Assembly: GCF_018802605.1 (NCBI RefSeq)
Contig: NZ_CP069161.1
Coordinates: forward strand, 1,178,001 to 1,242,000
Direction of reading: 5' to 3'
Length of the DNA: 64,000 nucleotides
From: Paludibacterium paludis
Lineage (GTDB): Bacteria > Pseudomonadota > Gammaproteobacteria > Burkholderiales > Chromobacteriaceae
Below the pieces are notes generated by a model. That model saw only the letters and a list, made by a program, of their open reading frames with translations. It searched no databases and was not told the DNA's origin. Of the stretch, positions 1 through 64,000 are shown piece by piece. The first letter of the stretch is position 1. Each line of letters opens with the position of its first letter. The position numbers were made by a program, and so were the translations under genes.

Positions 1-27
1 GAAAAGGCCTGGATCAACGGTTTGTGA
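1..27 (+). CDS. 3' end of an upstream gene (partial)
   Basis: The first 27 bases read as an open frame of eight codons (E-K-A-W-I-N-G-L) closed by TGA, directly before the phosphatase gene. Too little is visible to name it. A GTG at 24 overlaps its stop, so the two genes may be coupled. Confidence 0.3.
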   Translation, partial: EKAWINGL

Positions 28-47
28 GCACGGGAGAGACACGGAAG

Positions 48-515
48 ATGGAACGCTGGCTGTTTGTCTGCATGGGCAATATCTGCCGTTCGCCGACGCT
101 GGAGGGCGTGATGCGCGAACGCATCGCCAGAGCCGGGCTCACCGGCCGGCTCGAGGTCGATTCCGCGGGCACGGGGCCTTGGCACGCGGGCAAGGCGCCC
201 GACGAGCGCAGCGCCCGGGCGGCCGCGCGCCGGGGTTATGATCTGACGCCCTTGCGGGCCCGTCAGATCGTGGCCGGGGATTTCGAGCGCTTCGACCTTA
301 TTCTCGCCGCGGATCGGGACAACCTCGCCTGGCTTCGCGAACGGTGCCCCGAGATCCACCTGCACAAGCTGCGGCTGGCGTTGTCGGTGCTGGAGGACGG
401 CGCCGAGATTCCCGATCCCTACTTCGGCGGCGAGGATGGTTTCGAGCGGGTGCTGGATTTGGTCGAGGCCGCCTGCGACGCATGGCTCGCCGGGCGCTTC
501 CACGGCGACGCCTGA
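48..515 (+). CDS. Low-molecular-weight protein-tyrosine phosphatase
   Basis: 155-residue cytosolic phosphatase of the LMW-PTP family, which removes phosphate from phosphotyrosine through a cysteinyl-phosphate intermediate. The N-terminus carries the CX5R loop (VCMGNICRS) and the C-terminal half carries the general-acid loop (IPDPYFGG), so it should be active. I prefer ATG at 48 because GGGAG lies about 11 bases upstream; an in-frame GTG at 24 would add eight residues and overlap the previous stop. No tyrosine-kinase or exopolysaccharide gene is visible next to it, so its substrate is unknown. It sits 45 bases before cheB, probably by chance. Confidence 0.88.
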   Translation: MERWLFVCMGNICRSPTLEGVMRERIARAGLTGRLEVDSAGTGPWHAGKAPDERSARAAARRGYDLTPLRARQIVAGDFERFDLILAADRDNLAWLRERCPEIHLHKLRLALSVLEDGAEIPDPYFGGEDGFERVLDLVEAACDAWLAGRFHGDA

Positions 516-560
516 CGCGGTAAGCTCTGGGCAAAACAACGACAAAGAGTCATTCACCGA

Positions 561-1250
561 ATGCCCAACGAACCCATCTCGCTGCCCAAGCCGATCGAGG
601 TCGCGCCAAGCCACACGGCCGATATCGTCCTGCCCAGGCTGACGGGCCGCCAGCCGCTGGCCCGGCAAGTGGTGATCGCCATCGGCTCGTCGACCGGGGG
701 AACGGAGGCGCTGCGCGTGCTCCTGACCGCCCTGCCGGCGAACATGCCGCCGATCCTTATCACCCAGCACATGCCGGAAATGTTCACCAAGTCCTTTGCC
801 GCCAGGCTTGACAGCCTGTGCCGGCTGACCGTCAAGGAGGCGGCGGACGGCGAGCGCCTGCAGCCCGGACATGTCTATATCGCGCCCGGGCACTCTCACT
901 TGCTGGTCAAGCCCGCGCCGACCATCGGCTTCGCGGTCGGACTGAGCCGCGCGGATCCGGTGAACCGCCACCGCCCTTCGGTGGATGTGCTGTTCCGCTC
1001 GCTGGGCAATCTGGTCGGTAAAAATGCCATAGGTGTGATTCTTACCGGCATGGGGCGCGATGGCGCGGCCGGCATGCTGGAGATGAAGGAGGCCGGCGCG
1101 TATAATATCGCCCAGGACGAGGCGTCCTGTGTGGTCTTCGGCATGCCCAAAGAGGCCATTGCGCTGGGCGCGGTGCATGAAGTCCTGCCGATCGCCTCGA
1201 TGGCCGGGCGCCTTGCCGCGCTGGCCGTGCAACGACAACCTTCAGCCTGA
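561..1250 (+). CDS. cheB: CheB-type protein-glutamate methylesterase without receiver domain
   Basis: 229-residue chemoreceptor methylesterase/deamidase catalytic domain. It removes methyl groups from receptor glutamates to reset chemotaxis. The CheB triad is intact: Ser in IGSSTGG (about residue 44), His70 in TQHMP and Asp167 in GMGRDGA. Canonical CheB is about 350 residues with an N-terminal receiver that inhibits the esterase until phosphorylated. Here residues 1-35 are only a proline-rich lead-in, and no receiver is encoded in the 45-base gap upstream. The enzyme may therefore be constitutive, or controlled through another protein. It directly precedes the sigma-54 regulator (13-base gap), suggesting co-transcription. 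Confidence 0.88.
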
Positions 1251-1263
1251 CCGACGCCGCCCT

Positions 1264-2634
1264 ATGCCCATCACTTCCCTGCCCGTGCTTGTCGTCGAGG
1301 ACGACGCGGATCTGCGCGAAGCCATCGTCGACACTCTGACCCTCGCCGGCTATGCCACGCACGAAGCGAGCGACGGGTCGTCGGCGCTCGCCAAGCTCGA
1401 ACGTCATCCGATCGGACTCGTGGTATCCGACGCCCAGATGGAACCGATGGACGGCTATGCGCTGTTCGATGAGGTCAAGCGCCGCTATCCGGGCATTCCC
1501 TTCATCCTGATGACCGCTCACGGGGTGATCGAGCGGGCGATCGACCTCTTGCGCGCCGGAGCGAGCCATTATCTGCTCAAACCCTTCGAGCCGGCGGCGC
1601 TCATCGCCGAGGTCGGCCGCCATATCCTGGCGATGCCGGAAGGCCCGGGCGACGACGTGGTCGCCGAGTCGCCGGCGATGCGGCAGGTGTTTTCCCTGGC
1701 GGGGAGAGTGGCGCGCAGCGACGCGACCGTGTTGCTGTCCGGGCCCTCCGGCACCGGAAAGGAAGTCCTGGCGCGTTACATCCACCGCCATTCGGCGCGC
1801 TCGGGCGGGCCGTTCGTCGCCGTCAACTGCGCGGCGATTCCCGAAACCCTGCTCGAATCGACCCTGTTCGGGCACGAGAAGGGCGCCTTCACCGGCGCCG
1901 CCCAGACCATGCCGGGCAAGTTCGAGCAGGCCCAGGGCGGCACCTTGCTGCTCGACGAGGTGACCGAGATGCCGCTGGCCCTGCAGGCGAAACTCTTGCG
2001 GGTCATTCAGGAGCGCGAGGTCGAGCGGGTGGGCGGCGCGAAAACCATTCGTCTCGACATCCGCCTCGTGGCGACCACCAATCGCGATATCCAGTCCGAG
2101 GTGGCGGCCGGCCGGTTCCGCGAGGATCTGTTTTTCCGGCTGAACGTGTTCCCGCTGAAATTGCCCGCGCTGTCCGAAAGGCGCGAGGATATCCTGCCGT
2201 TGGCACGCCGTGTGCTTAAGAAGTACTCGGAGGCCGCTTCGCGCTCCGGCTTGTCCCTGTCCGGCGAGGCCGAGCGCGAATTGACGGCCCATAGTTGGGA
2301 GGGTAACATCCGCGAACTGGAAAATGTCATTCAGCGGGCGGTCATTCTTGCCGCCGGGGCGGAAATTCTTGCCGCCGACCTGATGCTGCAAGGACAGTTT
2401 TCCGGTGAGGGACTGGTTACCCCCGCCCCGGTGAATCCGGTGTCCGATGACGCGGACATGCGGTCGCTGGAAAAAAGGCATATATTGGAAACGTTGGCGG
2501 CCACGGGCGGCGTGAAAAAGCTCGCGGCGGAAAAACTGGGCATCAGCGAGCGGACCCTGCGCTACAAGCTGCAGCGGTACCGCGACGAGGACGCTGAGGG
2601 ATCCGGCGAGGATCCGGCCCCGTCGCCGACATGA
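1264..2634 (+). CDS. fleR: Sigma-54-dependent flagellar response regulator (FleR/FlrC-like)
   Basis: 456-residue NtrC-family activator. An N-terminal receiver (phosphoacceptor about Asp56 in VVSDAQME) is followed by an AAA+ domain with Walker A (GPSGTGKE) and the sigma-54-contacting GAFTGA loop (GHEKGAFTGAAQ), then a Fis-type helix-turn-helix at the C-terminus (LGISERTLRYKL). FleR/FlrC proteins turn on mid-class flagellar operons with RpoN. Its place just before fliE and the perfect sigma-54 promoter ahead of fliK support that role. The start at ATG 1264 begins the receiver cleanly; longer in-frame starts inside cheB are shadows. No partner kinase (FleS) is in view and may lie upstream of the window. 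Confidence 0.85.
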   Translation: MPITSLPVLVVEDDADLREAIVDTLTLAGYATHEASDGSSALAKLERHPIGLVVSDAQMEPMDGYALFDEVKRRYPGIPFILMTAHGVIERAIDLLRAGASHYLLKPFEPAALIAEVGRHILAMPEGPGDDVVAESPAMRQVFSLAGRVARSDATVLLSGPSGTGKEVLARYIHRHSARSGGPFVAVNCAAIPETLLESTLFGHEKGAFTGAAQTMPGKFEQAQGGTLLLDEVTEMPLALQAKLLRVIQEREVERVGGAKTIRLDIRLVATTNRDIQSEVAAGRFREDLFFRLNVFPLKLPALSERREDILPLARRVLKKYSEAASRSGLSLSGEAERELTAHSWEGNIRELENVIQRAVILAAGAEILAADLMLQGQFSGEGLVTPAPVNPVSDDADMRSLEKRHILETLAATGGVKKLAAEKLGISERTLRYKLQRYRDEDAEGSGEDPAPSPT

Positions 2635-2650
2635 GATATACGGAGCAACC

Positions 2651-2974
2651 ATGTCAATACAAGGTGTCGACCAGCTTCTTGGCGAGTTGAACGCCGCGTC
2701 GGCGCTGGCCGCCGGAAAGGCGCCGCCCAAGACGGATCCTGCGGCCGGTACCGTGGATTTCGGCGATGTGCTGAAGGCCACGATCGAGCAGGTGAACTCG
2801 GCGCAGCAGACCTCGCAGGAGATGCAGAAGCAATTCGAGCTGGGCGAAGAGGGGGTCAATCTGCAGGACGTGATGGTCTCCCTGCAGAAGGCCAGCCTGT
2901 CGTTCCAGACCATGGCCCAGGCACGCAACAAATTGATGAGTGCGTACCAGGAAATCATGAATACCCAGGTTTAG
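2651..2974 (+). CDS. fliE: Flagellar hook-basal body protein FliE
   Basis: 107-residue rod adapter that joins the MS ring (FliF) to the proximal rod. The length is normal for FliE. The C-terminal half has the family pattern (NLQDVMVSLQKASLSFQTM, then ARNKLMSAYQEIMN), a helix that polymerises with the rod. It is the first gene of the fliEFGHIJ run, 16 bases after fleR with GGAGCAACC before its ATG. No recognisable sigma-54 or sigma-28 promoter was found just upstream, so it may be read from fleR or from a site inside it. Confidence 0.93.
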   Translation: MSIQGVDQLLGELNAASALAAGKAPPKTDPAAGTVDFGDVLKATIEQVNSAQQTSQEMQKQFELGEEGVNLQDVMVSLQKASLSFQTMAQARNKLMSAYQEIMNTQV

Positions 2975-3027
2975 CGCTGTTTTCGATTCACGCCGACAGC
3001 GGTGAGACCTAGAGCTGAAACCACTGT

Positions 3028-4791
3028 ATGGCTGATCTGGCAGAAAACGCTACTCCCGCTTGGCGAATGCGGCTGAACGAGGCGGTCGACCGCTTCAAGG
3101 CCCTTCCCAACAATCGAAAGTTCCTCTTCCTCGGTGCGCTGGCGGCGATTTTCGCGGTCATCGTCGGTGCAGTCGTGCTCAACCGCGAGCCGGCCTACAA
3201 GGTTCTGTTCTCCAACCTGTCCGACCGCGACGGCGGACAGATCACCGCGTCGCTGCAGGCGATGAACGTCCCCTATCAACTCGGCAACGGCGGCGTCATT
3301 TCCGTGCCGTCCGACAAGGTGTACGACGCGCGTCTGAAGCTTGCCGCCCAGGGTTTGCCCAAGGCCGGCGGCGTCGGCTTCGAACTGATGGACAACCAGA
3401 AGTTCGGCATCAGCCAGTTCGCCGAACAGGTCAACTACCAGCGCGCCATCGAAGGGGAACTCGCGCGCACCATCGAATCCATCCAGTCCGTCGAAACGGC
3501 GCGCATCCACATCGCTACGCCCAAGCAGAGCGTGTTCGTGCGCGAGCAGCAGCAGACCACCGCGTCGGTGATGCTCAGCCTGTTCCGCGGCCGGGTGCTG
3601 GACGCGGCCCAGGTGGCCGGCATCGTCAACCTGGTGTCCAGTTCCGTGCCCGGGCTCACCGCGAAGAACGTCACCGTGGTGGATCAGGACGGCAATCTGC
3701 TGTCGCGCATCCAGGACCCTGACAGCGCGTCGGGCACGCTCGACCAGCGCCAGCTCTCCTATGTGCACCAGATCGAGGACGATTACGTCAAGCGCATCGA
3801 AGCCATCCTCGAGCCGATTTTCGGCAAGGGGAACGCCCGCGCCCAGGTCACGGCCCAGCTGGATTTTTCCGAGACGGAGCAGACGTCCGAAACATTCCGC
3901 CCCAATTCCAGTCCGAATCCGTCGGCCACCCGCAGCCAGCAGATCGTCGAGAAGCTCGGCAAGGGCGTGCCGTTGCCCGGCGGTGTGCCGGGCGCGCTGT
4001 CCAACCAGCCGCCGTCCGCGGCCTCGGCGCCGATCACCCTGCCGCCTGGCGCCGCGCCCGGCACGCAGACGCTGTCCGGCCAGCCGATGGGCACGGATGC
4101 CACGCTAGAACGCGACATCACCACCAATTACGAGGTGGACAAGACCATCCAGCACACCAAGCTGCCCAAGGGCAGCATCAAGCGGCTGACCGCCGCGGTG
4201 GTGGTCAATTACCGCAACATGCCGGACCGCAACGGGGATTTGAAGCCGACGCCGCTGACGGCGCAGGAAGTCCAGCAGATCAATAATCTGGTGCGGGACG
4301 CCATCGGCTACAATACCCAGAGGGGCGACACGATCAATGTGGTCAACGCCGCGTTCGCCGATGCGGTGGCGCCGGTCAGCGTGCAGGAAAAAGTGGTCGA
4401 TTACGTGACGAACAACGGCACGTCGATCCTTAAGTATTCGCTTCTGGCCATCGCGATCCTCTACCTGGTGTTCGGCGTGGTGCGCCCGATCATGCGCGAT
4501 ATCGTCAAGCCGCCCAAGCCGCCGCGCGACGAGAAGGCGGAGGCCGCCGCAGGGCGCCTGCTCGCCGTGGCCGACGACGAGGAAGGGGAGATCGAGATCG
4601 GCGAGGACGGCAAGCCGCGCCGCGTCGCGCGCAAGGGCCTCTCCGGCGGCGGCGACGACGAGACGGTCGACGAGAAGGAACTGCAGCGTCGCCAGTACAC
4701 CACGAATCTCGAGTCGGTGCGCGAGATGGTGAAGGCCGATCCGCGCATGGCGGCCCAGATCATCAAGGAATGGATCAGCTCCGATGAGTGA
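3028..4791 (+). CDS. fliF: Flagellar MS-ring protein FliF
   Basis: 587-residue inner-membrane protein that forms the MS ring, the base on which rod, C-ring and export apparatus assemble. It has the expected two membrane segments, near residues 32-52 (FLFLGALAAIFAVIVGAVVL) and 468-488, enclosing the periplasmic ring-building domains. The Pro/Ala-rich stretch around 310-355 is a typical variable insert. The cytoplasmic C-terminal tail (VREMVKADPRMAAQIIKEW) is the FliG-binding helix. Its stop overlaps the fliG start by eight bases, which favours coupled translation of two directly interacting partners. Confidence 0.96.
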   Translation: MADLAENATPAWRMRLNEAVDRFKALPNNRKFLFLGALAAIFAVIVGAVVLNREPAYKVLFSNLSDRDGGQITASLQAMNVPYQLGNGGVISVPSDKVYDARLKLAAQGLPKAGGVGFELMDNQKFGISQFAEQVNYQRAIEGELARTIESIQSVETARIHIATPKQSVFVREQQQTTASVMLSLFRGRVLDAAQVAGIVNLVSSSVPGLTAKNVTVVDQDGNLLSRIQDPDSASGTLDQRQLSYVHQIEDDYVKRIEAILEPIFGKGNARAQVTAQLDFSETEQTSETFRPNSSPNPSATRSQQIVEKLGKGVPLPGGVPGALSNQPPSAASAPITLPPGAAPGTQTLSGQPMGTDATLERDITTNYEVDKTIQHTKLPKGSIKRLTAAVVVNYRNMPDRNGDLKPTPLTAQEVQQINNLVRDAIGYNTQRGDTINVVNAAFADAVAPVSVQEKVVDYVTNNGTSILKYSLLAIAILYLVFGVVRPIMRDIVKPPKPPRDEKAEAAAGRLLAVADDEEGEIEIGEDGKPRRVARKGLSGGGDDETVDEKELQRRQYTTNLESVREMVKADPRMAAQIIKEWISSDE

Positions 4792-5782
4792 CAACGGAAT
4801 CAGGCGCAGCGCCATCCTGCTCTTCAGCCTGGGGCAAGCCGAGGCGGTCGAGGTCTTCAAGTACCTCGGTCCCAAGGAGGTCCAGAAAATCTCGCTGGCG
4901 ATGGCCGCCATCAACAACCTCAACTACGAGGAAATCGGCAAGGTGCTCGACCAGTTCCGCGAGGAGTGCGCGGCGCGGGCGAGCCTTGGCGCCTCGGACG
5001 AATACCTGCGCAATGTGCTGATCGAGGCGCTCGGCCCGGACAAGGCGGCCAACCTGCTTGACAAGATCATGCAGGGCAACGACCACAGTGGCATCGAAAG
5101 CCTCAAGTGGATGGATCCGTCCTCGGCCGCCGACCTGATTCGCAACGAGCATCCGCAGATCATCGCCACGATCCTCGTGCATCTGGATCCGGACATGTCC
5201 AGTTCCATCCTGCAATTCTTCCCGGAGCGCATGCGCAACGAGGTGCTGATCCGCACCGCAACCCTGGAGGGGGTGCAGCCGCAGGCGCTGCGTGAATTGA
5301 ACGACGTGCTGACCCAGCTTTTGTCCGGCTCGGACCGCATCAAGAAGAGCGCCGCGGGCGGCGTCGCCATGACCGCGGAAATCCTCAATTTCATGGGCGG
5401 CAACGTCGAGGCGTCGGCCTTGGGCTATATCCGCGAATACGATCCGGAACTCGCGCAACGCATCCAGGACAAGATGTTCGTCTTCGAAAACCTGCTGGAT
5501 ATCGACGACCGTTCGATCCAGACCATCCTGCGCGAGGTGCAGTCCGATTCGCTGGTGGTCGCGCTCAAGGGCACCAGCGCCGAACTCAAGGACAAGATTT
5601 TCCGGAACATGTCGCAGCGCGCCGCGGAAATGCTGCGCGACGACCTGGAGTCCAAAGGGCCGGTCAAGCTCTCCGAGGTCGAAGCCGAACAGAAGGAAAT
5701 CCTCAAGATCGTTCGCAAACTCGCCGACGACGGTCAGATCGTGCTAGGCAGCAAGGGCGGTGATGAAGGACTCGTCGAATAA
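4784..5782 (+). CDS. fliG: Flagellar motor switch protein FliG
   Basis: 332-residue C-ring component that binds FliF at its N-terminus and, through its C-terminal charged helix, contacts the MotA stator to generate torque. The middle EHPQ segment (NEHPQIIATILVHL) and the C-terminal torque domain (FEDLLDIDDRSIQ-type, here VFENLLDIDDRS) are intact. It overlaps fliF at its 5' end and fliH at its 3' end, as usual for this operon. Confidence 0.96.
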   Translation: MSDNGIRRSAILLFSLGQAEAVEVFKYLGPKEVQKISLAMAAINNLNYEEIGKVLDQFREECAARASLGASDEYLRNVLIEALGPDKAANLLDKIMQGNDHSGIESLKWMDPSSAADLIRNEHPQIIATILVHLDPDMSSSILQFFPERMRNEVLIRTATLEGVQPQALRELNDVLTQLLSGSDRIKKSAAGGVAMTAEILNFMGGNVEASALGYIREYDPELAQRIQDKMFVFENLLDIDDRSIQTILREVQSDSLVVALKGTSAELKDKIFRNMSQRAAEMLRDDLESKGPVKLSEVEAEQKEILKIVRKLADDGQIVLGSKGGDEGLVE

Positions 5783-6617
5783 GACCATCATTCCGGCCGG
5801 CGAGCTCGAGGACTGGCAAAGCTGGCAGCCCAGGGAGCTGCTGCCTTCGCTGGCGACACTGACGCCCGGGGACCTCGCGCGCCTCGTGGTGAAGGCGCGC
5901 GGCCCGATGGTGAGTCCGGCCTCGCTCGAAGAGCGCCTGCAGTCCGGGGCGCTTCCCGAGCCGGAGCCGGAAGTCTTCCACGTCGAGCCGATGCCAGAAC
6001 CCCTGTCGAGCGAAGAGCCCGAACCCGAGCCGCCCGCCTACCCGACCGCCGCGGAGCTCGAAGCCATCCATCAGGATGCCTGGCAGAGCGGTTACCAGGC
6101 GGGTCACGAGGCCGGGCTGGTAACCGGCAAGGAAGAGGGGTTGGCGCTGGGGCTCGCCGAGGGCCGCGAAGCGGCGCGCGAGACGTTCCAGGCGGCCTGG
6201 GAGCCGCTGCGGCAGCTGTCCGGCGAGTTCGCCGCCTCGCTGTCCCGTCTGGAGGAGGCCCTGGCGCCGGAGTTGTTGACGCTGGCCCTGACCTTTGCCG
6301 AGCGGCTGGTCGGCGAGCACCTGGCCTGCCGGCCCAACGCCATCGAGGCCATGCTGCGCGAAGCCTTGGCCAGCCTTCCCGCTACCCTGGCGCAAGGCCG
6401 CCTGCGCGTCAATCCGGCGGACCTGGAGGTGGCGCGCAATTTTCTTGAAACCGAAACGCCCGAGACCATGTGGCAATGGATCGAGGATCCCGCCATCGAG
6501 CGCGGCGGATGTTTGCTGGAGACGCCCCAACTTCGGCTGGATCTGACCCTTGCGAGTCGCAAGGCCGAACTCCTGGCGGCCCTGCCGGGCGGGACGGATG
6601 ACGATGCCGGCCTCTGA
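5763..6617 (+). CDS. fliH: Flagellar export ATPase regulator FliH
   Basis: 284-residue negative regulator and stator-like partner of the FliI ATPase in the flagellar type III export apparatus. The N-terminal third is acidic and proline-rich. The centre has the glycine-spaced repeat typical of FliH ([19 protein letters not shown], AxxxG heptads). The C-terminus is the FliI-binding domain. A GTG at 5760 and an ATG at 5763 are adjacent; I used the ATG. The gene overlaps fliG by 20 bases and fliI by 14. Confidence 0.92.
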
Positions 6618-8001
6618 CTGGCTGGAGCGTCAGGCGCGGTACCTCGCCGACTGTGCGCGCACGGTCGGGGAAACCCCCTTGTCGGCCCCCTGCGGGCGCT
6701 TGACCCGCGTTACCGGCATGGTGATGGAAGCGGTGGGGCTCAAATTACCGGTGGGCAGCGCCTGCCGCGTCGATTTGCCCGATGCGCCGCCTGTCGAGGC
6801 GGAGGTGGTGGGGTTTTCCGGGGACAAGGTGTTCCTGATGCCCTTGACCAATGTGCAAGGATTGCTGCCGGGCACCCCGGTACGGCCGCTCGCGGCGAAC
6901 CATCCGCCGAGATTCAACAAGCCTTCCGCCGCTCCCCGGGTCAACGGGCCGGGCGGTCGTCAGGTGCCGGTGGGCGCCAGCTTGCTCGGCCGGGTGCTCG
7001 ATTCGCTTGGCCGGCCGCTGGACGGGGCGGGGCCCGTGCACCCCGAAGCCTACTATCCGCTGCACAGCCAACCCATCAATCCTCTTGACCGTTCGCCGGT
7101 GCATGACGTGCTGGATGTCGGGGTGCGCGCGATCAACGGCTTGCTGACCGTCGGGCGCGGGCAGCGCCTCGGCCTGTTCGCCGGCTCGGGCGTGGGCAAG
7201 AGCGTGCTTCTGGGCATGATGGCCCGTTTCACGCGCGCCGATGTGGTGGTCGTGGGCCTGATCGGCGAACGGGGGCGCGAGGTCAAGGACTTCATTGACA
7301 ACATTCTGGGCGAAGACGGCCGCCGCCGTTCCGTGGTGGTCGCCGCGCCGGCCGACATGCCGCCCTTGATGCGGCTGCATGGCGCGGCCTATGCGACGGC
7401 CTTGGCCGAGTACTTTCGCGACCGGGGCCTCGACGTGCTTTTGCTGATGGACTCGGTGACCCGCTACGCGATGGCGCAGCGCGAAATCGCGCTTGCCATC
7501 GGCGAGCCGCCAGTCACCAAGGGCTATCCGCCTTCCGTGTTCGCCCGCCTGCCGCAACTGATCGAACGGGCCGGTAACGGCCCGGAAGGCGGCGGTTCGA
7601 TCACCGCGTTCTACACCGTGCTTTCCGAGGGCGACGACCAGCAGGACCCCATCGCGGATTCGGCGCGCGCCATCCTTGACGGCCACTTCGTGCTGTCGCG
7701 CGAGCTGGCCGAGTCCGGCCACTATCCGGCCATCGATATCGAGCAGTCGATCAGCCGCGTGATGGTGGATGTCGTCAGCCGCGAGCAGATCGATCTTGCC
7801 CGGCGTTTCAAGCAGCTCTATTCCCGGTACCAGCGCAACCGCGACCTGATCAGCGTCGGGGCGTACGTGCCCGGCTCCGATCCGTTGCTGGACGAGGCGA
7901 TCCGCCGGCAGTTGCCGATGGTCGGTTTTCTGACGCAGCCGATGCACGAATCCCATGACTATGCCTCGACGCTGGAACAGCTCTCCGACGTTCTGCTCTA
8001 A
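6604..8001 (+). CDS. fliI: Flagellum-specific ATP synthase FliI
   Basis: 465-residue F1-beta-like ATPase that energises early steps of flagellar protein export on the cytoplasmic face. Walker A ([11 protein letters not shown]) and Walker B ([13 protein letters not shown]) are intact, and the ATPase domain is followed by the family C-terminus. Several in-frame starts exist. ATG at 6604 is about six bases from GGGACGG and overlaps the end of fliH; ATG 6598 is an alternative. The frame upstream of this is a shadow of fliH. Confidence 0.95.
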
Positions 8002-8010
8002 GGCCGAATC

Positions 8011-8463
8011 GTGAGCGAGAGCAAGTATGTCCTGCTGATCCGTCTCTCCGCGGAAAAGGCCGATGCCGCGGCAGAGCGCATGCGCCGGGCTCAGGCGAAC
8101 CTCGCCAATGCGCAAAACAAGCTCTCCCAGCTCAATGCCTTTCTCGCGGAATATCGTCAGAGACTGTGCGATGGCGGCATGGAGGGGATGTCGATCGCCC
8201 GCTGGCAGGACTGGCGGCTTTTTCTCGCCCGGCTGGATGAGGCGGTGGTCGTGCAGCAGCGCGATGTGGATCGTGCCACCCAGCATTTCGTGCTGGAACG
8301 CCATGCCTGGCAGGAGGCGCGCAAGCGGCTCAAGGCGTTCGAGAAGCTCCTCGAACGGGAAAACGAGAAACAGCGCGCCGCCACGGCGCGGCGCGAACAG
8401 AAGACCACCGACGAATTCGCCGCGCGCCGTTTCTGGGATCGTACCCATGGCGAAGAGGAATGA
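8011..8463 (+). CDS. fliJ: Flagellar export chaperone FliJ
   Basis: 150-residue soluble coiled-coil protein of the flagellar export apparatus. FliJ inserts in the FliI hexamer and links it to FlhA. The sequence is almost wholly helical and charged, with long Ala/Glu/Arg heptads (AAAERMRRAQANLANAQ) and conserved-looking C-terminal KAFEKLLER. It begins at GTG 8011, nine bases after fliI, as the start that keeps the whole coiled coil. Family members diverge strongly, so position and shape are the main support. Confidence 0.85.
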   Translation: MSESKYVLLIRLSAEKADAAAERMRRAQANLANAQNKLSQLNAFLAEYRQRLCDGGMEGMSIARWQDWRLFLARLDEAVVVQQRDVDRATQHFVLERHAWQEARKRLKAFEKLLERENEKQRAATARREQKTTDEFAARRFWDRTHGEEE

Positions 8464-8465
8464 TC

Positions 8466-8481
8466 TGGCACATTAATTGCT
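8466..8481 (+). promoter_or_regulatory. Sigma-54 (RpoN) promoter for fliK
   Basis: TGGCAC, five bases, then TTGCT. The -24 GG (8467-8468) and -12 GC (8479-8480) are exactly ten bases apart, matching the RpoN consensus. It lies in the 50-base gap between fliJ and fliK, placing the start near 8491, and GGGAGA follows ahead of the fliK ATG at 8514. The sigma-54 activator gene at 1264-2634 supplies a likely enhancer-binding protein. Confidence 0.8.
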
Positions 8482-8513
8482 AGGGTGAGGCTATCTTGCA
8501 GGGAGATCCTCAC

Positions 8514-9452
8514 ATGACGATTCCAACGCTACCCGGCGCTTCCGTGCCCTCGTCCGTTCAGGGCGGAGCGGCCATGCCCGGCACGTTCGGCTCCGCCGCC
8601 GATGCCGCGGGAGGCGCCGATTCGGGCCTGTTCGCCCAACTGCTCGGCATGCGCATGATCACCCTGGGAGGGGTGACCGGCACCAGCGCGAAAGAAGGCA
8701 AGGATGATGGCGAAACCACCGATGCGGCCCGTCCGGCCAAGACCCGGGAGGCCGACAAGAGCGCGCCGGCGCTGACCGACCCGTTGCAGATTGTCGCGCT
8801 TCAGCAGGTCAAACCGGAAGACGCACCGATCGTGCCGAAGACCTCGCGGGATGAGGGGGTCAAGGAGGAGGCCGTCGAGTCGCTAACGGAACAGGCGCCC
8901 CGGCATCATTCCGCCCGGACAGCGGACGACCTGCAAAATTTGCCGGGCGGCAAGCCTGTCGCCGCGACATTCTTGCCGGTCGAGACGCATGCCGCGCAGA
9001 CCGGCAAGCCGCAAACGGCCCTTCCGGTGTTTTCCGTGCCGACGCCGGTGAGCGATCCGGCCTGGGGACGCGCGGTCGGCAGCCAGGTCATCGCCATGGC
9101 CAACCTGAAAATGGACAAGGCCAGCATCGAAATCAATCCGCCGCAACTGGGACCGATCGAAGTCACTCTCAAGCTCGACGACAAGAGTGCGCAAGTGGTG
9201 TTCACCGCGGCCAGTCCAGCGACGCGCGACGCCATCGAAAACAGCCTGCCGCGCCTGTCCCAGATGCTGTCGGCAGGCGGTCTGCAGCTGACCGACGCCC
9301 AGGTGTTTTCCGGGCAGCAGGAGCAGCGCCAAGCCCAGTCCTCCCGGCAGGACGCGCGTCAGAACCGCCAGGAGGCGCCGCCCTCCGAGGACGGTCTGGA
9401 CGCGCTGGCGTCCATCAAGGCCGCGCGCAACATGCTCAGTATATTTGCCTGA
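8514..9452 (+). CDS. fliK: Flagellar hook-length control protein FliK
   Basis: 312-residue secreted molecular ruler that sets hook length and switches export specificity through FlhB. The N-terminal two-thirds is low-complexity, rich in Ala, Gly, Pro and charged residues. Residues about 195-270 form the conserved C-terminal switch domain (ASIEINPPQLGPIEVTLKL, then a Q-rich tail). The ATG at 8514 has GGGAGA seven bases upstream; a TTG at 8496 is unlikely. It is the first gene after a sigma-54 promoter, so it probably starts its own transcript fliKLMNOPQR. Confidence 0.9.
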   Translation: MTIPTLPGASVPSSVQGGAAMPGTFGSAADAAGGADSGLFAQLLGMRMITLGGVTGTSAKEGKDDGETTDAARPAKTREADKSAPALTDPLQIVALQQVKPEDAPIVPKTSRDEGVKEEAVESLTEQAPRHHSARTADDLQNLPGGKPVAATFLPVETHAAQTGKPQTALPVFSVPTPVSDPAWGRAVGSQVIAMANLKMDKASIEINPPQLGPIEVTLKLDDKSAQVVFTAASPATRDAIENSLPRLSQMLSAGGLQLTDAQVFSGQQEQRQAQSSRQDARQNRQEAPPSEDGLDALASIKAARNMLSIFA

Positions 9453-9562
9453 AAATGTGAAAAGTATTTGACCTCTGTTCAGTCGTGGCGGAAAACTGGA
9501 AAATAGCCACGGGATTTCGTTTAGAATTCCCGGATGACAACCGTTCGGACATAGACAGAGAT

Positions 9563-10084
9563 ATGGCGGAAGAAAAGAAGCCCGAAAAGGAAAAGAAACC
9601 TGGCGGTGGCGGCAACAAGCTGATGCTTGTCGTCATCATCCTTCTTGTTTTGCTGCTGGGCGCCGTGGGCGGTCTGGCCTACTACATGTTCACCAGCGCC
9701 CATACCGCGCCGGCGGGCGATGCTGCCCATCAGGAAGACGTCAAGAAAGAGGCCAAGAAGAAACACGACGGTCCGCCCGTGTTCGAAAAGATGGAAACCT
9801 TCGTGGTCAACCTGTCGGGGGGCGGTTCGCTTCTGCAGATCGACATGCAGGCGCAGCTGCAGGACGAGGAGGCGAAAAAACGGTTTACCGACTACATGCC
9901 GCGCATTCGCAGCGGCGTGCTGCTGCTTCTGTCCTCCAAGTCGGCCGACGAGCTGTCGACGCCCGACGGCAAGGTCAAGCTCAAGGCCCAGGTGAAGCAG
10001 ATCATCAACGAATCCATGGATGCGGGTGAAGAGGAACTGGTTCAGAGCATCGAATTCACGTCCTTCATCATCCAGAACCAGTAA
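9563..10084 (+). CDS. fliL: Flagellar basal body-associated protein FliL
   Basis: 173-residue single-pass inner-membrane protein that surrounds or supports the stator units. After a lysine-rich cytoplasmic tail comes one strong membrane helix (residues about 20-42, MLVVIILLVLLLGAVGGLAYYMF), then the periplasmic FliL domain (FVVNLSGGGSLLQIDMQAQL). ATG 9563 gives the usual short cytoplasmic tail; a GTG at 9485 would add 26 residues without family resemblance. The 110 bases between fliK and this start hold no clear promoter. fliM follows after six bases. Confidence 0.9.
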   Translation: MAEEKKPEKEKKPGGGGNKLMLVVIILLVLLLGAVGGLAYYMFTSAHTAPAGDAAHQEDVKKEAKKKHDGPPVFEKMETFVVNLSGGGSLLQIDMQAQLQDEEAKKRFTDYMPRIRSGVLLLLSSKSADELSTPDGKVKLKAQVKQIINESMDAGEEELVQSIEFTSFIIQNQ

Positions 10085-10090
10085 AGAGCC

Positions 10091-11107
10091 ATGGGCGACG
10101 ATATCCTGTCCCAGGAAGAGGTCGATGCCCTCTTGCGGGGTGTCACCGGGGAAGACGCCGACGAGGACGGCGGCAAGGACGCGGAAGGTGTCCGCAGCTA
10201 CGACATCGGCCGTCAGGAGCGCATTGTCCGCGGCCGCATGCCGACGCTCGAGATCATCAACGAGCGTTTCGCCCGCAACCTGCGCATCGGCCTGTTCAAC
10301 TTCATCCGCCGCAACGCCGAAATCTCGGTGGGGCCGGTGCGCGTCCAGAAATACTCCGAGTTTATCCGCAACCTGGTGGTGCCGACCAACCTGAACCTGG
10401 TTCATGCCAAACCGTTGCGCGGCACGGGTCTGCTGATCTTCGATCCGGACCTGGTGTTCCTCGTGGTCGACAACCTGTTCGGCAGCGACGGCCGTTACCA
10501 TGTCCGCGTCGAAGGGCGCGACTTCACCCCGACCGAGCAACGCATCATCCGGCGCCTGCTGGACGTGGTATTCACCGAATGTCAGAAAGCCTGGGAGCCG
10601 GTCTATCCGATCGAGTTCGTCTACCTGCGCTCGGAAATGAATACCCAGTTCGCCAATATCGCCACCCCGACCGAAGTCGTGGTGGCGATGACCTTTCACA
10701 TCGAGCTTGGCGCCGGCGGTGGGGATTTTCACATCTGCCTGCCGTATTCCATGGTCGAGCCGATTCGCGATATCCTCTCGAGCACCATGCAGGCGGACCG
10801 TACCGAGGTGGATAACCGCTGGGTCAGCCTGATGTCGAAGCAGGTGCAGGCGGCCGAAGTCGAGCTGGTGGCCACGCTGGCCGAGACGCGCGTGACCCTC
10901 GGGCAGGTGCTCAATCTCAAGGAAGGCGACGTGATTTCCCTCGAGATTCCCGAACGGCTGGTGGCGGACATTTCCGGCATCCCGGTGTTCGAATGCCACT
11001 ACGGTACCCTGCAGGGCAAGTATGCTTTGAGAGTGGACGAGATTCTCGCCGGCGCCCACGAGTTCGCCGAACAGATTCCGGCCGACAAAGAACAGAAAGA
11101 AGAGTGA
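10091..11107 (+). CDS. fliM: Flagellar motor switch protein FliM
   Basis: 338-residue C-ring protein that binds CheY-P and flips motor direction. The N-terminal CheY-binding motif (DDILSQEEVDALL) is intact. A CheC-like middle domain (LVVDNLFGSDGRYHV) and a C-terminal SpoA domain resembling FliN follow. It sits between fliL and fliN with gaps of six and seven bases, in the normal order. Confidence 0.96.
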   Translation: MGDDILSQEEVDALLRGVTGEDADEDGGKDAEGVRSYDIGRQERIVRGRMPTLEIINERFARNLRIGLFNFIRRNAEISVGPVRVQKYSEFIRNLVVPTNLNLVHAKPLRGTGLLIFDPDLVFLVVDNLFGSDGRYHVRVEGRDFTPTEQRIIRRLLDVVFTECQKAWEPVYPIEFVYLRSEMNTQFANIATPTEVVVAMTFHIELGAGGGDFHICLPYSMVEPIRDILSSTMQADRTEVDNRWVSLMSKQVQAAEVELVATLAETRVTLGQVLNLKEGDVISLEIPERLVADISGIPVFECHYGTLQGKYALRVDEILAGAHEFAEQIPADKEQKEE

Positions 11108-11114
11108 AAGCACC

Positions 11115-11540
11115 ATGAGTACTGCTGCAGACGGTTCCGAAGAAATCTCCATGGACGACTGGGCGTCGGCCATGGCCGAGCAGGCCGAATCCGATGCCGC
11201 GATGACGGCGGAGGAACCGGTGCCCGCCAGCAATCTTTTCCAGGAGCTGGGGCACGAGGAGGCGGCCGCTCCCGTGCCGGGCAATCTGGACATGATTCTG
11301 GACATTCCCGTGCAGTTGACGGTGGAGCTGGGGCGCACCAAGATCGCCATCCGCAACCTGTTGCAACTGGCGCAAGGATCGGTGGTGGAGCTCGATGGTC
11401 TGGCCGGCGAACCGATGGATGTCCTCGTCAACGGCTGTCTGATCGCCCAGGGTGAGGTGGTGGTGGTGAACGACCGGTTCGGTATCCGTCTGACCGACAT
11501 CATTACCCCGGCCGAACGTATCCGGCGGCTGCAAAAGTGA
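11115..11540 (+). CDS. fliN: Flagellar motor switch protein FliN
   Basis: 141-residue C-ring protein. The C-terminal 80 residues are the SpoA fold (LDIPVQLTVELGRTKIAIRN, ending GIRLTDIITPAERI), and the N-terminal part is acidic and variable. FliN forms the lower C-ring with FliM and docks FliH for export. It overlaps fliO by a GTGA junction. Confidence 0.96.
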   Translation: MSTAADGSEEISMDDWASAMAEQAESDAAMTAEEPVPASNLFQELGHEEAAAPVPGNLDMILDIPVQLTVELGRTKIAIRNLLQLAQGSVVELDGLAGEPMDVLVNGCLIAQGEVVVVNDRFGIRLTDIITPAERIRRLQK

Positions 11541-11971
11541 GGCGCTCCGCATTCTTGCTCGCGCTGGCGCCGGGATTCGCGGTCGCCGCGCAAAGCGCCG
11601 CCGCCGTGGCGCCCTCGCCGGTGGCGAGCCTCGCGCAGGTGCTGTTCGGCCTGGTGCTCGTCCTGGCGTTGATCCTGGGCGCGGCCGCCCTGTTTAGGCG
11701 TTTCTCGGGGGCGATGGGGGGCGGATTGCCCGGCCGCATCAAGCTGGTCAGCGCCCTGATGGTCGGGCAGAAGGAGCGCGTGGTCATCGTCGAGGTGGGG
11801 GAGGAATGGCTGGTGCTGGGCGTCACCGCGCACGCCATCAATCTGTTGTCGCGCATGCCGCGCTCCGAAACGCCTCCCGGCGAGGTGCTGCTGCCGACCG
11901 ATCCTTTCGCCCGCTGGCTCAAGGCGGCCATCGACAAGACACGCAAACGCCCGGATTCCCCCACGTCATGA
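11537..11971 (+). CDS. fliO: Flagellar biosynthesis protein FliO
   Basis: 144-residue small membrane protein that assists assembly of the FliP ring. An N-terminal signal-like segment (FLLALAPGFAVAAQSA) is followed by one membrane helix (LFGLVLVLALILGAAALF, about residues 36-53) and a short cytoplasmic domain (VVIVEVGEEWLVLGVT) of the FliO/FliZ type. It starts at GTG 11537, overlapping the fliN stop, and ends in an ATGA overlap with fliP. Confidence 0.88.
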   Translation: MRRSAFLLALAPGFAVAAQSAAAVAPSPVASLAQVLFGLVLVLALILGAAALFRRFSGAMGGGLPGRIKLVSALMVGQKERVVIVEVGEEWLVLGVTAHAINLLSRMPRSETPPGEVLLPTDPFARWLKAAIDKTRKRPDSPTS

Positions 11972-12714
11972 AACGAGCGACACGACTGCTGTTCGGGGCC
12001 CTGCCGGCCCTGCTTCCCCTCGCGGCGCAGGCGGCGGGGCTGCCCCTGATGACCAGCACGCCCGGAGCGGGCGGGGCCCAGACCTATTCGCTGAGCCTGC
12101 AGATGCTGCTGTTCATGACGAGCCTGAGCTTCATCCCGGCCATGCTGCTGATGATGACCTCGTTCACGCGCATCATCATTGTGCTGTCCCTGCTGCGTCA
12201 GGCGATGGGCACCATGACGGCGCCCTCGAACCAGATCATCGTCGGCATGTCGCTGTTTCTGACGCTGTTCGTGATGGGGCCCACCCTCGATCAGGTCTAC
12301 GCCAAGGCCTGGGTGCCGTTTTCCGAGGACAAGATCAATTACATGCAGGCGCTGGACGAAGCGTCCAAGCCGATGAAAGCCTTCATGCTGCGCCAGACGC
12401 GGGAAAAGGATCTGGCGTTCTTCATCGAAATTTCCCAGTCGCCCCGGCCGGCCACGCGCAACGATGTTTCCCTGAAGACCCTGATTCCCGCCTATGTGAT
12501 GAGCGAAGTGAAGACGGCGTTCCAGATCGGCTTCATGGTATTCATCCCGTTCCTGATCATCGATCTGGTGGTCGCCACCATCCTCATGGCGATGGGGATG
12601 ATGATGGTGTCGCCGGCGCTGATATCGCTGCCCTTCAAACTGATGCTGTTCGTGCTGGTGGATGGCTGGACCCTGCTGATGGGCTCGCTGGTCCAGAGTT
12701 TCTACACCGGCTGA
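11968..12714 (+). CDS. fliP: Flagellar export gate protein FliP
   Basis: 248-residue core component of the type III export gate. It has a cleavable signal peptide (LLFGALPALLPLAAQA), as FliP usually does, and four membrane helices with conserved stretches (FTRIIIVLSLLRQAMGT, NQIIVGMSLFLTLF, FQIGFMVFIPFLIIDLVV). The start at 11968 overlaps the fliO stop (ATGA); upstream in-frame sequence is a shadow of fliO. Confidence 0.96.
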   Translation: MKRATRLLFGALPALLPLAAQAAGLPLMTSTPGAGGAQTYSLSLQMLLFMTSLSFIPAMLLMMTSFTRIIIVLSLLRQAMGTMTAPSNQIIVGMSLFLTLFVMGPTLDQVYAKAWVPFSEDKINYMQALDEASKPMKAFMLRQTREKDLAFFIEISQSPRPATRNDVSLKTLIPAYVMSEVKTAFQIGFMVFIPFLIIDLVVATILMAMGMMMVSPALISLPFKLMLFVLVDGWTLLMGSLVQSFYTG

Positions 12715-12727
12715 CCAAGGAGAGGCC

Positions 12728-12997
12728 ATGAGTCCGGAATCCGTCGTCAATCTGATGCAGGGCGGCATGTACATGCTGATCATCGTCTCCGCGCCCGTTC
12801 TGCTGGTTTCCCTGCTGGTGGGCCTGTTGGTCAGCGTGCTGCAGGCGGCCACGCAGATCAACGAAATGACGCTGACTTTCATTCCCAAGCTGCTGGCGCT
12901 GTTTCTTACGCTGGTGCTGGCCGGGCCATGGATGATCAATACGCTGATCGATTACACCACGCGCCTTTATCACAGCATTCCTTCCATGATCGGCTGA
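12728..12997 (+). CDS. fliQ: Flagellar export gate protein FliQ
   Basis: 89-residue two-helix membrane protein that packs around the FliP/FliR ring of the export gate. The length and hallmark sequence (APVLLVSLLVGLLVSVLQAATQINE) are canonical. AAGGAGAGGCC precedes its ATG. Its stop overlaps the fliR start in TGATG. Confidence 0.96.
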   Translation: MSPESVVNLMQGGMYMLIIVSAPVLLVSLLVGLLVSVLQAATQINEMTLTFIPKLLALFLTLVLAGPWMINTLIDYTTRLYHSIPSMIG

Positions 12998-13776
12998 TGA
13001 TTTCCATCTCCGACACTCAGATCAACGCGCTGATCGCGGGTTTTGTCTGGCCATTTTCGCGGATCGTCGCCTTGTTCATGGCCGATCCGCTTTTCTCCAC
13101 CCGCGTGGTGCCGCGCCGCTTCAAAGCCGGGCTCGCGCTGGTGCTGACGGTGTTGCTGGTGCCGATCCTGCCCCCGATGCCGGCGGTGCCGGTGGTGTCC
13201 GGAGCGGGCGGCATCATTCTGGCGCAGCAGCTCCTGATCGGTTTTGCCATGGGATTCGTGATGCGCCTGGTGATGGGCGCCGTGGAGTTTTCCGGGTTGC
13301 TGATGAGCAACCAGATGGGGCTGGGCTTTGCGGTGGCCTTCGATCCGCTGCGCTCGGCCCAGGTGCCCGCCGTTTCCCAATTGCTGTCGACCATGACCTT
13401 TCTGCTGTTTCTCGGTTTCGACGGACATCACGTGCTGATCGGAACCCTCGCGGAAAGCTTTGTGCGCCTGCCGATCGGGCAGAGCGTGGATGCGCTGACC
13501 TACCGGCATCTTGTCGAGTGGGCCGGGCATATTTTCGCCTGGGGCTTGTGGCTGTCCCTGCCCGTGGTGACATCCTTGCTGGTGGTGAACCTCGCCATCG
13601 GGGTGATGACTCGTGCCGCCCCCCAGTTCAACATCTTTTCCTTCGGCTTTCCGCTGACGCTGTTCGTCGGCTTTGGCACGCTCTACCTGGTCTTGCCGCT
13701 TCTGGTTCCCGCCGTGGAGGAGATCTACCGACAGGGCTTCGCCTTTATTCTGCTCATGCTCGGCAAGAAGGGTTGA
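12997..13776 (+). CDS. fliR: Flagellar export gate protein FliR
   Basis: 259-residue polytopic export-gate protein (about six hydrophobic segments) that completes the FliP5-FliQ4-FliR1 core. Typical features are GFAMGFVMRLVMGAVEFSG and the C-terminal APQFNIFSFGFPLTL. The ATG at 12997 shares its A with the fliQ stop. It is the last flagellar gene of the block; flhB/flhA are not in the window. Confidence 0.95.
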   Translation: MISISDTQINALIAGFVWPFSRIVALFMADPLFSTRVVPRRFKAGLALVLTVLLVPILPPMPAVPVVSGAGGIILAQQLLIGFAMGFVMRLVMGAVEFSGLLMSNQMGLGFAVAFDPLRSAQVPAVSQLLSTMTFLLFLGFDGHHVLIGTLAESFVRLPIGQSVDALTYRHLVEWAGHIFAWGLWLSLPVVTSLLVVNLAIGVMTRAAPQFNIFSFGFPLTLFVGFGTLYLVLPLLVPAVEEIYRQGFAFILLMLGKKG

Positions 13777-13858
13777 CAGCGGAAAAGGGCGGGGCTGCCC
13801 CCGGCTTCGGATTCTGCTAAACTGACCCGATTTCGATTCTCGCAAGACTGAGGCGATT

Positions 13859-14584
13859 ATGGCTGGCCACAGCAAATGGGCAAACATCAAGCATAAGAAA
13901 GAACGCGCCGACGCGAAGCGCGGCAAGGTCTTCACCCGACTGATCAAGGAAATCACCGTGGCGGCGCGCCTCGGCGGCGGTGACGCGGACACCAATCCGC
14001 GCCTGCGCCTGGCCATCGACAAGGCGCTTGACGCCAACATGCCCAAGGACAATATCCAGCGCGCGGTGGATCGCGGCAGCGGCAACCTGGAAGGTGTCGA
14101 TTATGTCGAGATCCGCTATGAAGGTTACGGCATCGGCGGCGCGGCCGTGATGGTCGATTGCATGACCGACAACAAGACGCGCACCGTGGCGGATGTCCGC
14201 CACGCCTTCTCCAAATACGGCGGCAACATGGGCACCGACGGTTGCGTGGCCTTCCAGTTCACCCATTGCGGTTACCTGGTGTTCGCGCCGGGCGTCGACG
14301 AGGATGCCCTGATGGAAGCCGCCCTGGAGGCGGGCGCCGACGATGTGGTGACCAACGACGACGGCTCCATCGAAGTGATCACGGCTCCGTACCAGTTCAC
14401 CGACGTCAAGGCCGCGCTGGAAACCGCGGGCTTCAAGGCCGAAATGGGCGAAGTGACGATGCGGCCGCAAAACGAAACGGTGCTGACCGGAGATGATGCC
14501 GCACGCATGCAAAAGCTCCTGGACGCGCTGGAAGATCTGGACGATGTCCAGGAGGTATACACGTCGGCGGTGATCGAGGAATAA
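13859..14584 (+). CDS. yebC: YebC/PmpR-family protein
   Basis: 241 residues, the normal length. Starts with the family signature [14 protein letters not shown] and keeps the three-domain pattern ([33 protein letters not shown]). Family members are cytoplasmic; some act as DNA-binding regulators and others have been tied to relief of ribosome stalling at proline stretches. It is a single gene 82 bases after fliR and is closed by a strong terminator. Confidence 0.95.
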
Positions 14585-14607
14585 TCGCCGCGCGACACGA
14601 CTCGAGG

Positions 14608-14640
14608 AACCCGCGGTGCCCGGCAGCGCGGGTTTTTTTT
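14608..14640 (+). terminator. Rho-independent terminator after yebC
   Basis: Eight-base arms AACCCGCG / CGCGGGTT around an 11-base loop, followed by a run of eight T. It stands 24 bases after the yebC stop. Confidence 0.85.
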
Positions 14641-14660
14641 ATAGGTTTCCGGGAGTTTTC

Positions 14661-15959
14661 ATGGCCTCACCGCACCGTGAGCGACGCCTGCGCCTTCTGG
14701 CTTCGCTGGGCGACGCTGTCGCGATCCTGCCTACCGCGCCGGAGCGCGTCCGTAACGCCGACTGTTTTTTCCCGTTCCGGGCCGATAGCCACTTTCTTTA
14801 CCTCACCGGCTTCTCCGAACCGGAGGCCCTGCTGGTGCTCGATGGCAGAACCGGCAGATCCGGCCTGTTCTGCCGGAAAAAGCATCCGGAGCGCGAAATC
14901 TGGGACGGATTCCGCCACGGCCCGGCCGGTGCCGCCGAGCGCTTCGGTTTCGACGATGCCTGGCCGATCGATGAGCTCGACGAGCGCATGCCGGACCTCT
15001 TGGCCGGCCGCGAAGCCGTCCACTGGCCGGTCGGCAAGGATCCGGCCTTCGACGCCCGTGTCGCGGGCTGGCTCCAGTCGGTGCGTCTGCGGGAGCGCCA
15101 GGGCGTGTCGGCGCCGTCCGTGTGCGTCAATGTGCTGGATGCCATCGACGAGATGCGCCTCGTGAAGGACGCGGACGAAATCGCGCTGATGCGGCAGGCC
15201 GGAAGCATTTCCGCCGGCGCCCATGTCGCCGCGATGCGGACGGCGCGCCCGGGACTTTTCGAGTATCAGGTCGAAGCCGAGATCGTGGCGCATTTCATGC
15301 GGCATGGAGCGCGCCAGCCCGCCTACGAGAGCATCGTGGCCGGAGGCGCCAACGCCTGCACCCTGCATTACGTGGGAAATCACGATGTGCTTCGCGACGG
15401 CGATCTTTTGCTGATCGACGCCGGCTGCGAGTACCAGGGCTATGCCGGAGACATTACCCGGACTTTTCCTGTCAATGGCCGGTTCACCGGGCCGCAGCGC
15501 GATGTCTACGAGATCGTGCTGGCCGCGCAGATGGCCGCCATTGACGCCATCTCGCCCGGCGCGCCGCTGACCGCGCCGGCGGACGCCGCGCTGACGATTC
15601 TCGCGCAGGGCATGCTCGATCTGGGATTGTTGGGCGGCTCGCTCGACGGCGTGCTGGAGTCGGGCGCCTGGAAACAGTTCTACATGCATGGCATTGGCCA
15701 CATGATCGGACTGGATGTGCACGACGTCGGCAGGCGGCATGTCGCGGGTGGCGTCCGGCGCTTTGAAAGCGGTATGTGCACGACGGTCGAGCCGGGGCTT
15801 TACATCCGTCCGGCACCCGGCGTGCCGGAAGCCTTCCACCACATCGGCATCCGTATCGAAGACGATGTGCTGGTCACGGAGACGGGCGCAGAGGCGTATA
15901 CCCGCGATGTACCCAAAACCGTGGAGGCCATCGAAGCCCTGATGAGTGAACGGGATTGA
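14661..15959 (+). CDS. pepP: Xaa-Pro aminopeptidase PepP
   Basis: 432-residue cytosolic metallopeptidase that removes N-terminal residues preceding proline. It has an aminopeptidase-P N-terminal domain (ADSHFLYLTGFSEPEALLVL) and a pita-bread catalytic domain. Dinuclear-metal ligands are visible: two Asp (IDAGCEYQGYAGDITRTF), His (HGIGHMIGLDVHD) and two Glu (TVEPGLYI; GIRIEDDVLVT). The ATG at 14661 has GGGAG upstream and lies after the yebC terminator; an earlier in-frame ATG at 14616 falls inside that terminator. pepP leads directly into ubiH, the same order as in Escherichia coli. Confidence 0.95.
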   Translation: MASPHRERRLRLLASLGDAVAILPTAPERVRNADCFFPFRADSHFLYLTGFSEPEALLVLDGRTGRSGLFCRKKHPEREIWDGFRHGPAGAAERFGFDDAWPIDELDERMPDLLAGREAVHWPVGKDPAFDARVAGWLQSVRLRERQGVSAPSVCVNVLDAIDEMRLVKDADEIALMRQAGSISAGAHVAAMRTARPGLFEYQVEAEIVAHFMRHGARQPAYESIVAGGANACTLHYVGNHDVLRDGDLLLIDAGCEYQGYAGDITRTFPVNGRFTGPQRDVYEIVLAAQMAAIDAISPGAPLTAPADAALTILAQGMLDLGLLGGSLDGVLESGAWKQFYMHGIGHMIGLDVHDVGRRHVAGGVRRFESGMCTTVEPGLYIRPAPGVPEAFHHIGIRIEDDVLVTETGAEAYTRDVPKTVEAIEALMSERD

Positions 15960-15974
15960 ATGAAAGGAAACGCG

Positions 15975-17132
15975 ATGACGGATCATGCTGATGTGGTGGT
16001 GGTGGGCGGTGGCCCGACCGGCGCGCTCGCCGCGCTGGGATTCGCCGCCCGGGGGCGGCGCGTCATTCTTGTCGAGGCCCGTGCCGAGCATGCCCCGCTG
16101 AACGACGCCCGCGCCATTGCGCTCTCCGAAGGGAGCCGCGCGATTCTTGCCCGGCATGGCGGATGGAGCGACTCGCTCGGCGCAACGGCGATCGATACCG
16201 TGCATGTGTCCCAGCAGGGGGCGTTCGGCCGCACGGTGATCCGGCGCGCGGATCTGAATCTGGCGCATCTGGGGTGGGTGGTGGATTACCCGGCGCTGAC
16301 CCGTCATCTTGACGCCTTATTGGCATCCGCATCCGTCGCGGTGCGCTGGAGCCGCAAAGCGGTGTCGGTGACTTCACTGTCAGGTTATGCCGCCGTGCAA
16401 CTGTCCGATGGCGAGATGCTCACCGCGCGCCTGGTGGTCATGGCCGAGGGCGGCGAGCTGGCGACCTCGTTGCCCGGCGTGCGTCGTCATGTGCACGATT
16501 ACCGCCAATGCGCGTTGCTGGCGCGCGTCGTAACGGAACGTCCGCACGGCGGCACGGCGTACGAGCGCTTTACCGACAGCGGCCCCCTGGCGCTGCTGCC
16601 GCACGGCGAAGGGTACATGATGGTGTGGACGCGCTCGCGCGATGAAGCGGAGCGTCTTCTTGCCGCTGCGCCGGGCGTGCTTGCCGCCGAACTGGCCGCG
16701 GCGCTGGGCGACCGGTTGGGACCCTTGCATTCGGTGTCCGACCTGGCTTGCTTCCCGCTTGCCCTGCGGCAACTGAATACCGTGGTGAGCGGCCGTGTGG
16801 CCTTGATCGGCAATGCGGCGCAAACCATGCATCCGGTCGCGGCGCAGGGGTTGAATCTGGGATTGCGCGACGTGGATGCGCTGATCCGGCTGGCCGGCGG
16901 CGCGGCGGATCCAGGAGCCAGCGGCATCCTGTCCGCATACCGGCGCGCCCGCCGGATCGACAGCCATGCCGTGGTGGGATTCACGCACGGGCTGATCCGC
17001 CTGATCGACTCGGACAATCCGCTGATGAAGCGCGCCAGGGGCGTCGGAATGGCGGTGCTGGACAGCGTCCCCGGCCTCAGAAAATCGTTTGCGGGACACC
17101 TGGTTTACGGTGTCGGCACTGGCCGGCGCTGA
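15975..17132 (+). CDS. ubiH: FAD-dependent ubiquinone hydroxylase (UbiH-like)
   Basis: 385-residue flavoprotein monooxygenase of the UbiH/UbiF/VisC/COQ6 family, which hydroxylates the aromatic ring of ubiquinone precursors at the membrane. The FAD Rossmann motif (VVVVGGGPTGALAALGFAARG), the DG-type segment and the C-terminal GNAAQTMHPVAAQGLNLGLRD motif are intact. The start at 15975 has AAGGA six bases upstream. I call it UbiH because it follows pepP and is followed by a second paralog, as in pepP-ubiH-ubiI; ring-position specificity cannot be proved from sequence alone. Confidence 0.85.
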   Translation: MTDHADVVVVGGGPTGALAALGFAARGRRVILVEARAEHAPLNDARAIALSEGSRAILARHGGWSDSLGATAIDTVHVSQQGAFGRTVIRRADLNLAHLGWVVDYPALTRHLDALLASASVAVRWSRKAVSVTSLSGYAAVQLSDGEMLTARLVVMAEGGELATSLPGVRRHVHDYRQCALLARVVTERPHGGTAYERFTDSGPLALLPHGEGYMMVWTRSRDEAERLLAAAPGVLAAELAAALGDRLGPLHSVSDLACFPLALRQLNTVVSGRVALIGNAAQTMHPVAAQGLNLGLRDVDALIRLAGGAADPGASGILSAYRRARRIDSHAVVGFTHGLIRLIDSDNPLMKRARGVGMAVLDSVPGLRKSFAGHLVYGVGTGRR

Positions 17133-17143
17133 CGGAGAATCTT

Positions 17144-18298
17144 ATGACTCGACATTACGACATTATTGTCGTCGGTGGCGGACTCGTTGGCGCGAGTCTC
17201 GCGCTGGCGCTTGGCCGGCAAGGTCGGCGCGTGGCGCTGGTGGAAGGACAGGATGCGCGGTTCGATGACCTGCGGACCGGTTGGGACCCGCGCGTCTATG
17301 CCGTGAGTCCGGCCAACCGGGCATTTCTGGACAGTTTGTCGGCCTGGCCCGATATGGAGCGGGTCGGCGTCATCGAAGCCATGCGCGTCCGGGGCGACAC
17401 TCATGGACTCATCGAATTCGACCGTCACGACGCCGGCAGCGAGGCATTGGCCTGGATCGCGGAAAACCGCTGGATGCTGGCCGCGCTGTGGCGGCGCCTT
17501 GGCGAAGAGCCGGGCGTCGAGCGGCTGACCGGCGCCAGGCCGGCCGGCCTTGAGCGCTCCGAACTGAAAGCGGCGCTGACGCTGGATGACGGCTCGGTGC
17601 TCGAAGCGCCGCTGCTGGTGGGTGCCGATGGCGCCAATTCCTGGGTGCGGCGCGAAATCGGCGTCGAGGCGAGCGTTAAACCTTACGGGCAATCCGGCGT
17701 GGTCGCCAATTTCGAGTGCGAAAAACATCACGGCAACATCGCCAGACAATGGTTTTTCGGGGACAGTGTTCTTGCTTGGCTGCCGATGGCGGGGAACCGA
17801 ATTTCGATTGTATGGTCAACCTTTCAACCGGAGCGGCTGACAGAATTGGACGATGCCGAGCTCGCGCACGTTGTGGCGGGGGCCGGAGGCGGGGAGTTGG
17901 GCGCGTTCACCACGCTGACCTCCGCCGTCGCCTTCCCGTTGCGGCTGATCCGTCCCGATGCCACGGTGTCCCGGCGCGTGGCCCTGGCGGGCGACGCGGC
18001 GCACACCGTGCATCCGCTGGCGGGGCAGGGCGTCAACCTGGGTTTCCAGGATGCCGCCACGCTGGCGGGTCTGATTGGCGGTGCCGGCGATCCTGGCGCC
18101 TGGATGCTGCTGCGCCGCTACGAACGGGATCGCCGCGAAGCGGTGCGCACCATGCAAATGGCCTGCGACGGTCTGTTTACCCTGTTCCACGGCCGTGACG
18201 TGCCTGGCCTGGCATGGCTGAGGAACACCGGTCTGTCGTTGACCAACCGGCTCGCGCCGGTGAAGCGGCAGTTTGTCCGACATGCGATCGGCTTTTGA
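17144..18298 (+). CDS. FAD-dependent ubiquinone hydroxylase, VisC/UbiI/UbiF-type
   Basis: 384-residue paralog of the preceding gene. It carries the FAD motif (IIVVGGGLVGASLALALG) and the family C-terminal motif (GDAAHTVHPLAGQGVNLGFQD). It probably catalyses another ring hydroxylation in ubiquinone biosynthesis; its position after ubiH suggests the UbiI/VisC role, but UbiF is possible. ACGGAG precedes the ATG at 17144. The upstream open frame belongs to a shadow of ubiH. Confidence 0.85.
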   Translation: MTRHYDIIVVGGGLVGASLALALGRQGRRVALVEGQDARFDDLRTGWDPRVYAVSPANRAFLDSLSAWPDMERVGVIEAMRVRGDTHGLIEFDRHDAGSEALAWIAENRWMLAALWRRLGEEPGVERLTGARPAGLERSELKAALTLDDGSVLEAPLLVGADGANSWVRREIGVEASVKPYGQSGVVANFECEKHHGNIARQWFFGDSVLAWLPMAGNRISIVWSTFQPERLTELDDAELAHVVAGAGGGELGAFTTLTSAVAFPLRLIRPDATVSRRVALAGDAAHTVHPLAGQGVNLGFQDAATLAGLIGGAGDPGAWMLLRRYERDRREAVRTMQMACDGLFTLFHGRDVPGLAWLRNTGLSLTNRLAPVKRQFVRHAIGF

Positions 18299-18317
18299 TC
18301 TCCCACCGAGGAATGGA

Positions 18318-19055
18318 ATGAAAAAAATCGTGAAGAGGCTGGCGATGGCCGGTTTCATGCTGCAGATGGTCGCCTGCTCGGCCGGTAACGCCGTGGAGCC
18401 CGAATCGCTCGATTCGGTGAAAGCGGCGTTCCAGAAACGCTTCGCCGACCGCAAGGTGCTCAGTGTCGCGAAAACCCCCGTGAAGGGCATGTATGAGATC
18501 GTGCTCAAGGGCAATCAGGTCATTTATTCGGACCAGAAGGCCGAATACCTGTTCATCGGCGATCTGATCGACGTGAAAAAGAACGCCAGCCTGACGGAAA
18601 AGCGCCAGAGCGAGCTGAACCGCATCGACTGGAGCAGCCTGCCGCTGGATCTGGCGGTCAAGGAAGTGCGCGGCAATGGCGAGCGTCGTCTGGCGGTGTT
18701 CACCGATCCTGACTGCCCGTTCTGCAAGAAACTGGAGCGCGAGGGTCTGAATGGCGTGACCAACGTGACCATCTACACTTTCCTGTACCCGCTGACGGAC
18801 TTGCATCCCGATGCGCGGCGCAAGTCACTGCAGGTCTGGTGTTCGAAGGATCGGGTGGCGGCCTGGAGCGGTTTCATGCTCGAAGGCCGCGCGTTGTCAG
18901 GCCCGACGGACTGCGCCAATCCGCTTGACCGTATCAAGGCCCTGGGCGAGAAACTCGGCATCACCGGCACACCGGGGCTGATTTTCGGCAACGGGCAGAT
19001 GGTCGCCGGCGCGATCGACCGCAGTGAAATCGAGGAGCTGCTCAACCGGAAGTGA
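18318..19055 (+). CDS. dsbC: Thiol:disulfide interchange protein DsbC
   Basis: 245-residue periplasmic disulfide isomerase. After an export signal there is a dimerisation domain, then a thioredoxin-like domain with the CxxC centre CPFC (TDPDCPFCKKLE) and the cis-proline loop (ITGTPGLIFGNGQ). A signal peptide is present; its end (LQMVACSAGN) puts a Cys where a lipobox Cys would fall, so it may be membrane-anchored. GAGG lies six bases before ATG 18318. It follows the ubiquinone genes with a short gap and may share their transcript. Confidence 0.9.
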   Translation: MKKIVKRLAMAGFMLQMVACSAGNAVEPESLDSVKAAFQKRFADRKVLSVAKTPVKGMYEIVLKGNQVIYSDQKAEYLFIGDLIDVKKNASLTEKRQSELNRIDWSSLPLDLAVKEVRGNGERRLAVFTDPDCPFCKKLEREGLNGVTNVTIYTFLYPLTDLHPDARRKSLQVWCSKDRVAAWSGFMLEGRALSGPTDCANPLDRIKALGEKLGITGTPGLIFGNGQMVAGAIDRSEIEELLNRK

Positions 19056-19083
19056 TGGATGCGGGTTTTTCCTGTACTATCTC

Positions 19084-19114
19084 GCCCATCCCGCCGTCTT
19101 GGGGCGGGATGGGC
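19084..19114. other. Perfect 12-bp hairpin between dsbC and the acyl-CoA-binding protein gene
   Basis: Arms GCCCATCCCGCC and GGCGGGATGGGC around a seven-base loop. It could end the dsbC transcript, but no T-run follows on either strand, so it is either a weak terminator or an RNA-stabilising stem. Confidence 0.5.
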
Positions 19115-19162
19115 TAACATTACAACGACGGTTACACCGCTCGACCATGCAAAGGATTGATC

Positions 19163-19420
19163 ATGTCTGATCTTGCTACTCTCTTCACTCAGGCCCAGGC
19201 CGATGTCAAAACCCTGTCCGAACGTCCCGACAACCAGTCGCTGCTGCAACTGTACGCCCTGTACAAGCAGGCGACCGAAGGCGATGTCAGCGGCGAGCGC
19301 CCGGGCATGATGGATTTCATCAATCGCGCCAAGTACGATGCCTGGGAAAAAATCAAGGGCATGTCCGCCGAAGAGGCCATGCAGGCTTATATCGATGTGG
19401 TCAAAGGCCTGATGGCCTGA
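19163..19420 (+). CDS. Acyl-CoA-binding protein
   Basis: 85-residue four-helix protein of the ACBP family, which binds long-chain acyl-CoA esters in the cytosol. The ligand-binding pattern is clear: LLQLYALYKQATEGD, then the conserved AKYDAWEKIKGMSAEEAMQAYI. The length matches the eukaryotic single-domain form. ATG 19163 has AAAGGA upstream. It is monocistronic, flanked by a hairpin before and a terminator after. Bacterial ACBPs are patchily distributed. Confidence 0.93.
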   Translation: MSDLATLFTQAQADVKTLSERPDNQSLLQLYALYKQATEGDVSGERPGMMDFINRAKYDAWEKIKGMSAEEAMQAYIDVVKGLMA

Positions 19421-19445
19421 CCGGTTCGCCGCATCCGCATAAAGG

Positions 19446-19478
19446 ACGGCCGGAGCTCCTGCGAGTTCCGGCCGTTTC
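19446..19478 (+). terminator. Terminator after acyl-CoA-binding protein gene
   Basis: A 13-bp stem with one G-U pair (arms beginning ACGGCCGGA and ending TCCGGCCGT), tetraloop CTGC, followed by TTTC and an AT stretch, 25 bases after the stop. Confidence 0.75.
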
Positions 19479-19626
19479 AATTTGGCAAGGATTCCCTTGC
19501 CTTTCCCAGGTCCTGCTCCGCTATGGTAAACGCCTAGGAGCATTCCGAAATACTGCCAAGACGGACAGGTTTTGGCGATTTTCCCCCATTTTCGCCGGAA
19601 CCCTTCCGATCGTTGTCGGGTCTATA

Positions 19627-19656
19627 TGTCCATAAGTGTTAAAATAACCATGGACA
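19627..19656 (+). promoter_or_regulatory. Operator-like inverted repeat upstream of MFS exporter
   Basis: TGTCCAT and ATGGACA are perfect inverted arms 16 bases apart, with a nested GTTA-AAA-TAAC palindrome and a TAAAAT -10-like hexamer between. It ends eight bases before the exporter ATG. A repressor operator is likely; the regulator is not adjacent and no convincing -35 was seen. Confidence 0.35.
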
Positions 19657-19663
19657 ATATAAC

Positions 19664-21097
19664 ATGAGTGATTTATCGGAAAGCTCCTATTCCACCGCGA
19701 GCCGATTCACCCACGCCCTGCCATGGCTGGTTGCCATGGCCTTTTTCATGCAGGCGCTGGATACCACCATTCTGAACACCGCGTTGCCGGCGATGGCGAT
19801 TGATCTGCACCGGTCGGCGCTGGATATGGAAGGCACGGTGATCAGTTATGCGATGACGGTCGCGCTGCTGATCCCCGTCAGCGGTTGGCTGGCCGACCGC
19901 TACGGCACGCGGCGCATTTTCATGGCGTCGGTCGGCGTCTTTACCGCCGGTTCGCTGTTCTGCGCACTGTCGACACATCTGCCCATGCTGGTCCTCGCGC
20001 GCATCGTGCAGGGCTCCGGCGGCGCCATCATGACCCCGGTGGCCCGGCTTGCGCTTATGCGTTCGTATTCGCGTACCGAGTACGTCAAAGTACTCAGCCT
20101 TGTCACACTGCCGGCGCTGCTCGGGCCGGTGCTGGGACCTCTGCTGGGCGGCTGGCTGGTGTCGGTGGCGAGCTGGCATTGGGTCTTTCTGATCAATCTG
20201 CCCGTCGGCATTGCCGGCATTCTGCTGGCCCGGTCGATCATGCCCGATTTCCGCTCGGAAGGATCACCCTTCGATGTTGCGGGATTTATTCTGTTCGGAT
20301 CCGGGCTCGTTGCCGTGTCGCTCGCTTTGGAAACGGTGGGAGGAGGGGGCGTGCCGCTGACGGCTGTGGCCGTGCTCGGGCTGGGAGGGCTGGCCCTGCT
20401 GGTGGCCTATGTGCGCCACGCCCGCCGCGCCAGCGCGCCACTGTTTTCCCTTGCCTTGTTTCGTTCGCGGGCATACAACGCCGGCGTGCTCGGCAATCTG
20501 GTCACCCGTCTGGGCAATGGCGGCATCGCCCTGCTGCTGCCCCTGATGATGCAGGTCGGTTTTGGCGACGACGCCCGAACCGCCGGGGTACTGATGATGC
20601 CGGTGGCGCTGGCCGCCATGCTGGCAACGCCTCATCTGCCCACGCTGGTCGGCAGACTGGGCTTCCGTCGGACGCTGGTGGGGTTTACGCTGGTGACCTC
20701 TGTGGCGACCGCGGGACTCGGATTGATTTCGGCGACGACACCGATGTGGATCACACTGCCGTTGCTGATGGCATTCGGCGCTGCCAGCGCGGTCGTGCTG
20801 GTGGCCGGCAACACCCTGGCGCTCGGCGATGTGCCGCCGGAGCTCGCCAGTCAGGGCAATAGCCTGGTTACGGTATCGCAGCAACTGTCCATCAGCCTCG
20901 GTGTGGCCTGTGCCTCATCGGTACTCAATCTGTTCCGCCCGGACAACGCGCAAGGGCTGGCCCTGGTCCCCTCATTTCACGCCACATTTGTCGTATTGGG
21001 CATCATGACGCTGGTTTCCTCCCTGGTGTTTGCCAGACTCAGGCCCGGGGACGGGCGCCATTTGCAGGGAAGCGCTCCAGCCGTGCATATGGACTGA
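19664..21097 (+). CDS. MFS drug exporter, DHA2 (14-TM) family, MdtD-like
   Basis: 477-residue inner-membrane proton antiporter. It has the DHA2 signature after helix 1 (MQALDTTILNTALPAMA), motif A between helices 2 and 3 (GWLADRYGTRRIF), and motif C-like glycine pairs in helix 5 (LLGPVLGPLLGGWLV). The sequence predicts about 14 helices. It stands alone, without an EmrA-type adaptor, so it probably moves its substrate only across the inner membrane. Closest in look to MdtD/YegB-type carriers. The substrate is unknown. Confidence 0.85.
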   Translation: MSDLSESSYSTASRFTHALPWLVAMAFFMQALDTTILNTALPAMAIDLHRSALDMEGTVISYAMTVALLIPVSGWLADRYGTRRIFMASVGVFTAGSLFCALSTHLPMLVLARIVQGSGGAIMTPVARLALMRSYSRTEYVKVLSLVTLPALLGPVLGPLLGGWLVSVASWHWVFLINLPVGIAGILLARSIMPDFRSEGSPFDVAGFILFGSGLVAVSLALETVGGGGVPLTAVAVLGLGGLALLVAYVRHARRASAPLFSLALFRSRAYNAGVLGNLVTRLGNGGIALLLPLMMQVGFGDDARTAGVLMMPVALAAMLATPHLPTLVGRLGFRRTLVGFTLVTSVATAGLGLISATTPMWITLPLLMAFGAASAVVLVAGNTLALGDVPPELASQGNSLVTVSQQLSISLGVACASSVLNLFRPDNAQGLALVPSFHATFVVLGIMTLVSSLVFARLRPGDGRHLQGSAPAVHMD

Positions 21098-21141
21098 CCG
21101 GCGCTTGCCTCGAGTTTCGTGAAAGAACGTGCCGTTTTATC

Positions 21142-21166
21142 CGGCGCATCATTGTTGCGCCGTTTC
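21142..21166 (+). terminator. Terminator after MFS exporter
   Basis: Seven-bp stem CGGCGCA / TGCGCCG with a seven-base loop, followed by TTTCT, 44 bases after the exporter stop. Confidence 0.55.
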
Positions 21167-21380
21167 TGCGACTGTCCGTCCGGGCAGTTGCCAGGACGGC
21201 GCGGCCTGCTTTACGTGTGTTGTTTTTCTTCACTTCTAAACATCTTCCCTGTAATAATCCCCAACGTGTCCCGCGTTTTTCAAGGACAGTGAAAACTGTC
21301 CATCCCGCTGATTCTCCATGAGTTTCTCCTCCCCGCGTTGTGCCGGTCGGCGTGACATCTCATCTTTTTGTCATTAATTC

Positions 21381-21407
21381 GAAATGATTATTTCAGTTTG
21401 TTGAAAT
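21381..21407 (+). promoter_or_regulatory. Putative Fur box upstream of exbD-tonB
   Basis: Two overlapping AT-rich palindromes: GAAAT-GATT-ATTTC (21381-21394) and ATTTCA-N6-TGAAAT (21390-21407). They resemble the GATAATGATAATCATTATC Fur consensus in composition and nested symmetry, and sit 61 bases before exbD, the first gene of a TonB transport operon. The match is partial. Confidence 0.45.
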
Positions 21408-21467
21408 ATTGGTGAGTTATAAATCCACGTCCGCAACACAGCCGTACTGACTTACGCAGGAGACGAG

Positions 21468-21875
21468 ATGTTTTTTCTGGATGAGGAACCGAGGAAAGAG
21501 GCGCGCATCGAGATCATCCCGATGATCGATGTGATGATGTTTCTCCTGGTGTTCTTTGTGCTGATCAGCCTGAATGTGATTCCGACCAGCGGTCTGTCCA
21601 CTCAGCTGCCCAACGCCAAGAGCGCCACCACATCGACCGCGCCCGCCAAGCCGCTGATCGTCACCGTGACGGTGGATGGCAAGCTGCAATTGAACGGCGA
21701 AGATGTCACTCCCGCTTCACTCAAGGCGAGGTTGTCCGAGCGCAGCCACGAGCCGGAGGCCGCTGTGATCATCAAGAGCGATGGCAAAGCGGAAATGCAA
21801 AAAGTGGTCAATGTCATGGATATCGTTCGTGACAGCGGCATCAAGAAAGTTTCCATTGCCGCGCGCAAGGCCTAA
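21468..21875 (+). CDS. exbD: TonB-system proton channel subunit ExbD
   Basis: 135-residue single-pass inner-membrane protein. The membrane helix carries the essential aspartate (IPMIDVMMFLLVFFVLIS, Asp near residue 22), followed by a periplasmic domain (KPLIVTVTVDGKLQLNGE). With ExbB it turns proton flow into motion of TonB. It opens the operon exbD-tonB-receptor-exbB; exbB is unusually placed last. GCAGGAGACGAG precedes the ATG. Confidence 0.92.
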   Translation: MFFLDEEPRKEARIEIIPMIDVMMFLLVFFVLISLNVIPTSGLSTQLPNAKSATTSTAPAKPLIVTVTVDGKLQLNGEDVTPASLKARLSERSHEPEAAVIIKSDGKAEMQKVVNVMDIVRDSGIKKVSIAARKA

Positions 21876-21879
21876 GGAC

Positions 21880-22593
21880 ATGACTCACGCAACGATTACG
21901 ACGCCGCCGTCCCGTCCCTGGGCGCTCAACGCCTGGTGGCGCGATGGCGTCGCCTGGAGCTGTTCGGCCCTGACCATCGCGGCCATTGTCGGTCTTGAGT
22001 CATTGCCGGCCATCGAGCATGCCAAGCCGGAGCAACCGGCGATCGAGATCCAGTTGGCCGACATCAAGGATCTGCCGCCGGATCCGCCGCCTCCGCCCAA
22101 GGCCGTGCCACAGCCGCAGACGCCTCCGGAGCGCACTCCGGTTGCCACCCCGCAGCCGCAGGCACTGGCTCCTTCGCCATCCCCGGTCGCCGCCCAGCCT
22201 GTTCCGGCTCCCGCGCCGGCTCCTGTGGCGCCCGCCGCGAAAACCGAAGCGCCGCGAGTGGAGCCGCCGCGCCCCGTCAGCAACGCCTCGGCGAACCATG
22301 GCTACGAAGCGCGCGTCCGGGCGCTGATCGAAGGGCGCAAAGCCTATCCGACCGGGCGGCAGGCCGCCATCGAGAAGCCTCGCGGAACTGTTCACGTGTG
22401 CGTGAATGTGTCGCGAAGCGGGGCGAGCCAGGGGGTGAGCATCAAGGAAGGCTCCGGATCGGCGCTCCTGGATACGGCGGCCAAACGGCTGCTGCAGTCG
22501 ATCGATTATCCCCCTTTCGGGGAAGCGGTCTTCGCCGGGGAAGACACCCATACCATTTGCACAGAGCTCAATTACGAGCCACCGACAAGTTGA
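21880..22593 (+). CDS. tonB: Energy transducer TonB
   Basis: 237-residue periplasm-spanning energy transducer. One N-terminal membrane helix (about residues 23-40) is followed by a long Pro/Ala-rich spacer (residues about 58-140) and the C-terminal receptor-binding domain (KAYPTGRQAAIEKPRGTVHVCVNVSRSG, given here in two parts in the protein around residues 157-184). The ATG at 21880 is four bases after the exbD stop with AAGGA before it; the longer upstream frame overlaps exbD and is not real. Confidence 0.9.
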   Translation: MTHATITTPPSRPWALNAWWRDGVAWSCSALTIAAIVGLESLPAIEHAKPEQPAIEIQLADIKDLPPDPPPPPKAVPQPQTPPERTPVATPQPQALAPSPSPVAAQPVPAPAPAPVAPAAKTEAPRVEPPRPVSNASANHGYEARVRALIEGRKAYPTGRQAAIEKPRGTVHVCVNVSRSGASQGVSIKEGSGSALLDTAAKRLLQSIDYPPFGEAVFAGEDTHTICTELNYEPPTS

Positions 22594-22631
22594 ATCACTG
22601 ACAACACGCCTTGCTAAGGGGATTGAAATAC

Positions 22632-24983
22632 ATGAGTGCTAAGCGAATGATGCGTCACACGCTGGCCGCCGCGCTGACGGCGGTCTTTGCCAGCGGTGCG
22701 CTGGCTGACGGGGCCAAGACCTCGGAACTGGGAACCATCACCATCATCGGCGAGGGCGACAAGCTCGGTTCCGGCCTGCTTCAGCAGGAAGACAGCGGAC
22801 GGGCGCGCAGTAACGTCAGCCGTTCCTCCCTGGAAAAAGAACGCCCGACCTCCAACCCGTATCAGGTCATCAACATGCTGCCCGGCGTGAACGCCGTCAG
22901 CACCGATGCGTCCGGATTGTTTGGCGGTTCGCTGAACCTGCGCGGTTTTAACGCCGATCAGATCGGTTTCACCGTGAACGGCATGCCGGTCAACGATTCG
23001 GGCAACTTCGCCGTGTACCCGCAGGAATTCCTCGACAACGAGAACCTCTGCCAGACTTTCGTGACCCAGGGTTCCACGGATACCGACGCGCCGCACATCG
23101 GCGCGACCGGCGGCAATGTGGGCTTTTCGACCTGCGATCCGGAAGACAAGAGCCGCGTACGCGTGATGCAGACCTATGGCAGCAACCGCCTGTCCAAAAC
23201 CTTCGCGCGTTTCGATACCGGGCGTGTGCTGGGCGATGCGGCCAAATTCTACGTGTCGTTCTCGCACGCCGAGGCGGACAAATGGAAAGGCCTGGGCTCG
23301 GCTCGCCGCGACCACGTCGACGCCGGCTTCCGTCTGGATCTGGGTTCCGGTAGCTACCTGAATGGTTCGCTGCTCTGGAACAATGCGGTCAACCACAATT
23401 TCTATACCCCATCCCTGAAAGAGCTTCAAAACGACTATTTCGTCGATTACGCGACCACTTTCCCGGGCCATCTGACTCCGGTGAAAGGAACGGCGCAGGA
23501 TGAGAGCACTGTGGCGACGAAGCCTCAGTTCTACAAGCTGTCGCAGAATCCTTTCCGCAACTTGATTGCTTCGGTCAATGGCGTGTTCAAACTGTCCGAC
23601 AAGGCGACGCTGAAAGTGTCGCCGTACTTCTGGTACGGATTCGGCACCGGCGGCACGCAGCAGCAAACCCTGAAGGAAAGCGGCGCCATTCTGGCCAATG
23701 GCGCCAAGAGCGGCAAGGTTGACCTTAATGGTGACGGCGACACGCTGGACACCATTATCGTGGCGAACAGTTCTGTAACGCGTACCTTGCGCCCCGGTCT
23801 GACGGTTAGCCTCAACTACCAGCTTGACAAGCATGCGCTCAACGGCGGCATCTGGATGGAACGCGCGACCCACCGTCAGACCGGTCCTGCCGTACCGGTG
23901 AACAGCGATGGCACTGCGACGGATATCTGGCTGCAGTCCCCCCAAATCACCCGTCCGGACGGTTCCCTGTACCAGAGCCGCGACTGGAAAACCATCACCA
24001 CCGCCGTGCAGCCGTTCTTCCAGGACACCATGTCTTTCCTGGATGACAAGCTGTCGGTCACGGCCGGCGCCCGTTATGCGCACGTGAAGCGTGATTTCAA
24101 CAACTATGCGAATGAAGGATCCGGCGCCGCATCCATGCTGGATTACCAGGTCTCCAAGAGCTACAACCAGTTCCTGCCGAGCCTGTCCGCGCGTTATTTC
24201 GTGACTCCCGCGCACCAGGTGTTCGGCAGCGTGGTGAAGAACTTCCGCGCCCCGCCCAACTTCGCGTACACCGCGACCAACGGCAATGTCGCCGTGGTCA
24301 ATGGCAAGGTTGCTGTCGTTAACGAAGTGAAACCGGAAACCTCGGTGAACTTCGAGCTGGGGTACCGTTATCAGTCCGATCTCGTCAACCTGAGCGCCAC
24401 CCTGTTCCGCAACAATTACAAGGATCGTCACCTGACCTGGAAAGATCAGCTGAGTAACAGCTATTTCATCAATGCCGGCGACGGTGTGAACCAGGGCGTG
24501 GAGCTGGAGGCGGGGACGGCGCCGTTCCATGGCGTGTCGGCCTATGTGTCCTATACGCATAACGACAGCAAGGCTTCCTCGGATCTGGATACGCGTGCGG
24601 GCACCTTGCCGATCAAGGACAAGAAGTTCCCGATGACTCCTGACAACATGTTCGGTCTGACCCTGCAGTATGCCCAAGGTCCGTTCTATGTTCGCGGCAA
24701 GATGAAGTACACCGGCAAGCAACAGGCCACGCTGATGAACGATGAATCGGTGCCAGGCTACACCACATTCGATCTGGATGTGGGGTACCAGTTGCCGAAC
24801 ACCGCGTTCTTCAAGAACCCGATGGTGCGCGCGAGCGTGACCAACCTGACCAGCAAGCGTTACTGGACGCCGAGTTCGCCGGGTATCAATGCCCAGAAGG
24901 TCGGCAACTTCACCGGCAGCACTCTGTATTATCTCGTCGGCCAGCCGCGCGCCGTCAGCGTGACCGTGTCGTCCGACTTCTGA
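22632..24983 (+). CDS. TonB-dependent outer-membrane receptor
   Basis: 783-residue gated beta-barrel. It has a signal peptide (HTLAAALTAVFASGALA), a short N-terminal TonB-box-like segment (ELGTITIIGEG), a plug domain (YQVINMLPGVNAVSTDASG, then LNLRGFNADQIGFTVNG) and a 22-strand-type barrel ending in aromatic Phe (VTVSSDF), as outer-membrane proteins do. Genetic linkage to exbD, tonB and exbB and a Fur-like site upstream suggest an iron chelate or another scarce ligand, but the substrate cannot be read from the sequence. ATG 22632 precedes the signal peptide; a start at 22611 is less likely. Confidence 0.9.
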   Translation: MSAKRMMRHTLAAALTAVFASGALADGAKTSELGTITIIGEGDKLGSGLLQQEDSGRARSNVSRSSLEKERPTSNPYQVINMLPGVNAVSTDASGLFGGSLNLRGFNADQIGFTVNGMPVNDSGNFAVYPQEFLDNENLCQTFVTQGSTDTDAPHIGATGGNVGFSTCDPEDKSRVRVMQTYGSNRLSKTFARFDTGRVLGDAAKFYVSFSHAEADKWKGLGSARRDHVDAGFRLDLGSGSYLNGSLLWNNAVNHNFYTPSLKELQNDYFVDYATTFPGHLTPVKGTAQDESTVATKPQFYKLSQNPFRNLIASVNGVFKLSDKATLKVSPYFWYGFGTGGTQQQTLKESGAILANGAKSGKVDLNGDGDTLDTIIVANSSVTRTLRPGLTVSLNYQLDKHALNGGIWMERATHRQTGPAVPVNSDGTATDIWLQSPQITRPDGSLYQSRDWKTITTAVQPFFQDTMSFLDDKLSVTAGARYAHVKRDFNNYANEGSGAASMLDYQVSKSYNQFLPSLSARYFVTPAHQVFGSVVKNFRAPPNFAYTATNGNVAVVNGKVAVVNEVKPETSVNFELGYRYQSDLVNLSATLFRNNYKDRHLTWKDQLSNSYFINAGDGVNQGVELEAGTAPFHGVSAYVSYTHNDSKASSDLDTRAGTLPIKDKKFPMTPDNMFGLTLQYAQGPFYVRGKMKYTGKQQATLMNDESVPGYTTFDLDVGYQLPNTAFFKNPMVRASVTNLTSKRYWTPSSPGINAQKVGNFTGSTLYYLVGQPRAVSVTVSSDF

Positions 24984-25006
24984 GTTTGACGCAGCAAGGC
25001 AAGACC

Positions 25007-25027
25007 GGCGGGGGCTCGCCCCCCGCC
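25007..25027 (+). other. Intercistronic hairpin between receptor gene and exbB
   Basis: GGCGGGGG and CCCCCGCC arms with a five-base loop, followed by TTATCTCTC. It could partly end transcription after the receptor gene or protect the mRNA end, lowering or separating exbB expression. Confidence 0.5.
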
Positions 25028-25048
25028 TTATCTCTCGAGAGCACAGCA

Positions 25049-25648
25049 ATGAATATCGATTACACCCTCCTGCACCAGATCACTTTCTACACGATGTTCG
25101 TGTGCCTGGCCCTGGCCGTTTTCGTGGCGGTCGAGCGCCTGTTGTTCTACATTTTCACGCTGCGCCACGCGCGGCAGCTCGAAGAGCTGGTGACCGGCCA
25201 CAAGGGCCCGCTGGAGACCCTGCCCGATGAAATGATCGGTCATGACTCGGTGCCGGCCCAGGCGGTGCGCCGCATGATCGAAGAGCGCAGCCGCGTGACC
25301 AATGCGCACGATGTGCAAAGCCTCTCCAGCGCGATCTTCCTGGCCCTCAAGGCGCGTTTGCAACGCAATCTGTGGGTGCTTGACACCATCGTCACCGCAG
25401 CGCCGCTGCTGGGGCTTCTGGGTACGATTCTCGGCATCATCGAAACGTTCACCACGCTGGCGACGTCCGGTGTGTCCGATCCCAAGGGCGTGTCGGGCGG
25501 TATCGGCACCGCGCTGCTGGCAACGGCGCTCGGCATCGCGATCGCACTGTTCGGCCTTGCGTTCCTCAACCATTTTCACGATCGCGTGGATCGCATCAGC
25601 GAGCATCTGAAAGTGCTGCTGCTGCGCGCATCGATCAATAAAGCCTGA
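25049..25648 (+). CDS. exbB: TonB-system proton channel subunit ExbB (MotA/TolQ/ExbB family)
   Basis: 199-residue inner-membrane protein with three hydrophobic segments (residues about 10-30, 112-135, 155-178). The family core (TAAPLLGLLGTILGIIETF and GIGTALLATALGIAIALFGL) is intact. It forms the pentamer around ExbD. It lies downstream of the receptor gene instead of next to exbD, with a strong hairpin in between. ATG 25049 was chosen because the upstream frame has no family resemblance. Confidence 0.92.
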   Translation: MNIDYTLLHQITFYTMFVCLALAVFVAVERLLFYIFTLRHARQLEELVTGHKGPLETLPDEMIGHDSVPAQAVRRMIEERSRVTNAHDVQSLSSAIFLALKARLQRNLWVLDTIVTAAPLLGLLGTILGIIETFTTLATSGVSDPKGVSGGIGTALLATALGIAIALFGLAFLNHFHDRVDRISEHLKVLLLRASINKA

Positions 25649-25700
25649 GTTCTTCGGATTCCGGATTGACAGCGGAGCCGCGACGGTTTCCCCAATGCAT

Positions 25701-25741
25701 GCCCCGAGGTTGGTTGGCCAGCCTCGGGGCATAATCTTTGG
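25701..25741 (+). terminator. Probable terminator after exbB
   Basis: Thirteen-bp stem (GCCCCGAGGTTGG with CCAGCCTCGGGGC, one G-U pair), tetraloop TTGG, followed by ATAATCTTTG. The T-rich tail is weak. Confidence 0.6.
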
Positions 25742-25828
25742 CCTGCTTTTACCCGATACGTCAGGCTGTGAAGTTGTGTCTATTTTTCTGTCATGCTATT
25801 GTTTTCCACAAAATGTGGAGTAATTTTT

Positions 25829-26410
25829 ATGTATATAGCTATATATTGTGGTTCAAGTCATGGCGATCAGCCGGAATTCACGGAAGTGACCCGAGCCTTC
25901 GGCGCGCTTCTGGTCGAGCATGGTCACTCGCTGGTCTACGGGGGCGGGCATGTCGGCTTGATGGGCGAGATCGCCGACAGTGTGTTGGCGGCAGGTGGTC
26001 ATGTAACCGGGGTGATGCCCAAGCATCTGGTCGATCGGGAACTGGCGCATCCTGGCGTGCAGGTGATGCATGTGGTCGACGACATGCATCAGCGCAAGGC
26101 AAAAATGGCCGAACTGGCCGATGCCTTCATCGCTTTGCCCGGCGGCGCCGGCACCATGGAGGAGTTGTTCGAGGCCTGGACGTGGGGACAGCTTGGACTG
26201 CATGCCAAACCCTGTGGCGTGTTGAACATGCATGACTATTTCGGCCCGCTGCTCGCGTTCGCCGCCCGCATGGTCGATTGCGGGTTCATGAAACAGCCTT
26301 ACCTCGACATGCTGCAAGTCGGTGAAACACCGGAAAACCTGCTGGCGAAAATCGAGCGTTACACTCCGCCCCCGATGAAGTGGAGTTCTGCCGCAGACCG
26401 CCGTTCATGA
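25829..26410 (+). CDS. LOG-family phosphoribohydrolase (TIGR00730)
   Basis: 193-residue cytosolic enzyme of the LONELY GUY family, which releases free base from nucleoside monophosphates (cytokinin-activating in plants; AMP/cytokinin nucleotides in bacteria). Both nucleotide-binding motifs are present: GGGHVGLMG and PGGAGTMEE. GGAG is nine bases before ATG 25829. The leader is AT-rich and contains a CCACA-AAA-TGTGG hairpin that would cover the ribosome site. The physiological role here is unknown. Confidence 0.88.
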   Translation: MYIAIYCGSSHGDQPEFTEVTRAFGALLVEHGHSLVYGGGHVGLMGEIADSVLAAGGHVTGVMPKHLVDRELAHPGVQVMHVVDDMHQRKAKMAELADAFIALPGGAGTMEELFEAWTWGQLGLHAKPCGVLNMHDYFGPLLAFAARMVDCGFMKQPYLDMLQVGETPENLLAKIERYTPPPMKWSSAADRRS

Positions 26411-26608
26411 GCACGCTCTCCGCGGTAATTGTTGAAAGCGCTGCAGCGGGGCAGGGCAGTCGCACGCGAGGCCGATCCTGCGTATCGGGAAACTCTTTGC
26501 CGAGCGGGGGCGCGCAACCTTCCCGCCGCAGTCGGCATGGCGGGATGCCTGATCGTCCGGCGATACCCTGTCTATCCTGGCTTGCGCTACAATAACCCGG
26601 TTTTCTCC

Positions 26609-27595
26609 ATGTTCCCCACTGCCACCATGCCTTCTTCCCTGCGCCTGCGGGTGCTTGCCTCCGGCGGGCCGTTGCAGGATCCATCCCGCGTCGAACGCGC
26701 GCTGTTGCGTTTCGAACAGGCCGGATTCGCCATTGACAATGCCATCGCCGCTGACCGGCGGTTCGGCCGTTTCGCCGGTACCGACGAGGAGCGGCTTGCC
26801 GACTTCTCCTGCCTGACCGATGGCGGGGCGCCGATGCCGGATCTCTTGATTCCGACTCGCGGAGGATACGGCATGGTGCGTCTTCTGGGGGATCTCGATT
26901 ACCCCGCCCTGTGCCGCGGCATGAAAGAGTCCGGCGCGATTCTGTGCGGCTACAGCGATGTCACGGCCTTGCAGATGGCGCTGCTGGCAAAGGGCGGGAT
27001 AGTCAGCTTCTCCGGACCGATGCTCAATTCCGACTTCGGCGCGCCACGCATGAGCCGGTTCACTCTGGACCGTTTCCGTCTTGCGCTGTCCAACCCGGTG
27101 TTCCGCGTCGAGGCCAAGACCGGCAGGTCCGAATCGCTGGATCTGGAAGGCACCCTGTGGGGGGGAAACCTCGCCGTTATCTGCCAGCTTGTCGGCACAC
27201 CGTATTTGCCGGCGATCGAAGGCGGCATTCTGTTTCTCGAAGATGTGGGCGAGGAGCTGTACCGAATCGAACGCATGCTGTTCCAGCTGTTTCACTCGGG
27301 GATTCTGGCACGGCAGAAGGCCGTCCTGATCGGCCGGATCACCGGAAGCAAACCTGATTTTTATGATCCGGACGGATATACAATAACGGCGGTGCTGGAG
27401 GCGATTCGCCGTCGTCTCGATGTGCCGGTGCTCGATGGACTGGCCATCGGGCACGTGCCGGACATCCTGTCGCTGCCGGTCGGCGCCCATGCCCGGTTGA
27501 CCGGAGCGGAAGACGGCTATGCCCTCGAAATCGGCGGCTACCCCTGGCTTGAGGAGCGGGCCGCGCGAGTCAACTGGGAGGCGTTTGCCCAGTAA
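26609..27595 (+). CDS. ldcA: LD-carboxypeptidase (muramoyltetrapeptide carboxypeptidase)
   Basis: 328-residue S66-family peptidase that trims the terminal D-Ala from murein tetrapeptides during cell-wall recycling in the cytosol. Catalytic landmarks are the Ser nucleophile (LCGYSDVTAL), Glu (LEDVGEELYRIER) and His (AIGHVPDI). A TACAAT -10-like hexamer lies at 26588-26593. ATG 26609 and ATG 26627 are both possible; I used the first. The in-frame stretch from 26429 is unlike the family and was left out. Confidence 0.9.
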   Translation: MFPTATMPSSLRLRVLASGGPLQDPSRVERALLRFEQAGFAIDNAIAADRRFGRFAGTDEERLADFSCLTDGGAPMPDLLIPTRGGYGMVRLLGDLDYPALCRGMKESGAILCGYSDVTALQMALLAKGGIVSFSGPMLNSDFGAPRMSRFTLDRFRLALSNPVFRVEAKTGRSESLDLEGTLWGGNLAVICQLVGTPYLPAIEGGILFLEDVGEELYRIERMLFQLFHSGILARQKAVLIGRITGSKPDFYDPDGYTITAVLEAIRRRLDVPVLDGLAIGHVPDILSLPVGAHARLTGAEDGYALEIGGYPWLEERAARVNWEAFAQ

Positions 27596-27664
27596 CGTTC
27601 ATCCGGGGACTGGCCAGTACGAGGAATAAAGGTTTAAAGTGAATCGTACCTTGCCAGGACTTGC

Positions 27665-29071
27665 ATGATGACAACGAGAACAGAACACGATCTGCTTGGC
27701 GCGCGCGAAATTCCCGACCGGGTTTACTGGGGCATTCATACCCTGCGCGCCGTCGAAAACTTCCCGATTACCGGCCAGACCATCAGCGAATACGGCGATC
27801 TGATCACCGCCTTCGCCATCATCAAGCAGGCCGCCGCCCTGGCCAACCGCGATCTAGGCCTGCTGGACCCCGTGCTGTGCGATGCCATCTGCCATGCCTG
27901 CGATCTGCTGCGGGAGGGGCATTATCACGGCGAGTTCGTCGTGGATGTGATCCAGGGCGGCGCCGGCACGTCGACCAATATGAACGCCAACGAGGTGATC
28001 GCCAACCTGGCGCTCGAACACCTTGGCAGGCAAAAGGGCGACTATGCCTTCCTTCATCCCAACGAACATGTGAATCTCAGCCAGAGCACCAATGATGTCT
28101 ATCCGTCGGCGCTGCGTCTGGCGACCTGGTTCGGGATCTGGCGCCTGCAACTGTCCATGCAGGCGCTGAAGGAGGCGTTCGCGGCCAAGGCCGACGAGTT
28201 TCGCGATGTGCTCAAAATGGGGCGCACCCAGTTGCAGGACGCCGTGCCGATGACGCTGGGGCAGGAATTCCAGACCTATGCCGTCATGCTCGGCGAGGAC
28301 ATCCTGCGTCTTAGCGAAGCGGGTAATCTGATGATGGAGATCAATCTGGGCGCCACGGCGATCGGCACCGGCATCAACTCGCATCCCGATTATGCCGGCA
28401 AAGCCTGCGATCACTTGCGCCAACTGACGGCGCTCGATTTTGTCACGGCTCCCAATCTTGTCGAAGCGACCCAGGATTGCGGCGCATTCGTTCAGGTATC
28501 CGGCGTACTGAAGCGCGTGGCGGTAAAACTGTCCAAGACCTGCAACGACTTGCGTCTCCTGTCGTCCGGTCCGCGCGCCGGGCTTAACGAAATCAATCTG
28601 CCGCCCAGACAGGCCGGTTCGTCGATCATGCCGGGCAAGGTCAATCCGGTCATTCCCGAGGTCGTGAATCAGGTGGCCTTCGAGGTGATCGGCAACGATG
28701 TCACGGTCAGCTTCGCGGCCGAGGCGGGACAGTTGCAGCTTAATGCGTTCGAGCCGGTGATCGCCTACAGCCTGTTCCGCAGTCTCAAGCATCTTGCCGC
28801 GGCCTGCGACACACTGCGCGAACACTGCGTGGTCGGCATTACCGCCAACCGCGAGCATTTGCGCGAGATGGTGACGCGCTCCATCGGACTGGTAACGGCC
28901 CTCAGTCCCTACCTCGGTTATGAACTCTCGACAGACATCGCCGCCGAAGCGCACGCCAGCGGCGCCAGCGTGCACGATATCGTGCTGGCCCGGGGCCTGA
29001 TGAATCCCGAGGAGCTCGAACGCGTTCTTCAGCCGGAATCACTGACTCGGCCGCGCAAGCGGGAAGCGTAA
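27665..29071 (+). CDS. aspA: Aspartate ammonia-lyase
   Basis: 468-residue member of the fumarase/aspartase superfamily, converting L-aspartate to fumarate and ammonia. The superfamily signature SSIMPGKVNPVIPEVVNQV and the catalytic-region GGAGTSTNMNANEVIANLA and SQSTNDVYP are intact. The N-terminal EHDLLGAREIPDRVYWGIHT fits aspartase better than class II fumarase. Adjacent ATGs at 27665 and 27668 make the exact start uncertain by one residue. It converges on slyX with six bases between stops. Confidence 0.92.
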   Translation: MMTTRTEHDLLGAREIPDRVYWGIHTLRAVENFPITGQTISEYGDLITAFAIIKQAAALANRDLGLLDPVLCDAICHACDLLREGHYHGEFVVDVIQGGAGTSTNMNANEVIANLALEHLGRQKGDYAFLHPNEHVNLSQSTNDVYPSALRLATWFGIWRLQLSMQALKEAFAAKADEFRDVLKMGRTQLQDAVPMTLGQEFQTYAVMLGEDILRLSEAGNLMMEINLGATAIGTGINSHPDYAGKACDHLRQLTALDFVTAPNLVEATQDCGAFVQVSGVLKRVAVKLSKTCNDLRLLSSGPRAGLNEINLPPRQAGSSIMPGKVNPVIPEVVNQVAFEVIGNDVTVSFAAEAGQLQLNAFEPVIAYSLFRSLKHLAAACDTLREHCVVGITANREHLREMVTRSIGLVTALSPYLGYELSTDIAAEAHASGASVHDIVLARGLMNPEELERVLQPESLTRPRKREA

Positions 29072-29077
29072 CCTTCC

Positions 29078-29281
29078 TCAGTAGTGAGGCGGAATTTCGT
29101 GTCCGGCGGGAGCGGTCCCGCCGTCCGCCTGCATGCCCTTGACGTGCTGGTAGAGCAACCGCATCTGTTGTTGCAACAGATCCATCTCCCGTTGCTGGCG
29201 GGCCACGGTCTGGTTGAGGGCGTCGAGCAGCTCGTCCTGGAAGGCGATCCGCACTTCCAGCTCGGCGATTCTGTCTTCCAT
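29078..29281 (-). CDS. slyX: SlyX family protein
   Basis: 67-residue cytosolic protein, nearly all coiled coil (RIAELEVRIAFQDELLDALN), with the hallmark C-terminal end GHEIPPHY. The molecular function is not established. It lies tail-to-tail with aspA, and a plus-strand terminator is found only beyond its 5' end. Confidence 0.92.
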   Translation of the reverse strand: MEDRIAELEVRIAFQDELLDALNQTVARQQREMDLLQQQMRLLYQHVKGMQADGGTAPAGHEIPPHY

Positions 29282-29331
29282 GGGGGATGCCTTTCTGTTT
29301 TGCGTTCAATGGGGGGTCGATTCTAAGCCAC

Positions 29332-29370
29332 CGCCGCCTGACTGGCCAACAGCCGTCAGGCGGCGTTTTT
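29332..29370 (+). terminator. Rho-independent terminator, plus strand
   Basis: Eleven-bp perfect stem (CGCCGCCTGAC / GTCAGGCGGCG), 12-base loop, then TTTTT. The nearest plus-strand gene is aspA, 260 bases upstream, with slyX in between on the other strand, so an aspA transcript reaching here would run antisense through slyX. Confidence 0.75.
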
Positions 29371-29421
29371 GCATTCGCGCGACAGGTATTGCCGGCAATT
29401 ATCTGATCTGCATCAAACGTT

Positions 29422-29452
29422 TTGACATGAATAGTTCATATTTATACTATTC
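29422..29452 (+). promoter_or_regulatory. emrR promoter with overlapping MarR-type operator
   Basis: Perfect -35 TTGACA (29422-29427) and -10-like TATACT (29443-29448; spacer 15) or TACTAT (29445-29450; spacer 17). Inverted arms GAATAGT (29429-29435) and ACTATTC (29446-29452) lie between and over the -10, as expected of an autorepressing MarR protein. The implied start falls at or next to ATG 29457, so the transcript may be leaderless. Confidence 0.65.
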
Positions 29453-29456
29453 CTTC

Positions 29457-29981
29457 ATGAAAAAAACACCGGATCTGCCATCTTCCCTGGCGAACGCCGC
29501 TGAACGGCTGGAACGCATCGGCCAATTGGTTCCCGACGACCATAAACAGCTGGTGATGCTGCGCATGATGATGAAACTTGCGACCGGCGCCATGAACAAC
29601 CGGATGCGGGATCTGCTGCGCCAGCAGGATCTGCATACGGTCAGCTTCACGGCGCTCACCATGCTGATCAACGATGATGGAACCCCCCTGAATCCTTCCG
29701 AGTTGTCCGCCATGACCGGCGAATCCCGGGCCAACATCACCCGAGTGTGCGACGAAATGGTCGCGCGCGGACTGCTCAACCGTTGCGGCAACCCGGACGA
29801 TCGACGGCGCGTCGACCTGACGCTGGCACCCAATGGCCGTGACATTCTTCATGCCCTGATGCCGCAAGTGCATCGACTGATCCTGGGGCCGCTGGCGGCA
29901 CTCGATCAGGACGAGCGCGACGCGCTGGAGCGCATTTTGAAAAAACTGATCCATGAACTGGACAATCAGCCGGTCCGGTGA
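29457..29981 (+). CDS. emrR: MarR-family transcriptional repressor EmrR
   Basis: 174-residue winged-helix repressor. The DNA-binding core is typical of MarR (LNPSELSAMTGESRANITRVCDEMVARGLL, split here at residues about 76-105) followed by the wing DDRRRVDLTL. By position it controls emrCAB and itself through the palindrome at 29429-29452; the equivalent regulator in Chromobacterium violaceum responds to phenolics such as salicylate. ATG 29457 has no ribosome site but coincides with the predicted transcript start; an in-frame ATG at 29427 overlaps the -35. Confidence 0.88.
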   Translation: MKKTPDLPSSLANAAERLERIGQLVPDDHKQLVMLRMMMKLATGAMNNRMRDLLRQQDLHTVSFTALTMLINDDGTPLNPSELSAMTGESRANITRVCDEMVARGLLNRCGNPDDRRRVDLTLAPNGRDILHALMPQVHRLILGPLAALDQDERDALERILKKLIHELDNQPVR

Positions 29982-30014
29982 GGCCGGAGCCATCAATCGC
30001 GAGGCACACACATC

Positions 30015-31457
30015 ATGAAACTTTCTCCCCTGGCGGCCATGATCCTGACGGCATGGTTGTCCGCCTGCGCGGTTATTCCGCCCGATGGGGCCATCCCCTC
30101 CCGGCTCGATGCGAAAGGCGCGGAGCGGATGGACCGAATGCCGGCGGGTGCTGAAGAGTGGCCGCAAGACCAGTGGTGGCACCGTTACCGGGATCCCCAG
30201 CTTGACGGCCTGGTGACCGCCGCGCTGGCCGGCAGTCCATCCATGGCGTTGGCCGCCGCCCGTTTCAAGCAGGCCGAAGCGCGTCTTTTGGCCAGCGAAG
30301 CCTCCGATAAGGTCAATGCGACGATCTCCGGCAATGCGACACGCCAGCGTTACCCCGAGCACGACATTTATCCGCCGCCTCTGGCCGGCAGCTGGAAAAA
30401 TCACGGTCAACTGCAAGCGCAAGCGGCGCTGGAGATCGATCTGTGGGGGCGCAACCGGGCGGCGATCGCTTCGGCGGTGGGCGAGCGCGAGGCAGGCCGG
30501 GCGGATCGCGCGGAGGCGGCGAGAGTCTTGGTCGCCGCGGTCGCGCAAGGCTACTTTGCCTGGCTGGCCGATGAAGCGCGATGGCGTGTTTCCCAGCGGC
30601 AAAGCGAGGTGCTGACGGCCCAGACCGGCCTGGCGCAACGACGCGTCGCCGCCGGGCTCGATCCGGTCAGCGCGCTCGATGCGGCGCGCGAAGAACTGGC
30701 CGTCGCGAAGGCGCAAACCGAGCAACTGGATGCCCAGCGCCTGCGCGACCGGGAAGCGCTCCGGGCACTGGTGGGTGGCGACGCCCGTCACATCGAATCG
30801 TTGCGGGTCAGGAGCTTGCCGGAACCCGCCGCCGGACTGCCGGCGACGTTGGGGTTGCACCTGCTGTCGCGTCGGCCGGATCTGGTCGCGGCCAAATGGC
30901 GTGTCGAAGCGGCCGTTCAATCGGTCAAGTCGGACGAAGCGGCGTTCTATCCCGATGTCAATCTGACCGGCTTTTTCGGTTTCAACTCCATCGGTCTGGA
31001 GAATCTTTTGCAGGCCTCCAGCCGCGGACCGGGAATGTCCGCCGCGTTTTCCTTGCCACTGTTCGACAGTGGACGCTTGCGCTCCCGGCTCGGGGTGAGC
31101 CGCGCCCAGCGCGATGCGGCCATCGCGCAATACAACCAGACCCTCGTCAATGCCGTGCAGGACGTGGCCGATCAGGGGTTGGCATGGCGCGGACTGTCTC
31201 GTCAGAAAGACGAACAAACCCGCGCGCTGGCCGCTGCCGACAGGCAGCGCCAGGCGGCGGTGCGACGCTCGGCGTCCGGTCTGGCCGACCGTCAGACGAC
31301 GTTGCGCGCCGAATTGCCGGTACTCAAGGAACACGATCAATTGTTGCAAGTAAACAAAGCCATGTTGCTCGCCGACGTGGCGCTGACAAAAGCGCTCGGG
31401 GGTGGTTATCACGCCGTCTCCCCGTCCGGCACGACGACCTCTGGAGACACGCAATGA
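30015..31457 (+). CDS. emrC: Outer-membrane efflux lipoprotein EmrC (NodT/TolC-type)
   Basis: 480-residue outer-membrane factor. A lipoprotein signal (MILTAWLSAC, Cys near residue 19) is followed by two OEP repeats that make the barrel and alpha-tunnel (WWHRYRDPQLDGLVTAAL; LLSRRPDLVAAKWRVEAA). It gives the EmrAB pump its own exit duct, as in emrCAB of C. violaceum, whereas E. coli emrAB borrows TolC. It overlaps emrA in an ATGA junction. Confidence 0.9.
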   Translation: MKLSPLAAMILTAWLSACAVIPPDGAIPSRLDAKGAERMDRMPAGAEEWPQDQWWHRYRDPQLDGLVTAALAGSPSMALAAARFKQAEARLLASEASDKVNATISGNATRQRYPEHDIYPPPLAGSWKNHGQLQAQAALEIDLWGRNRAAIASAVGEREAGRADRAEAARVLVAAVAQGYFAWLADEARWRVSQRQSEVLTAQTGLAQRRVAAGLDPVSALDAAREELAVAKAQTEQLDAQRLRDREALRALVGGDARHIESLRVRSLPEPAAGLPATLGLHLLSRRPDLVAAKWRVEAAVQSVKSDEAAFYPDVNLTGFFGFNSIGLENLLQASSRGPGMSAAFSLPLFDSGRLRSRLGVSRAQRDAAIAQYNQTLVNAVQDVADQGLAWRGLSRQKDEQTRALAAADRQRQAAVRRSASGLADRQTTLRAELPVLKEHDQLLQVNKAMLLADVALTKALGGGYHAVSPSGTTTSGDTQ

Positions 31458-32605
31458 GCCAAGCACCCAACCCCAACGCGGCCAAACGCAAACCGATGAT
31501 GACCGCGCTGGCGGCCGCCTTTCTTCTGGCCGGCGCCTGTTACGCCCTGTATTACACGCTGGTGTTGTCGCAGCGTGAGGAAACCGACAATGCCTATGTG
31601 GGCGGTAACCTTGTGGCGTTGACTTCCCAGGTCAATGGTACGGTGGTCGACATTCGCGCTGATGAAACGCGCTTTGTCAAAGCCGGCGAGAATGTCGTGA
31701 TGCTGGATCCCGCCGACGCCGAGGTGGCATTGCGCCAGGCGGGCGCGCAGCTTGGCGAGACGGTGCGGCAACTGCGCCAACAGTATGCCGGGGCGGGACA
31801 GTACGACAAACTGGTCGCTCAGCGCGCGAGCGATCTTGCCCGCGCCGAGGCGGATTATCAGCGCCGCCAGCCGCTGGTGGCCGATCAGGTGGTGTCCGCC
31901 GAGGATGCCGACCATGCCCGTCGGGCGATGGAAGCCGCGCGGGCGGCTCTCGAGGCGGCCAGGCGGCAAGCCGAGGCCGCTCATGCCCTGGTCGATGGTG
32001 TTGAGTTGCAAAAACATCCCACCGTCCTCAAGGCCCGGGCGAATTTTGTGCAGGCCTGGCTTGCCGCGCGGCGCAATGCTCTGGTGGCTCCGGTATCCGG
32101 CTACGTCGCCAAACGCAGTGCCCAGGTCGGTACCCGCGTCAGTCCCGGGACCACGGTTTTGAGTATCGTGCCGCTCGATCAATTGTGGGTGGATGCCAAT
32201 TTCAAAGAGTCGGAGCTGGCCAATATCCGGATTGGCCAGAAAGCGAAAGTCACTACCGACATGTATGGCGGAAAAGTTGTATACGAGGGCAAGGTGGTGG
32301 GTCTGGGCGCCGGCACGGGCAGCGCCTTTTCCCTGTTGCCCGCGCAGAACGCCACCGGCAACTGGATCAAGGTCGTGCAGCGGGTTCCTGTCCGGATTTC
32401 GCTCGATCCGAAAGCCCTGATGGAGCATCCGCTGCGCATCGGCCTGTCCACCACCGTCGAAGTCGAAACCCGCGACCGGTCGGGACCGGTTCTGGCCGCC
32501 ACGCCGGCCAACCAGTCCTTGTACCAGACGCGGGCGCTGGCGCAGCCGTTGCCTGAAGCCGACGCGTTGGCCGACAAGATCATCGCCGGCAACGCCGGTC
32601 ATTGA
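31454..32605 (+). CDS. emrA: Membrane-fusion protein EmrA (HlyD family)
   Basis: 383-residue periplasmic adaptor. One N-terminal membrane helix (residues about 16-38) is followed by a biotinyl-lipoyl half-motif (TSQVNGTVVDIRADETRFVK), a long alpha-hairpin (residues about 85-195) and the second lipoyl half with beta-barrel (APVSGYVAKRSAQVGTRVSP). It joins EmrB to EmrC. The start overlaps the emrC stop. Confidence 0.93.
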   Translation: MSQAPNPNAAKRKPMMTALAAAFLLAGACYALYYTLVLSQREETDNAYVGGNLVALTSQVNGTVVDIRADETRFVKAGENVVMLDPADAEVALRQAGAQLGETVRQLRQQYAGAGQYDKLVAQRASDLARAEADYQRRQPLVADQVVSAEDADHARRAMEAARAALEAARRQAEAAHALVDGVELQKHPTVLKARANFVQAWLAARRNALVAPVSGYVAKRSAQVGTRVSPGTTVLSIVPLDQLWVDANFKESELANIRIGQKAKVTTDMYGGKVVYEGKVVGLGAGTGSAFSLLPAQNATGNWIKVVQRVPVRISLDPKALMEHPLRIGLSTTVEVETRDRSGPVLAATPANQSLYQTRALAQPLPEADALADKIIAGNAGH

Positions 32606-32619
32606 GCGGGGAGCCTGCC

Positions 32620-34182
32620 ATGAGCCAATCCCTCGCTGCCGGGCGCAACGAAGCCCCGGAGCCGCTCAAGGGCGGGAAGCTGGCGATCCTGACCATTGCC
32701 GTGGCGTTCGCCACTTTCATGGAGGTACTGGACACGACGATCGTCAACGTCTCCGTGCCGCATATCGCCGGTGACCTTGCGGCGAGCCCCACGCAGGGGA
32801 CATGGGCGATCAGCTCCTACGGTCTGGCGGCCGCCATCGCGGTGCCGTTGACCGGGTGGCTTGCGCAGCGCTTCGGTCAGGTGCGCATGTTCGTGCTGTC
32901 GGTGATTCTGTTCACGCTGATGTCGGCGCTGTGCGGCCTAGCCACGAGTTTGCACGGCCTTGTGGCGTTCCGTTTTTTGCAGGGGCTGGTGTCCGGTCCG
33001 ATGGTGCCCCTGTCGCAGACACTGCTGTTGTCCAGCTACCCTCACAATAAAAAAGGACTGGCGCTGGCGCTGTGGGCGATGACCGTGGTCGTGGCGCCGA
33101 TTTTCGGGCCGATGCTGGGCGGTTATCTGACCGACAACTTCAGTTGGCCGTGGATTTTCTACATCAATCTGCCGGTGGGAGTCTTCGCCGCCATCGTGTC
33201 GTGGTCGTTGCTCAAGACGCGAGAAACTCCGACGGAGAAAAAACCGATCGATCTTGTCGGGCTCGTGCTCTTGTTTGTCGGCGTGGGCAGTCTGCAGATG
33301 ATGCTCGACAACGGTAATGATCTTGACTGGTTCAATTCGACATTCATTGTGGCGCTGACCGTGATCGCGGTGGTCTCGCTGGCTTTCCTGGTGGTCTGGG
33401 AGCTGACAGACCACCATCCTGTTGTCGATCTGTCCTTGTTCCGCTTGCGCAATTTCCGGTATGGCGTATTGACTCTTTCGCTGGGCATGTTCTGCTTTTT
33501 TGGCAGTACGGTCATCTTCCCCTTGTGGCTGCAAACGGTTAAGGGGTATACCGCCACCTGGTCGGGACTCGCGACGGCGCCGGTGGGGATTCTGGCGTTT
33601 TTCCTGTCGCCGCTGGTGGGAAAGAATATCCAGAAGCTCAATTTACGCATTCTGACCTCATTCGCTTTCGTGGTGTTCGCCACGACAATGTTCTGGTTCG
33701 CCAGCTTTACGCTGGATACCGAGTTCGGGCAACTGATCTGGCCGCGTTTGCTGCAGGGCATCGGCGTGGCATGTTTCTTCGTGCCGCTCAACCAGATCAT
33801 TCTGTCCGGTATCGGTCCGGACCGGATGGCCGCAGCCTCGGGATTGTCCAATTTTTTCCGGACATTGTCGGGCAGTTTCGCGACGGCAATCGTGACATTC
33901 ATCTGGACGCACCGGCAGGAAATGCACCACGCGCGCCTGACCGAGTACGTCGCCGCGGCCAATCCCTCGACCCAGGATTATCTGGCCCGTCTTGGCGATG
34001 CCGGCATCAAGGGATCATCCGCCTACGCCAGTATCGAACAGACCCTGTCGCAGCAGGCTTATATGCTGGCGACCAGCGAGGTGTTCTGGATGATGGGGGT
34101 GATTTTCCTGTTGCTGATTCTTGTTGTCTGGCTGTGCCGCCCGCCGTTCGGCTCCGTGGGAGGGCCGGGAGGGGGGCATTGA
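32620..34182 (+). CDS. emrB: MFS multidrug exporter EmrB (DHA2 family)
   Basis: 520-residue inner-membrane proton antiporter with about 14 helices. Family motifs are intact: MEVLDTTIVNVSVPHIAGDL after helix 1, GWLAQRFGQVRMF as motif A, GPMLGGYLTDNFSWPWIFYIN around helix 5. With EmrA and EmrC it expels hydrophobic, often weakly acidic, compounds. ATG 32620 has GGGGAG upstream; a TTG at 32602 is less likely. It ends the operon at a strong bidirectional terminator. Confidence 0.95.
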   Translation: MSQSLAAGRNEAPEPLKGGKLAILTIAVAFATFMEVLDTTIVNVSVPHIAGDLAASPTQGTWAISSYGLAAAIAVPLTGWLAQRFGQVRMFVLSVILFTLMSALCGLATSLHGLVAFRFLQGLVSGPMVPLSQTLLLSSYPHNKKGLALALWAMTVVVAPIFGPMLGGYLTDNFSWPWIFYINLPVGVFAAIVSWSLLKTRETPTEKKPIDLVGLVLLFVGVGSLQMMLDNGNDLDWFNSTFIVALTVIAVVSLAFLVVWELTDHHPVVDLSLFRLRNFRYGVLTLSLGMFCFFGSTVIFPLWLQTVKGYTATWSGLATAPVGILAFFLSPLVGKNIQKLNLRILTSFAFVVFATTMFWFASFTLDTEFGQLIWPRLLQGIGVACFFVPLNQIILSGIGPDRMAAASGLSNFFRTLSGSFATAIVTFIWTHRQEMHHARLTEYVAAANPSTQDYLARLGDAGIKGSSAYASIEQTLSQQAYMLATSEVFWMMGVIFLLLILVVWLCRPPFGSVGGPGGGH

Positions 34183-34185
34183 CGA

Positions 34186-34231
34186 GGCAATAAAAAACCG
34201 GGGAGATGTTCCACCCCGGTTTTTTATTGCC
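34186..34231. terminator. Bidirectional terminator between emrB and the outer-membrane protein gene
   Basis: Eighteen-bp perfect inverted repeat (GGCAATAAAAAACCGGGG and its complement) around a ten-base loop, with T-runs on both strands. It ends emrB from the left and the outer-membrane protein gene from the right. Confidence 0.92.
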
Positions 34232-34244
34232 TTCGTAGCCGGTG

Positions 34245-34955
34245 TCAGAAATAAAAACTGGCGCCGACCTTGGCAAGATGCACGCCGCGATTGGACAGCA
34301 CTGTTGTGCCGTTGTATCTCAGTTCGTTGCCTCCGAACAGATATTCGTATTCGCCACGCAGCGCAAAGCGCTTGCTCAGATAGAGTTGGCCGCCAAGACC
34401 CAGTCCGAGTTTTAGCGAGTTGCGCGTGCGGCTTTCACTGACTTCCGATCCGAACGGTCTGAGGCCTTTTGCCTGGAATTTGTCCAGGCGGACCGTTCCT
34501 TTGGTGGACACTGAGTTCACGCTGACCTTGCCGTACACGCTGAACCGGTCGTTCACCGGATTGATGCCCAGCAGCGCGACGCGCAACGAGGTCATGTCCA
34601 TGGAGGCGCTGCCCGTGGCGTTGGCGAACGGTTTCGTCTGACCTTGTTCCGTGGCCGAGCCGTCGATACGGGCCGACGCCCGGCCAAGATTCGCGTAGGA
34701 GACCTCGACCGCGGAGTTGGGCCCCAACTGGTAGCCGCCGCCCAATTCCCAGATCGCTCCTGGCGATCCGCTGCTGCCGGAGCGAAATTTCAGATCGATC
34801 TTCTCTTCCTCCATGTTGGGCGTCACGGTATGTATGTGGCCCGAGTAGCCTGACGGGTTGTAACCGGTGTTGGCGAACACGTAGAGTCCCGAGTCCGCGG
34901 CCCGGGCCGCCAGGGGGGCGAGAAGCAGGGCAAGAATGGCGTATTGTTTCGTCAT
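34245..34955 (-). CDS. Small outer-membrane beta-barrel protein (paralog 1)
   Basis: 236-residue predicted outer-membrane protein. Signal peptide MTKQYAILALLLAPLAARA is followed by alternating amphipathic strands (AIWELGGGYQLGPNSAVEVSYANLG split over two strands near residues 65-90) and a terminal YF, fitting an eight-strand OmpA/OmpW-like barrel. No C-terminal peptidoglycan domain. It shares the ADSGLY start, the RGEYEYLFG segment and the HLAK ending with the next gene, so the two are tandem paralogs. GAGGA precedes ATG 34955. The function is unknown. Confidence 0.82.
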   Translation of the reverse strand: MTKQYAILALLLAPLAARAADSGLYVFANTGYNPSGYSGHIHTVTPNMEEEKIDLKFRSGSSGSPGAIWELGGGYQLGPNSAVEVSYANLGRASARIDGSATEQGQTKPFANATGSASMDMTSLRVALLGINPVNDRFSVYGKVSVNSVSTKGTVRLDKFQAKGLRPFGSEVSESRTRNSLKLGLGLGGQLYLSKRFALRGEYEYLFGGNELRYNGTTVLSNRGVHLAKVGASFYF

Positions 34956-35160
34956 GAATGGTATCCTCGAGAGTGAGCGGTTATGGAACGGACGGAGTAC
35001 GTGAACCCCGATGGATTGAAGAAAAAGTCTACGGAGGGAGAGCGTGGCGCGGATATGAGCGGGTTCCGCAAGAGGAGGGGGAATCGGCTGGAGATCGCCG
35101 CGATTTGTCCTGCCTACCGCTTCCGTCCCGGGCAAGGGCCAGGGACGGTTCGAGCTAGGG

Positions 35161-35877
35161 TCAGAACGAAATAGCGACGCCAATCTTGGCCAGATGGATG
35201 CCGGAGCCTTTCAGGATGGTCTGGTCATTCACGGCAACGTTTGTTTTGCCGAACAGGTACTCGTATTCGCCACGCAACGCGAATTGCTTGTTGACCCGAT
35301 ATTGCATGCCCATGCCGATACCAGCCCGGACAGAGTGATCGGAAGCCGATTTGGTGTCGAATTTCTTGAATGTGGTTTTCGTGTTATGTGTCCTGTTTTC
35401 CACCTCCGCGTGCTTTAGCGTCAAGGAGGCGCGGGTATTGATGGCGTTGAGGCTGGCCTTGCCATAAAGATCCAGATCCTGAGTTACCGGATAAAGTCCG
35501 AGTACCGCGAAGCGATATGCCGAGGTGTTGAGGGAAACCTGTCCGGAGCCCGACTTGGCGATGGATTGCCCGTTCATGCGCGCGGTGCCCGAGCCCGAGA
35601 AGCCGGACGAGGACGATCCCAGATCGGCGTACGACAGTTCCACCGCCAGGCCGGGCCGGATGGTGTAGCCTATGCCCAGCTCCCAGATGGCGCCGAACTT
35701 CTTGCTGTTGTCAAAGCGCAGTTCCTCGCGGGACTTGTCCGCCTGGAAAGCCAGGGTTTGTCCACTGAGCGAGCTGGTGTTGTAGCCCATGTTGCCAAGT
35801 GCGTAAAAGCCGGAGTCGGCTGCCTGCGCCATGCCCGCCGTCAGTAAAAAGGCGGTAAGCGCGATGTTTTTTTTCAT
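35161..35877 (-). CDS. Small outer-membrane beta-barrel protein (paralog 2)
   Basis: 238-residue predicted outer-membrane protein with signal peptide KKNIALTAFLLTAGMAQA, glycine/aromatic-rich beta strands and a terminal SF. It matches its downstream neighbour in ADSGFY, GAIWELGIGYTI, LRGEYEYLFGKT and IHLAKIG. The family is OmpA/OmpW-like eight-strand barrels; ligand or role cannot be read. The 205 bases between the two genes hold no other gene, so each may have its own promoter. Confidence 0.82.
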   Translation of the reverse strand: MKKNIALTAFLLTAGMAQAADSGFYALGNMGYNTSSLSGQTLAFQADKSREELRFDNSKKFGAIWELGIGYTIRPGLAVELSYADLGSSSSGFSGSGTARMNGQSIAKSGSGQVSLNTSAYRFAVLGLYPVTQDLDLYGKASLNAINTRASLTLKHAEVENRTHNTKTTFKKFDTKSASDHSVRAGIGMGMQYRVNKQFALRGEYEYLFGKTNVAVNDQTILKGSGIHLAKIGVAISF

Positions 35878-36040
35878 GACGAATCCCTGATGCGTGTCGT
35901 TGGAAACGCCCGGTACGAGAATGCCCATACCCGGCAACCACGCAGTCTAGGAAGTTCGGCGATATGAGGTAATGAGCGTATTCCGGTTTGGCAGGAGGGT
36001 GGGGATGATCGGCGTGTCGGATGATGCCTGTCACGGTGGA

Positions 36041-36793
36041 TCAAGCCGGAATAATGCGATGGATCTGCCCTTTTGCGAACAGCAGGCTCAGCAGCGGCAA
36101 GGGGGAAAACGTTTCATCGACGCCCAGGGCCGCATCGGTCGCGTGCTCCAGGGTATGCGAGGTTTGCAAGGCCTCGAGAAAGCGGCCTTCCGCAATCGGC
36201 AGGGCTTTCACGTCAATCCGCCCTTGCTCCCTTGTCACCATGGCGCACTCGGGCAGGTTCAGCGAACCGGCAAAAGACGGATCGGGAGCAAGGTGGGCGA
36301 GCCACAGGCTTGCCACAGGATACGAAGAGAGAATGACACCGAAGGATGGAATGAATTCCAGGCGAAGGGCGGGCCAAGTCTCACCGGGAAGCGAAGCGAG
36401 CATGTCGAGGCTTGCCGGTCGGGTGTCTCGCGCGTAATAGGCGCGATGCGCCAGCCACTCGAGCGCCGCCACATCGGCCAGATAGGAAGGCAGCCCGTTA
36501 CCGGTCCGGGCGATGAACTCTCCCAGTTCCGAGCCAAAATCATGCAGATTGCCGCTGCGGGAGGGCGCTGTCGCCAGAAACCGTCTGCCGATGAGATCAA
36601 AGCAGGTATCGCCGACCAGTTGGCGGCATACCGGATAGGTTCGGGACAGGGTATCCAGCAACGCCAGGCGATAATTGCCGCGGTAAATGGCGAGCGCGGC
36701 CTCCGTGACACCCGGCGGAGGGGCGCTTGGCGGGACATCCGAGGCGATGGCGTCGAGCAGCCCGGTTTGCCAGTCGGTGAAATCAGTGCCCAT
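36041..36793 (-). CDS. bufC: BufC/HvfC-family protein (DUF2063)
   Basis: 250 residues. The N-terminal DUF2063 domain is recognised from AALAIYRGNYRLALLDTLSRTYP, the RRFLATAPSRSGNLHDFG segment and FIARTG. In bufferin-type systems BufC is the partner of the iron enzyme BufB and helps present the precursor peptide. Its start overlaps the bufB stop by 11 bases, so the two are made together. No precursor gene (BufA, DUF2282) was found on either side. Confidence 0.82.
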   Translation of the reverse strand: MGTDFTDWQTGLLDAIASDVPPSAPPPGVTEAALAIYRGNYRLALLDTLSRTYPVCRQLVGDTCFDLIGRRFLATAPSRSGNLHDFGSELGEFIARTGNGLPSYLADVAALEWLAHRAYYARDTRPASLDMLASLPGETWPALRLEFIPSFGVILSSYPVASLWLAHLAPDPSFAGSLNLPECAMVTREQGRIDVKALPIAEGRFLEALQTSHTLEHATDAALGVDETFSPLPLLSLLFAKGQIHRIIPA

Positions 36794-37607
36794 GGCGCTT
36801 CTCCAGGATGGCGCGCGCGCGACCGGCTTCGGCCCGCAGGCGGTGCAACGGCGGAATGGACTGATCCCATTCGATCAGGGTTGGCTTCGGTCCAAGGGTG
36901 GCGACCACCGATTCGAAGAGTGTCCAGACCGCTTCATCGATCGGGTGATCGTGCGTGTCGATCAGCATCCCTTCCCGTGTGGAGTGACCGGCCAGGTGTA
37001 TCTCGCCGATGATGTCGGCGGGGAGCGCTTTCAGAACAGCGTCGATGTCGGTGCCGAGGTTCGCGCGGTTCACGAAAAGATTGTTCAGGTCGAGCAGTAC
37101 GCCGCATCCGGTAAGACGCGATAATTCCGCGAGAAACTCGCCCTCATTCAGGGTATTGCCCGGGTAGTCGGCGTAGCTTGACAGGTTTTCCAGAAGAAGC
37201 GGCCGTCCCAGCGCATCCTGGGCTTCGCGGACATGACTGGCCACCATGGCCAGGCTTTCTTTGGTGCGGGGAACCGGCAGAAGGTCGTTCACATAGCGAT
37301 GCGCGCCATCATGGTTGAAGGCCAGATGTTCCGATACGGCGGCCGGTTCGATCCGGTCGATCAGCCGGCGCAAGGCCGCAAGCAGACCGCGGTCGGGCCG
37401 TGCCGGCGAAGCCAGCCCCAGCCCGACTCCATGAAGGGAAACGGGCCAGTGCTCCCGAACCCTGCCGAGCATGTCCAGCGGCATTCCGCCTTCGATGAAG
37501 TTTTCGCTGTGCACTTCCACCCAGCCAAGCGGAGGAAGGGTGTCGAGCACTTCCCGGTAGTGCGGCGCGCGCAGTCCGATGCCGGCGTCAATCGGCAATG
37601 CAGTCAT
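36783..37607 (-). CDS. bufB: Multinuclear non-haem iron oxidative enzyme BufB (DUF692/MNIO)
   Basis: 274-residue TIM-barrel enzyme of the DUF692 family (MbnB, ChrH, BufB), which oxidises cysteines of small peptide precursors using two or three iron ions. Candidate metal ligands are conserved: HSENF, HGVGLGL, SEHLAF, LLENLSSY, LDLNNLFVN, EIHLAGHS, DTHDH and EWDQSIPP. ATG 37607 begins at the family N-terminus (IDAGIGLRAPHYREV); longer frames upstream are not supported. It forms a two-gene unit with bufC. The usual BufA precursor and BufD/DoxX partner are absent locally. Confidence 0.88.
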   Translation of the reverse strand: MTALPIDAGIGLRAPHYREVLDTLPPLGWVEVHSENFIEGGMPLDMLGRVREHWPVSLHGVGLGLASPARPDRGLLAALRRLIDRIEPAAVSEHLAFNHDGAHRYVNDLLPVPRTKESLAMVASHVREAQDALGRPLLLENLSSYADYPGNTLNEGEFLAELSRLTGCGVLLDLNNLFVNRANLGTDIDAVLKALPADIIGEIHLAGHSTREGMLIDTHDHPIDEAVWTLFESVVATLGPKPTLIEWDQSIPPLHRLRAEAGRARAILEKRHGH

Positions 37608-37761
37608 TCCGGCTCCCGCATGATATTGCTGATCCGGTGAGTGTACCCGATTGCGCCATCGGGCTGTTTTACCCTGTTCCCGAAACGGGTGGCCTGCCGC
37701 TTTACATCGCGTACGGTTGGGCCTAGGCTGATCGAATCTTGATGGCATAGGAGCCGGCGGC

Positions 37762-38508
37762 GTGGGCAGAGCGTTTGTCTGGCTGGTGGTCTGTGCGCTT
37801 GCGGCGATGGCGCCTGCTTGCGCGCGCGAGTCGGTGAAGTTGGGGGCGGAGGAAGACTGGTCGCCGTTTTCCGGACTGGACAATGGGCGTCCGGCCGGAT
37901 TTTCCGTGGAGGTCATTCGTGCCGCATACGATGCCGTCGGCCTGGATGTCGAGTTCGTCCCGTACCCCTATGCCCGCTGTTTGAGCCTGACGATGAGCGG
38001 CGCCTTGCCGGGCTGCTTCGATATCATCCGCAACCAGGAACGCGAGAGCGCGTTTCTGTGGCCGTCCCGCCCGCTGTTCAGGGCCAGGATCGGCATCTTC
38101 GTGCGCAAAAACTATCCGGCCCCCGTCGTCCGGCCCGAAGAGCTGTCAGGTCGCTCCGTGGCTGTGACGCACGGTTACGAGTACGGCGATGCGATCGACA
38201 GGAATGCGACGATCCGCAAAGTGGAAGGCCTGCGCGATGAATCGGGGTTTCGCATGCTCAAGGCCGGTCGGGTGGATTACATGCTGGCCTACCAGAATGT
38301 CGCGGATCACGTCTTTCGCCAGTGGGACCAGGATTTCGGCGGCCAGTTCCGGATGGCCGGTACGGCGTACGAAGCCGCGCTGTTTGTCGGGTTTTCCCGC
38401 CGGCACCCGCAATCGGCGCGCTATGCGAAGCTGCTGGACTTGGGGTTGGAGATCATTCAGGGCAACGGCCGCTATCGCCAGTTGCAAGTGCGTTGGGGTG
38501 TCGAGTGA
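37762..38508 (+). CDS. Periplasmic solute-binding protein, family 3 type
   Basis: 248 residues. An N-terminal signal (VWLVVCALAAMAPACA) is followed by a two-lobe SBP_bac_3 fold (LGAEEDWSPFSG, DNGRPAGFSVEVIRAAYDA). No permease or ATPase gene is adjacent, so it is an orphan; such proteins either serve a remote ABC transporter or act as ligand sensors. It starts at GTG 37762 with AGGAG eight bases upstream. Confidence 0.82.
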   Translation: MGRAFVWLVVCALAAMAPACARESVKLGAEEDWSPFSGLDNGRPAGFSVEVIRAAYDAVGLDVEFVPYPYARCLSLTMSGALPGCFDIIRNQERESAFLWPSRPLFRARIGIFVRKNYPAPVVRPEELSGRSVAVTHGYEYGDAIDRNATIRKVEGLRDESGFRMLKAGRVDYMLAYQNVADHVFRQWDQDFGGQFRMAGTAYEAALFVGFSRRHPQSARYAKLLDLGLEIIQGNGRYRQLQVRWGVE

Positions 38509-38522
38509 CATTTCCGGGGAAA

Positions 38523-38544
38523 CGGGAGGCGAGCCCGCCTCCCG
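38523..38544 (-). terminator. Terminator after cupin gene
   Basis: Nine-bp stem CGGGAGGCG / CGCCTCCCG with a tetraloop. Read on the minus strand it is followed by TTTCC, seven bases beyond the cupin stop. It also lies just after the solute-binding protein stop on the plus strand. Confidence 0.6.
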
Positions 38545-38550
38545 GTGGCA

Positions 38551-38946
38551 TTACGCCTCGGTCAGATCGAACGGGCCGCTATGCACGAACACCAGCTTAC
38601 AGGCTTCGAGATAGCGCGCGTCGTGAATGCGCCCGCCCTTGATGTAGCCTGTCTGGCCTTTTTCCAGGACAACGGGTTCGCCATCCTTGACCAGCCCTTG
38701 CGGCGTCTGACGATAGAACTGAACCGCCATGCGCCCCTCGATCACGACGGTCATGTCGTCGCCAGGGTGGAAATGCGGGGTTTCTTCGCTGCCAGCGGCC
38801 CATTGCTCGAGAAAGACTTCCACGCCATCCGGGTTTTCCGGGAGGGTGGTGCGGATCAGGAATCCGGCAGGCCCGTCCTCGGGGGCGATGTGGTGGCGCC
38901 AGACATCGCTGGTATCGGCGGTGAGGGTCAACGTATCGTGGGACAT
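38551..38946 (-). CDS. Small cupin-domain protein
   Basis: 131-residue single-cupin protein. Motif 1 is visible as TPHFHPGDDMTVVIEG (metal-binding His residues) and motif 2 near KGGRIHDARYL. No helix-turn-helix is present, so it is not an XRE-cupin regulator. Its substrate is unknown. It is monocistronic, between two hairpin terminators. Confidence 0.8.
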   Translation of the reverse strand: MSHDTLTLTADTSDVWRHHIAPEDGPAGFLIRTTLPENPDGVEVFLEQWAAGSEETPHFHPGDDMTVVIEGRMAVQFYRQTPQGLVKDGEPVVLEKGQTGYIKGGRIHDARYLEACKLVFVHSGPFDLTEA

Positions 38947-38973
38947 GATGTGCTCCTTGCTGCGTGACGGAAA

Positions 38974-38997
38974 CGGCGGGACGCATTCCCGCCGCTT
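38974..38997 (-). terminator. Terminator between AEC transporter and cupin genes
   Basis: Eight-bp stem CGGCGGGA / TCCCGCCG with a five-base loop. On the minus strand TTTCC follows. It is about 80 bases past the AEC transporter stop. Confidence 0.5.
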
Positions 38998-39077
38998 TCG
39001 CGATGTGTCGGAAAATGTTGTTGTGTGCAGTGTAGCGTGGCGGGCATGGGCTTGCGCTGACCAGGATCAGGACTGGT

Positions 39078-40022
39078 TCAAAGAAGATCCGCGAAAACCG
39101 GCAAGCCGGCCCGGACAACCAGCAGGACAAAAGCTCCCAGCGTGGATCCCAGCAGCGCCATGCCCACAAACTCGCTCTGTGTTTTCAGCGCCGATGTAAA
39201 AACCAGCAGGTTGGCCGCGATGGGTAGCAGCGGCATCAATGCGAAGACGCGGATTTCCAGGGGAGTGAGCCACCCCCTCGCTCCGCAGGCGCCGATCAGG
39301 ATTACGGTGAGCACCGCGGCGCACAGAACACGTGAAACCAGCAGCCCGAACAACGCGTTCCATGGAAGACGGCGTAGCGAAACTCCCGCGACACTCATTC
39401 CGACCAGCGCCATGCCCAATACGGAGGTGATCAGAGCGGCACCCTCCAGGAGTCCCGAGAGCGGCGCGTTTTGGCTCAGCGCCGTGGCGAACCCGGCTGC
39501 GCGCAAGCCGAACGCGGCCAGCGCGCAAGGCAGGGCGGGAAGGCTTAACAGTTTGCCCGCCAGATGCCCCGGCGATAGCCGGTCGCTGGCCATCAATGCG
39601 TAGCCCACCGTGTTGCCGAACAGCATCCCTCCCACGTACATGGCGGTCATCGCCAGCATGCCTTCCGTGCCGTATAGGGCCTGGGCGATGGGCACTCCGA
39701 ACCAGCCGATATTGAAATAGCCGAATGCGCAACGCAAAGTTCCGGCGGCGATCCATCTTGCGAAATGACGGACAAATAACGAGGCGGTCAGGGCCATCAT
39801 CGCGCTGACGGCGAAAGACAGTCCGCACAGTGTGAGGAAGGCTCCCGTGTCGGACTGGAGTGCGCCTTTGAACACGGTCAGCGGCACGAAAACATACAGC
39901 AGGGCCTTGCCGACCCCCGCTTGCGACAGGCTCGTGGTCCTGCGCGCGACATAGCCGGCGCCGACATAAACACCGGGCGGCAGAAGTTTGGGGAGGAGAA
40001 TGGCTAGGGCGCCAAGGCTCAT
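39078..40022 (-). CDS. AEC-family (auxin efflux carrier-like) transporter
   Basis: 314-residue inner-membrane carrier with about ten hydrophobic helices, arranged as two inverted halves. Helix 1-2 (LLPPGVYVGAGYVARR), GYFNIGWFGVPIAQALYG and the C-terminal LMPLLPIAANLLVFTSAL pattern are typical of the AEC family, whose bacterial members move malate, malonate or similar anions. ATG 40022 was preferred to a TTG at 40040. The substrate is not deducible. Confidence 0.83.
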   Translation of the reverse strand: MSLGALAILLPKLLPPGVYVGAGYVARRTTSLSQAGVGKALLYVFVPLTVFKGALQSDTGAFLTLCGLSFAVSAMMALTASLFVRHFARWIAAGTLRCAFGYFNIGWFGVPIAQALYGTEGMLAMTAMYVGGMLFGNTVGYALMASDRLSPGHLAGKLLSLPALPCALAAFGLRAAGFATALSQNAPLSGLLEGAALITSVLGMALVGMSVAGVSLRRLPWNALFGLLVSRVLCAAVLTVILIGACGARGWLTPLEIRVFALMPLLPIAANLLVFTSALKTQSEFVGMALLGSTLGAFVLLVVRAGLPVFADLL

Positions 40023-40112
40023 GGCGATCTCGCTGGCCAAAGGGCCGGTAGTGACAGACGGGGCGCATCGTAAGGGGGCGAGCGTTTTATGGGAAGAGCC
40101 ACTTTGCCCGGG

Positions 40113-43100
40113 TCACTCTGAGCCAGTTTCGGGCAGGATGTTCTCGTCGAGCACGGCAAGCGCATTGGCGAAGTCCAGCCGGCTCATCGCCTGGTTAAGC
40201 CGCGCCGCCTGACCGGGAGGCAGCCGGTGCTCGAGAGCGTTGCGCAGCGCCTGGTATCGGGTCAGCGCCGCCATATTGTTTTGCCGGAGGAGTCTGCGCC
40301 ATTCCTCGATCTGTTCGCGATTCATCGTTTGACCGGCGGGTGGTCGCTCAAGGCCGTCGCTCCAGCGGCGCAATGCGTCCAGGGCTTGCGCAAGATCGTC
40401 GCCGACACGGTCGAGGTGTTCCGCCGCCGGCACCGCGTCGCCTGCGCGCAAGGCGTGTTCCGCCTCGAGTGTGGTTCGCGCCAGCCGCTCTGCGCCGAGC
40501 GACCCCAGTTCACCGCGCAGCGCGTGCATCAGGCGGGCCGCATCATCGAATTGTCCTTGTGCGAGAGCCTGGCGGGCCAGGCTTACCGGGGTGTCGCCGC
40601 GCTCGACAAGAAGTTGTATCGAATCGCGCAAGGTGGCGCCGAAATGCGGGTCTTGCCGTGCTTTGTCGTGGAGGATGGACAGACGCAGGGGGGCGGGGTC
40701 CCCCGATGGCGCGGGGGACGGGCCGGACGTCGCGGGATCTTTTTTCCCCAGATACGTTGCCAGGGTATCGAGCAATTGCCGGATATCGATCGGTTTCGCG
40801 ACAAAATCGTCCATCCCCGCCGCCAGACACTCATTGCGTTCACTTTCCAGCACGCCGGCCGACATGGCGATAATCGGGACCGACAGTCCCAATTCGCCGC
40901 GGATCCGGCGCGTGGCGGTGAAGCCGTCCATGACCGGCATCTGCACGTCCATCAGGATAAGGTCGAATTCTCCGGGGGTTGCGCGCAAGATATCCAGCGC
41001 TTCGGCGCCGTTGGCCGCAATCGCGACACCGATACCCTCGCGGGTCAGCAGCGACTCCGCCAGCGTCTGATTGAACGTATTGTCCTCGACCAGCAGCACG
41101 CGGCCTTGCAAAGCTTGGGCAGGCCCCGGTTCCGGCAAGCGGGCGGCAGGCTCGGGCCTGGTGCGCGAAGCCAGTCCCGTGGTTATCGCGTCATGGAGAG
41201 CGGAGGCCGTGACGGGTTTGACCAGAATGGCGTCGGTCAGCGGTTTGGCGGCCAGGATATCCGGCGACTCCCGTTCAAAGGCTCTGACCATGAGCAGGAT
41301 GAGGCCTTCGCGGAACCGGGGGCTGCGCCGCAAGGTTTCGATCGCGGACAGATGCTTCGCCGTGACAAAACGGCCGTCGATCAGCAACGCATCGGGCATC
41401 GCCCCCGCGGAGCCGGTCAATTCGCCAAGCGGCGCGAGCGAGGTGTCCGTCATGGCCCGCCATCCCAGGGCGCCGACGCTCAGGGCCAGGTCGGTTAGGA
41501 CGATGTCGCTGTCGGAGAGAACCATCAATGTCAACGCCTGCGTCCGGGACGAATGCGCCGGCGTGACACTGTCGGCGGACGCATGAAACGGCAGGGTGAC
41601 CGTGAACGTGGAGCCCTTGCCGAGTTCGCTGCTGACATCGAGCGTTCCTCCCATCGCCGAGGTCAAGCGCTTGACGATGGCCAGACCCAGCCCGCTTCCG
41701 CCAAAGCGGCGGGTGACCGAGGCATCGGCCTGCGTGAATGCGGAAAACCCCCGTTGCAGTTGTTCTGCGCTCATGCCGATGCCTGTGTCGATGACATCGA
41801 AAGCCAGCCAGATGAGCTCTCCGCGCCGGTTGTGCTGACGTATGCGCAGTGAAACATGACCGCGCTCGGTGAACTTGATGGCATTGCCGCACAGGCTGAT
41901 CAGGATTTGCTGCAAGCGCAATCCGTCGCCGACCAATGCCCGCGGAATCCCGGGCGACAGGCCGATGGACACCTCGACCGGTTTGTCGCCGACTCCGACG
42001 GTCATCATGGTCGCCAGAGCGTCGATGACGTGGGACAGTAAAAAGGTTTCCCGGACAATCTCCAGCCTGTCGGCCTCGATTCTCGAAAAATCCAGAATGT
42101 CGTTGATGATACCGAGCAGCGCGCGGCCCGCCGCACTGATCATGTCGAGGTATTTGCGCTGATCCGGTGTGAGCGGTGTGTCGGCGAGCAGTTGCGTCAT
42201 GCCCAGTACGGCATTCATCGGAGTGCGGATCTCATGGCTCATGTTGGCGACGAACGCGCTCTTGGCGCGGCTCGCTTCTTCCGCGGCATCGCGGGCTTTT
42301 TCCAGACCGAGCTGGGCCAGTCTCGCTTCGGTTGTGTCGCGATTGACACCGACCATGCGCATCGGCCGCCGCTCCGAATCCCGGATGAGAAGGGCGGTGG
42401 CCGCGATATAGCGCACCGCGCCATCCGGCCCGAGGATGCGGAACTCGGTGTTGAAGTCCTCATCGCGATCCAGCGTGGCTTGCAGTTGCGCCTCCGCGTC
42501 GGCGATATCCTCCGGATGCACTCTGGTGCGCCACATGCCGTAATTCACCACGGTTTGTTCGGATGGCGGAAAAAAATAGAGACTGAACATACGCGAATCC
42601 CAAATCAGATCGCCGCTCTGCATATTCCAGTCCCAGACGCCCATTCCAACTGCGCGCGTGGCGAGGGTCAGCCGTTCGGACAGGGCAATGATCTGGTTCT
42701 CCTGCGCCTTGCGCTCGCCAATGTCGTCGATCTGGATGATCAGATCCTGACCGTTCTCACTCTCCAGCCGCGACACCCTGACCTGTACCCAGACTTCCGC
42801 GCCCGACTTGTGCAGATAACGCTTTTCCAGCTGGTAATCGTCGATCTCGCCGTTCTGCAGGCGTTCGAACATGCCAAGAGAAACGGCCAGATCCTCGGGG
42901 TGGGTGAGCCGATGGGCCGGCAGCGCCAGCAATTCTTCTCGGGAGTAGCCCAGCATGCGGCACAGCGTCTGGTTGACCTCGTAAAGCTGACCATTGCCGT
43001 GGGCGAGGGCGAAACCGGTGGCGGCAAAGCGCATGGCGTTGCTGAAGCGGCGTTCGACAAGCTGGCGCGCCTCTTCGCGAAAACGGCTCTGCCCCGTGCT

Positions 43101-43955
43101 GGCGGCCAGAAGCAAGGGGGATACGACGGACAGGAGAATCGGCAGATAGATCAGGATGATTTCCCAGCGGTGCCGGATCGGCGGCAGGACGAACCATCCG
43201 AGCGATACCGTCACGCACGTGGTGACCGCCCCGGCCAGGACAACGAGGGCCGTGGCTTCGATCGTCAGCCAGATGGCGGCGAAGGAGAGCGCGATGACGA
43301 GATAGATGAACGGGAAGGGCAGATGGCGGAATACCAGCATGGAGAGCAGAACGGCGCCCGACGTCGCGGCCAGCGACGGCAGGGACAGCATGCGCGACAC
43401 GGTGCGATCGATGTCCTGCCGCAGGAGCAGCAGCATGATGGGCAGGAACGAAGCGAGGCCGATCGTGGCGCCGGCGAACCACGATGGCCAGATGGCGGAG
43501 AATGACGCATAACCGTGCAAGGCGATGAAAGCGGCGCCGAGGGTCGCGCCCAGCAGTGCCGGCAGCAGGCAGCCGGACAGCATCAGTTGCAGCAATCCTG
43601 CCGGATTGCGGTCGAACGACGGCCATTGTCTGCCAGAGCGCAGAAGCAGGGCCGCGGTCGAGGATTCGGCCAGATTGGCCAGCGTCATGGAGACCGCGAG
43701 GGCGAGCGGGTCGCCGTAGGCCATTCCCGCCGTGATGTTGCTCGATCCCGCCGCCAGCAGCAAGGAGGGCCAGCGGCCGGGCGGGGCGCAGGCCAGCCAG
43801 CCGGCGAGTCCGGCATTGGCGAGCCAGAGTGTGGCGATGTTGCCCTGCTGACGCGACAGCATGATACCCAGTCCCGCCAGCAGAAAATACACCAGCCCGC
43901 AGGCAATCGCGCTATTGCCCAGCCTTTCGGTCGGGCGTGTTCGGTGATGGGACAT
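40113..43955 (-). CDS. Hybrid sensor histidine kinase (MASE1-PAS-PAS-HisKA-HATPase-REC-REC-HPt)
   Basis: 1280-residue membrane sensor carrying a whole phosphorelay. Residues about 1-290 form a MASE1-like membrane sensor; two PAS domains lie near 305-425 and 440-560. HisKA has the phosphorylatable His about 574 ([11 protein letters not shown]), followed by HATPase with DTGIGM and GGSGLGL boxes. A divergent receiver-like stretch lies near 810-925 and a full receiver follows (Asp about 1003 in [13 protein letters not shown]). A C-terminal HPt carries His about 1144 ([11 protein letters not shown]). It is divergent from the GGDEF-EAL gene at 44143, a plausible phosphorelay output. Confidence 0.9.
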
Positions 43956-44142
43956 GGCGAATCGCTCTTCCGGTAAGTAACGTGTGAAGAAGGCTCACCA
44001 GCACTGACCATGAATTCCTGTGACGACAGGGCGCACGGCATTGCATGGTTCCGATTTTCTCGGGGGCGCCTGTACCAAAGGACAGCTCCCGGACTCTTCC
44101 CGGCAGAATCGGTGAAGCCAGTCCATACTTGGTGGTGTCGGC

Positions 44143-46641
44143 ATGCCTCCATTTTTTGCGGATAGCATTGGTATTGAATCTATGTTCGAAGTACCCACTG
44201 ACAAACCTCCAGTCATATTGATCGTCGATGACGAAGCGACGAATATCAAGGTTCTTCATGAAGCGGTGGCCGAACTGGGCGAGGTGATTTTCGCCAGTAA
44301 TGGCGTATCCGCCCTGGAGAGGGCCCGCGCGCTCAGGCCCGATGTCGTGCTGCTGGATATTGAAATGCCGGGTATGGACGGATACCGGGTTTGTCGTGAA
44401 CTCAAGGTCGATCCGGTGACCGCCGAATGCGCGGTCATTTTTGTGACGGCCGACAATAATCCGCTTCATGAGCTTCAGTCGCTGAATCTGGGGGGCGCGG
44501 ACTTCTTGCAAAAGCCGATCAATATCCCCGTTGCCCGGGCCAGAGTCAAAACCCAGCTCGCGCTCAAGCGTCAGGCAAGCTGGCTTGCCCAGGCCCGGCG
44601 TGATCTGGACGAAGTGGTGCACAATCTGCCCGCTTTCATCGCGTACTGGGATACCGGGTTGCACAACCGCTTCTGCAATGATCTGTCCGGAGCCTGGTTC
44701 GGTGTGATGGCGCGCGGCATGTTCGGGATGACACTTCCCGATCTGGTGGGCGAGGATGTGCATGCCGCGATGCTGCCGGCGCTCAGGCGGGTGCTGGAAG
44801 GAGAAAATGCCGCATTCGAACTGGATCTGACCCAAGGCGAGCGGGGGTTGCGCTATGCCCAGGCTTCCATGGTCTGCAACAGCGAGAATGGCAAAACCAC
44901 GGGTTTTTTGCTGCTTCTGACCGATATCACCGCGCGCAAACTGGCCGAGCTGCAGTTGTTCGAAGAAAAGGAGCGGATCCGGATCACGTTGAACTCCATC
45001 GGCGATGCCGTTGTTTCAACGGATGAGCAAGGTGCCGTCACCTTCCTCAATCCGATTGCCGAGGCGATGACCGGATGGCGCGGAAGGGATGCTGTCGGCC
45101 GTCCGGTCGAGACCGTGATGCGTTTGACGGACAGCGAGACGAAAGCATTGACCCGAAACCCGGCCCGGCTCGCTCTCGAAGAGAAGCGGATTGTCGGGAT
45201 GGGCGTGAATTTCACGCTTTTCACGCGCGATGGGCGGGAGTGCAGCGTGGAGAGTTCGGCGGCGCCGATCATGGATCACAAAGGGCAGGTCACAGGGGCC
45301 ATCGTGGTGTTTCACGATGTCAGCGAAGCGCGAGCCATGGCGATCAAGATGACGCATCTTGCCCACCACGACGCGCTGACGGATTTGCCCAACCGCATGT
45401 TGCTGATGGACCGTATGGATCAGTCGCTGCGGCAGGCAAGCCACAACGGTACCCGCATCGCCCTGATGATTCTCGATATCGACCAGTTCCAGTTGATCAA
45501 CGACGCCATCGGTTACGCCACCGGGGATGCGGTGTTGCAGCAGATATCGTCGCGAATCCAGACATTGCTGCGAACGACCGATACCTTGTGCCGGCAAGGA
45601 GGGGACGAGTTCATTTTGTTGCTGCCCGGTCTGGATTCTGTGGAAATGGCAGGAGAAATGGCCGAGTCGCTGATGGCCATCTGCGCAACGCCGTTTCCTG
45701 TCGGGGAGCATGCGTTGACACTCAGCTTTTGTATCGGGATCAGTGTGTATCCGGACGACGCCAGTGATCGCGAGTCGCTGCTGCGTCATGCCGATTCGGC
45801 CATGTTTCGGGCCAAGCAGAACGGACGCGGCCATTACCAGTTCTTTTCCAGCGACATCGAAGAATTGCTGCTGGCCCGGCATCTGATCGAGCGGCACTTG
45901 CGGGAGGCGCTGGAGCAAAAACTGCTGGATGTGTTTTACCAGCCCAAGGTCGATGTGGCGACGAATGCGATCGTCGGTGTGGAGGCTCTGCTGCGTTTGC
46001 GCAGACCGTCCGGGGAGCTGGTGTCTCCCGCCCAGTTCATTCCCCTGGCCGAAGAGTCGGGCCTTATCGTGCCGATCGGCCGTTTCGTGCTGCACAAGGC
46101 GTGCGAGCAGGCCCGAGCCTGGCATGATGCGGGATTCGATGTGAAGGTCAGCGTCAATATCTCGGCCATCCAGTTCGCCGGCAGGGACTTCCCCGCGCTG
46201 GTGCAATCGGTACTGGCCGAAACCGGTATGAAAGCCAGCCGGCTGGAGCTGGAGATCACCGAGGGGGTCCTGATGACCGATGTGGACACGGCCCGCTCGA
46301 CACTGTCCTCGCTCAAGGCCCTGGGCGTTCAGATCGCCATTGACGATTTCGGTACGGGGTATTCCAGCCTCGCCTATCTCAAGCGTTTTCCGCTGGATGT
46401 GCTCAAGATCGACCAGTCCTTCGTCCGGGACATGCTGACCGATAGTAACGATGCGGCGATCATTTCCGCGATCATTACGCTGGGTGACAGCCTGGGCATG
46501 CAACTGGTGGCCGAAGGCGTGGAGGAGGTCGCCCAGGCCGAAGCGCTGAGGCGGCTGGGATGTCCGGTCATGCAGGGCTATCTGTATTCCCGCCCCTTGC
46601 CCGCCGAGCAAATGACGGAACTGCTGGCGCGTGGGTTTTAG
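44143..46641 (+). CDS. Response regulator with PAS, GGDEF and EAL domains
   Basis: 832-residue c-di-GMP enzyme. An N-terminal receiver (Asp72 in VVLLDIEMPGMDG) is followed by two PAS domains (about 155-270 and 285-400), GGDEF (intact motif, residues 486-490) and EAL (intact EALLR at 614, plus DDFGTGYSS). Both active-site motifs survive, so it may make and destroy c-di-GMP, or one domain may be regulatory. It is divergent from a hybrid kinase with an HPt, likely its phosphate donor. ATG 44182 is an alternative start that trims 13 residues; neither has a strong ribosome site. Confidence 0.9.
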   Translation: MPPFFADSIGIESMFEVPTDKPPVILIVDDEATNIKVLHEAVAELGEVIFASNGVSALERARALRPDVVLLDIEMPGMDGYRVCRELKVDPVTAECAVIFVTADNNPLHELQSLNLGGADFLQKPINIPVARARVKTQLALKRQASWLAQARRDLDEVVHNLPAFIAYWDTGLHNRFCNDLSGAWFGVMARGMFGMTLPDLVGEDVHAAMLPALRRVLEGENAAFELDLTQGERGLRYAQASMVCNSENGKTTGFLLLLTDITARKLAELQLFEEKERIRITLNSIGDAVVSTDEQGAVTFLNPIAEAMTGWRGRDAVGRPVETVMRLTDSETKALTRNPARLALEEKRIVGMGVNFTLFTRDGRECSVESSAAPIMDHKGQVTGAIVVFHDVSEARAMAIKMTHLAHHDALTDLPNRMLLMDRMDQSLRQASHNGTRIALMILDIDQFQLINDAIGYATGDAVLQQISSRIQTLLRTTDTLCRQGGDEFILLLPGLDSVEMAGEMAESLMAICATPFPVGEHALTLSFCIGISVYPDDASDRESLLRHADSAMFRAKQNGRGHYQFFSSDIEELLLARHLIERHLREALEQKLLDVFYQPKVDVATNAIVGVEALLRLRRPSGELVSPAQFIPLAEESGLIVPIGRFVLHKACEQARAWHDAGFDVKVSVNISAIQFAGRDFPALVQSVLAETGMKASRLELEITEGVLMTDVDTARSTLSSLKALGVQIAIDDFGTGYSSLAYLKRFPLDVLKIDQSFVRDMLTDSNDAAIISAIITLGDSLGMQLVAEGVEEVAQAEALRRLGCPVMQGYLYSRPLPAEQMTELLARGF

Positions 46642-46675
46642 CGCGGCGGCGCCGGTGCGCCGGTCGCCGCCGCGC
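46641..46675. terminator. GC-rich hairpin between convergent genes
   Basis: Eleven-bp stem GCGCGGCGGCG / CGCCGCCGCGC starting at the stop codon of the GGDEF-EAL gene and lying just before the homospermidine synthase stop. TTGTC follows on the plus strand; no real T-run, so it is a weak or bidirectional terminator at best. Confidence 0.5.
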
Positions 46676-46680
46676 TTGTC

Positions 46681-48090
46681 TCACAAGGTCAGGGCTTCCC
46701 TGTCCGCGGCCGCCGGGCGGGGAGATGCCTCCCGGGCAACCAGGAATTTCTCGAAATGCAGTTGCCGGTCAGCCGGGTCGGGGAACCACGTCACGGACTG
46801 CTCGATGATCGGCGCCCAGTACGGTTCGACGATGCGATAAACAAAGTCGTGATCCAAGGCCTCCGATTCGACAACCCCCGCGCGCGGATGGTCATGCATC
46901 CATTGCATGCCGGCGATGATGCTCGAGACGACCTGCAGGCTTGTCGCGTTGTTGCACACCGCCATTTTGCGCGCTTTGCCGATGGAGAGGTTGGAGCCGA
47001 TCCACAAGGCCGGATGGCGATCGCTGATGAGAAAAACACCGAGTTCATCGATCCCGCTGACAATCTCGTCCTTGATGACATGGCTGGCATGGATTCCGTC
47101 TGTCGTTCCATCTTCCAGCAGACGCATCGAGGCGACGGCGTCATCGCAGGGATGGTAGGCATAATAGGACGTGGGGCGATAGAGGACATCGCCCCGATCG
47201 TCGCGCAGAGTCAGATAATCGGCGATCGACACCGCTTCGTTGTGCGTGATCAGAAAGGCCTCGAAGTCGAGGAAATTGGGACTCCAACTGCGCACTTTCA
47301 GGGTGTGGGCGGGTTGGTCGATCATGATGGCCGCTCCGCATCCGTCATCGTGCCTTCTGCCGCCGACCGGCAGGAACGGCTCATGGCTTCCCCAGCCGAG
47401 TTCCGCCGGTTGCAGGCATTCCGTCACCAGTCCTTCGACCGACCATGTGTTGAGAAACTCGTCCTCGGCGCGTGTCCGGCGGGTGATCTGGGTGTCGCGT
47501 TCTGAAATCTGGATGACACGGATCCCCAGATGCCTGGCCAGTTGCGCCCATTCCGAAGGCGTTTCCGGCTGAGGACACGGCTGGCCGCTTGCCCGGGCCA
47601 TCGCGATCAATCCCCGTTTCATCAATACCGACACAAAGCCCGGGTTCGCGCCATGCGCGACGATCGCCGTACTCCCGCCTTGCGAGGTTCGCTGCAGTTC
47701 GAGCATGGATTCGCGTAACTGGTAATTGGTGGTGGCGATTCCCGCCGTGCCATGATCGTATTCCCACGGTTCGATGCAGGTGTCCAGATAGAGTGCCTGC
47801 GAACGCTGGGCGAGGCGGATCAGGTCGGTGCTGGATACCGAGGTGGCCAGATTCAGAAGATAACTGCCCTCCTCCAGCCAGGGTGTCAGAAGCGGCTGGT
47901 AATTGTCCCGGGCGATGCGCTGCTCGAACAGCTTCACCTTGAACTGCGCGGCGGCTTTTCTGGCTTCCGGCGTAGGGCATGGCTCGAAGGCCACGATGTC
48001 GCAGCCGGGAAAATGCTTGTCCAGTAAAGGCAGGATGCCTTGCCCGATATTACCCAGTCCGATGATGACGATACGTTGAATCAATTCCAT
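46681..48090 (-). CDS. hss: Homospermidine synthase
   Basis: 469-residue NAD-dependent enzyme that makes homospermidine from two putrescines (or putrescine and spermidine). The N-terminus has a Rossmann motif (IVIIGLGNIGQGIL) and the family segments LYLDTCIEPWEYDH, VAHGANPGFVS and RRTRAEDEFLNTWSVEG follow; length matches bacterial HSS. It is minus strand, 52 bases downstream of the small membrane protein gene, and may be read from the polyketide operon or on its own. No other polyamine gene is adjacent. Confidence 0.9.
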   Translation of the reverse strand: MELIQRIVIIGLGNIGQGILPLLDKHFPGCDIVAFEPCPTPEARKAAAQFKVKLFEQRIARDNYQPLLTPWLEEGSYLLNLATSVSSTDLIRLAQRSQALYLDTCIEPWEYDHGTAGIATTNYQLRESMLELQRTSQGGSTAIVAHGANPGFVSVLMKRGLIAMARASGQPCPQPETPSEWAQLARHLGIRVIQISERDTQITRRTRAEDEFLNTWSVEGLVTECLQPAELGWGSHEPFLPVGGRRHDDGCGAAIMIDQPAHTLKVRSWSPNFLDFEAFLITHNEAVSIADYLTLRDDRGDVLYRPTSYYAYHPCDDAVASMRLLEDGTTDGIHASHVIKDEIVSGIDELGVFLISDRHPALWIGSNLSIGKARKMAVCNNATSLQVVSSIIAGMQWMHDHPRAGVVESEALDHDFVYRIVEPYWAPIIEQSVTWFPDPADRQLHFEKFLVAREASPRPAAADREALTL

Positions 48091-48142
48091 TCCCCTTGCA
48101 AGTAACCATTGCCGTGGTGGCGAAGAAAAGAAGGCGGTATTG

Positions 48143-48583
48143 TCAGCGCGAGGCCAGGAACAGGCGTTTGTTCACGCCTGTCACGATCAAGGCGAGGATG
48201 AGCAGAATGTTGACCAGTCCGGCCACAGCTTCGGTCATGGCGGCATGCTCGAACATCGCCTGGTTGCCGATCCGCAGGAAATCGACCGATTCGCGGATGG
48301 CCGGGAAAATGAAAATGTGCGTGTTCAGCGCCACGAGAACAAAGCCGATGCCTTTGGCTTTTTGCCAGGCCGTCCGAGGCAGGCCGCTCATGACCATGCC
48401 GGTCAGCCCGACCACCCACATGGCGGGAATCGTGACGTAAAGGGTGCCGGCCAGCACGAAGTTGCGGCTGAATGCCAGGGCTTCACGACTTTCCGCGACA
48501 GCGCCCGCGACGATGTAAGCGACGATGCTGCCAAGAAACAGGGAGAGGCCAACAAAATGCAGGGTTTTGAGTAAGGTCTTCAT
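48143..48583 (-). CDS. Four-helix membrane protein, DUF2269-like
   Basis: 146-residue protein with four hydrophobic helices (about 8-28, 45-65, 78-95 and 118-138) and a start typical of DUF2269-like proteins (KTLHFVGLSLFLGSIVAY). AGGA precedes the ATG, and the 33-base gap after the PPTase gene is AT-rich and could hold a promoter. The function is unknown. It could belong to the polyketide operon as a membrane accessory or be an independent gene. Confidence 0.65.
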   Translation of the reverse strand: MKTLLKTLHFVGLSLFLGSIVAYIVAGAVAESREALAFSRNFVLAGTLYVTIPAMWVVGLTGMVMSGLPRTAWQKAKGIGFVLVALNTHIFIFPAIRESVDFLRIGNQAMFEHAAMTEAVAGLVNILLILALIVTGVNKRLFLASR

Positions 48584-48616
48584 GGTTTTCCTATCAGTTA
48601 AAATATTCCAAAGTTG

Positions 48617-49336
48617 TCAGAAACCATATTCCATTGCCGTTGCGCGAAGCACCGACGGCGTCTTCGTGTCCGTGATCTCCACATCCCATAAGGAAGGGGA
48701 CGCAGGCTCCACTGTCGCCAGACATGAGACCAATCCGTGCGTCTCGGGAGGCCAGAACAGGTGGCAGGCGTGACGGCCCACCGATACCGGGCCTTGCCCT
48801 CGTGTCAGCGCGGGCATGACCGACAGGCTGGACGGGTGAAGGTGAAAACCTGTTCCGACCAGCTTGACCAGGCTTTCCTTGCCGGCCCATAGCCGCCTCA
48901 ACGATACGGCGTCGATCTGCGGGCTGATTTGCCGTTCTTCACGGCTGGCAATCAGTCGATAAAAATGCTGAAGATCGGTGAAGCTCCTTTCACATTCGAT
49001 ATCCACGCCTATCCCGGCGCGGGACAGGCCGGCGAGCACGGCTCCCCGGCAATGGCTGAGATTGAACTGGATGGCCTCGTTGAGCAGATAGGGCTTGCCG
49101 AACGAGGTTCTTCCGATGACCACGTCCTCCATCCGTATTCCCTGCGCACAGGCCAGCAGACGTCGTATCCAGTAGGCCGCGCGGCAGCGTTCCGTTCGCC
49201 GGTCCGCGGCCGGAAAGCGGAACAGGAAGAGGCTGGGCCGATCAAGCGAGATGCATGACAGGCGCTCCAGTTCGGCTGACCGAATCCGTTGCCAGCCGCC
49301 CGGTACGGTTACGTCTCCAGTCTCGCGCGCATCCAT
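48617..49336 (-). CDS. Sfp-type 4'-phosphopantetheinyl transferase of the polyketide operon (AntB-like)
   Basis: 239-residue enzyme that moves the phosphopantetheine arm of CoA to the ACP serine. The family triad of motifs is present: FNLSHCRGAVL, GIGVDIECER (Mg-binding) and RLWAGKESLVKLVG. It overlaps the hydrolase gene by 28 bases, so it is translated as part of the operon. A dedicated PPTase inside a type II PKS operon matches AntB in the Photorhabdus anthraquinone cluster. It probably serves the ACP at 51934-52182. Confidence 0.88.
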   Translation of the reverse strand: MDARETGDVTVPGGWQRIRSAELERLSCISLDRPSLFLFRFPAADRRTERCRAAYWIRRLLACAQGIRMEDVVIGRTSFGKPYLLNEAIQFNLSHCRGAVLAGLSRAGIGVDIECERSFTDLQHFYRLIASREERQISPQIDAVSLRRLWAGKESLVKLVGTGFHLHPSSLSVMPALTRGQGPVSVGRHACHLFWPPETHGLVSCLATVEPASPSLWDVEITDTKTPSVLRATAMEYGF

Positions 49337-50397
49337 TTCGCCGCTTTCGGCATGAAGTCGAAAAAGTAGTTCTGGCAGACATGCGCTTCATCGGGGTACA
49401 GCATCGTGCCGGTCTTGTCCGGCCCGGCCCAGGCCGCGATGCGCTGGCAGTTATCGGCGGGGAAAACCATGTCATTGCCGCCATGGATGCAGAGGATCTG
49501 CCCGCGGGGCGCCGGCAGGTCCGACACCGTCAACTGCCGTTCGGCCAGCGCCGCCATCTCGTCATCGCCGCCGGCTTTGAACACATAGCGAAAGTCGTGG
49601 CGCACGCGCGGATTGATCTCACGGTAATTGCGGACATCGAAGGCGCCGGACAGGTTGATGGCGGCGCGGAAGGCGTCGGCATGAGCGGCCAGGCAGCGTA
49701 AAGCGAGAAGCCCCCCGAAGCTGACGCCGAACACGCCAAGGCGGTTAGGGTCGACGCGACGGTGGCTTTTCAGGACAGCCAGAACCTCGTCCATCACGGC
49801 TTCGAACGGGCAATGCATGGCACTCTTGCCGAGCAGCTCCCCCTGACCCGGACCATCGAAAATCAGGCAACTGATCCCCTGGCGCAGAAAATACCGGGCG
49901 AACTGATACAGCTCGACTTCCTTGGCCGAATCGAGTCCATTGATGAGGACGACGGTTGGGGCCGGGCCTTCCGCTCTCGCATGGAACAGGTATCCGGGCA
50001 GTGTGTGCGGGCCGAAGGTGATGCGCACCGGTTCGGATGCTGTTGGCAATGCCGGCGCCGCCAGCCGGAACGCTTCGGCGACCTCCCGCCGGCATTGTTC
50101 CTTGCGGTCCGTGTCCTGGAAAAACATGAATTCCGCCCAATGGTAGGCGGCCGCGGCCTGGAGTCTGGTTCTCGCGGCCTCGTCCGGCGATTGATCCCGG
50201 CTTTCCGCCATCCAGGTATCGCCCCGGTGTTTCCAGGCCTCGAACCACTGAGTCCAGAAACGGGGCGGGTCGGTTTGCACCACGGGGTCAATGTCGCGGC
50301 AGACGTGAACGATTTCCCCCCACTCGGTGCCGCCGAACATCATGCGGGGGAAGAAATAATGCAGTTGGGCGAACGTGTCCGGATGGATCGTACTCAT
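49309..50397 (-). CDS. Alpha/beta hydrolase of the polyketide operon (AntI-like)
   Basis: 362-residue alpha/beta hydrolase of the FrsA/DUF1100-like type, with an N-terminal helical cap (about 1-120) before the catalytic core. The triad is visible: Ser226 in GVFGVSFGG, Asp309 in GGNDMVFP and His339 in DEAHV. In the Photorhabdus ant cluster the homologous AntI shortens the ACP-bound octaketide by a retro-Claisen cut and triggers the last ring closure, giving a heptaketide anthraquinone. Placement between ligase and PPTase genes supports the same job. It overlaps the ligase gene by four bases. Confidence 0.85.
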   Translation of the reverse strand: MSTIHPDTFAQLHYFFPRMMFGGTEWGEIVHVCRDIDPVVQTDPPRFWTQWFEAWKHRGDTWMAESRDQSPDEAARTRLQAAAAYHWAEFMFFQDTDRKEQCRREVAEAFRLAAPALPTASEPVRITFGPHTLPGYLFHARAEGPAPTVVLINGLDSAKEVELYQFARYFLRQGISCLIFDGPGQGELLGKSAMHCPFEAVMDEVLAVLKSHRRVDPNRLGVFGVSFGGLLALRCLAAHADAFRAAINLSGAFDVRNYREINPRVRHDFRYVFKAGGDDEMAALAERQLTVSDLPAPRGQILCIHGGNDMVFPADNCQRIAAWAGPDKTGTMLYPDEAHVCQNYFFDFMPKAAKWMRARLET

Positions 50398-51923
50398 GGT
50401 TGCGCACCTTGCAAGTCGTGGTGGAAAACAGGGATCAGCCGTGCTTCGTCGAGGGTGTCGAGCAAGGTCTGTTTGATGACTTTGCCGTTCTTCCCCCGGG
50501 TGAAGGCCTGCTGTGCCGGGACCAGATATTTGGGATGCTTGATGGGGCTGAGCGCTTCCCCGATGCGGGCGCGCAAGGCGGCCAGCGTGTCGTCGGTGTT
50601 GTCCTCCGTCCGGAAAAACACCACCGGCACCTGCCCGTCGCCTTGCGGGTCGTCCGCTCCCGCAACGGCCAGCTCGATAATGCCCGGTACCGCGCAGAGC
50701 ACGTCTTCGAGCTCTTTGGGGTAGACGGTGAATCCCTCGCCCAACAGCACCACGTCGTCAAGACGGCCTTTGAGCGTCAAAAAGCCCTGGCTGTTCATGA
50801 ATCCCGCGTCCCCGGTCTTGAGCCAGCCCGCCTCGATTTTTCCTTTCGACCTCGGGGACGCGGAGGCCGCGTCCCAGTAGCCGGCCATGTTGCCGGGCGA
50901 GTCGACCCAGACTTCGCCGATCGTTCCGGCGGGAACGGGCTTGCCGCGCGTGTCGCGGACCTCCAGTCTCACGCCGCCGGCCGGCCGGCCGACAGTGCCT
51001 TTGCCGGCATCGTGCTCTTCATGATGCAGCCAGCAGAAAGGGCCGGTCGTTTCCGTCAGGCCGTAACCCTGCAGCCACAGGCAATCGAGTCTGGATTGGG
51101 CCTGTTCGAGCAAATGGCGGTCCATCGGCGCGCAACCGTAGGCTATCAACTCGAGCGACGCAAGGTTGCGGCGCGCAAGATCGGGGTCGCGCAAGGCCTG
51201 CGCCAGGCAATAGGGAGGGAGCATCAGGTGGGTCGCGCCATGGCGCTCGGCCAGCGACATGACTTCCGTGTGGGCCCCTGCATCGACGATCAGCGCCGAA
51301 CCGGCATGAATACCCGCCAGCATCAGCAACTGACCGACCATATCGATGATGCTCGCGTCCAGCAGGATCCTGGCCGCGCCGTGCAGGCGCATGGCGCTGG
51401 CAACCTGACGGCCCTGGGCGAGCAGGCCGCGCTCCGACAGGCAGACGCCTTTCGGGGTACCCGTGGTGCCGCTGGTGTAGCACTGCACAAGAATCGTGTC
51501 GGCAAGGCGGGCTTCCCCGGGAAGCGGCCGATTCCGCATCGTCTGGACGGCGCCATCGTAACGCAGACCACGTCCTTCGACGCCGACTCCGGTTTTGCCG
51601 GTGCCGACGGTCCAGTCGGCCTGTGCATCCGTGGCGATACTGCCCAGCTCCCACCGGCTGCCGCGTGTCAGGCCTTCCAGATAAATCAGGGTCAGGCCAA
51701 GGTAGCTGGCGGCGATTTCCAATTTGACCAACGGGTAGGTCTCGCCATCGGTGATGAGCAGGCGGTCTCCCGGTTTGACTTCATTGTCATTGAGGAAATG
51801 CACCACGTCATGCACATCGTCAAGCAGATCCCGGTAACTGAGTGAACGGCCATCCACAACGACCGCCGTACCGGATGGCTCGCGCGCTTCCGTCTGGCGT
51901 AATGTTTGGTAAAGTGAAGGCAT
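50394..51923 (-). CDS. AMP-dependent acyl ligase of the polyketide operon (AntG-like)
   Basis: 509-residue ANL-superfamily enzyme. The P-loop-like core (VQCYTSGTTGTPKGV), GYGLTETTGPF, and the hinge and lysine region (KTGDAGFMNSQGFLTLKGRLDD) are intact. In an ordinary PKS it would load a carboxylic acid; in the ant system the AntG ligase is needed for a functional ACP, so a starter-acid role should not be assumed. ATG 51923 was chosen: GAGAG lies about seven bases upstream and it begins ten bases after the ACP stop; ATG 51962 would overlap the ACP gene. Confidence 0.85.
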   Translation of the reverse strand: MPSLYQTLRQTEAREPSGTAVVVDGRSLSYRDLLDDVHDVVHFLNDNEVKPGDRLLITDGETYPLVKLEIAASYLGLTLIYLEGLTRGSRWELGSIATDAQADWTVGTGKTGVGVEGRGLRYDGAVQTMRNRPLPGEARLADTILVQCYTSGTTGTPKGVCLSERGLLAQGRQVASAMRLHGAARILLDASIIDMVGQLLMLAGIHAGSALIVDAGAHTEVMSLAERHGATHLMLPPYCLAQALRDPDLARRNLASLELIAYGCAPMDRHLLEQAQSRLDCLWLQGYGLTETTGPFCWLHHEEHDAGKGTVGRPAGGVRLEVRDTRGKPVPAGTIGEVWVDSPGNMAGYWDAASASPRSKGKIEAGWLKTGDAGFMNSQGFLTLKGRLDDVVLLGEGFTVYPKELEDVLCAVPGIIELAVAGADDPQGDGQVPVVFFRTEDNTDDTLAALRARIGEALSPIKHPKYLVPAQQAFTRGKNGKVIKQTLLDTLDEARLIPVFHHDLQGAQP

Positions 51924-51933
51924 CACAGATCTC

Positions 51934-52182
51934 TCAGGCAAGGGTCCGCGCGCGGTTTTCAACGGCCGCGACGATATCGCGCACCGTTTTCATGTCGGCA
52001 AACCTCAAACCGGCGAGCTCGACCTTGCAGGCTTTTTCGATCGAGACCAACAGGCACACGAACTCGGTGGAGTCGAGTTCCAGATCATTTTCCAGGTGCT
52101 GATCGAGGCTGAGGTCCGCGGTGTCGACGCCGAGATAGTCCGCCAGAGCCGCAATCACATGTTGTTCAAATGTTGAATCCAT
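51934..52182 (-). CDS. Acyl carrier protein of the type II PKS (AntF-like)
   Basis: 82-residue acidic ACP that carries the growing poly-beta-ketone. The phosphopantetheine site is Ser38 in ENDLELDSTEFV, preceded by the usual acidic helix. Length and context (between CLF and ligase) mark it as the PKS carrier and not the fatty-acid ACP. ATG 52182 has AAGGAG nearby. A longer open frame through it to 52536 is a shadow of the CLF gene. Confidence 0.92.
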   Translation of the reverse strand: MDSTFEQHVIAALADYLGVDTADLSLDQHLENDLELDSTEFVCLLVSIEKACKVELAGLRFADMKTVRDIVAAVENRARTLA

Positions 52183-52205
52183 GGTTAATGCTCCTTGATC
52201 ATTCA

Positions 52206-53393
52206 TTAAGAAAAACGGGTCAAAGAAAGGCTTGCCGCACAACCGCCAAAGCCGCGTCCGTTGATGAGAACGCGATATAACGTCGCTTCTGTCAGTTGCT
52301 GGATGAAACGGGTATCGTCTTGCCGGGAATCGCCATGAAGGGGGAAGGGCAACATGGCCTGCTTTTTCAGCATCAGCGATGCCAGGGCGCAATCGAGCGC
52401 CCCCGCCGCGCCGAACAGTTGACCGAATGCGGCTTTGGGCGCGGTTATCGGTGTCCTGGCCCCGACCGCATGCCGTATCGCCTGAATTTCCTGCCGATCG
52501 GCGTCGACGCTGGCCATGCCGTCTGCCACGACGCAATCCACATCGCGATTTCCCGCCGCCGCGCGCATGGCCTGCTCCAGCGCGTGATGCGTGGCGGGCA
52601 TGGCCCGGTCGAAGCCCGGTTCGTTGCGCAGGGCGGACGATTCGACGATCGCATAGGGTTGGCGTCCGCGCCTGGCCGCCCGCTCTTCGGATTCGAGGAT
52701 CAGGAAGCAGGCGCCTTCGGCCGGGACAAATCCTTTGGCCCCGTCGCTGAATGGCGCGTAATGACCATCCTGGCTCAGTGTGTCCGACGATGTCTTCAGC
52801 GCGGCATAGATGAAGTCGGTGTCGATGGCCTCCGAACCTCCCGCGATGGCGCAGTCCAGCTTCCCTGTCTCGATCAGTCGGGCGCCCATTCCGATGCTGA
52901 CAAGCCCGCTGGCTCTGTCGGCCATGACCGTTTTACTGTATCCCTTAAGGCCTAGATGCAGCGATATCTGCCCCTGAACGGCGGCGGGGAACCAGGCCGT
53001 GGCCTGAAACGGGCTGACTTCGCGGGAGCACCCGCCTTCCTGATACAGGTGGCGCAGCTCCCGGTCCGTATAGGCCCATCCGCCGAAACAGTTGCCGACG
53101 ATGGTGCCGGTGCGCCAGACATCCAGAGACGCCGTGTCGAGTCCCGCATCGGCGAGCGCGCGTTGCACCGCAACCAGGCCAAGATGGCTGAAGCGGTCGA
53201 TTTTCCGGGCGTTCCGCACGGACAGTCCGGAGGTGATCTGCTCATCGGAAACCGTGGCCGCGTGTCCGCCCAGGGCTTCCTTGTAGGAGGTGGTCAGCTG
53301 CCCGGCGATTGCCCGATGCCAGGCGAAGTCCGGGTCATCGCATTGAGGGGTGATCAGACCGATCCCGGTGATGACGGCTCGTCGTGTAGTCAT
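52206..53393 (-). CDS. Ketosynthase chain-length factor, KS-beta (AntE-like)
   Basis: 395-residue inactive partner of KS-alpha that sets chain length. The thiolase fold is retained, but all three catalytic residues are lost: the position aligned to the active Cys is Arg160 (MADRASGLVS), the HGS motif is replaced by DGMASVD, and the second His by Leu (KAAFGQLFGAAGA). Most CLFs have Gln at the Cys position, so Arg is unusual. It overlaps KS-alpha by an ATGA junction, ensuring equal synthesis of the two subunits. Confidence 0.9.
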   Translation of the reverse strand: MTTRRAVITGIGLITPQCDDPDFAWHRAIAGQLTTSYKEALGGHAATVSDEQITSGLSVRNARKIDRFSHLGLVAVQRALADAGLDTASLDVWRTGTIVGNCFGGWAYTDRELRHLYQEGGCSREVSPFQATAWFPAAVQGQISLHLGLKGYSKTVMADRASGLVSIGMGARLIETGKLDCAIAGGSEAIDTDFIYAALKTSSDTLSQDGHYAPFSDGAKGFVPAEGACFLILESEERAARRGRQPYAIVESSALRNEPGFDRAMPATHHALEQAMRAAAGNRDVDCVVADGMASVDADRQEIQAIRHAVGARTPITAPKAAFGQLFGAAGALDCALASLMLKKQAMLPFPLHGDSRQDDTRFIQQLTEATLYRVLINGRGFGGCAASLSLTRFS

Positions 53394-54679
53394 GATTGGG
53401 ACTCCTCGTCGCGGTAGCGCCGGAAAACCACGGCGCTATGAATTCCGGAAAACCCGCTGGCGGTTTTGAGAACATGGTCCATGCTCGCCTTGCGGCCAAT
53501 ATTGGGGACGTAATCGAGAAAACAGTCCGGATCGGGCTCTTCGTAGTTGATGGTGGGCGGAACCTCCTGGTGCATCAGGCTCAGCACGCAGGCCACGGCC
53601 TCGATGGCATTGGCGGCGGAGAGCGCATGACCGTTCATCGATTTGAGCGAGCAGACCGGGATGGTTTTGGCGTGATCGCCCATCAGCTTGACCAAAGCGA
53701 AACTTTCATTGGCATCGTTTTGCGGGGTCGAGCTGCCATGAGCGTTGACGTGATCGATCGCTTCCGGTGAGATTCCCGCGTCTTCGACCGCCAGCGCCGC
53801 GGCCCGGCACAGCGCTTCGCCGTCCGGAGGCAGGTCGGTCATGTGATAGGCATTGCAGGTGGAGCCGAAGCCGCTCAGTTCGGCGAGAATGCGCGCGCCT
53901 CTGGCGCGGGCATGCTCGTAAGACTCGAGCACAAGCACACCGCTTCCTTCTCCGAGCACGAAACCGTCCCGCGTCTTGTCAAAAGGACGCGAGGCGCGCT
54001 CCGGGCAATCGTTGCGGCTGTTGGTCAAGGCGCCGATGACATCGAATGCCGCCATGGCCAAGGGAGTGAGCGGCGCTTCGGAGGCGCCGGCGAGCATGAT
54101 GTCGGCGTCTCCGGCGCGGATGCAGTCGAGCGCGTATCCCAGCGCATCGAGGCCCGCGGTGCAGCCGGTCGCGAGGGACATGACCGGACCGGCCGCGCCA
54201 TAATGGCCTGCGACCGCGCTGGTGGCGCCGTTGAATCCTGCGTTCAGGTACAAATCGGCGGGAACGGCATGGCTGTCGACCGGACCGGTCGCCCGTTCCG
54301 TGCTCGCCAGAAATACGCGCTCCATGTAAGGCGTCCCGGCGATCGCCGTGGCGATGCACACCCCGGTGCGCTCGCCGGCCAGCGTTCCGGCATCAAGGCG
54401 CGCGTGTTCGACGGCCATGGCGCTCGCCGCCATGGCGAAATGCACGTAGCGATCGGTGCGGTCCGCCAGCGCCTTGGGAATACGCCAGTCGCCCGGGGTG
54501 AATCCCTCGACAATCCCCGCGATTTTCGCGGTGAGTCCATCGGTCGGGAAAGCGGTGATCTTGCGGATGCCGGGGCGGCCGGCCATGCAGTTGTTCCAGA
54601 ATTCCCGGTGGCCGAGTCCATTGGGGGCGACAACACCCAGCCCGGTGACGACAACGCGTCCAGTTGCAGGTTTGGTCAT
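53390..54679 (-). CDS. Beta-ketoacyl synthase KS-alpha of the type II PKS (AntD-like)
   Basis: 429-residue condensing enzyme. The triad is complete: Cys173 (SLATGCTAGLDAL), His314 (VNAHGSSTPQND) and His351 (KSMNGHALSAAN). The TGCTAGLDA form around Cys and HGSSTPQND are characteristic of aromatic type II KS-alpha rather than FabF. The start at ATG 54679 lies two bases after the ketoreductase stop; nine extra codons to 54706 are not needed. With the CLF it elongates malonyl units; no malonyl transferase gene is in the operon, so FabD probably supplies malonyl-ACP. Confidence 0.95.
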   Translation of the reverse strand: MTKPATGRVVVTGLGVVAPNGLGHREFWNNCMAGRPGIRKITAFPTDGLTAKIAGIVEGFTPGDWRIPKALADRTDRYVHFAMAASAMAVEHARLDAGTLAGERTGVCIATAIAGTPYMERVFLASTERATGPVDSHAVPADLYLNAGFNGATSAVAGHYGAAGPVMSLATGCTAGLDALGYALDCIRAGDADIMLAGASEAPLTPLAMAAFDVIGALTNSRNDCPERASRPFDKTRDGFVLGEGSGVLVLESYEHARARGARILAELSGFGSTCNAYHMTDLPPDGEALCRAAALAVEDAGISPEAIDHVNAHGSSTPQNDANESFALVKLMGDHAKTIPVCSLKSMNGHALSAANAIEAVACVLSLMHQEVPPTINYEEPDPDCFLDYVPNIGRKASMDHVLKTASGFSGIHSAVVFRRYRDEESQS

Positions 54680-54681
54680 GA

Positions 54682-55455
54682 TCAGTAGTTCCCCAATCCG
54701 CCACATACATTGAGCGCCTGCGCCGTGACTCCGCCCGCCTGCTCCGACGCGAGGTAGGACACCATGGCGGCCACTTCATCCGGTTCGATATAGCGGCCCA
54801 GCGGCACGCGCTCCTCGATCCGGCGTTTTGCCTCGGCTTCGTCGACCTGCCAGAGTTTGGCGTAGTGATTTCTGACATTGCGCGCCATCTCGGTTTCGAC
54901 GAATCCCGGGCATACCGCATTCATGGTGATGCCGCTGCCATTGCGGGCCAATTCCAGTCCCCAGGCCTTCGTCAACCCGACGACACCATGCTTGGAGGCC
55001 GAGTAGGGCGCGCCATGAAGGACGCCTTGCTTGCCGCCGGTGCTGGCGATATTGATGATGCGCCCCCCCGATGGCATGACTCCCTGTGACAGAACCGCGC
55101 GCGTCATGAAAAAGACGCTATCGAGGTTGGTGGCCATGACATCGCGCCACAGTTCAGTCGGGATATCGGCGGTGATGCCGCCGCCTCCTCTGCCGGCACA
55201 GTTGACCAGGACATCGATCCGGCCCGTGGAGGCCGCCGCCTGGCGTATCGTTTTTTCCACCTCGTGCTCGTCGCGGACATCGCAAGTCATGGTCAGCACG
55301 GGTTGACCGCATTCCGCTTCGAGCTGAGCCGCCGCCCGGGCCAGCGCATCTTCGCTTCGGGCTGTCAGAATGCAGCGAAAGCCGTCCTGGGCCAGCCGCC
55401 GGGCGATGGCCAAGCCGATGCCGCGGCTGCCGCCGGTGATAAGTGCGGTTTTCAT
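54682..55455 (-). CDS. Aromatic-polyketide C9 ketoreductase, ActIII-like (AntA-like)
   Basis: 257-residue SDR. NADPH motif TGGSRGIG (7-14); tetrad Asn110, Ser138, Tyr151 and Lys155 (APYSASKHG). Segments INIASTGGKQGV, NAVCPGFVETEMA and the C-terminal GGVTAQALNVCGGLGNY are close to ActIII of the actinorhodin pathway, far more than to FabG. ActIII-type enzymes reduce the C9 carbonyl of an octaketide and direct first-ring closure. It overlaps the aromatase stop by ATGA. Confidence 0.95.
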   Translation of the reverse strand: MKTALITGGSRGIGLAIARRLAQDGFRCILTARSEDALARAAAQLEAECGQPVLTMTCDVRDEHEVEKTIRQAAASTGRIDVLVNCAGRGGGGITADIPTELWRDVMATNLDSVFFMTRAVLSQGVMPSGGRIINIASTGGKQGVLHGAPYSASKHGVVGLTKAWGLELARNGSGITMNAVCPGFVETEMARNVRNHYAKLWQVDEAEAKRRIEERVPLGRYIEPDEVAAMVSYLASEQAGGVTAQALNVCGGLGNY

Positions 55456-56393
55456 GGTTGCCGCTCCCCTCGCGTATTCAGTTTTTTGTCGATGGTCATG
55501 ATCGTGGCGCGGCTATTGGCATTGATGCTTTGCGCCACACGCTGCTTGGCGACTTCGGCGTCGATGCCCAGGGATACCCAGTATTCGCGGTTGAGGACGA
55601 CCTTGTGCCAGGATGTCACCGTGACGCCGCCCGGCCGCTGTTCGAGTTCCCAACTGCCTTTATGGGCGGTGAGGGCATCCGGCGGAGCGGGCTGGAAATA
55701 ATTGATGCAGCCGTTGGCGCAATGGCGAATGGTGCGGATCACTTCGTCGTGATCGCCGACACGAACCGTCATGGTGTAAATCTGATGCTCGCCATCGTCG
55801 TATTCGGTATCGATGCGGCTGCAGTGGGGCAATAGCTCCGGCCAGTAACTGTATTTCCTCAGCAACTGGTACACGGCTTCCGCTTCGTGGCCAATGTCGA
55901 CGGAAATCTCGAATTCATGCGACCAGAGCCGCTGCTCAAGCGTTTCCTTGATGGCGGCCAGTTCCCTGTCGCTGTTGGCATTGACGATATCCACCATGTA
56001 CTGCAACGCCGCCTCCGGCGTTTCAATGCCGGGAACAATGCCTTGCACGTTCTCCCGCACGGTGAATTCGTGCCAGAGTTCGATATGACATGTATTTTGC
56101 GCGACTTTTTTGAAGACCCATTTACCCGCCATATCCGTGACCAGCGGCATGGGCCTTTTCTGACGAAAACCGATGGAGAGGTAGGTCTGATTCAGTTTCC
56201 GTTCGGACTCCCAGAGGAACAGCGCCTCTTTGCCCCATGCCGTCAGCCGGATATGCTGCGTGCCGTCCGATTCGTCGAGTACCCGGGCTTGCAGGCAGGG
56301 TGGAAAATGTGTTGGCCAGTTGCTGACATCCCGGCAGAATTCATAGGCTTCTTCCGCAGGACAATGAACTGTTATTTCGTGAACAAGCTTCAT
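55452..56393 (-). CDS. Didomain aromatase/cyclase, two SRPBCC folds (AntH-like)
   Basis: 313 residues made of two START/SRPBCC domains, about 1-150 (HEITVHCPAEEAYEFCRDVSNWPTHF, around residues 5-30) and 155-305 (FEISVDIGHEAEAVYQLLRKYSYWPELLPH). Didomain ARO/CYCs work with reducing type II PKSs: after C9 reduction they close and aromatise the first ring. The presence of both halves together with an ActIII-type KR is the expected pairing. Genes on both sides are two bases away (cyclase) or overlapping (KR). Confidence 0.92.
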   Translation of the reverse strand: MKLVHEITVHCPAEEAYEFCRDVSNWPTHFPPCLQARVLDESDGTQHIRLTAWGKEALFLWESERKLNQTYLSIGFRQKRPMPLVTDMAGKWVFKKVAQNTCHIELWHEFTVRENVQGIVPGIETPEAALQYMVDIVNANSDRELAAIKETLEQRLWSHEFEISVDIGHEAEAVYQLLRKYSYWPELLPHCSRIDTEYDDGEHQIYTMTVRVGDHDEVIRTIRHCANGCINYFQPAPPDALTAHKGSWELEQRPGGVTVTSWHKVVLNREYWVSLGIDAEVAKQRVAQSINANSRATIMTIDKKLNTRGERQP

Positions 56394-56395
56394 CC

Positions 56396-57244
56396 TTACT
56401 CCTGTTTTTTATCGATCAAAGCAACTACTCTGCACCACGAGGCATCCGCCTTTTCCAATTTCACTGGAAAACAGCTTAAAATGAACTTTTTATCGAGAGG
56501 CAATTTATCCAGATTTGCCAGACGCTCAAGCTGGCAATATTCGTTTTCCCTTCCAAACATATGGGCCGGCCAGAGAACGGACTGATCCCGGTTTTTAAGG
56601 TATTCGGTGACCATATAAGAAAAGGGTTGGTCCAGGCTGAAACTGTCGATGCCGATAATCTTGACTCCACGCTCGACGAGTAACGCGACCGAGTCGCGGC
56701 TCAGGCCTCTGAATTTCGTGAAATAGGCCGGTGTTCCCTGATATTTGTCCGCGCCCGTCATGATCAGAGCGATGTCTCCAGGCAGTATTGAAAGATTTTG
56801 TCGTGACAATGCCGATATGATTTCCTCAGGCTGAATGGGGCCTTGGGTTTCCGGATCGACTTTGATCACGAAAGCATGGGCGTAACACCACTCGAGAGGG
56901 ATATCGGTAATGGTTCGCGCCGGCTCTCCGCGGGAGGTTTTGTCTCCATAATGGAATGGCGCATCCATGTGTGTGCCGGTATGGGTGCTCAGGCGATAAA
57001 ACATCAGCGATAATCCTTTCCCATCGGGAAAGTCGCGATGATCCATGCCGAATCCCGTTTTCCATTTTATCCATTGAAATATCCGGTAAACGTAGCCCTT
57101 GTTTTTCAGGTACATCAGGGCGGATCCCAATCGGTCACCTCCCTCTTTGTGAAGGATGACGGTTATTTTGACCGGGTCAGGTTCCCATTTCTCCGGATCA
57201 ACGGAAACGCTTAAATCGATCAGTTCATACGGGTTGGAGATCAT
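56396..57244 (-). CDS. Metal-dependent second-ring cyclase, PF04199 family (AntC-like)
   Basis: 282-residue protein of the cyclase/kynurenine formamidase family. The metal-binding motif HTGTHMDAPFH is intact (His88, His92, Asp94, His98). In a type II PKS operon such proteins act on later rings after the SRPBCC aromatase. ATG 57244 is chosen over ATG 57283 because CCCGAGG sits nine bases upstream; it overlaps the transporter stop by 20 bases. Its DNA looks AT-richer than the KS genes downstream, suggesting a different origin or recent acquisition. Confidence 0.85.
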   Translation of the reverse strand: MISNPYELIDLSVSVDPEKWEPDPVKITVILHKEGGDRLGSALMYLKNKGYVYRIFQWIKWKTGFGMDHRDFPDGKGLSLMFYRLSTHTGTHMDAPFHYGDKTSRGEPARTITDIPLEWCYAHAFVIKVDPETQGPIQPEEIISALSRQNLSILPGDIALIMTGADKYQGTPAYFTKFRGLSRDSVALLVERGVKIIGIDSFSLDQPFSYMVTEYLKNRDQSVLWPAHMFGRENEYCQLERLANLDKLPLDKKFILSCFPVKLEKADASWCRVVALIDKKQE

Positions 57245-58811
57245 GCTTGATAACCTCGGGTGATATTTCGCTAAGACAGCCATCCGTCATTTTCAACACA
57301 CGGTCCGCGGCATCGAAATATTCGGCATCGTGACTGATGACAATCAGTGTTTTGCCTTCGGCTTTTAATTCGCGCAGGAGCGTGCGATAAAAGTACCGTT
57401 TGAATTGGGGGTCCTGATCGGCGGCGAATTCATCCAGCAGCAGACAGTTTTGCCCCGAGGCCAGAGCGGTGAGCAATGCCAATCGTTTTGTTTGCCCTTG
57501 CGACAGGGTGGTGCAACTTAACCTGCCATCGATGTACCCGACCTTGCCTGTCAGCCAGAGTCGTTCGATCAGACGGGCGACGGTCTCGGCGGAGGGGATA
57601 TTGCCGTCCAGCGCGAGCAGCCTGTCGAAGACATAAGGACTGGCTTCGACCATCGCGCATTCAACCAGATGGGCGTTTTCCAGGGGCTTGCCATCGACTT
57701 CGCGTACCCCGTGGTGAGCCGGATACAGTCCGGTCAGCAGCTTGAACAGGGTGGACTTGCCCGATCCGTTTCCTCCTACGATGAAGGTGATCTCTCCTCG
57801 CCGTACGGTCAGATCCATATCGCCGATTGACCGCTCTTCGTTCGGGTAGCGGTAGCGCAGGCCCTGCAGAGAAAGGGTTTCGCTGGGCGTGTGACGGATT
57901 TGGGGCGGACGTGTCGGGGTGGTCAGCGGTAAAATCCTGCGTATGCTGATGGTGGCGTTCAGCACTTTTCCGATATTTTCCAGTAGCACGGTGATCGGAC
58001 TGATGAGAAATAAGGTGGCCAGCACGAAGTTAAGCTGAAGCGTTTTATTTTTTACTGAAAAAAACCACTCGGGGAAGGCAATAATCGCCAGAATGAGGCT
58101 GATGGTGATGCCGTGCCCCCAGTTGAGATTGAAGGCATCCAGCCAGGCGATTCTTTTTCTTCTGGCGAGCAGCTCGGTAAGCGCTGATGCCGTGGATTTG
58201 CGTTGGTACTGTTGTCTGGCCCGACTCAGACGCAGTTCGATGGCGCCTTTGAAAAAGGCTTGGTAATGACCGTGCAATTCATCAATCTTTGTGCGAATCA
58301 AATCCAGATGCTTGACGACTTGAGAATTAATTATGTACGACACGCCTACGGCGCAAGCGACGACCAGTCCGTATGTCAAAAAGCCGCGTGGCGACTGAAT
58401 CGCCAGGTAAATGAAAACCCCCGCCAGCAGTAATGCATTCAAAACAAGCTCGGGCAGGATTCTCATGCCCTGATAAATCACCTCGAGGTCTCGCGTTAGT
58501 GCGGAGTAACCTTTAGCAATTCCAATGCGTTCAAGATCACGGTATGTGCACAGAATCAAACTGTCTGCCAATTTCTTGTGAATCTGGTAGCTGACATCTT
58601 CGGCAAAAATGTCAAGAGACAGTTTGGTGATGAAACCGGCGGCAATAATGGCGGAAATGAGCAGGCCGCCTTTTAGTACCTGGGCTCCCATGTCTCCGTC
58701 AGTTCCGACTTTGGATACCATGGAAATGAATTGCATCTCCGACCAGCAAAAAATCAGGCCGGTGCACAGCGAGAGGATCAGTTGAAAGTAATGTTTCCGG
58801 GATAATTTCAT
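57225..58811 (-). CDS. ABC exporter, SyrD/PvdE-like (TM-ATPase fusion), first gene of the PKS operon
   Basis: 528-residue half-transporter. Six membrane helices occupy the first 280 or so residues, followed by one ATPase: Walker A (GGNGSGKSTLF), signature LSQGQTKR, Walker B (CLLLDEFAAD), H-loop (VISHD). Architecture fits the cyclic-peptide/siderophore export family (SyrD, PvdE); two copies would pair. As first gene of the operon it probably exports the polyketide, though family members usually move peptides. Such an exporter was not, to my knowledge, part of the Photorhabdus ant set. The sequence is AT-rich relative to its surroundings. Confidence 0.88.
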   Translation of the reverse strand: MKLSRKHYFQLILSLCTGLIFCWSEMQFISMVSKVGTDGDMGAQVLKGGLLISAIIAAGFITKLSLDIFAEDVSYQIHKKLADSLILCTYRDLERIGIAKGYSALTRDLEVIYQGMRILPELVLNALLLAGVFIYLAIQSPRGFLTYGLVVACAVGVSYIINSQVVKHLDLIRTKIDELHGHYQAFFKGAIELRLSRARQQYQRKSTASALTELLARRKRIAWLDAFNLNWGHGITISLILAIIAFPEWFFSVKNKTLQLNFVLATLFLISPITVLLENIGKVLNATISIRRILPLTTPTRPPQIRHTPSETLSLQGLRYRYPNEERSIGDMDLTVRRGEITFIVGGNGSGKSTLFKLLTGLYPAHHGVREVDGKPLENAHLVECAMVEASPYVFDRLLALDGNIPSAETVARLIERLWLTGKVGYIDGRLSCTTLSQGQTKRLALLTALASGQNCLLLDEFAADQDPQFKRYFYRTLLRELKAEGKTLIVISHDAEYFDAADRVLKMTDGCLSEISPEVIKHDLQPV

Positions 58812-59079
58812 ATGAGACTACCCGCGTGTTGTGTTGCTGCAAATGCATTCAAGTTTGACATTCGTCATACTCCGTTCCACGGTCTTCGGATAAAACAAGT
58901 GTTTTCCCGCCAGCGTCTTCCACAATCCATCCGGAAGATCGTCATTTCCCACTTCACGTTGCTGCAGACAAATTTCAGAAACAGGGTTTGCTTATAAAAA
59001 CCATTTCATAAGTGTGGTTATTTGCCGATATTATGCCTATGGTCTTTTGTTTTGAATAGTGTTTTGTCATTTATATTGT

Positions 59080-59098
59080 TTTTATGTATTTCATAAAA
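59080..59098 (-). promoter_or_regulatory. Palindrome upstream of the PKS operon (possible operator)
   Basis: TTTTATG-N5-CATAAAA, perfect seven-base arms, about 270 bases upstream of the ABC exporter start and next to -10-like AT-rich hexamers on the minus strand. It could bind a dimeric regulator. No T-run, so not a terminator. Support is only symmetry and place. Confidence 0.3.
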
Positions 59099-59320
59099 GC
59101 AACAGTCGCCTTGAGCACAGCGATTTTTCCGGGGGCGCATAGGAGGTGAGTTAGCGGGGAACGCTGCCGTGAAGGTGATGCCTTCTTGCTGAAGGCGTGA
59201 CATGACCGATGGCGGCAGTCGGAGCGCTGAAGCACTGGGCCTCGTGAATTGACCGGCAAGTTGGATGGATCCGCTTTCGCGGGAAAAATGTGGATCAGGG
59301 GCGATGCAAGAACCCTGTCC

Positions 59321-59344
59321 AGGGAACTCCGCCAGGGGTTCCCT
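59321..59344 (-). terminator. Possible terminator after mscL
   Basis: AGGGAAC / GTTCCCT arms with a ten-base loop, 18 bases past the mscL stop. No T-run follows on the minus strand, so it is weak. Confidence 0.35.
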
Positions 59345-59361
59345 TGACGCGGGTCAGGACG

Positions 59362-59823
59362 TCAGGAGAGGTCTGAGGTGCAATGCGGGCAGCGCGTCGC
59401 GTTCAAGGGAATGGACGAACAGCAGTAACGGCAGGATTTTGTGTCGGGGGGCGTTTCCGCGGCGGAGGCCGGTTCCCGTTTCAGACGGTTGACGGCTTTG
59501 ACCAGCATGAAGATGGCGAAAGCCACAATGGTGAAACTGACCAGGGCATTGATGAACAGACCGATGTTCAACGTGACGGCGCCCGCCTGTTTTGCGGCCG
59601 CGACAGACACATAAGGCCCGGCTTGTTTGGCGCCATCTTGCAGAACGACAAACAGGTTGGAAAAGTCGACATTGCCGATCAGAAGACCAATCGGTGGCAT
59701 GATGATATCGTCCACCAGCGATTTGACGATCGAGCCGAATGCCCCGCCGATGACCACGCCCACAGCCAAGTCGATGACATTGCCTTTTACGGCAAACTCT
59801 TTGAATTCTTTCAGAATGGACAT
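59362..59823 (-). CDS. mscL: Large-conductance mechanosensitive channel MscL with Cys4 tail
   Basis: 153-residue inner-membrane pentameric channel that opens under osmotic downshock. TM1 ([22 protein letters not shown]) and TM2 ([24 protein letters not shown]) are canonical. The C-terminus carries an extra zinc-ribbon-like tail, [22 protein letters not shown], with two CxxC pairs, in place of the plain helix of E. coli MscL (136 residues). Such tails recur in some MscL proteins; their role is unclear. Confidence 0.93.
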
Positions 59824-59887
59824 GCCGTTCCCCTTTTTTTACATGCGCGCAATGGTAGCGTAACCGGCGATGATCGCCAAATCGGGC

Positions 59888-60919
59888 TCAGTCCGGATAG
59901 CCATTCGGATTGTTCTGCTGCCAGCGCCAACTGTCACGGCACATATCCTGCAGCGTGCGCGTGGCTTGCCATCCCAGAACCTCCCGGGCGCGGGCAGGAT
60001 CGGCGTAGCAGCAGGCCACGTCGCCATTGCGCCGGGGGGCGATGACATAAGGAATGGTATGGCCGCAGGCATCGGAGAATGCCTTAACCATATCCAGCAC
60101 CGAGTAACCCTGACCTGTTCCCAGATTGAGCGTCAGTACACCTTCAACGGCTGTGAGGGTTTGAATGGCTTTGACATGGGCGACGGCAAGATCCACCACA
60201 TGGATGTAATCACGGACTCCGGTGCCGTCATGGGTCGGGTAATCGTTTCCGAAGACATTGAGCGCGGCCAGTTTGCCGACGGCCACCTGACTGATGTAGG
60301 GCATCAAATTGTTCGGAATACCGTTCGGATCCTCGCCGATCAATCCGCTTTCGTGCGCTCCTGCCGGGTTGAAATAGCGCAGCAGCCCGATTTGCCAGCC
60401 CGGTTCGGCTTTGGCGACATCCTCGAGGATTTCCTCCATCATGCGTTTACTGCGGCCGTACGGGTTGGTGATCACCCCGATCGGACAGGTTTCGTTGATG
60501 GGAACGGACAGGGGGTCGCCGTAGACGGTTGCTGACGAGCTGAATACGATGCGCCGCACGCCGGCCTTGCGCAGGCTTTCCAGCAACACCAGCGTGCCGA
60601 CAATATTGTTTTCGTAATAGCGCAGTGGTTGGGCAACGGACTCGCCCACCGATTTGAGCGCGGCAAAGTGAATGACGCCATCCACCGGGTGATCCGCCAG
60701 AATCCGGTCCAGTGCCTGTCCATCGCGAATGTCGGCTTGGTAAAAGGTGAGTTCCCGCCCGGCGATGCTTTGCACGCGCCGGAGAGATTCGGGTTTGCTG
60801 TTGCAGAAGTTATCAACGGCAACGATGTCGAAGCCTGCCTTGAGCAGCTCGATGCAGGTGTGCGAGCCGATGTATCCGGCTGCGCCCGTGACAAGTACGG
60901 TGGGTTTTCTGGTGTTCAT
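59888..60919 (-). CDS. galE: UDP-glucose 4-epimerase
   Basis: 343-residue SDR that interconverts UDP-glucose and UDP-galactose. NAD motif TGAAGYIGSHT, the catalytic SSSATVYG and YGRSK (Tyr/Lys) segments, and GTGVRDYIHVVDLA near the sugar site are intact. ATG 60919 begins at the family N-terminus (KPTVLVTGAAG); a longer frame to 61039 is unlikely. It stands alone between mscL and ssb, and probably serves surface polysaccharide synthesis. Confidence 0.94.
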   Translation of the reverse strand: MNTRKPTVLVTGAAGYIGSHTCIELLKAGFDIVAVDNFCNSKPESLRRVQSIAGRELTFYQADIRDGQALDRILADHPVDGVIHFAALKSVGESVAQPLRYYENNIVGTLVLLESLRKAGVRRIVFSSSATVYGDPLSVPINETCPIGVITNPYGRSKRMMEEILEDVAKAEPGWQIGLLRYFNPAGAHESGLIGEDPNGIPNNLMPYISQVAVGKLAALNVFGNDYPTHDGTGVRDYIHVVDLAVAHVKAIQTLTAVEGVLTLNLGTGQGYSVLDMVKAFSDACGHTIPYVIAPRRNGDVACCYADPARAREVLGWQATRTLQDMCRDSWRWQQNNPNGYPD

Positions 60920-61161
60920 TTCGGTTTGGCTGATGAGTTCCGGGTTGAATGAAGGTTCGCGTTGCCAGTGCTGCTCTGAATGCTGCGTGCGATCAGGTGA
61001 CAAGGTATACCGCAAGATGATGCGAAGCACAAATGACAATAGAGCAAAAACAAAGGAAACGGCGCCGATTCTCTGACGCGGGTATTGTTACCAGGGGGCA
61101 TGCCGGGTGGATGCGCAAGGTGATCGGCAAACGAGTTGCCGGGTCTTATGCGCGAAATGCG

Positions 61162-61193
61162 AAAAACCCCAGCCAAACCAATGACTGGGGTTT
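61162..61193 (-). terminator. Terminator after ssb
   Basis: Nine-bp stem AAACCCCAG / CTGGGGTTT with a 12-base loop; on the minus strand it runs into TTTTTC, 22 bases past the ssb stop. The remaining bases to galE show nothing else. Confidence 0.85.
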
Positions 61194-61215
61194 CTAAGCG
61201 GTAATGCCGTTAAGG

Positions 61216-61719
61216 TCAGAACGGAATATCGTCGTCCATATCGTCGAACTTCTGCACCGGCTTGGCCTCCATGCGGCGCGGAGCCGGGGGCGGAGCGGAT
61301 TGCGCTTCCTGACGCGGAGCCGGCGCGCTGTAGCCGCCACCGTAATCGTCGCCACCGTCCATCGGGGCGCTGCCGCCGCTGTTGCGGCCACCGAGCATCT
61401 GCATGCGGTCACCGCGGATTTCGGTGCTGAAGCGATCCTGGCCGGTTTCCTTGTCCTGCCATTTGCGGGTGCGGATCGAACCTTCCACGTAGACTTGCGA
61501 GCCTTTTTTCAGATACTGCGCGGCCACTTCGGCGGTTTTGCCGAAGAACACCACGCGGTGCCACTCGGTGCTTTCCTGGCGCTGGCCGGAAGATTTGTCC
61601 GTCCAGGTGTCGGTCGTGGCGACGGACAGCGTGGCCACGGCGTCGCCCGAAGGCATGTAACGCACTTCGGGATCGCGGCCGAGGTTGCCGACAAGAATCA
61701 CTTTGTTGACGGACGCCAT
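61216..61719 (-). CDS. ssb: Single-stranded DNA-binding protein
   Basis: 167-residue tetrameric SSB. The OB fold begins [21 protein letters not shown] and the Gly/Pro-rich tail ends in the partner-binding tip DDDIPF. It overlaps the MFS stop by one base in TAATG, so translation is coupled. The divergent uvrA / MFS-ssb arrangement joins two DNA-maintenance genes; no LexA box was seen here. Confidence 0.96.
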
Positions 61720-63080
61720 TAATAGGTCTCCTGAATCAATTGTTTTACGGATGCCTCATCCCAGGACTGCTGCGATACCTTGAGGTAGGCCACATGCTCG
61801 TCGCCGATGACCACCGCCTCGCGGACTCCCTGTTTGGCGGCCAGCCGCCGGGACAGGTCATGCGGATCGCCGCGCCAGTCCTCGCCGATATGGAACATCA
61901 CCGACTTGACCGCTTCCGGCGCTTTCATGGTCGCCGCCAGCACGAGCCAGGACAGCATGATCAGCCCGGTGAAGGTGAAAACCCCGGTGGTACCGTAGCG
62001 GGCGTACAGGGCTCCCCCCGCCGCCGCGCCCAGGAAAAGGCCGAACGATTGGGCCGTATTATACACACCTATGGCCGTACCCTTGGCATCGGCCGGAGCG
62101 ATCTTGGAGATGATGGACGGCAGGCTCGCTTCGAGGATGTTGAAGGCCACGAAGTAGCAAGCCAGCCATGCGACGATCTGCCAGAACGTGTCGAGCGCCA
62201 TCGCCATGCCCAGCTGCGCCACGGTCATCAGCGCAACGGCCGAGACGAAGACCGCCTTGAGCCGTCCGCGCTTTTCGCCGACGATGATGGCTGGCACCAT
62301 CAGGAAAAAGCCGATGGTCACCACCGGCAGATACACCAACCAGTGGTGCGACTTGTCGAGATGGCCGGTGCCGATCAGGGCGAAGGGGATGACGACGAAC
62401 ATCGCCATCTGAGCGCCGTGCAGGGCGAAAATCCCGTAGTTCAGGCGCAGTAGTTGCGGGTTGGTCAGCACGTCCCGAAGCCGGGAGGTATTGGTTTCGG
62501 TGTCCGAGTGAAAACGCGACACGGCCGGATCCGGAATGATGTACTTCACGCCGATGAGCGCCATCAGCGTCAGTATCCCCGTCAACGTGAAAATCCCGTC
62601 CACGCCGATCCAGTGGGCGAGCAGGGGGCCGAGCACGAGGCTGACCGCGAAGGTGACGCCGATACTTGCGCCGATCATGGCCATCGCCTTGGTGCGGTTC
62701 TCTTCCCGGGTCAGATCGGCGAGCAGGGCGGTGACCGCCGCGGAGATGGCTCCCGATCCCTGGATCACGCGTCCGAGTGTCAGCATTTCGATGCTGTGGG
62801 CACGGGCGGCGACAAAACTTCCCGCCGCGAACAGCAGTAGTCCGCCGTAGATGACCTTCTTGCGGCCGATCCGGTCCGAGAGCATGCCAAGGGGCAGCTG
62901 GAGCAGAGCCTGGGTCAGTCCGTAACTGCCCATGGCGATGCCTATCCAGGTCGGACTGGCCGCTCCCGGCAGCCCATGGGCGTATAGCGCGAAAACCGGT
63001 AGCAGAAGAAACATGCCGAGCATGCGCAGGGCATAGATGCCGGCCAATCCGGCACTGGCACGAAGTTCAAGCGAAGTCAT
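61719..63080 (-). CDS. MFS transporter, 12-TM, YajR-like
   Basis: 453-residue inner-membrane carrier. N-terminal 12-helix MFS body with motif A ([20 protein letters not shown]) and helix-5 motif ([14 protein letters not shown]), followed by an extra soluble C-terminal domain of about 70 residues ([20 protein letters not shown] to the end), resembling the YAM ferredoxin-like domain of YajR. The substrate is unknown. ATG 63080 is the start that gives a normal N-terminus; a frame to 63170 would run into the uvrA promoter region. It shares a transcript with ssb. Confidence 0.88.
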
Positions 63081-63213
63081 TGGGTCGAGTTGTAAATGGT
63101 ATCCAGCCCATAACGCGGCGGCCCCGTTATGGGATGACACGAATGATTCCGGTAGAGTCCGCCCGAGCAAGTCAGGTATATTAGCAGGTTAACCGACTGA
63201 TCGTGAGTTAGGC

Positions 63214-64000
63214 ATGGATACTATCCGCATACGTGGCGCCCGAACGCATAACCTCAAGAACATCGATCTGGATCTTCCGAGGGATCGACTGATCGTGATT
63301 ACCGGCTTGTCGGGATCCGGCAAGTCTTCGCTGGCGTTCGATACGCTGTACGCGGAAGGGCAGCGCCGTTACGTGGAATCCCTGTCGGCCTATGCACGTC
63401 AGTTCCTGCAGTTGATGGAAAAGCCCGATGTCGACCTCATCGAAGGTCTGTCGCCGGCGATCTCCATCGAACAGAAGGCGACCAGCCACAATCCCCGTTC
63501 AACGGTCGGCACCGTGACGGAAATCCACGACTACCTGCGCCTGCTGTACGCACGGGTCGGCGATCCGCATTGCCCTGAGCATCATGTTCCCCTCGCGTCG
63601 CAGACGGTGTCCCAGATGGTGGATCATGTGCTGGGCATGGAGACGGAAACGCGGGTGATGATCCTGGCGCCAGTGATCACCGGACGCAAGGGCGAGAATG
63701 CCGATCTGTTCGAGGATCTGCGCGCCCAGGGTTTTGTGCGGGTCAGGGTGGATGGCGAAGTTCTCGATATCGATGCCATCCCCAAGCTCGACAAGAACAA
63801 GAAGCACACCGTTGAAATCGTCGTGGATCGACTCAAGGTGCGCGAGGACATGAAGCAGCGTCTCGCGGAAAGTTTCGAGACGGCGCTGCGGCATGCGGAC
63901 GGACGTGCCATCGCGGTGGAAATGGACAGTGGCGCCGAGCACTGGTTCTCGGCGACCTTCGCATGTCCCGTGTGCTCCTACAGCTTGCCCGAGCTCGAAC
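63214..64000 (+). CDS. uvrA: Excinuclease ABC subunit A (5' part, runs off the window)
   Basis: The first 262 residues of UvrA, the ATPase that finds bulky DNA lesions for nucleotide excision repair. Start [18 protein letters not shown] is canonical. Walker A of the first ATPase ([24 protein letters not shown], residues about 31-54) and the first part of the UvrB-interacting region with a zinc-type CPVC pair near the end are visible. The gene is cut by the window end. It diverges from the MFS-ssb unit across 133 bases with no clear LexA site. Confidence 0.96.

Follow-up and report, generated by a model that had tools for sequence, protein, structure and literature searches.

The 64,000 nucleotides of Paludibacterium paludis DNA analysed here (hereafter the window) raise the question of whether a run of packed minus-strand genes encodes a complete type II aromatic polyketide synthase (PKS), and, if so, what it would make and how closely it is related to the anthraquinone system ant of Photorhabdus. 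Based on the gene content, gene order, conserved residues and phylogeny observed, we consider it fairly likely that the locus is an operon of eleven genes for a type II PKS, probably acquired horizontally, of which the predicted reactions, chain length, product and export correspond to the making and exporting of an anthraquinone-like pigment.

Organization of the operon

The ten packed minus-strand genes described in the initial annotation at 48617-58811 were indeed found at these coordinates and on this strand, with intergenic gaps of -59 to +23 nt (Table 1), and Pfam bore out the domains named for them, i.e., ABC_tran, PF04199, two Polyketide_cyc stretches, adh_short, two ketoacyl-synt proteins, PP-binding, AMP-binding, FrsA-like/alpha-beta hydrolase and ACPS. 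The claim of a complete type II aromatic PKS operon holds in that all PKS parts are present, but an eleventh gene (48143-48583) had been missed, and the operon reaches 48143. None of the eleven frames is interrupted, and of the active-site residues examined only the gate position of the AntI-type lyase has changed. Some annotated gene starts are probably internal to the true frames; by comparison with the N-termini of the Zooshikella counterparts, the ligase probably starts at ATG 51923 and, as judged by eye, KS-alpha possibly at 54679. Terminators were not above the level of shuffled sequences, no tRNA gene was found in the window, and no Rfam match in 44000-64000. The assignment to a beta-proteobacterium was supported indirectly by the 16S sequence, whose best matches in a plasmid collection, the sole collection compared, were Neisseria (91.8% identity) and Burkholderia (about 90%) and indicate the class only.

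Table 1. Genes of the predicted polyketide operon, in order of position in the window
Feature	Coordinates	Strand	Observations
Four-TM protein, 146 aa	48143..48583	-	33 nt downstream of PPTase; Zooshikella counterpart in same place
Sfp-type 4'-phosphopantetheinyl transferase (PPTase; AntB-like function)	48617..49336	-	ACPS PF01648, E 1e-8; IGVDIE and KESLVK stretches
AntI-type alpha/beta lyase	49309..50397	-	best solved match AntI 6hxa, E 1e-51
AMP-dependent ligase (AntG-like function)	50394..51962	-	AMP-binding PF00501, E 5e-52
Acyl carrier protein (ACP)	51934..52182	-	PP-binding PF00550, E 4.9e-10; DST motif at Ser38
CLF (KS-beta)	52206..53393	-	Cys->Arg160, His->Asp291, His->Gln325; 54% identity to Zooshikella CLF
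KS-alpha	53390..54706	-	C182-H323-H360; best solved match AntD 6smo_B, E 1.7e-118; tree
SDR ketoreductase (KR; AntA-like function)	54682..55455	-	adh_short, E 6e-62; PYSASK stretch
Didomain aromatase/cyclase (ARO/CYC; AntH-like function)	55452..56393	-	two Polyketide_cyc stretches
PF04199 cyclase (proposed AntC-like function)	56396..57283	-	PF04199, E 4.8e-28; HTGTHMDAP stretch
ABC exporter, permease and ATPase fused	57225..58811	-	ABC_tran

The locus combines the features of a type II PKS: a KS-alpha, with the intact triad previously claimed for it, beside a CLF without active Cys, the two frames overlapping by 4 nt, together with a discrete ACP, a KR and an aromatase/cyclase as identified by Pfam and by matches to solved structures. 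The two stretches noted for the PPTase are what we take to be Sfp motifs, and the KR is presumably ActIII-like. The best solved match of the ARO/CYC is BexL (residues 4-298, E 4.8e-35), while the PF04199 cyclase gave seven solved matches, to isatin hydrolases, kynurenine formamidases and a cyclase-family protein, at E 2e-6 and weaker. The ABC protein scored 300 bits with NF007813 and 229 bits with TIGR01194, each under its own cut-off.

Descent and distribution of the synthase core

Among solved structures, KS-alpha matched AntD best (399 bits, against 350 bits for the next best), ActKS-alpha (1tqy_A, 340 bits) being third, and ActCLF was the fifth solved match of CLF. For quick trees, 80 of 127 relatives were kept as the locus set, and the rows of the window, AntD and AntE were included. 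The KS tree covered 74 of the 80 loci; four had no frame above 250 bits, while L025 and L036, which scored like CLFs, were left out by hand together with the FabF row L013. The CLF tree covered 41 loci, each represented by the frame with the best score for the CLF query (more than 150 bits), plus 16 P proteins; the other 39 loci had no passing frame. A contig scan with a single CLF as query gave no match. In these trees KS-alpha and CLF clustered with Zooshikella, Pseudoalteromonas, Paraburkholderia and Roseospira. For KS-alpha, a clade with AntD was neither favoured nor rejected (p 0.298), whereas one of CLF with AntE was rejected at AU p 0.0134 (the constraint uniting the rows of the window, Zooshikella, AntE and P0120), in a tree with long branches and for a group chosen after seeing it.

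The closest counterpart of the whole operon is in the distant, marine gammaproteobacterium Zooshikella harenae WH53 (NZ_JAGSOY010000079.1, L016), where the eleven genes lie on one strand in identical order, which excludes chance. The identities are 71% for KR, 67% for KS-alpha, 62% for the PF04199 cyclase, 55% for AntI, 54% for CLF, 51% for ARO/CYC, 48% each for the ABC protein and the ligase, 47% for the four-TM protein, 41% for ACP and 28% for PPTase. The DST motif of the ACP is also found in the Zooshikella ACP. One further locus, L019, has the gene order CYC-ARO-KR-KS-CLF-LIG-AntI and a ligase 35% identical to that of the operon. The core ARO/CYC-KR-KS-alpha-CLF-ACP, accompanied by a small four-TM protein, was also found in Paraburkholderia caffeinitolerans (L021), Pseudoalteromonas luteoviolacea (L022), an Enterobacterales MAG (L023), Roseospira (L031) and plasmid p3 of Azospirillum brasilense Sp7 (L192). 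Unlike the operon, these five loci gave no match to the AntI-type lyase, the ligase or the PF04199 cyclase, and MarR is present in L022, L031 and L192. The closest cores (L021, L023 and L192) adjoin ABM-like proteins and a second SDR; in contrast to the locus studied here, ABM domains were assigned by Pfam in L023 and by annotation in L192, L021 carrying similar-looking frames only.

The operon was probably acquired horizontally, because the hydrolase, i.e., the AntI-type lyase, was found in none of 60 family relatives. At 1e-20 it was matched in 29 of 399 genomes of the order and in 3 of 369 of the class, the own genome included, with up to five candidates scored per genome, so that a relative may be missed; the matches outside the own genome are 27-35% identical. 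Four relatives in the genus were compared over 18 kb stretches and showed no clean empty insertion site; mscL was present there (72-76%), and of the other window genes tested the GGDEF protein alone matched (34-36%), in three of the four.

Predicted pathway and its alternatives

In the pathway that we propose, the PPTase of the operon would prime the DST-type ACP, on which general PPTases may fail, and the ligase would help to charge it. With Sfp or AcpS, no more than 6% of the ACP of a type II PKS of Zooshikella sp. WH53 (zooACP), which has a DST motif, reached the holo form (PMC12391972); this zooACP likely belongs to the Zooshikella locus above, as judged from the strain name and the motif. 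In PMC6638757, octaketides appeared in E. coli once AntB and AntG joined AntDEF, and were 13-fold less without AntG. KS-alpha/CLF would then build a poly-beta-ketone, most likely an octaketide, and KR, didomain ARO/CYC and PF04199 cyclase would reduce, fold and aromatise the first two rings. An anthrone would result once the AntI-type lyase had cut off a two-carbon piece together with the ACP and closed the third ring; it would oxidise to a hydroxyanthraquinone, which the ABC protein would export, with the four-TM protein as a membrane companion and possibly the oxidase. Against this reading, the eleven genes include neither a regulator nor a methyltransferase.

For the lyase, ACP off-loading, retro-Claisen trimming and third-ring closure are predicted roles. 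Of the 12 positions named for AntI of Photorhabdus, the protein keeps 11 (Y14, R18, G154-LDS, S226, F227, R264, D309 and H339), and falls with AntI in a 15-row clade (SH-aLRT 99), apart from a 68-row group of more distant hydrolases. In Streptomyces, hydrolases are fused to polyketide-cyclase domains (e.g., P0139 and P0140). The twelfth position, gate Asp327, is M310, so trimming may differ from that by AntI. With the published AntI variant D327A, octaketide shunts came to about 30% (PMC11165489), and without AntI, aloesaponarin II and DMAC were formed in place of AQ-256 (PMC6638757). A less probable reading, yet one to be taken seriously, is that this type II PKS yields a product other than an AntI-trimmed heptaketide, the hydrolase only releasing the chain as an untrimmed octaketide or at another length (e.g., a carboxylated anthraquinone or a naphthalene). 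The change at the gate, the CLF line other than that of AntE, and the ABM-type rather than ant-type partners of the closest cores agree with such a product, and since these cores lack matches to ligase, AntI and PF04199 cyclase, their own products need not be trimmed anthraquinones. However, the pocket residues Ser226 and His339, the GLDS loop, Arg18, Tyr14 and Arg264 are kept, and together with the place of the hydrolase in the AntI clade they argue for the trimmed anthraquinone-like pigment.

That the operon is intact in sequence but silent or decayed, giving neither expression nor product, appears improbable. No regulator is among the eleven genes, and sigma-70 promoters were not in excess (3 found against 4.3 expected in shuffles), as a silent operon might show; but the frames are open, the active-site residues examined are kept apart from the AntI gate, and Zooshikella identities of just 28-71% imply that neither copy was damaged over a long period. 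A synthase of the fatty-acid or aryl-polyene type is very improbable: KS-alpha passed the FabF-like model NF005589 (430.8 against a curated cut-off of 387) and reached 442 bits with the FabF model TIGR03150, under its cut-off of 493.75, but AntD outscored every solved FabF structure, a didomain ARO/CYC and a PF04199 cyclase are present, and both KS-alpha and CLF stood apart from FabF, contrary to the FabF grouping proposed in the initial annotation as a refutation, in trees that set five FabF rows, one from the own genome and four from its relatives, beside 76 KS-alpha and 59 CLF rows, sampled outside the aryl-polyene ketosynthases.

Returning to the anthraquinone-like pathway, its last oxidation draws attention to the four-TM protein, which shares 47% identity with its Zooshikella counterpart over 148 aa and 30% with that of L019; among the 80 loci, 10 are named proteobacterial, and 9 of these carry a small four-TM protein. 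It may be a distant relative of DUF2269 membrane proteins. Three of five database relatives carry precomputed DUF2269 (PF10027), and profile-profile comparison gave DUF2269 at 96%, a partly circular value because the 8-row query profile holds three proteins with precomputed DUF2269. Its own Pfam matches were all below cut-off (DUF6677 best, E 0.0056; DUF2269 E 0.25, 11.9 bits against a threshold of 28), and a DUF2269 model search of the own genome gave no match. The Zooshikella homologue scored 23.9 bits with UPF0093 (cut-off 34.2, E 5.4e-5). HemJ (UPF0093) was rejected as the direct identity (profile-profile 0.7%), although the DUF2269 and HemJ profiles match one another at 95%; a fungal-type anthrone oxygenase (PF08592) was also rejected (0.06%, with a profile of 4 sequences). 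The profile sets comprised 24 of 25 loci for HemJ, 20 of 22 for DUF2269, with at least one row (L158) resembling another protein, and 4 of 6 for anthrone oxygenase. We suggest, only tentatively and as a rather doubtful proposal, that the protein is a membrane oxidase, distantly related to the DUF2269 superfamily, making quinone from the nascent anthrone or hydroquinone, and that aromatic type II PKSs of proteobacteria, whether AntI-type or ABM-type, nearly all have such a partner, one so far unrecognised. For AQ-256 the quinone-forming step is described as spontaneous (PMC12186476), and PMC6638757 gives plu0947 as proposed for quinone formation, yet this was attained in E. coli without plu0947.

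Comparison with known systems

Chemistry of this type is familiar chiefly from Streptomyces. The view that type II PKSs are mainly actinomycete, with Photorhabdus ant as the Gram-negative model, proved too narrow, however: PMC10132072 places type II PKSs in 14 phyla, the proteobacterial ones occurring in the alpha-, beta-, gamma- and deltaproteobacteria. Non-actinobacterial type II PKSs being already catalogued, the operon adds a variant and is not a first case. In the literature searched, we found no description of this gene set and no product of the Zooshikella locus, and the characterised anthraquinone system of Gram-negative bacteria described there is Photorhabdus ant.

The operon shares with actinorhodin-type PKS the matches to ActKS-alpha and ActCLF and a didomain ARO/CYC of the BexL/StfQ kind, and differs from actinobacterial type II PKSs in its AntI-type lyase, its AMP ligase and the Arg of its CLF, the active Cys position being occupied by Gln in actinobacterial CLFs. 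Its resemblance to ant (AQ-256) had been described as nine functions matched one for one. All nine, i.e., KR, PPTase, cyclase, KS-alpha, CLF, ACP, ligase, ARO/CYC and AntI lyase, are matched by domain, but the CLF belongs to a line other than that of AntE (AU p 0.013), which has Asp at the Cys position. The operon carries an ABC exporter and a four-TM protein; to our knowledge, the ant cluster has neither gene, and its gene order is presumably different. The match to antA-I rests on domains and on functions given in PMC6638757 and PMC11165489, AntA, B, C, F, G and H being compared by description and not by sequence.

The compact operon is suited to E. coli expression, and the shared four-TM protein, as a candidate for the step that forms the quinone, can be tested directly. 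As judged from the sequences, 'ant-like' holds for the operon by function and not, at least as regards the CLF, by descent of the synthase core; a second, differently descended and exporter-bearing operon, kept in a beta- and a gammaproteobacterium, would tell whether AntI-type trimming is a portable module.

Gene content and synthase core

The ten minus-strand genes of the initial annotation were indeed found tightly packed, with spacings from -59 to +23 nt, and Pfam assigned to them an ABC exporter, a PF04199 cyclase, a double Polyketide_cyc protein, a short-chain dehydrogenase, two ketoacyl synthases, a carrier protein, an AMP-binding enzyme, an alpha/beta hydrolase and an ACPS-type transferase. 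The count of ten, however, left out an eleventh gene, that of the four-TM protein (see the table). The GC content is 0.52 for the exporter gene and 0.49 for the PF04199 gene, against 0.56-0.64 for the other nine and 0.617 for the window. Just before the operon lies a gene, presumably mscL-like, that is present in 6/6 genomes of the genus.

Positions of the operon and of other features considered
Feature	Sequence	Position	Strand	Remarks
Ten-gene block	window	48617-58811	minus	type II aromatic PKS genes
Four-TM gene	window	48143-48583	minus	33 nt after PPTase gene; 146 aa; four hydrophobic segments
Upstream gene	window	59362-59823		
Two long ketosynthase frames	P. paludis contig	659348-668251		one with two ketosynthase domains in tandem; first with acyltransferase domain
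Long ketosynthase frame	P. paludis contig	696298		acyltransferase domain
Long ketosynthase frame	P. paludis contig	3759692		
Long ketosynthase frame	P. paludis contig	3778671		acyltransferase domain
Azospirillum brasilense Sp7 cluster (L192), plasmid p3	NZ_CP012917.1	126693-145820		

The genome consists of one contig of 4,069,732 bases. When compared with a plasmid collection, its 16S matched Neisseria (91.8%) and Burkholderia (about 90%) most closely, in keeping with a betaproteobacterium. Other long ketosynthase frames were also observed on the contig (see the table). Ketosynthase and acyltransferase domains occur in one frame in type I PKSs; as a guess, the pair of frames could encode a polyunsaturated-fatty-acid-like synthase.

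In the alignment the C-H-H triad of KS-alpha proved intact as first read (Cys182, His323 and His360), and CLF carries Arg160, Asp291 and Gln325 at the matching positions. In the 57 alignment rows besides AntE and the window, the residue at the Cys position of CLF is Arg in 40, Lys in 7, Ile in 4 and another in 6; AntE, the CLF of the Photorhabdus anthraquinone (ant) cluster, differs from the window in having Asp there. Among solved structures, KS-alpha matched AntD best (6smo_B, 399 bits), followed by FabF (350) and ActKS-alpha (340), and CLF matched FabF chains best, with actinorhodin CLF fifth and AntE seventh, covering residues 4-254 only. Against the aromatic reading, KS-alpha exceeds the cut-off of the FabF-like NCBIfam model NF005589 (430.8 vs 387); it stays below the TIGR03150 FabF cut-off, and CLF below both. 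Ser38 of the ACP sits in a DST motif. By eye, DST was read in 35 of the related loci L016-L095 and another residue in two (L064 and L095), the remainder having no readable motif in the stretch viewed; the ACPs beside FabF in the genus (n=6) carry DSL.

Distribution and descent

At 1e-30 the CLF query found a match in 6/6 genus genomes, but those of the five relatives are 31-33% identical, adjoin a KR-like gene and lie in a FabF-like setting, so that the window CLF itself was found in 0/5 genus relatives. The hydrolase was detected in 1/61 family genomes, that of P. paludis itself, and at 1e-20 in 29/399 order and 3/369 class genomes, P. paludis included; the matches besides its own genome are 27-35% identical and mostly begin beyond residue 40.

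In a scan for CLF relatives with one genome per species, of which the best 80 of 127 were kept (L016-L095), all ten originally noted genes were found in the same order on one strand only in Zooshikella harenae (L016), where the four-TM gene also occupies the same place. A hydrolase match was found in 4 of these 80 loci (L016, L019, L020 and L059). In L019, a gammaproteobacterial MAG, consecutive genes run PF04199-ARO/CYC-KR-KS-alpha-CLF-ligase-four-TM-AntI; its ACP was detected weakly (26.6 bits), and its KS-alpha clusters with L018 and L020, apart from the window. Downstream of the core, the Enterobacterales MAG L023 carries ABM-domain proteins (Pfam) and a second SDR, and Paraburkholderia caffeinitolerans L021 carries similar-looking frames and a second SDR. 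Because of the distribution, the low-GC exporter and PF04199 genes and the synteny with Zooshikella, the sequences suggest horizontal transfer of the operon; a search in relatives for an empty insertion site found none.

Quick trees without bootstrap (KS-alpha, 81 rows; CLF, 64 rows), with AntD and AntE on long branches, placed the window sister to Zooshikella (SH-aLRT 99 and 98, respectively). The clade around this pair, with support of 96 and 95, is proteobacterial and also includes Pseudoalteromonas luteoviolacea, P. caffeinitolerans, Roseospira/Rhodospira and an Enterobacterales MAG. For groups named after inspection of the trees, the KS-alpha constraint of window, Zooshikella and AntD was not rejected (p 0.298), and the common CLF group of window, Zooshikella, AntE and P0120 was rejected (p 0.0134). 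P0120, the CLF of an Oxalobacteraceae bacterium (contig of 87,179 bases), lies near AntE (E 2.5e-78), indicating that AntE-type synthases occur in betaproteobacteria too.

AntI-type hydrolase and four-TM protein

The top solved-structure match of the hydrolase is AntI (E 1e-51), and both fall in a common 15-row clade (SH-aLRT 99; quick tree of 121 rows), from which 68 rows of less closely related hydrolases stand apart as a group. With a chain offset of 15, derived from Ser245 in the AntI alignment, 11 of the 12 AntI positions named in the consulted parts of PMC11165489 and PMC12186476 are conserved, namely Tyr20, Arg24, the GLDS loop, Ser245, Phe246, Arg282, Asp326 and His355; the gate Asp327 is replaced by Met310. 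According to the same extracts, AntI S245A or H355A abolished AQ-256 and D326A resembled the wild type; with D327A, octaketide shunts reached about 30% (PMC11165489). The hydrolase of Zooshikella strain RANM57 (P0123) is 54% identical to that of the window. In two Streptomyces proteins (P0139 and P0140) and in P0130, an AntI-type hydrolase is fused behind a polyketide-cyclase domain, a sign of joint working; in a Lysobacter protein (P0222) it is joined with PF04199.

A protein matching a member of the four-TM set was found in 9 of the best 80 of 127 loci (L016, L017, L019, L021, L022, L023, L031, L057 and L080), and likewise in L192 and the window. Ten of the 80 are named Pseudomonadota and nine of these hold such a protein, the tenth, L018, being a 7.5 kb contig. 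The queries were partly drawn from the same loci, but every protein of the set has a match to another member (1e-3 or better). The two subgroups, window/Zooshikella/L019 and the remaining members, are connected both through their profiles, which match at 93% over 153 columns, and by weak BLAST matches. Residues invariant in eight aligned members, including His9, Arg40, Lys77, Asn87 and Glu118, would suit a putative cofactor site, and the protein is perhaps an oxidase. Against this, the profile matched HemJ at 0.7% and the fungal-type anthrone oxygenase at 0.06%, Pfam scores were under cut-off, the P. paludis genome gave no DUF2269 match, and E. coli with antA-I alone yields AQ-256, as described in parts of PMC6638757. 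DUF2269 is precomputed for 3/5 database relatives of the window protein, and the profile match to it is 96%, with a query profile that includes those three proteins. The Azospirillum cluster holds a DUF2269 protein and a 145-aa four-TM protein in addition to, by annotation, MarR, SRPBCC, SDR, two ketosynthases, ACP, four ABM proteins, SDR, PPTase and an RND pump.

Proposed working and comparison with known systems

From the ant cluster in E. coli, we infer by analogy the reactions, chain length, export and product of the operon: the PPTase would arm the ACP, the ligase would assist loading, KS-alpha/CLF would extend the chain, KR and cyclases would fold it, and the AntI-type lyase would trim it and close the third ring. 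In E. coli, as far as the portions of PMC6638757 consulted describe, octaketides were seen after addition of AntB and AntG, with 13-fold less without AntG, and aloesaponarin II and DMAC appeared when AntI was left out. An in-operon PPTase has a rationale because the ACP carries DST and because zooACP, from a type II PKS of Zooshikella sp. WH53, is scarcely activated by Sfp or AcpS, according to excerpts of PMC12391972.

Among the papers listed and passages covered, literature searches found no description of the eleven-gene arrangement, the split from AntE, the in-operon exporter or the four-TM partner. The CLF catalogue spans 14 phyla, with beta- and gammaproteobacteria among them, in the portion of PMC10132072 consulted, and a type II PKS in P. 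paludis is therefore not new in kind. Because the grouping with AntE was rejected and that with AntD neither supported nor rejected, the sequences point to an operon with the functions of ant whose synthase core may be of other descent: the likeness to ant first proposed holds for the functions, and gives way for the descent of CLF with AntE.
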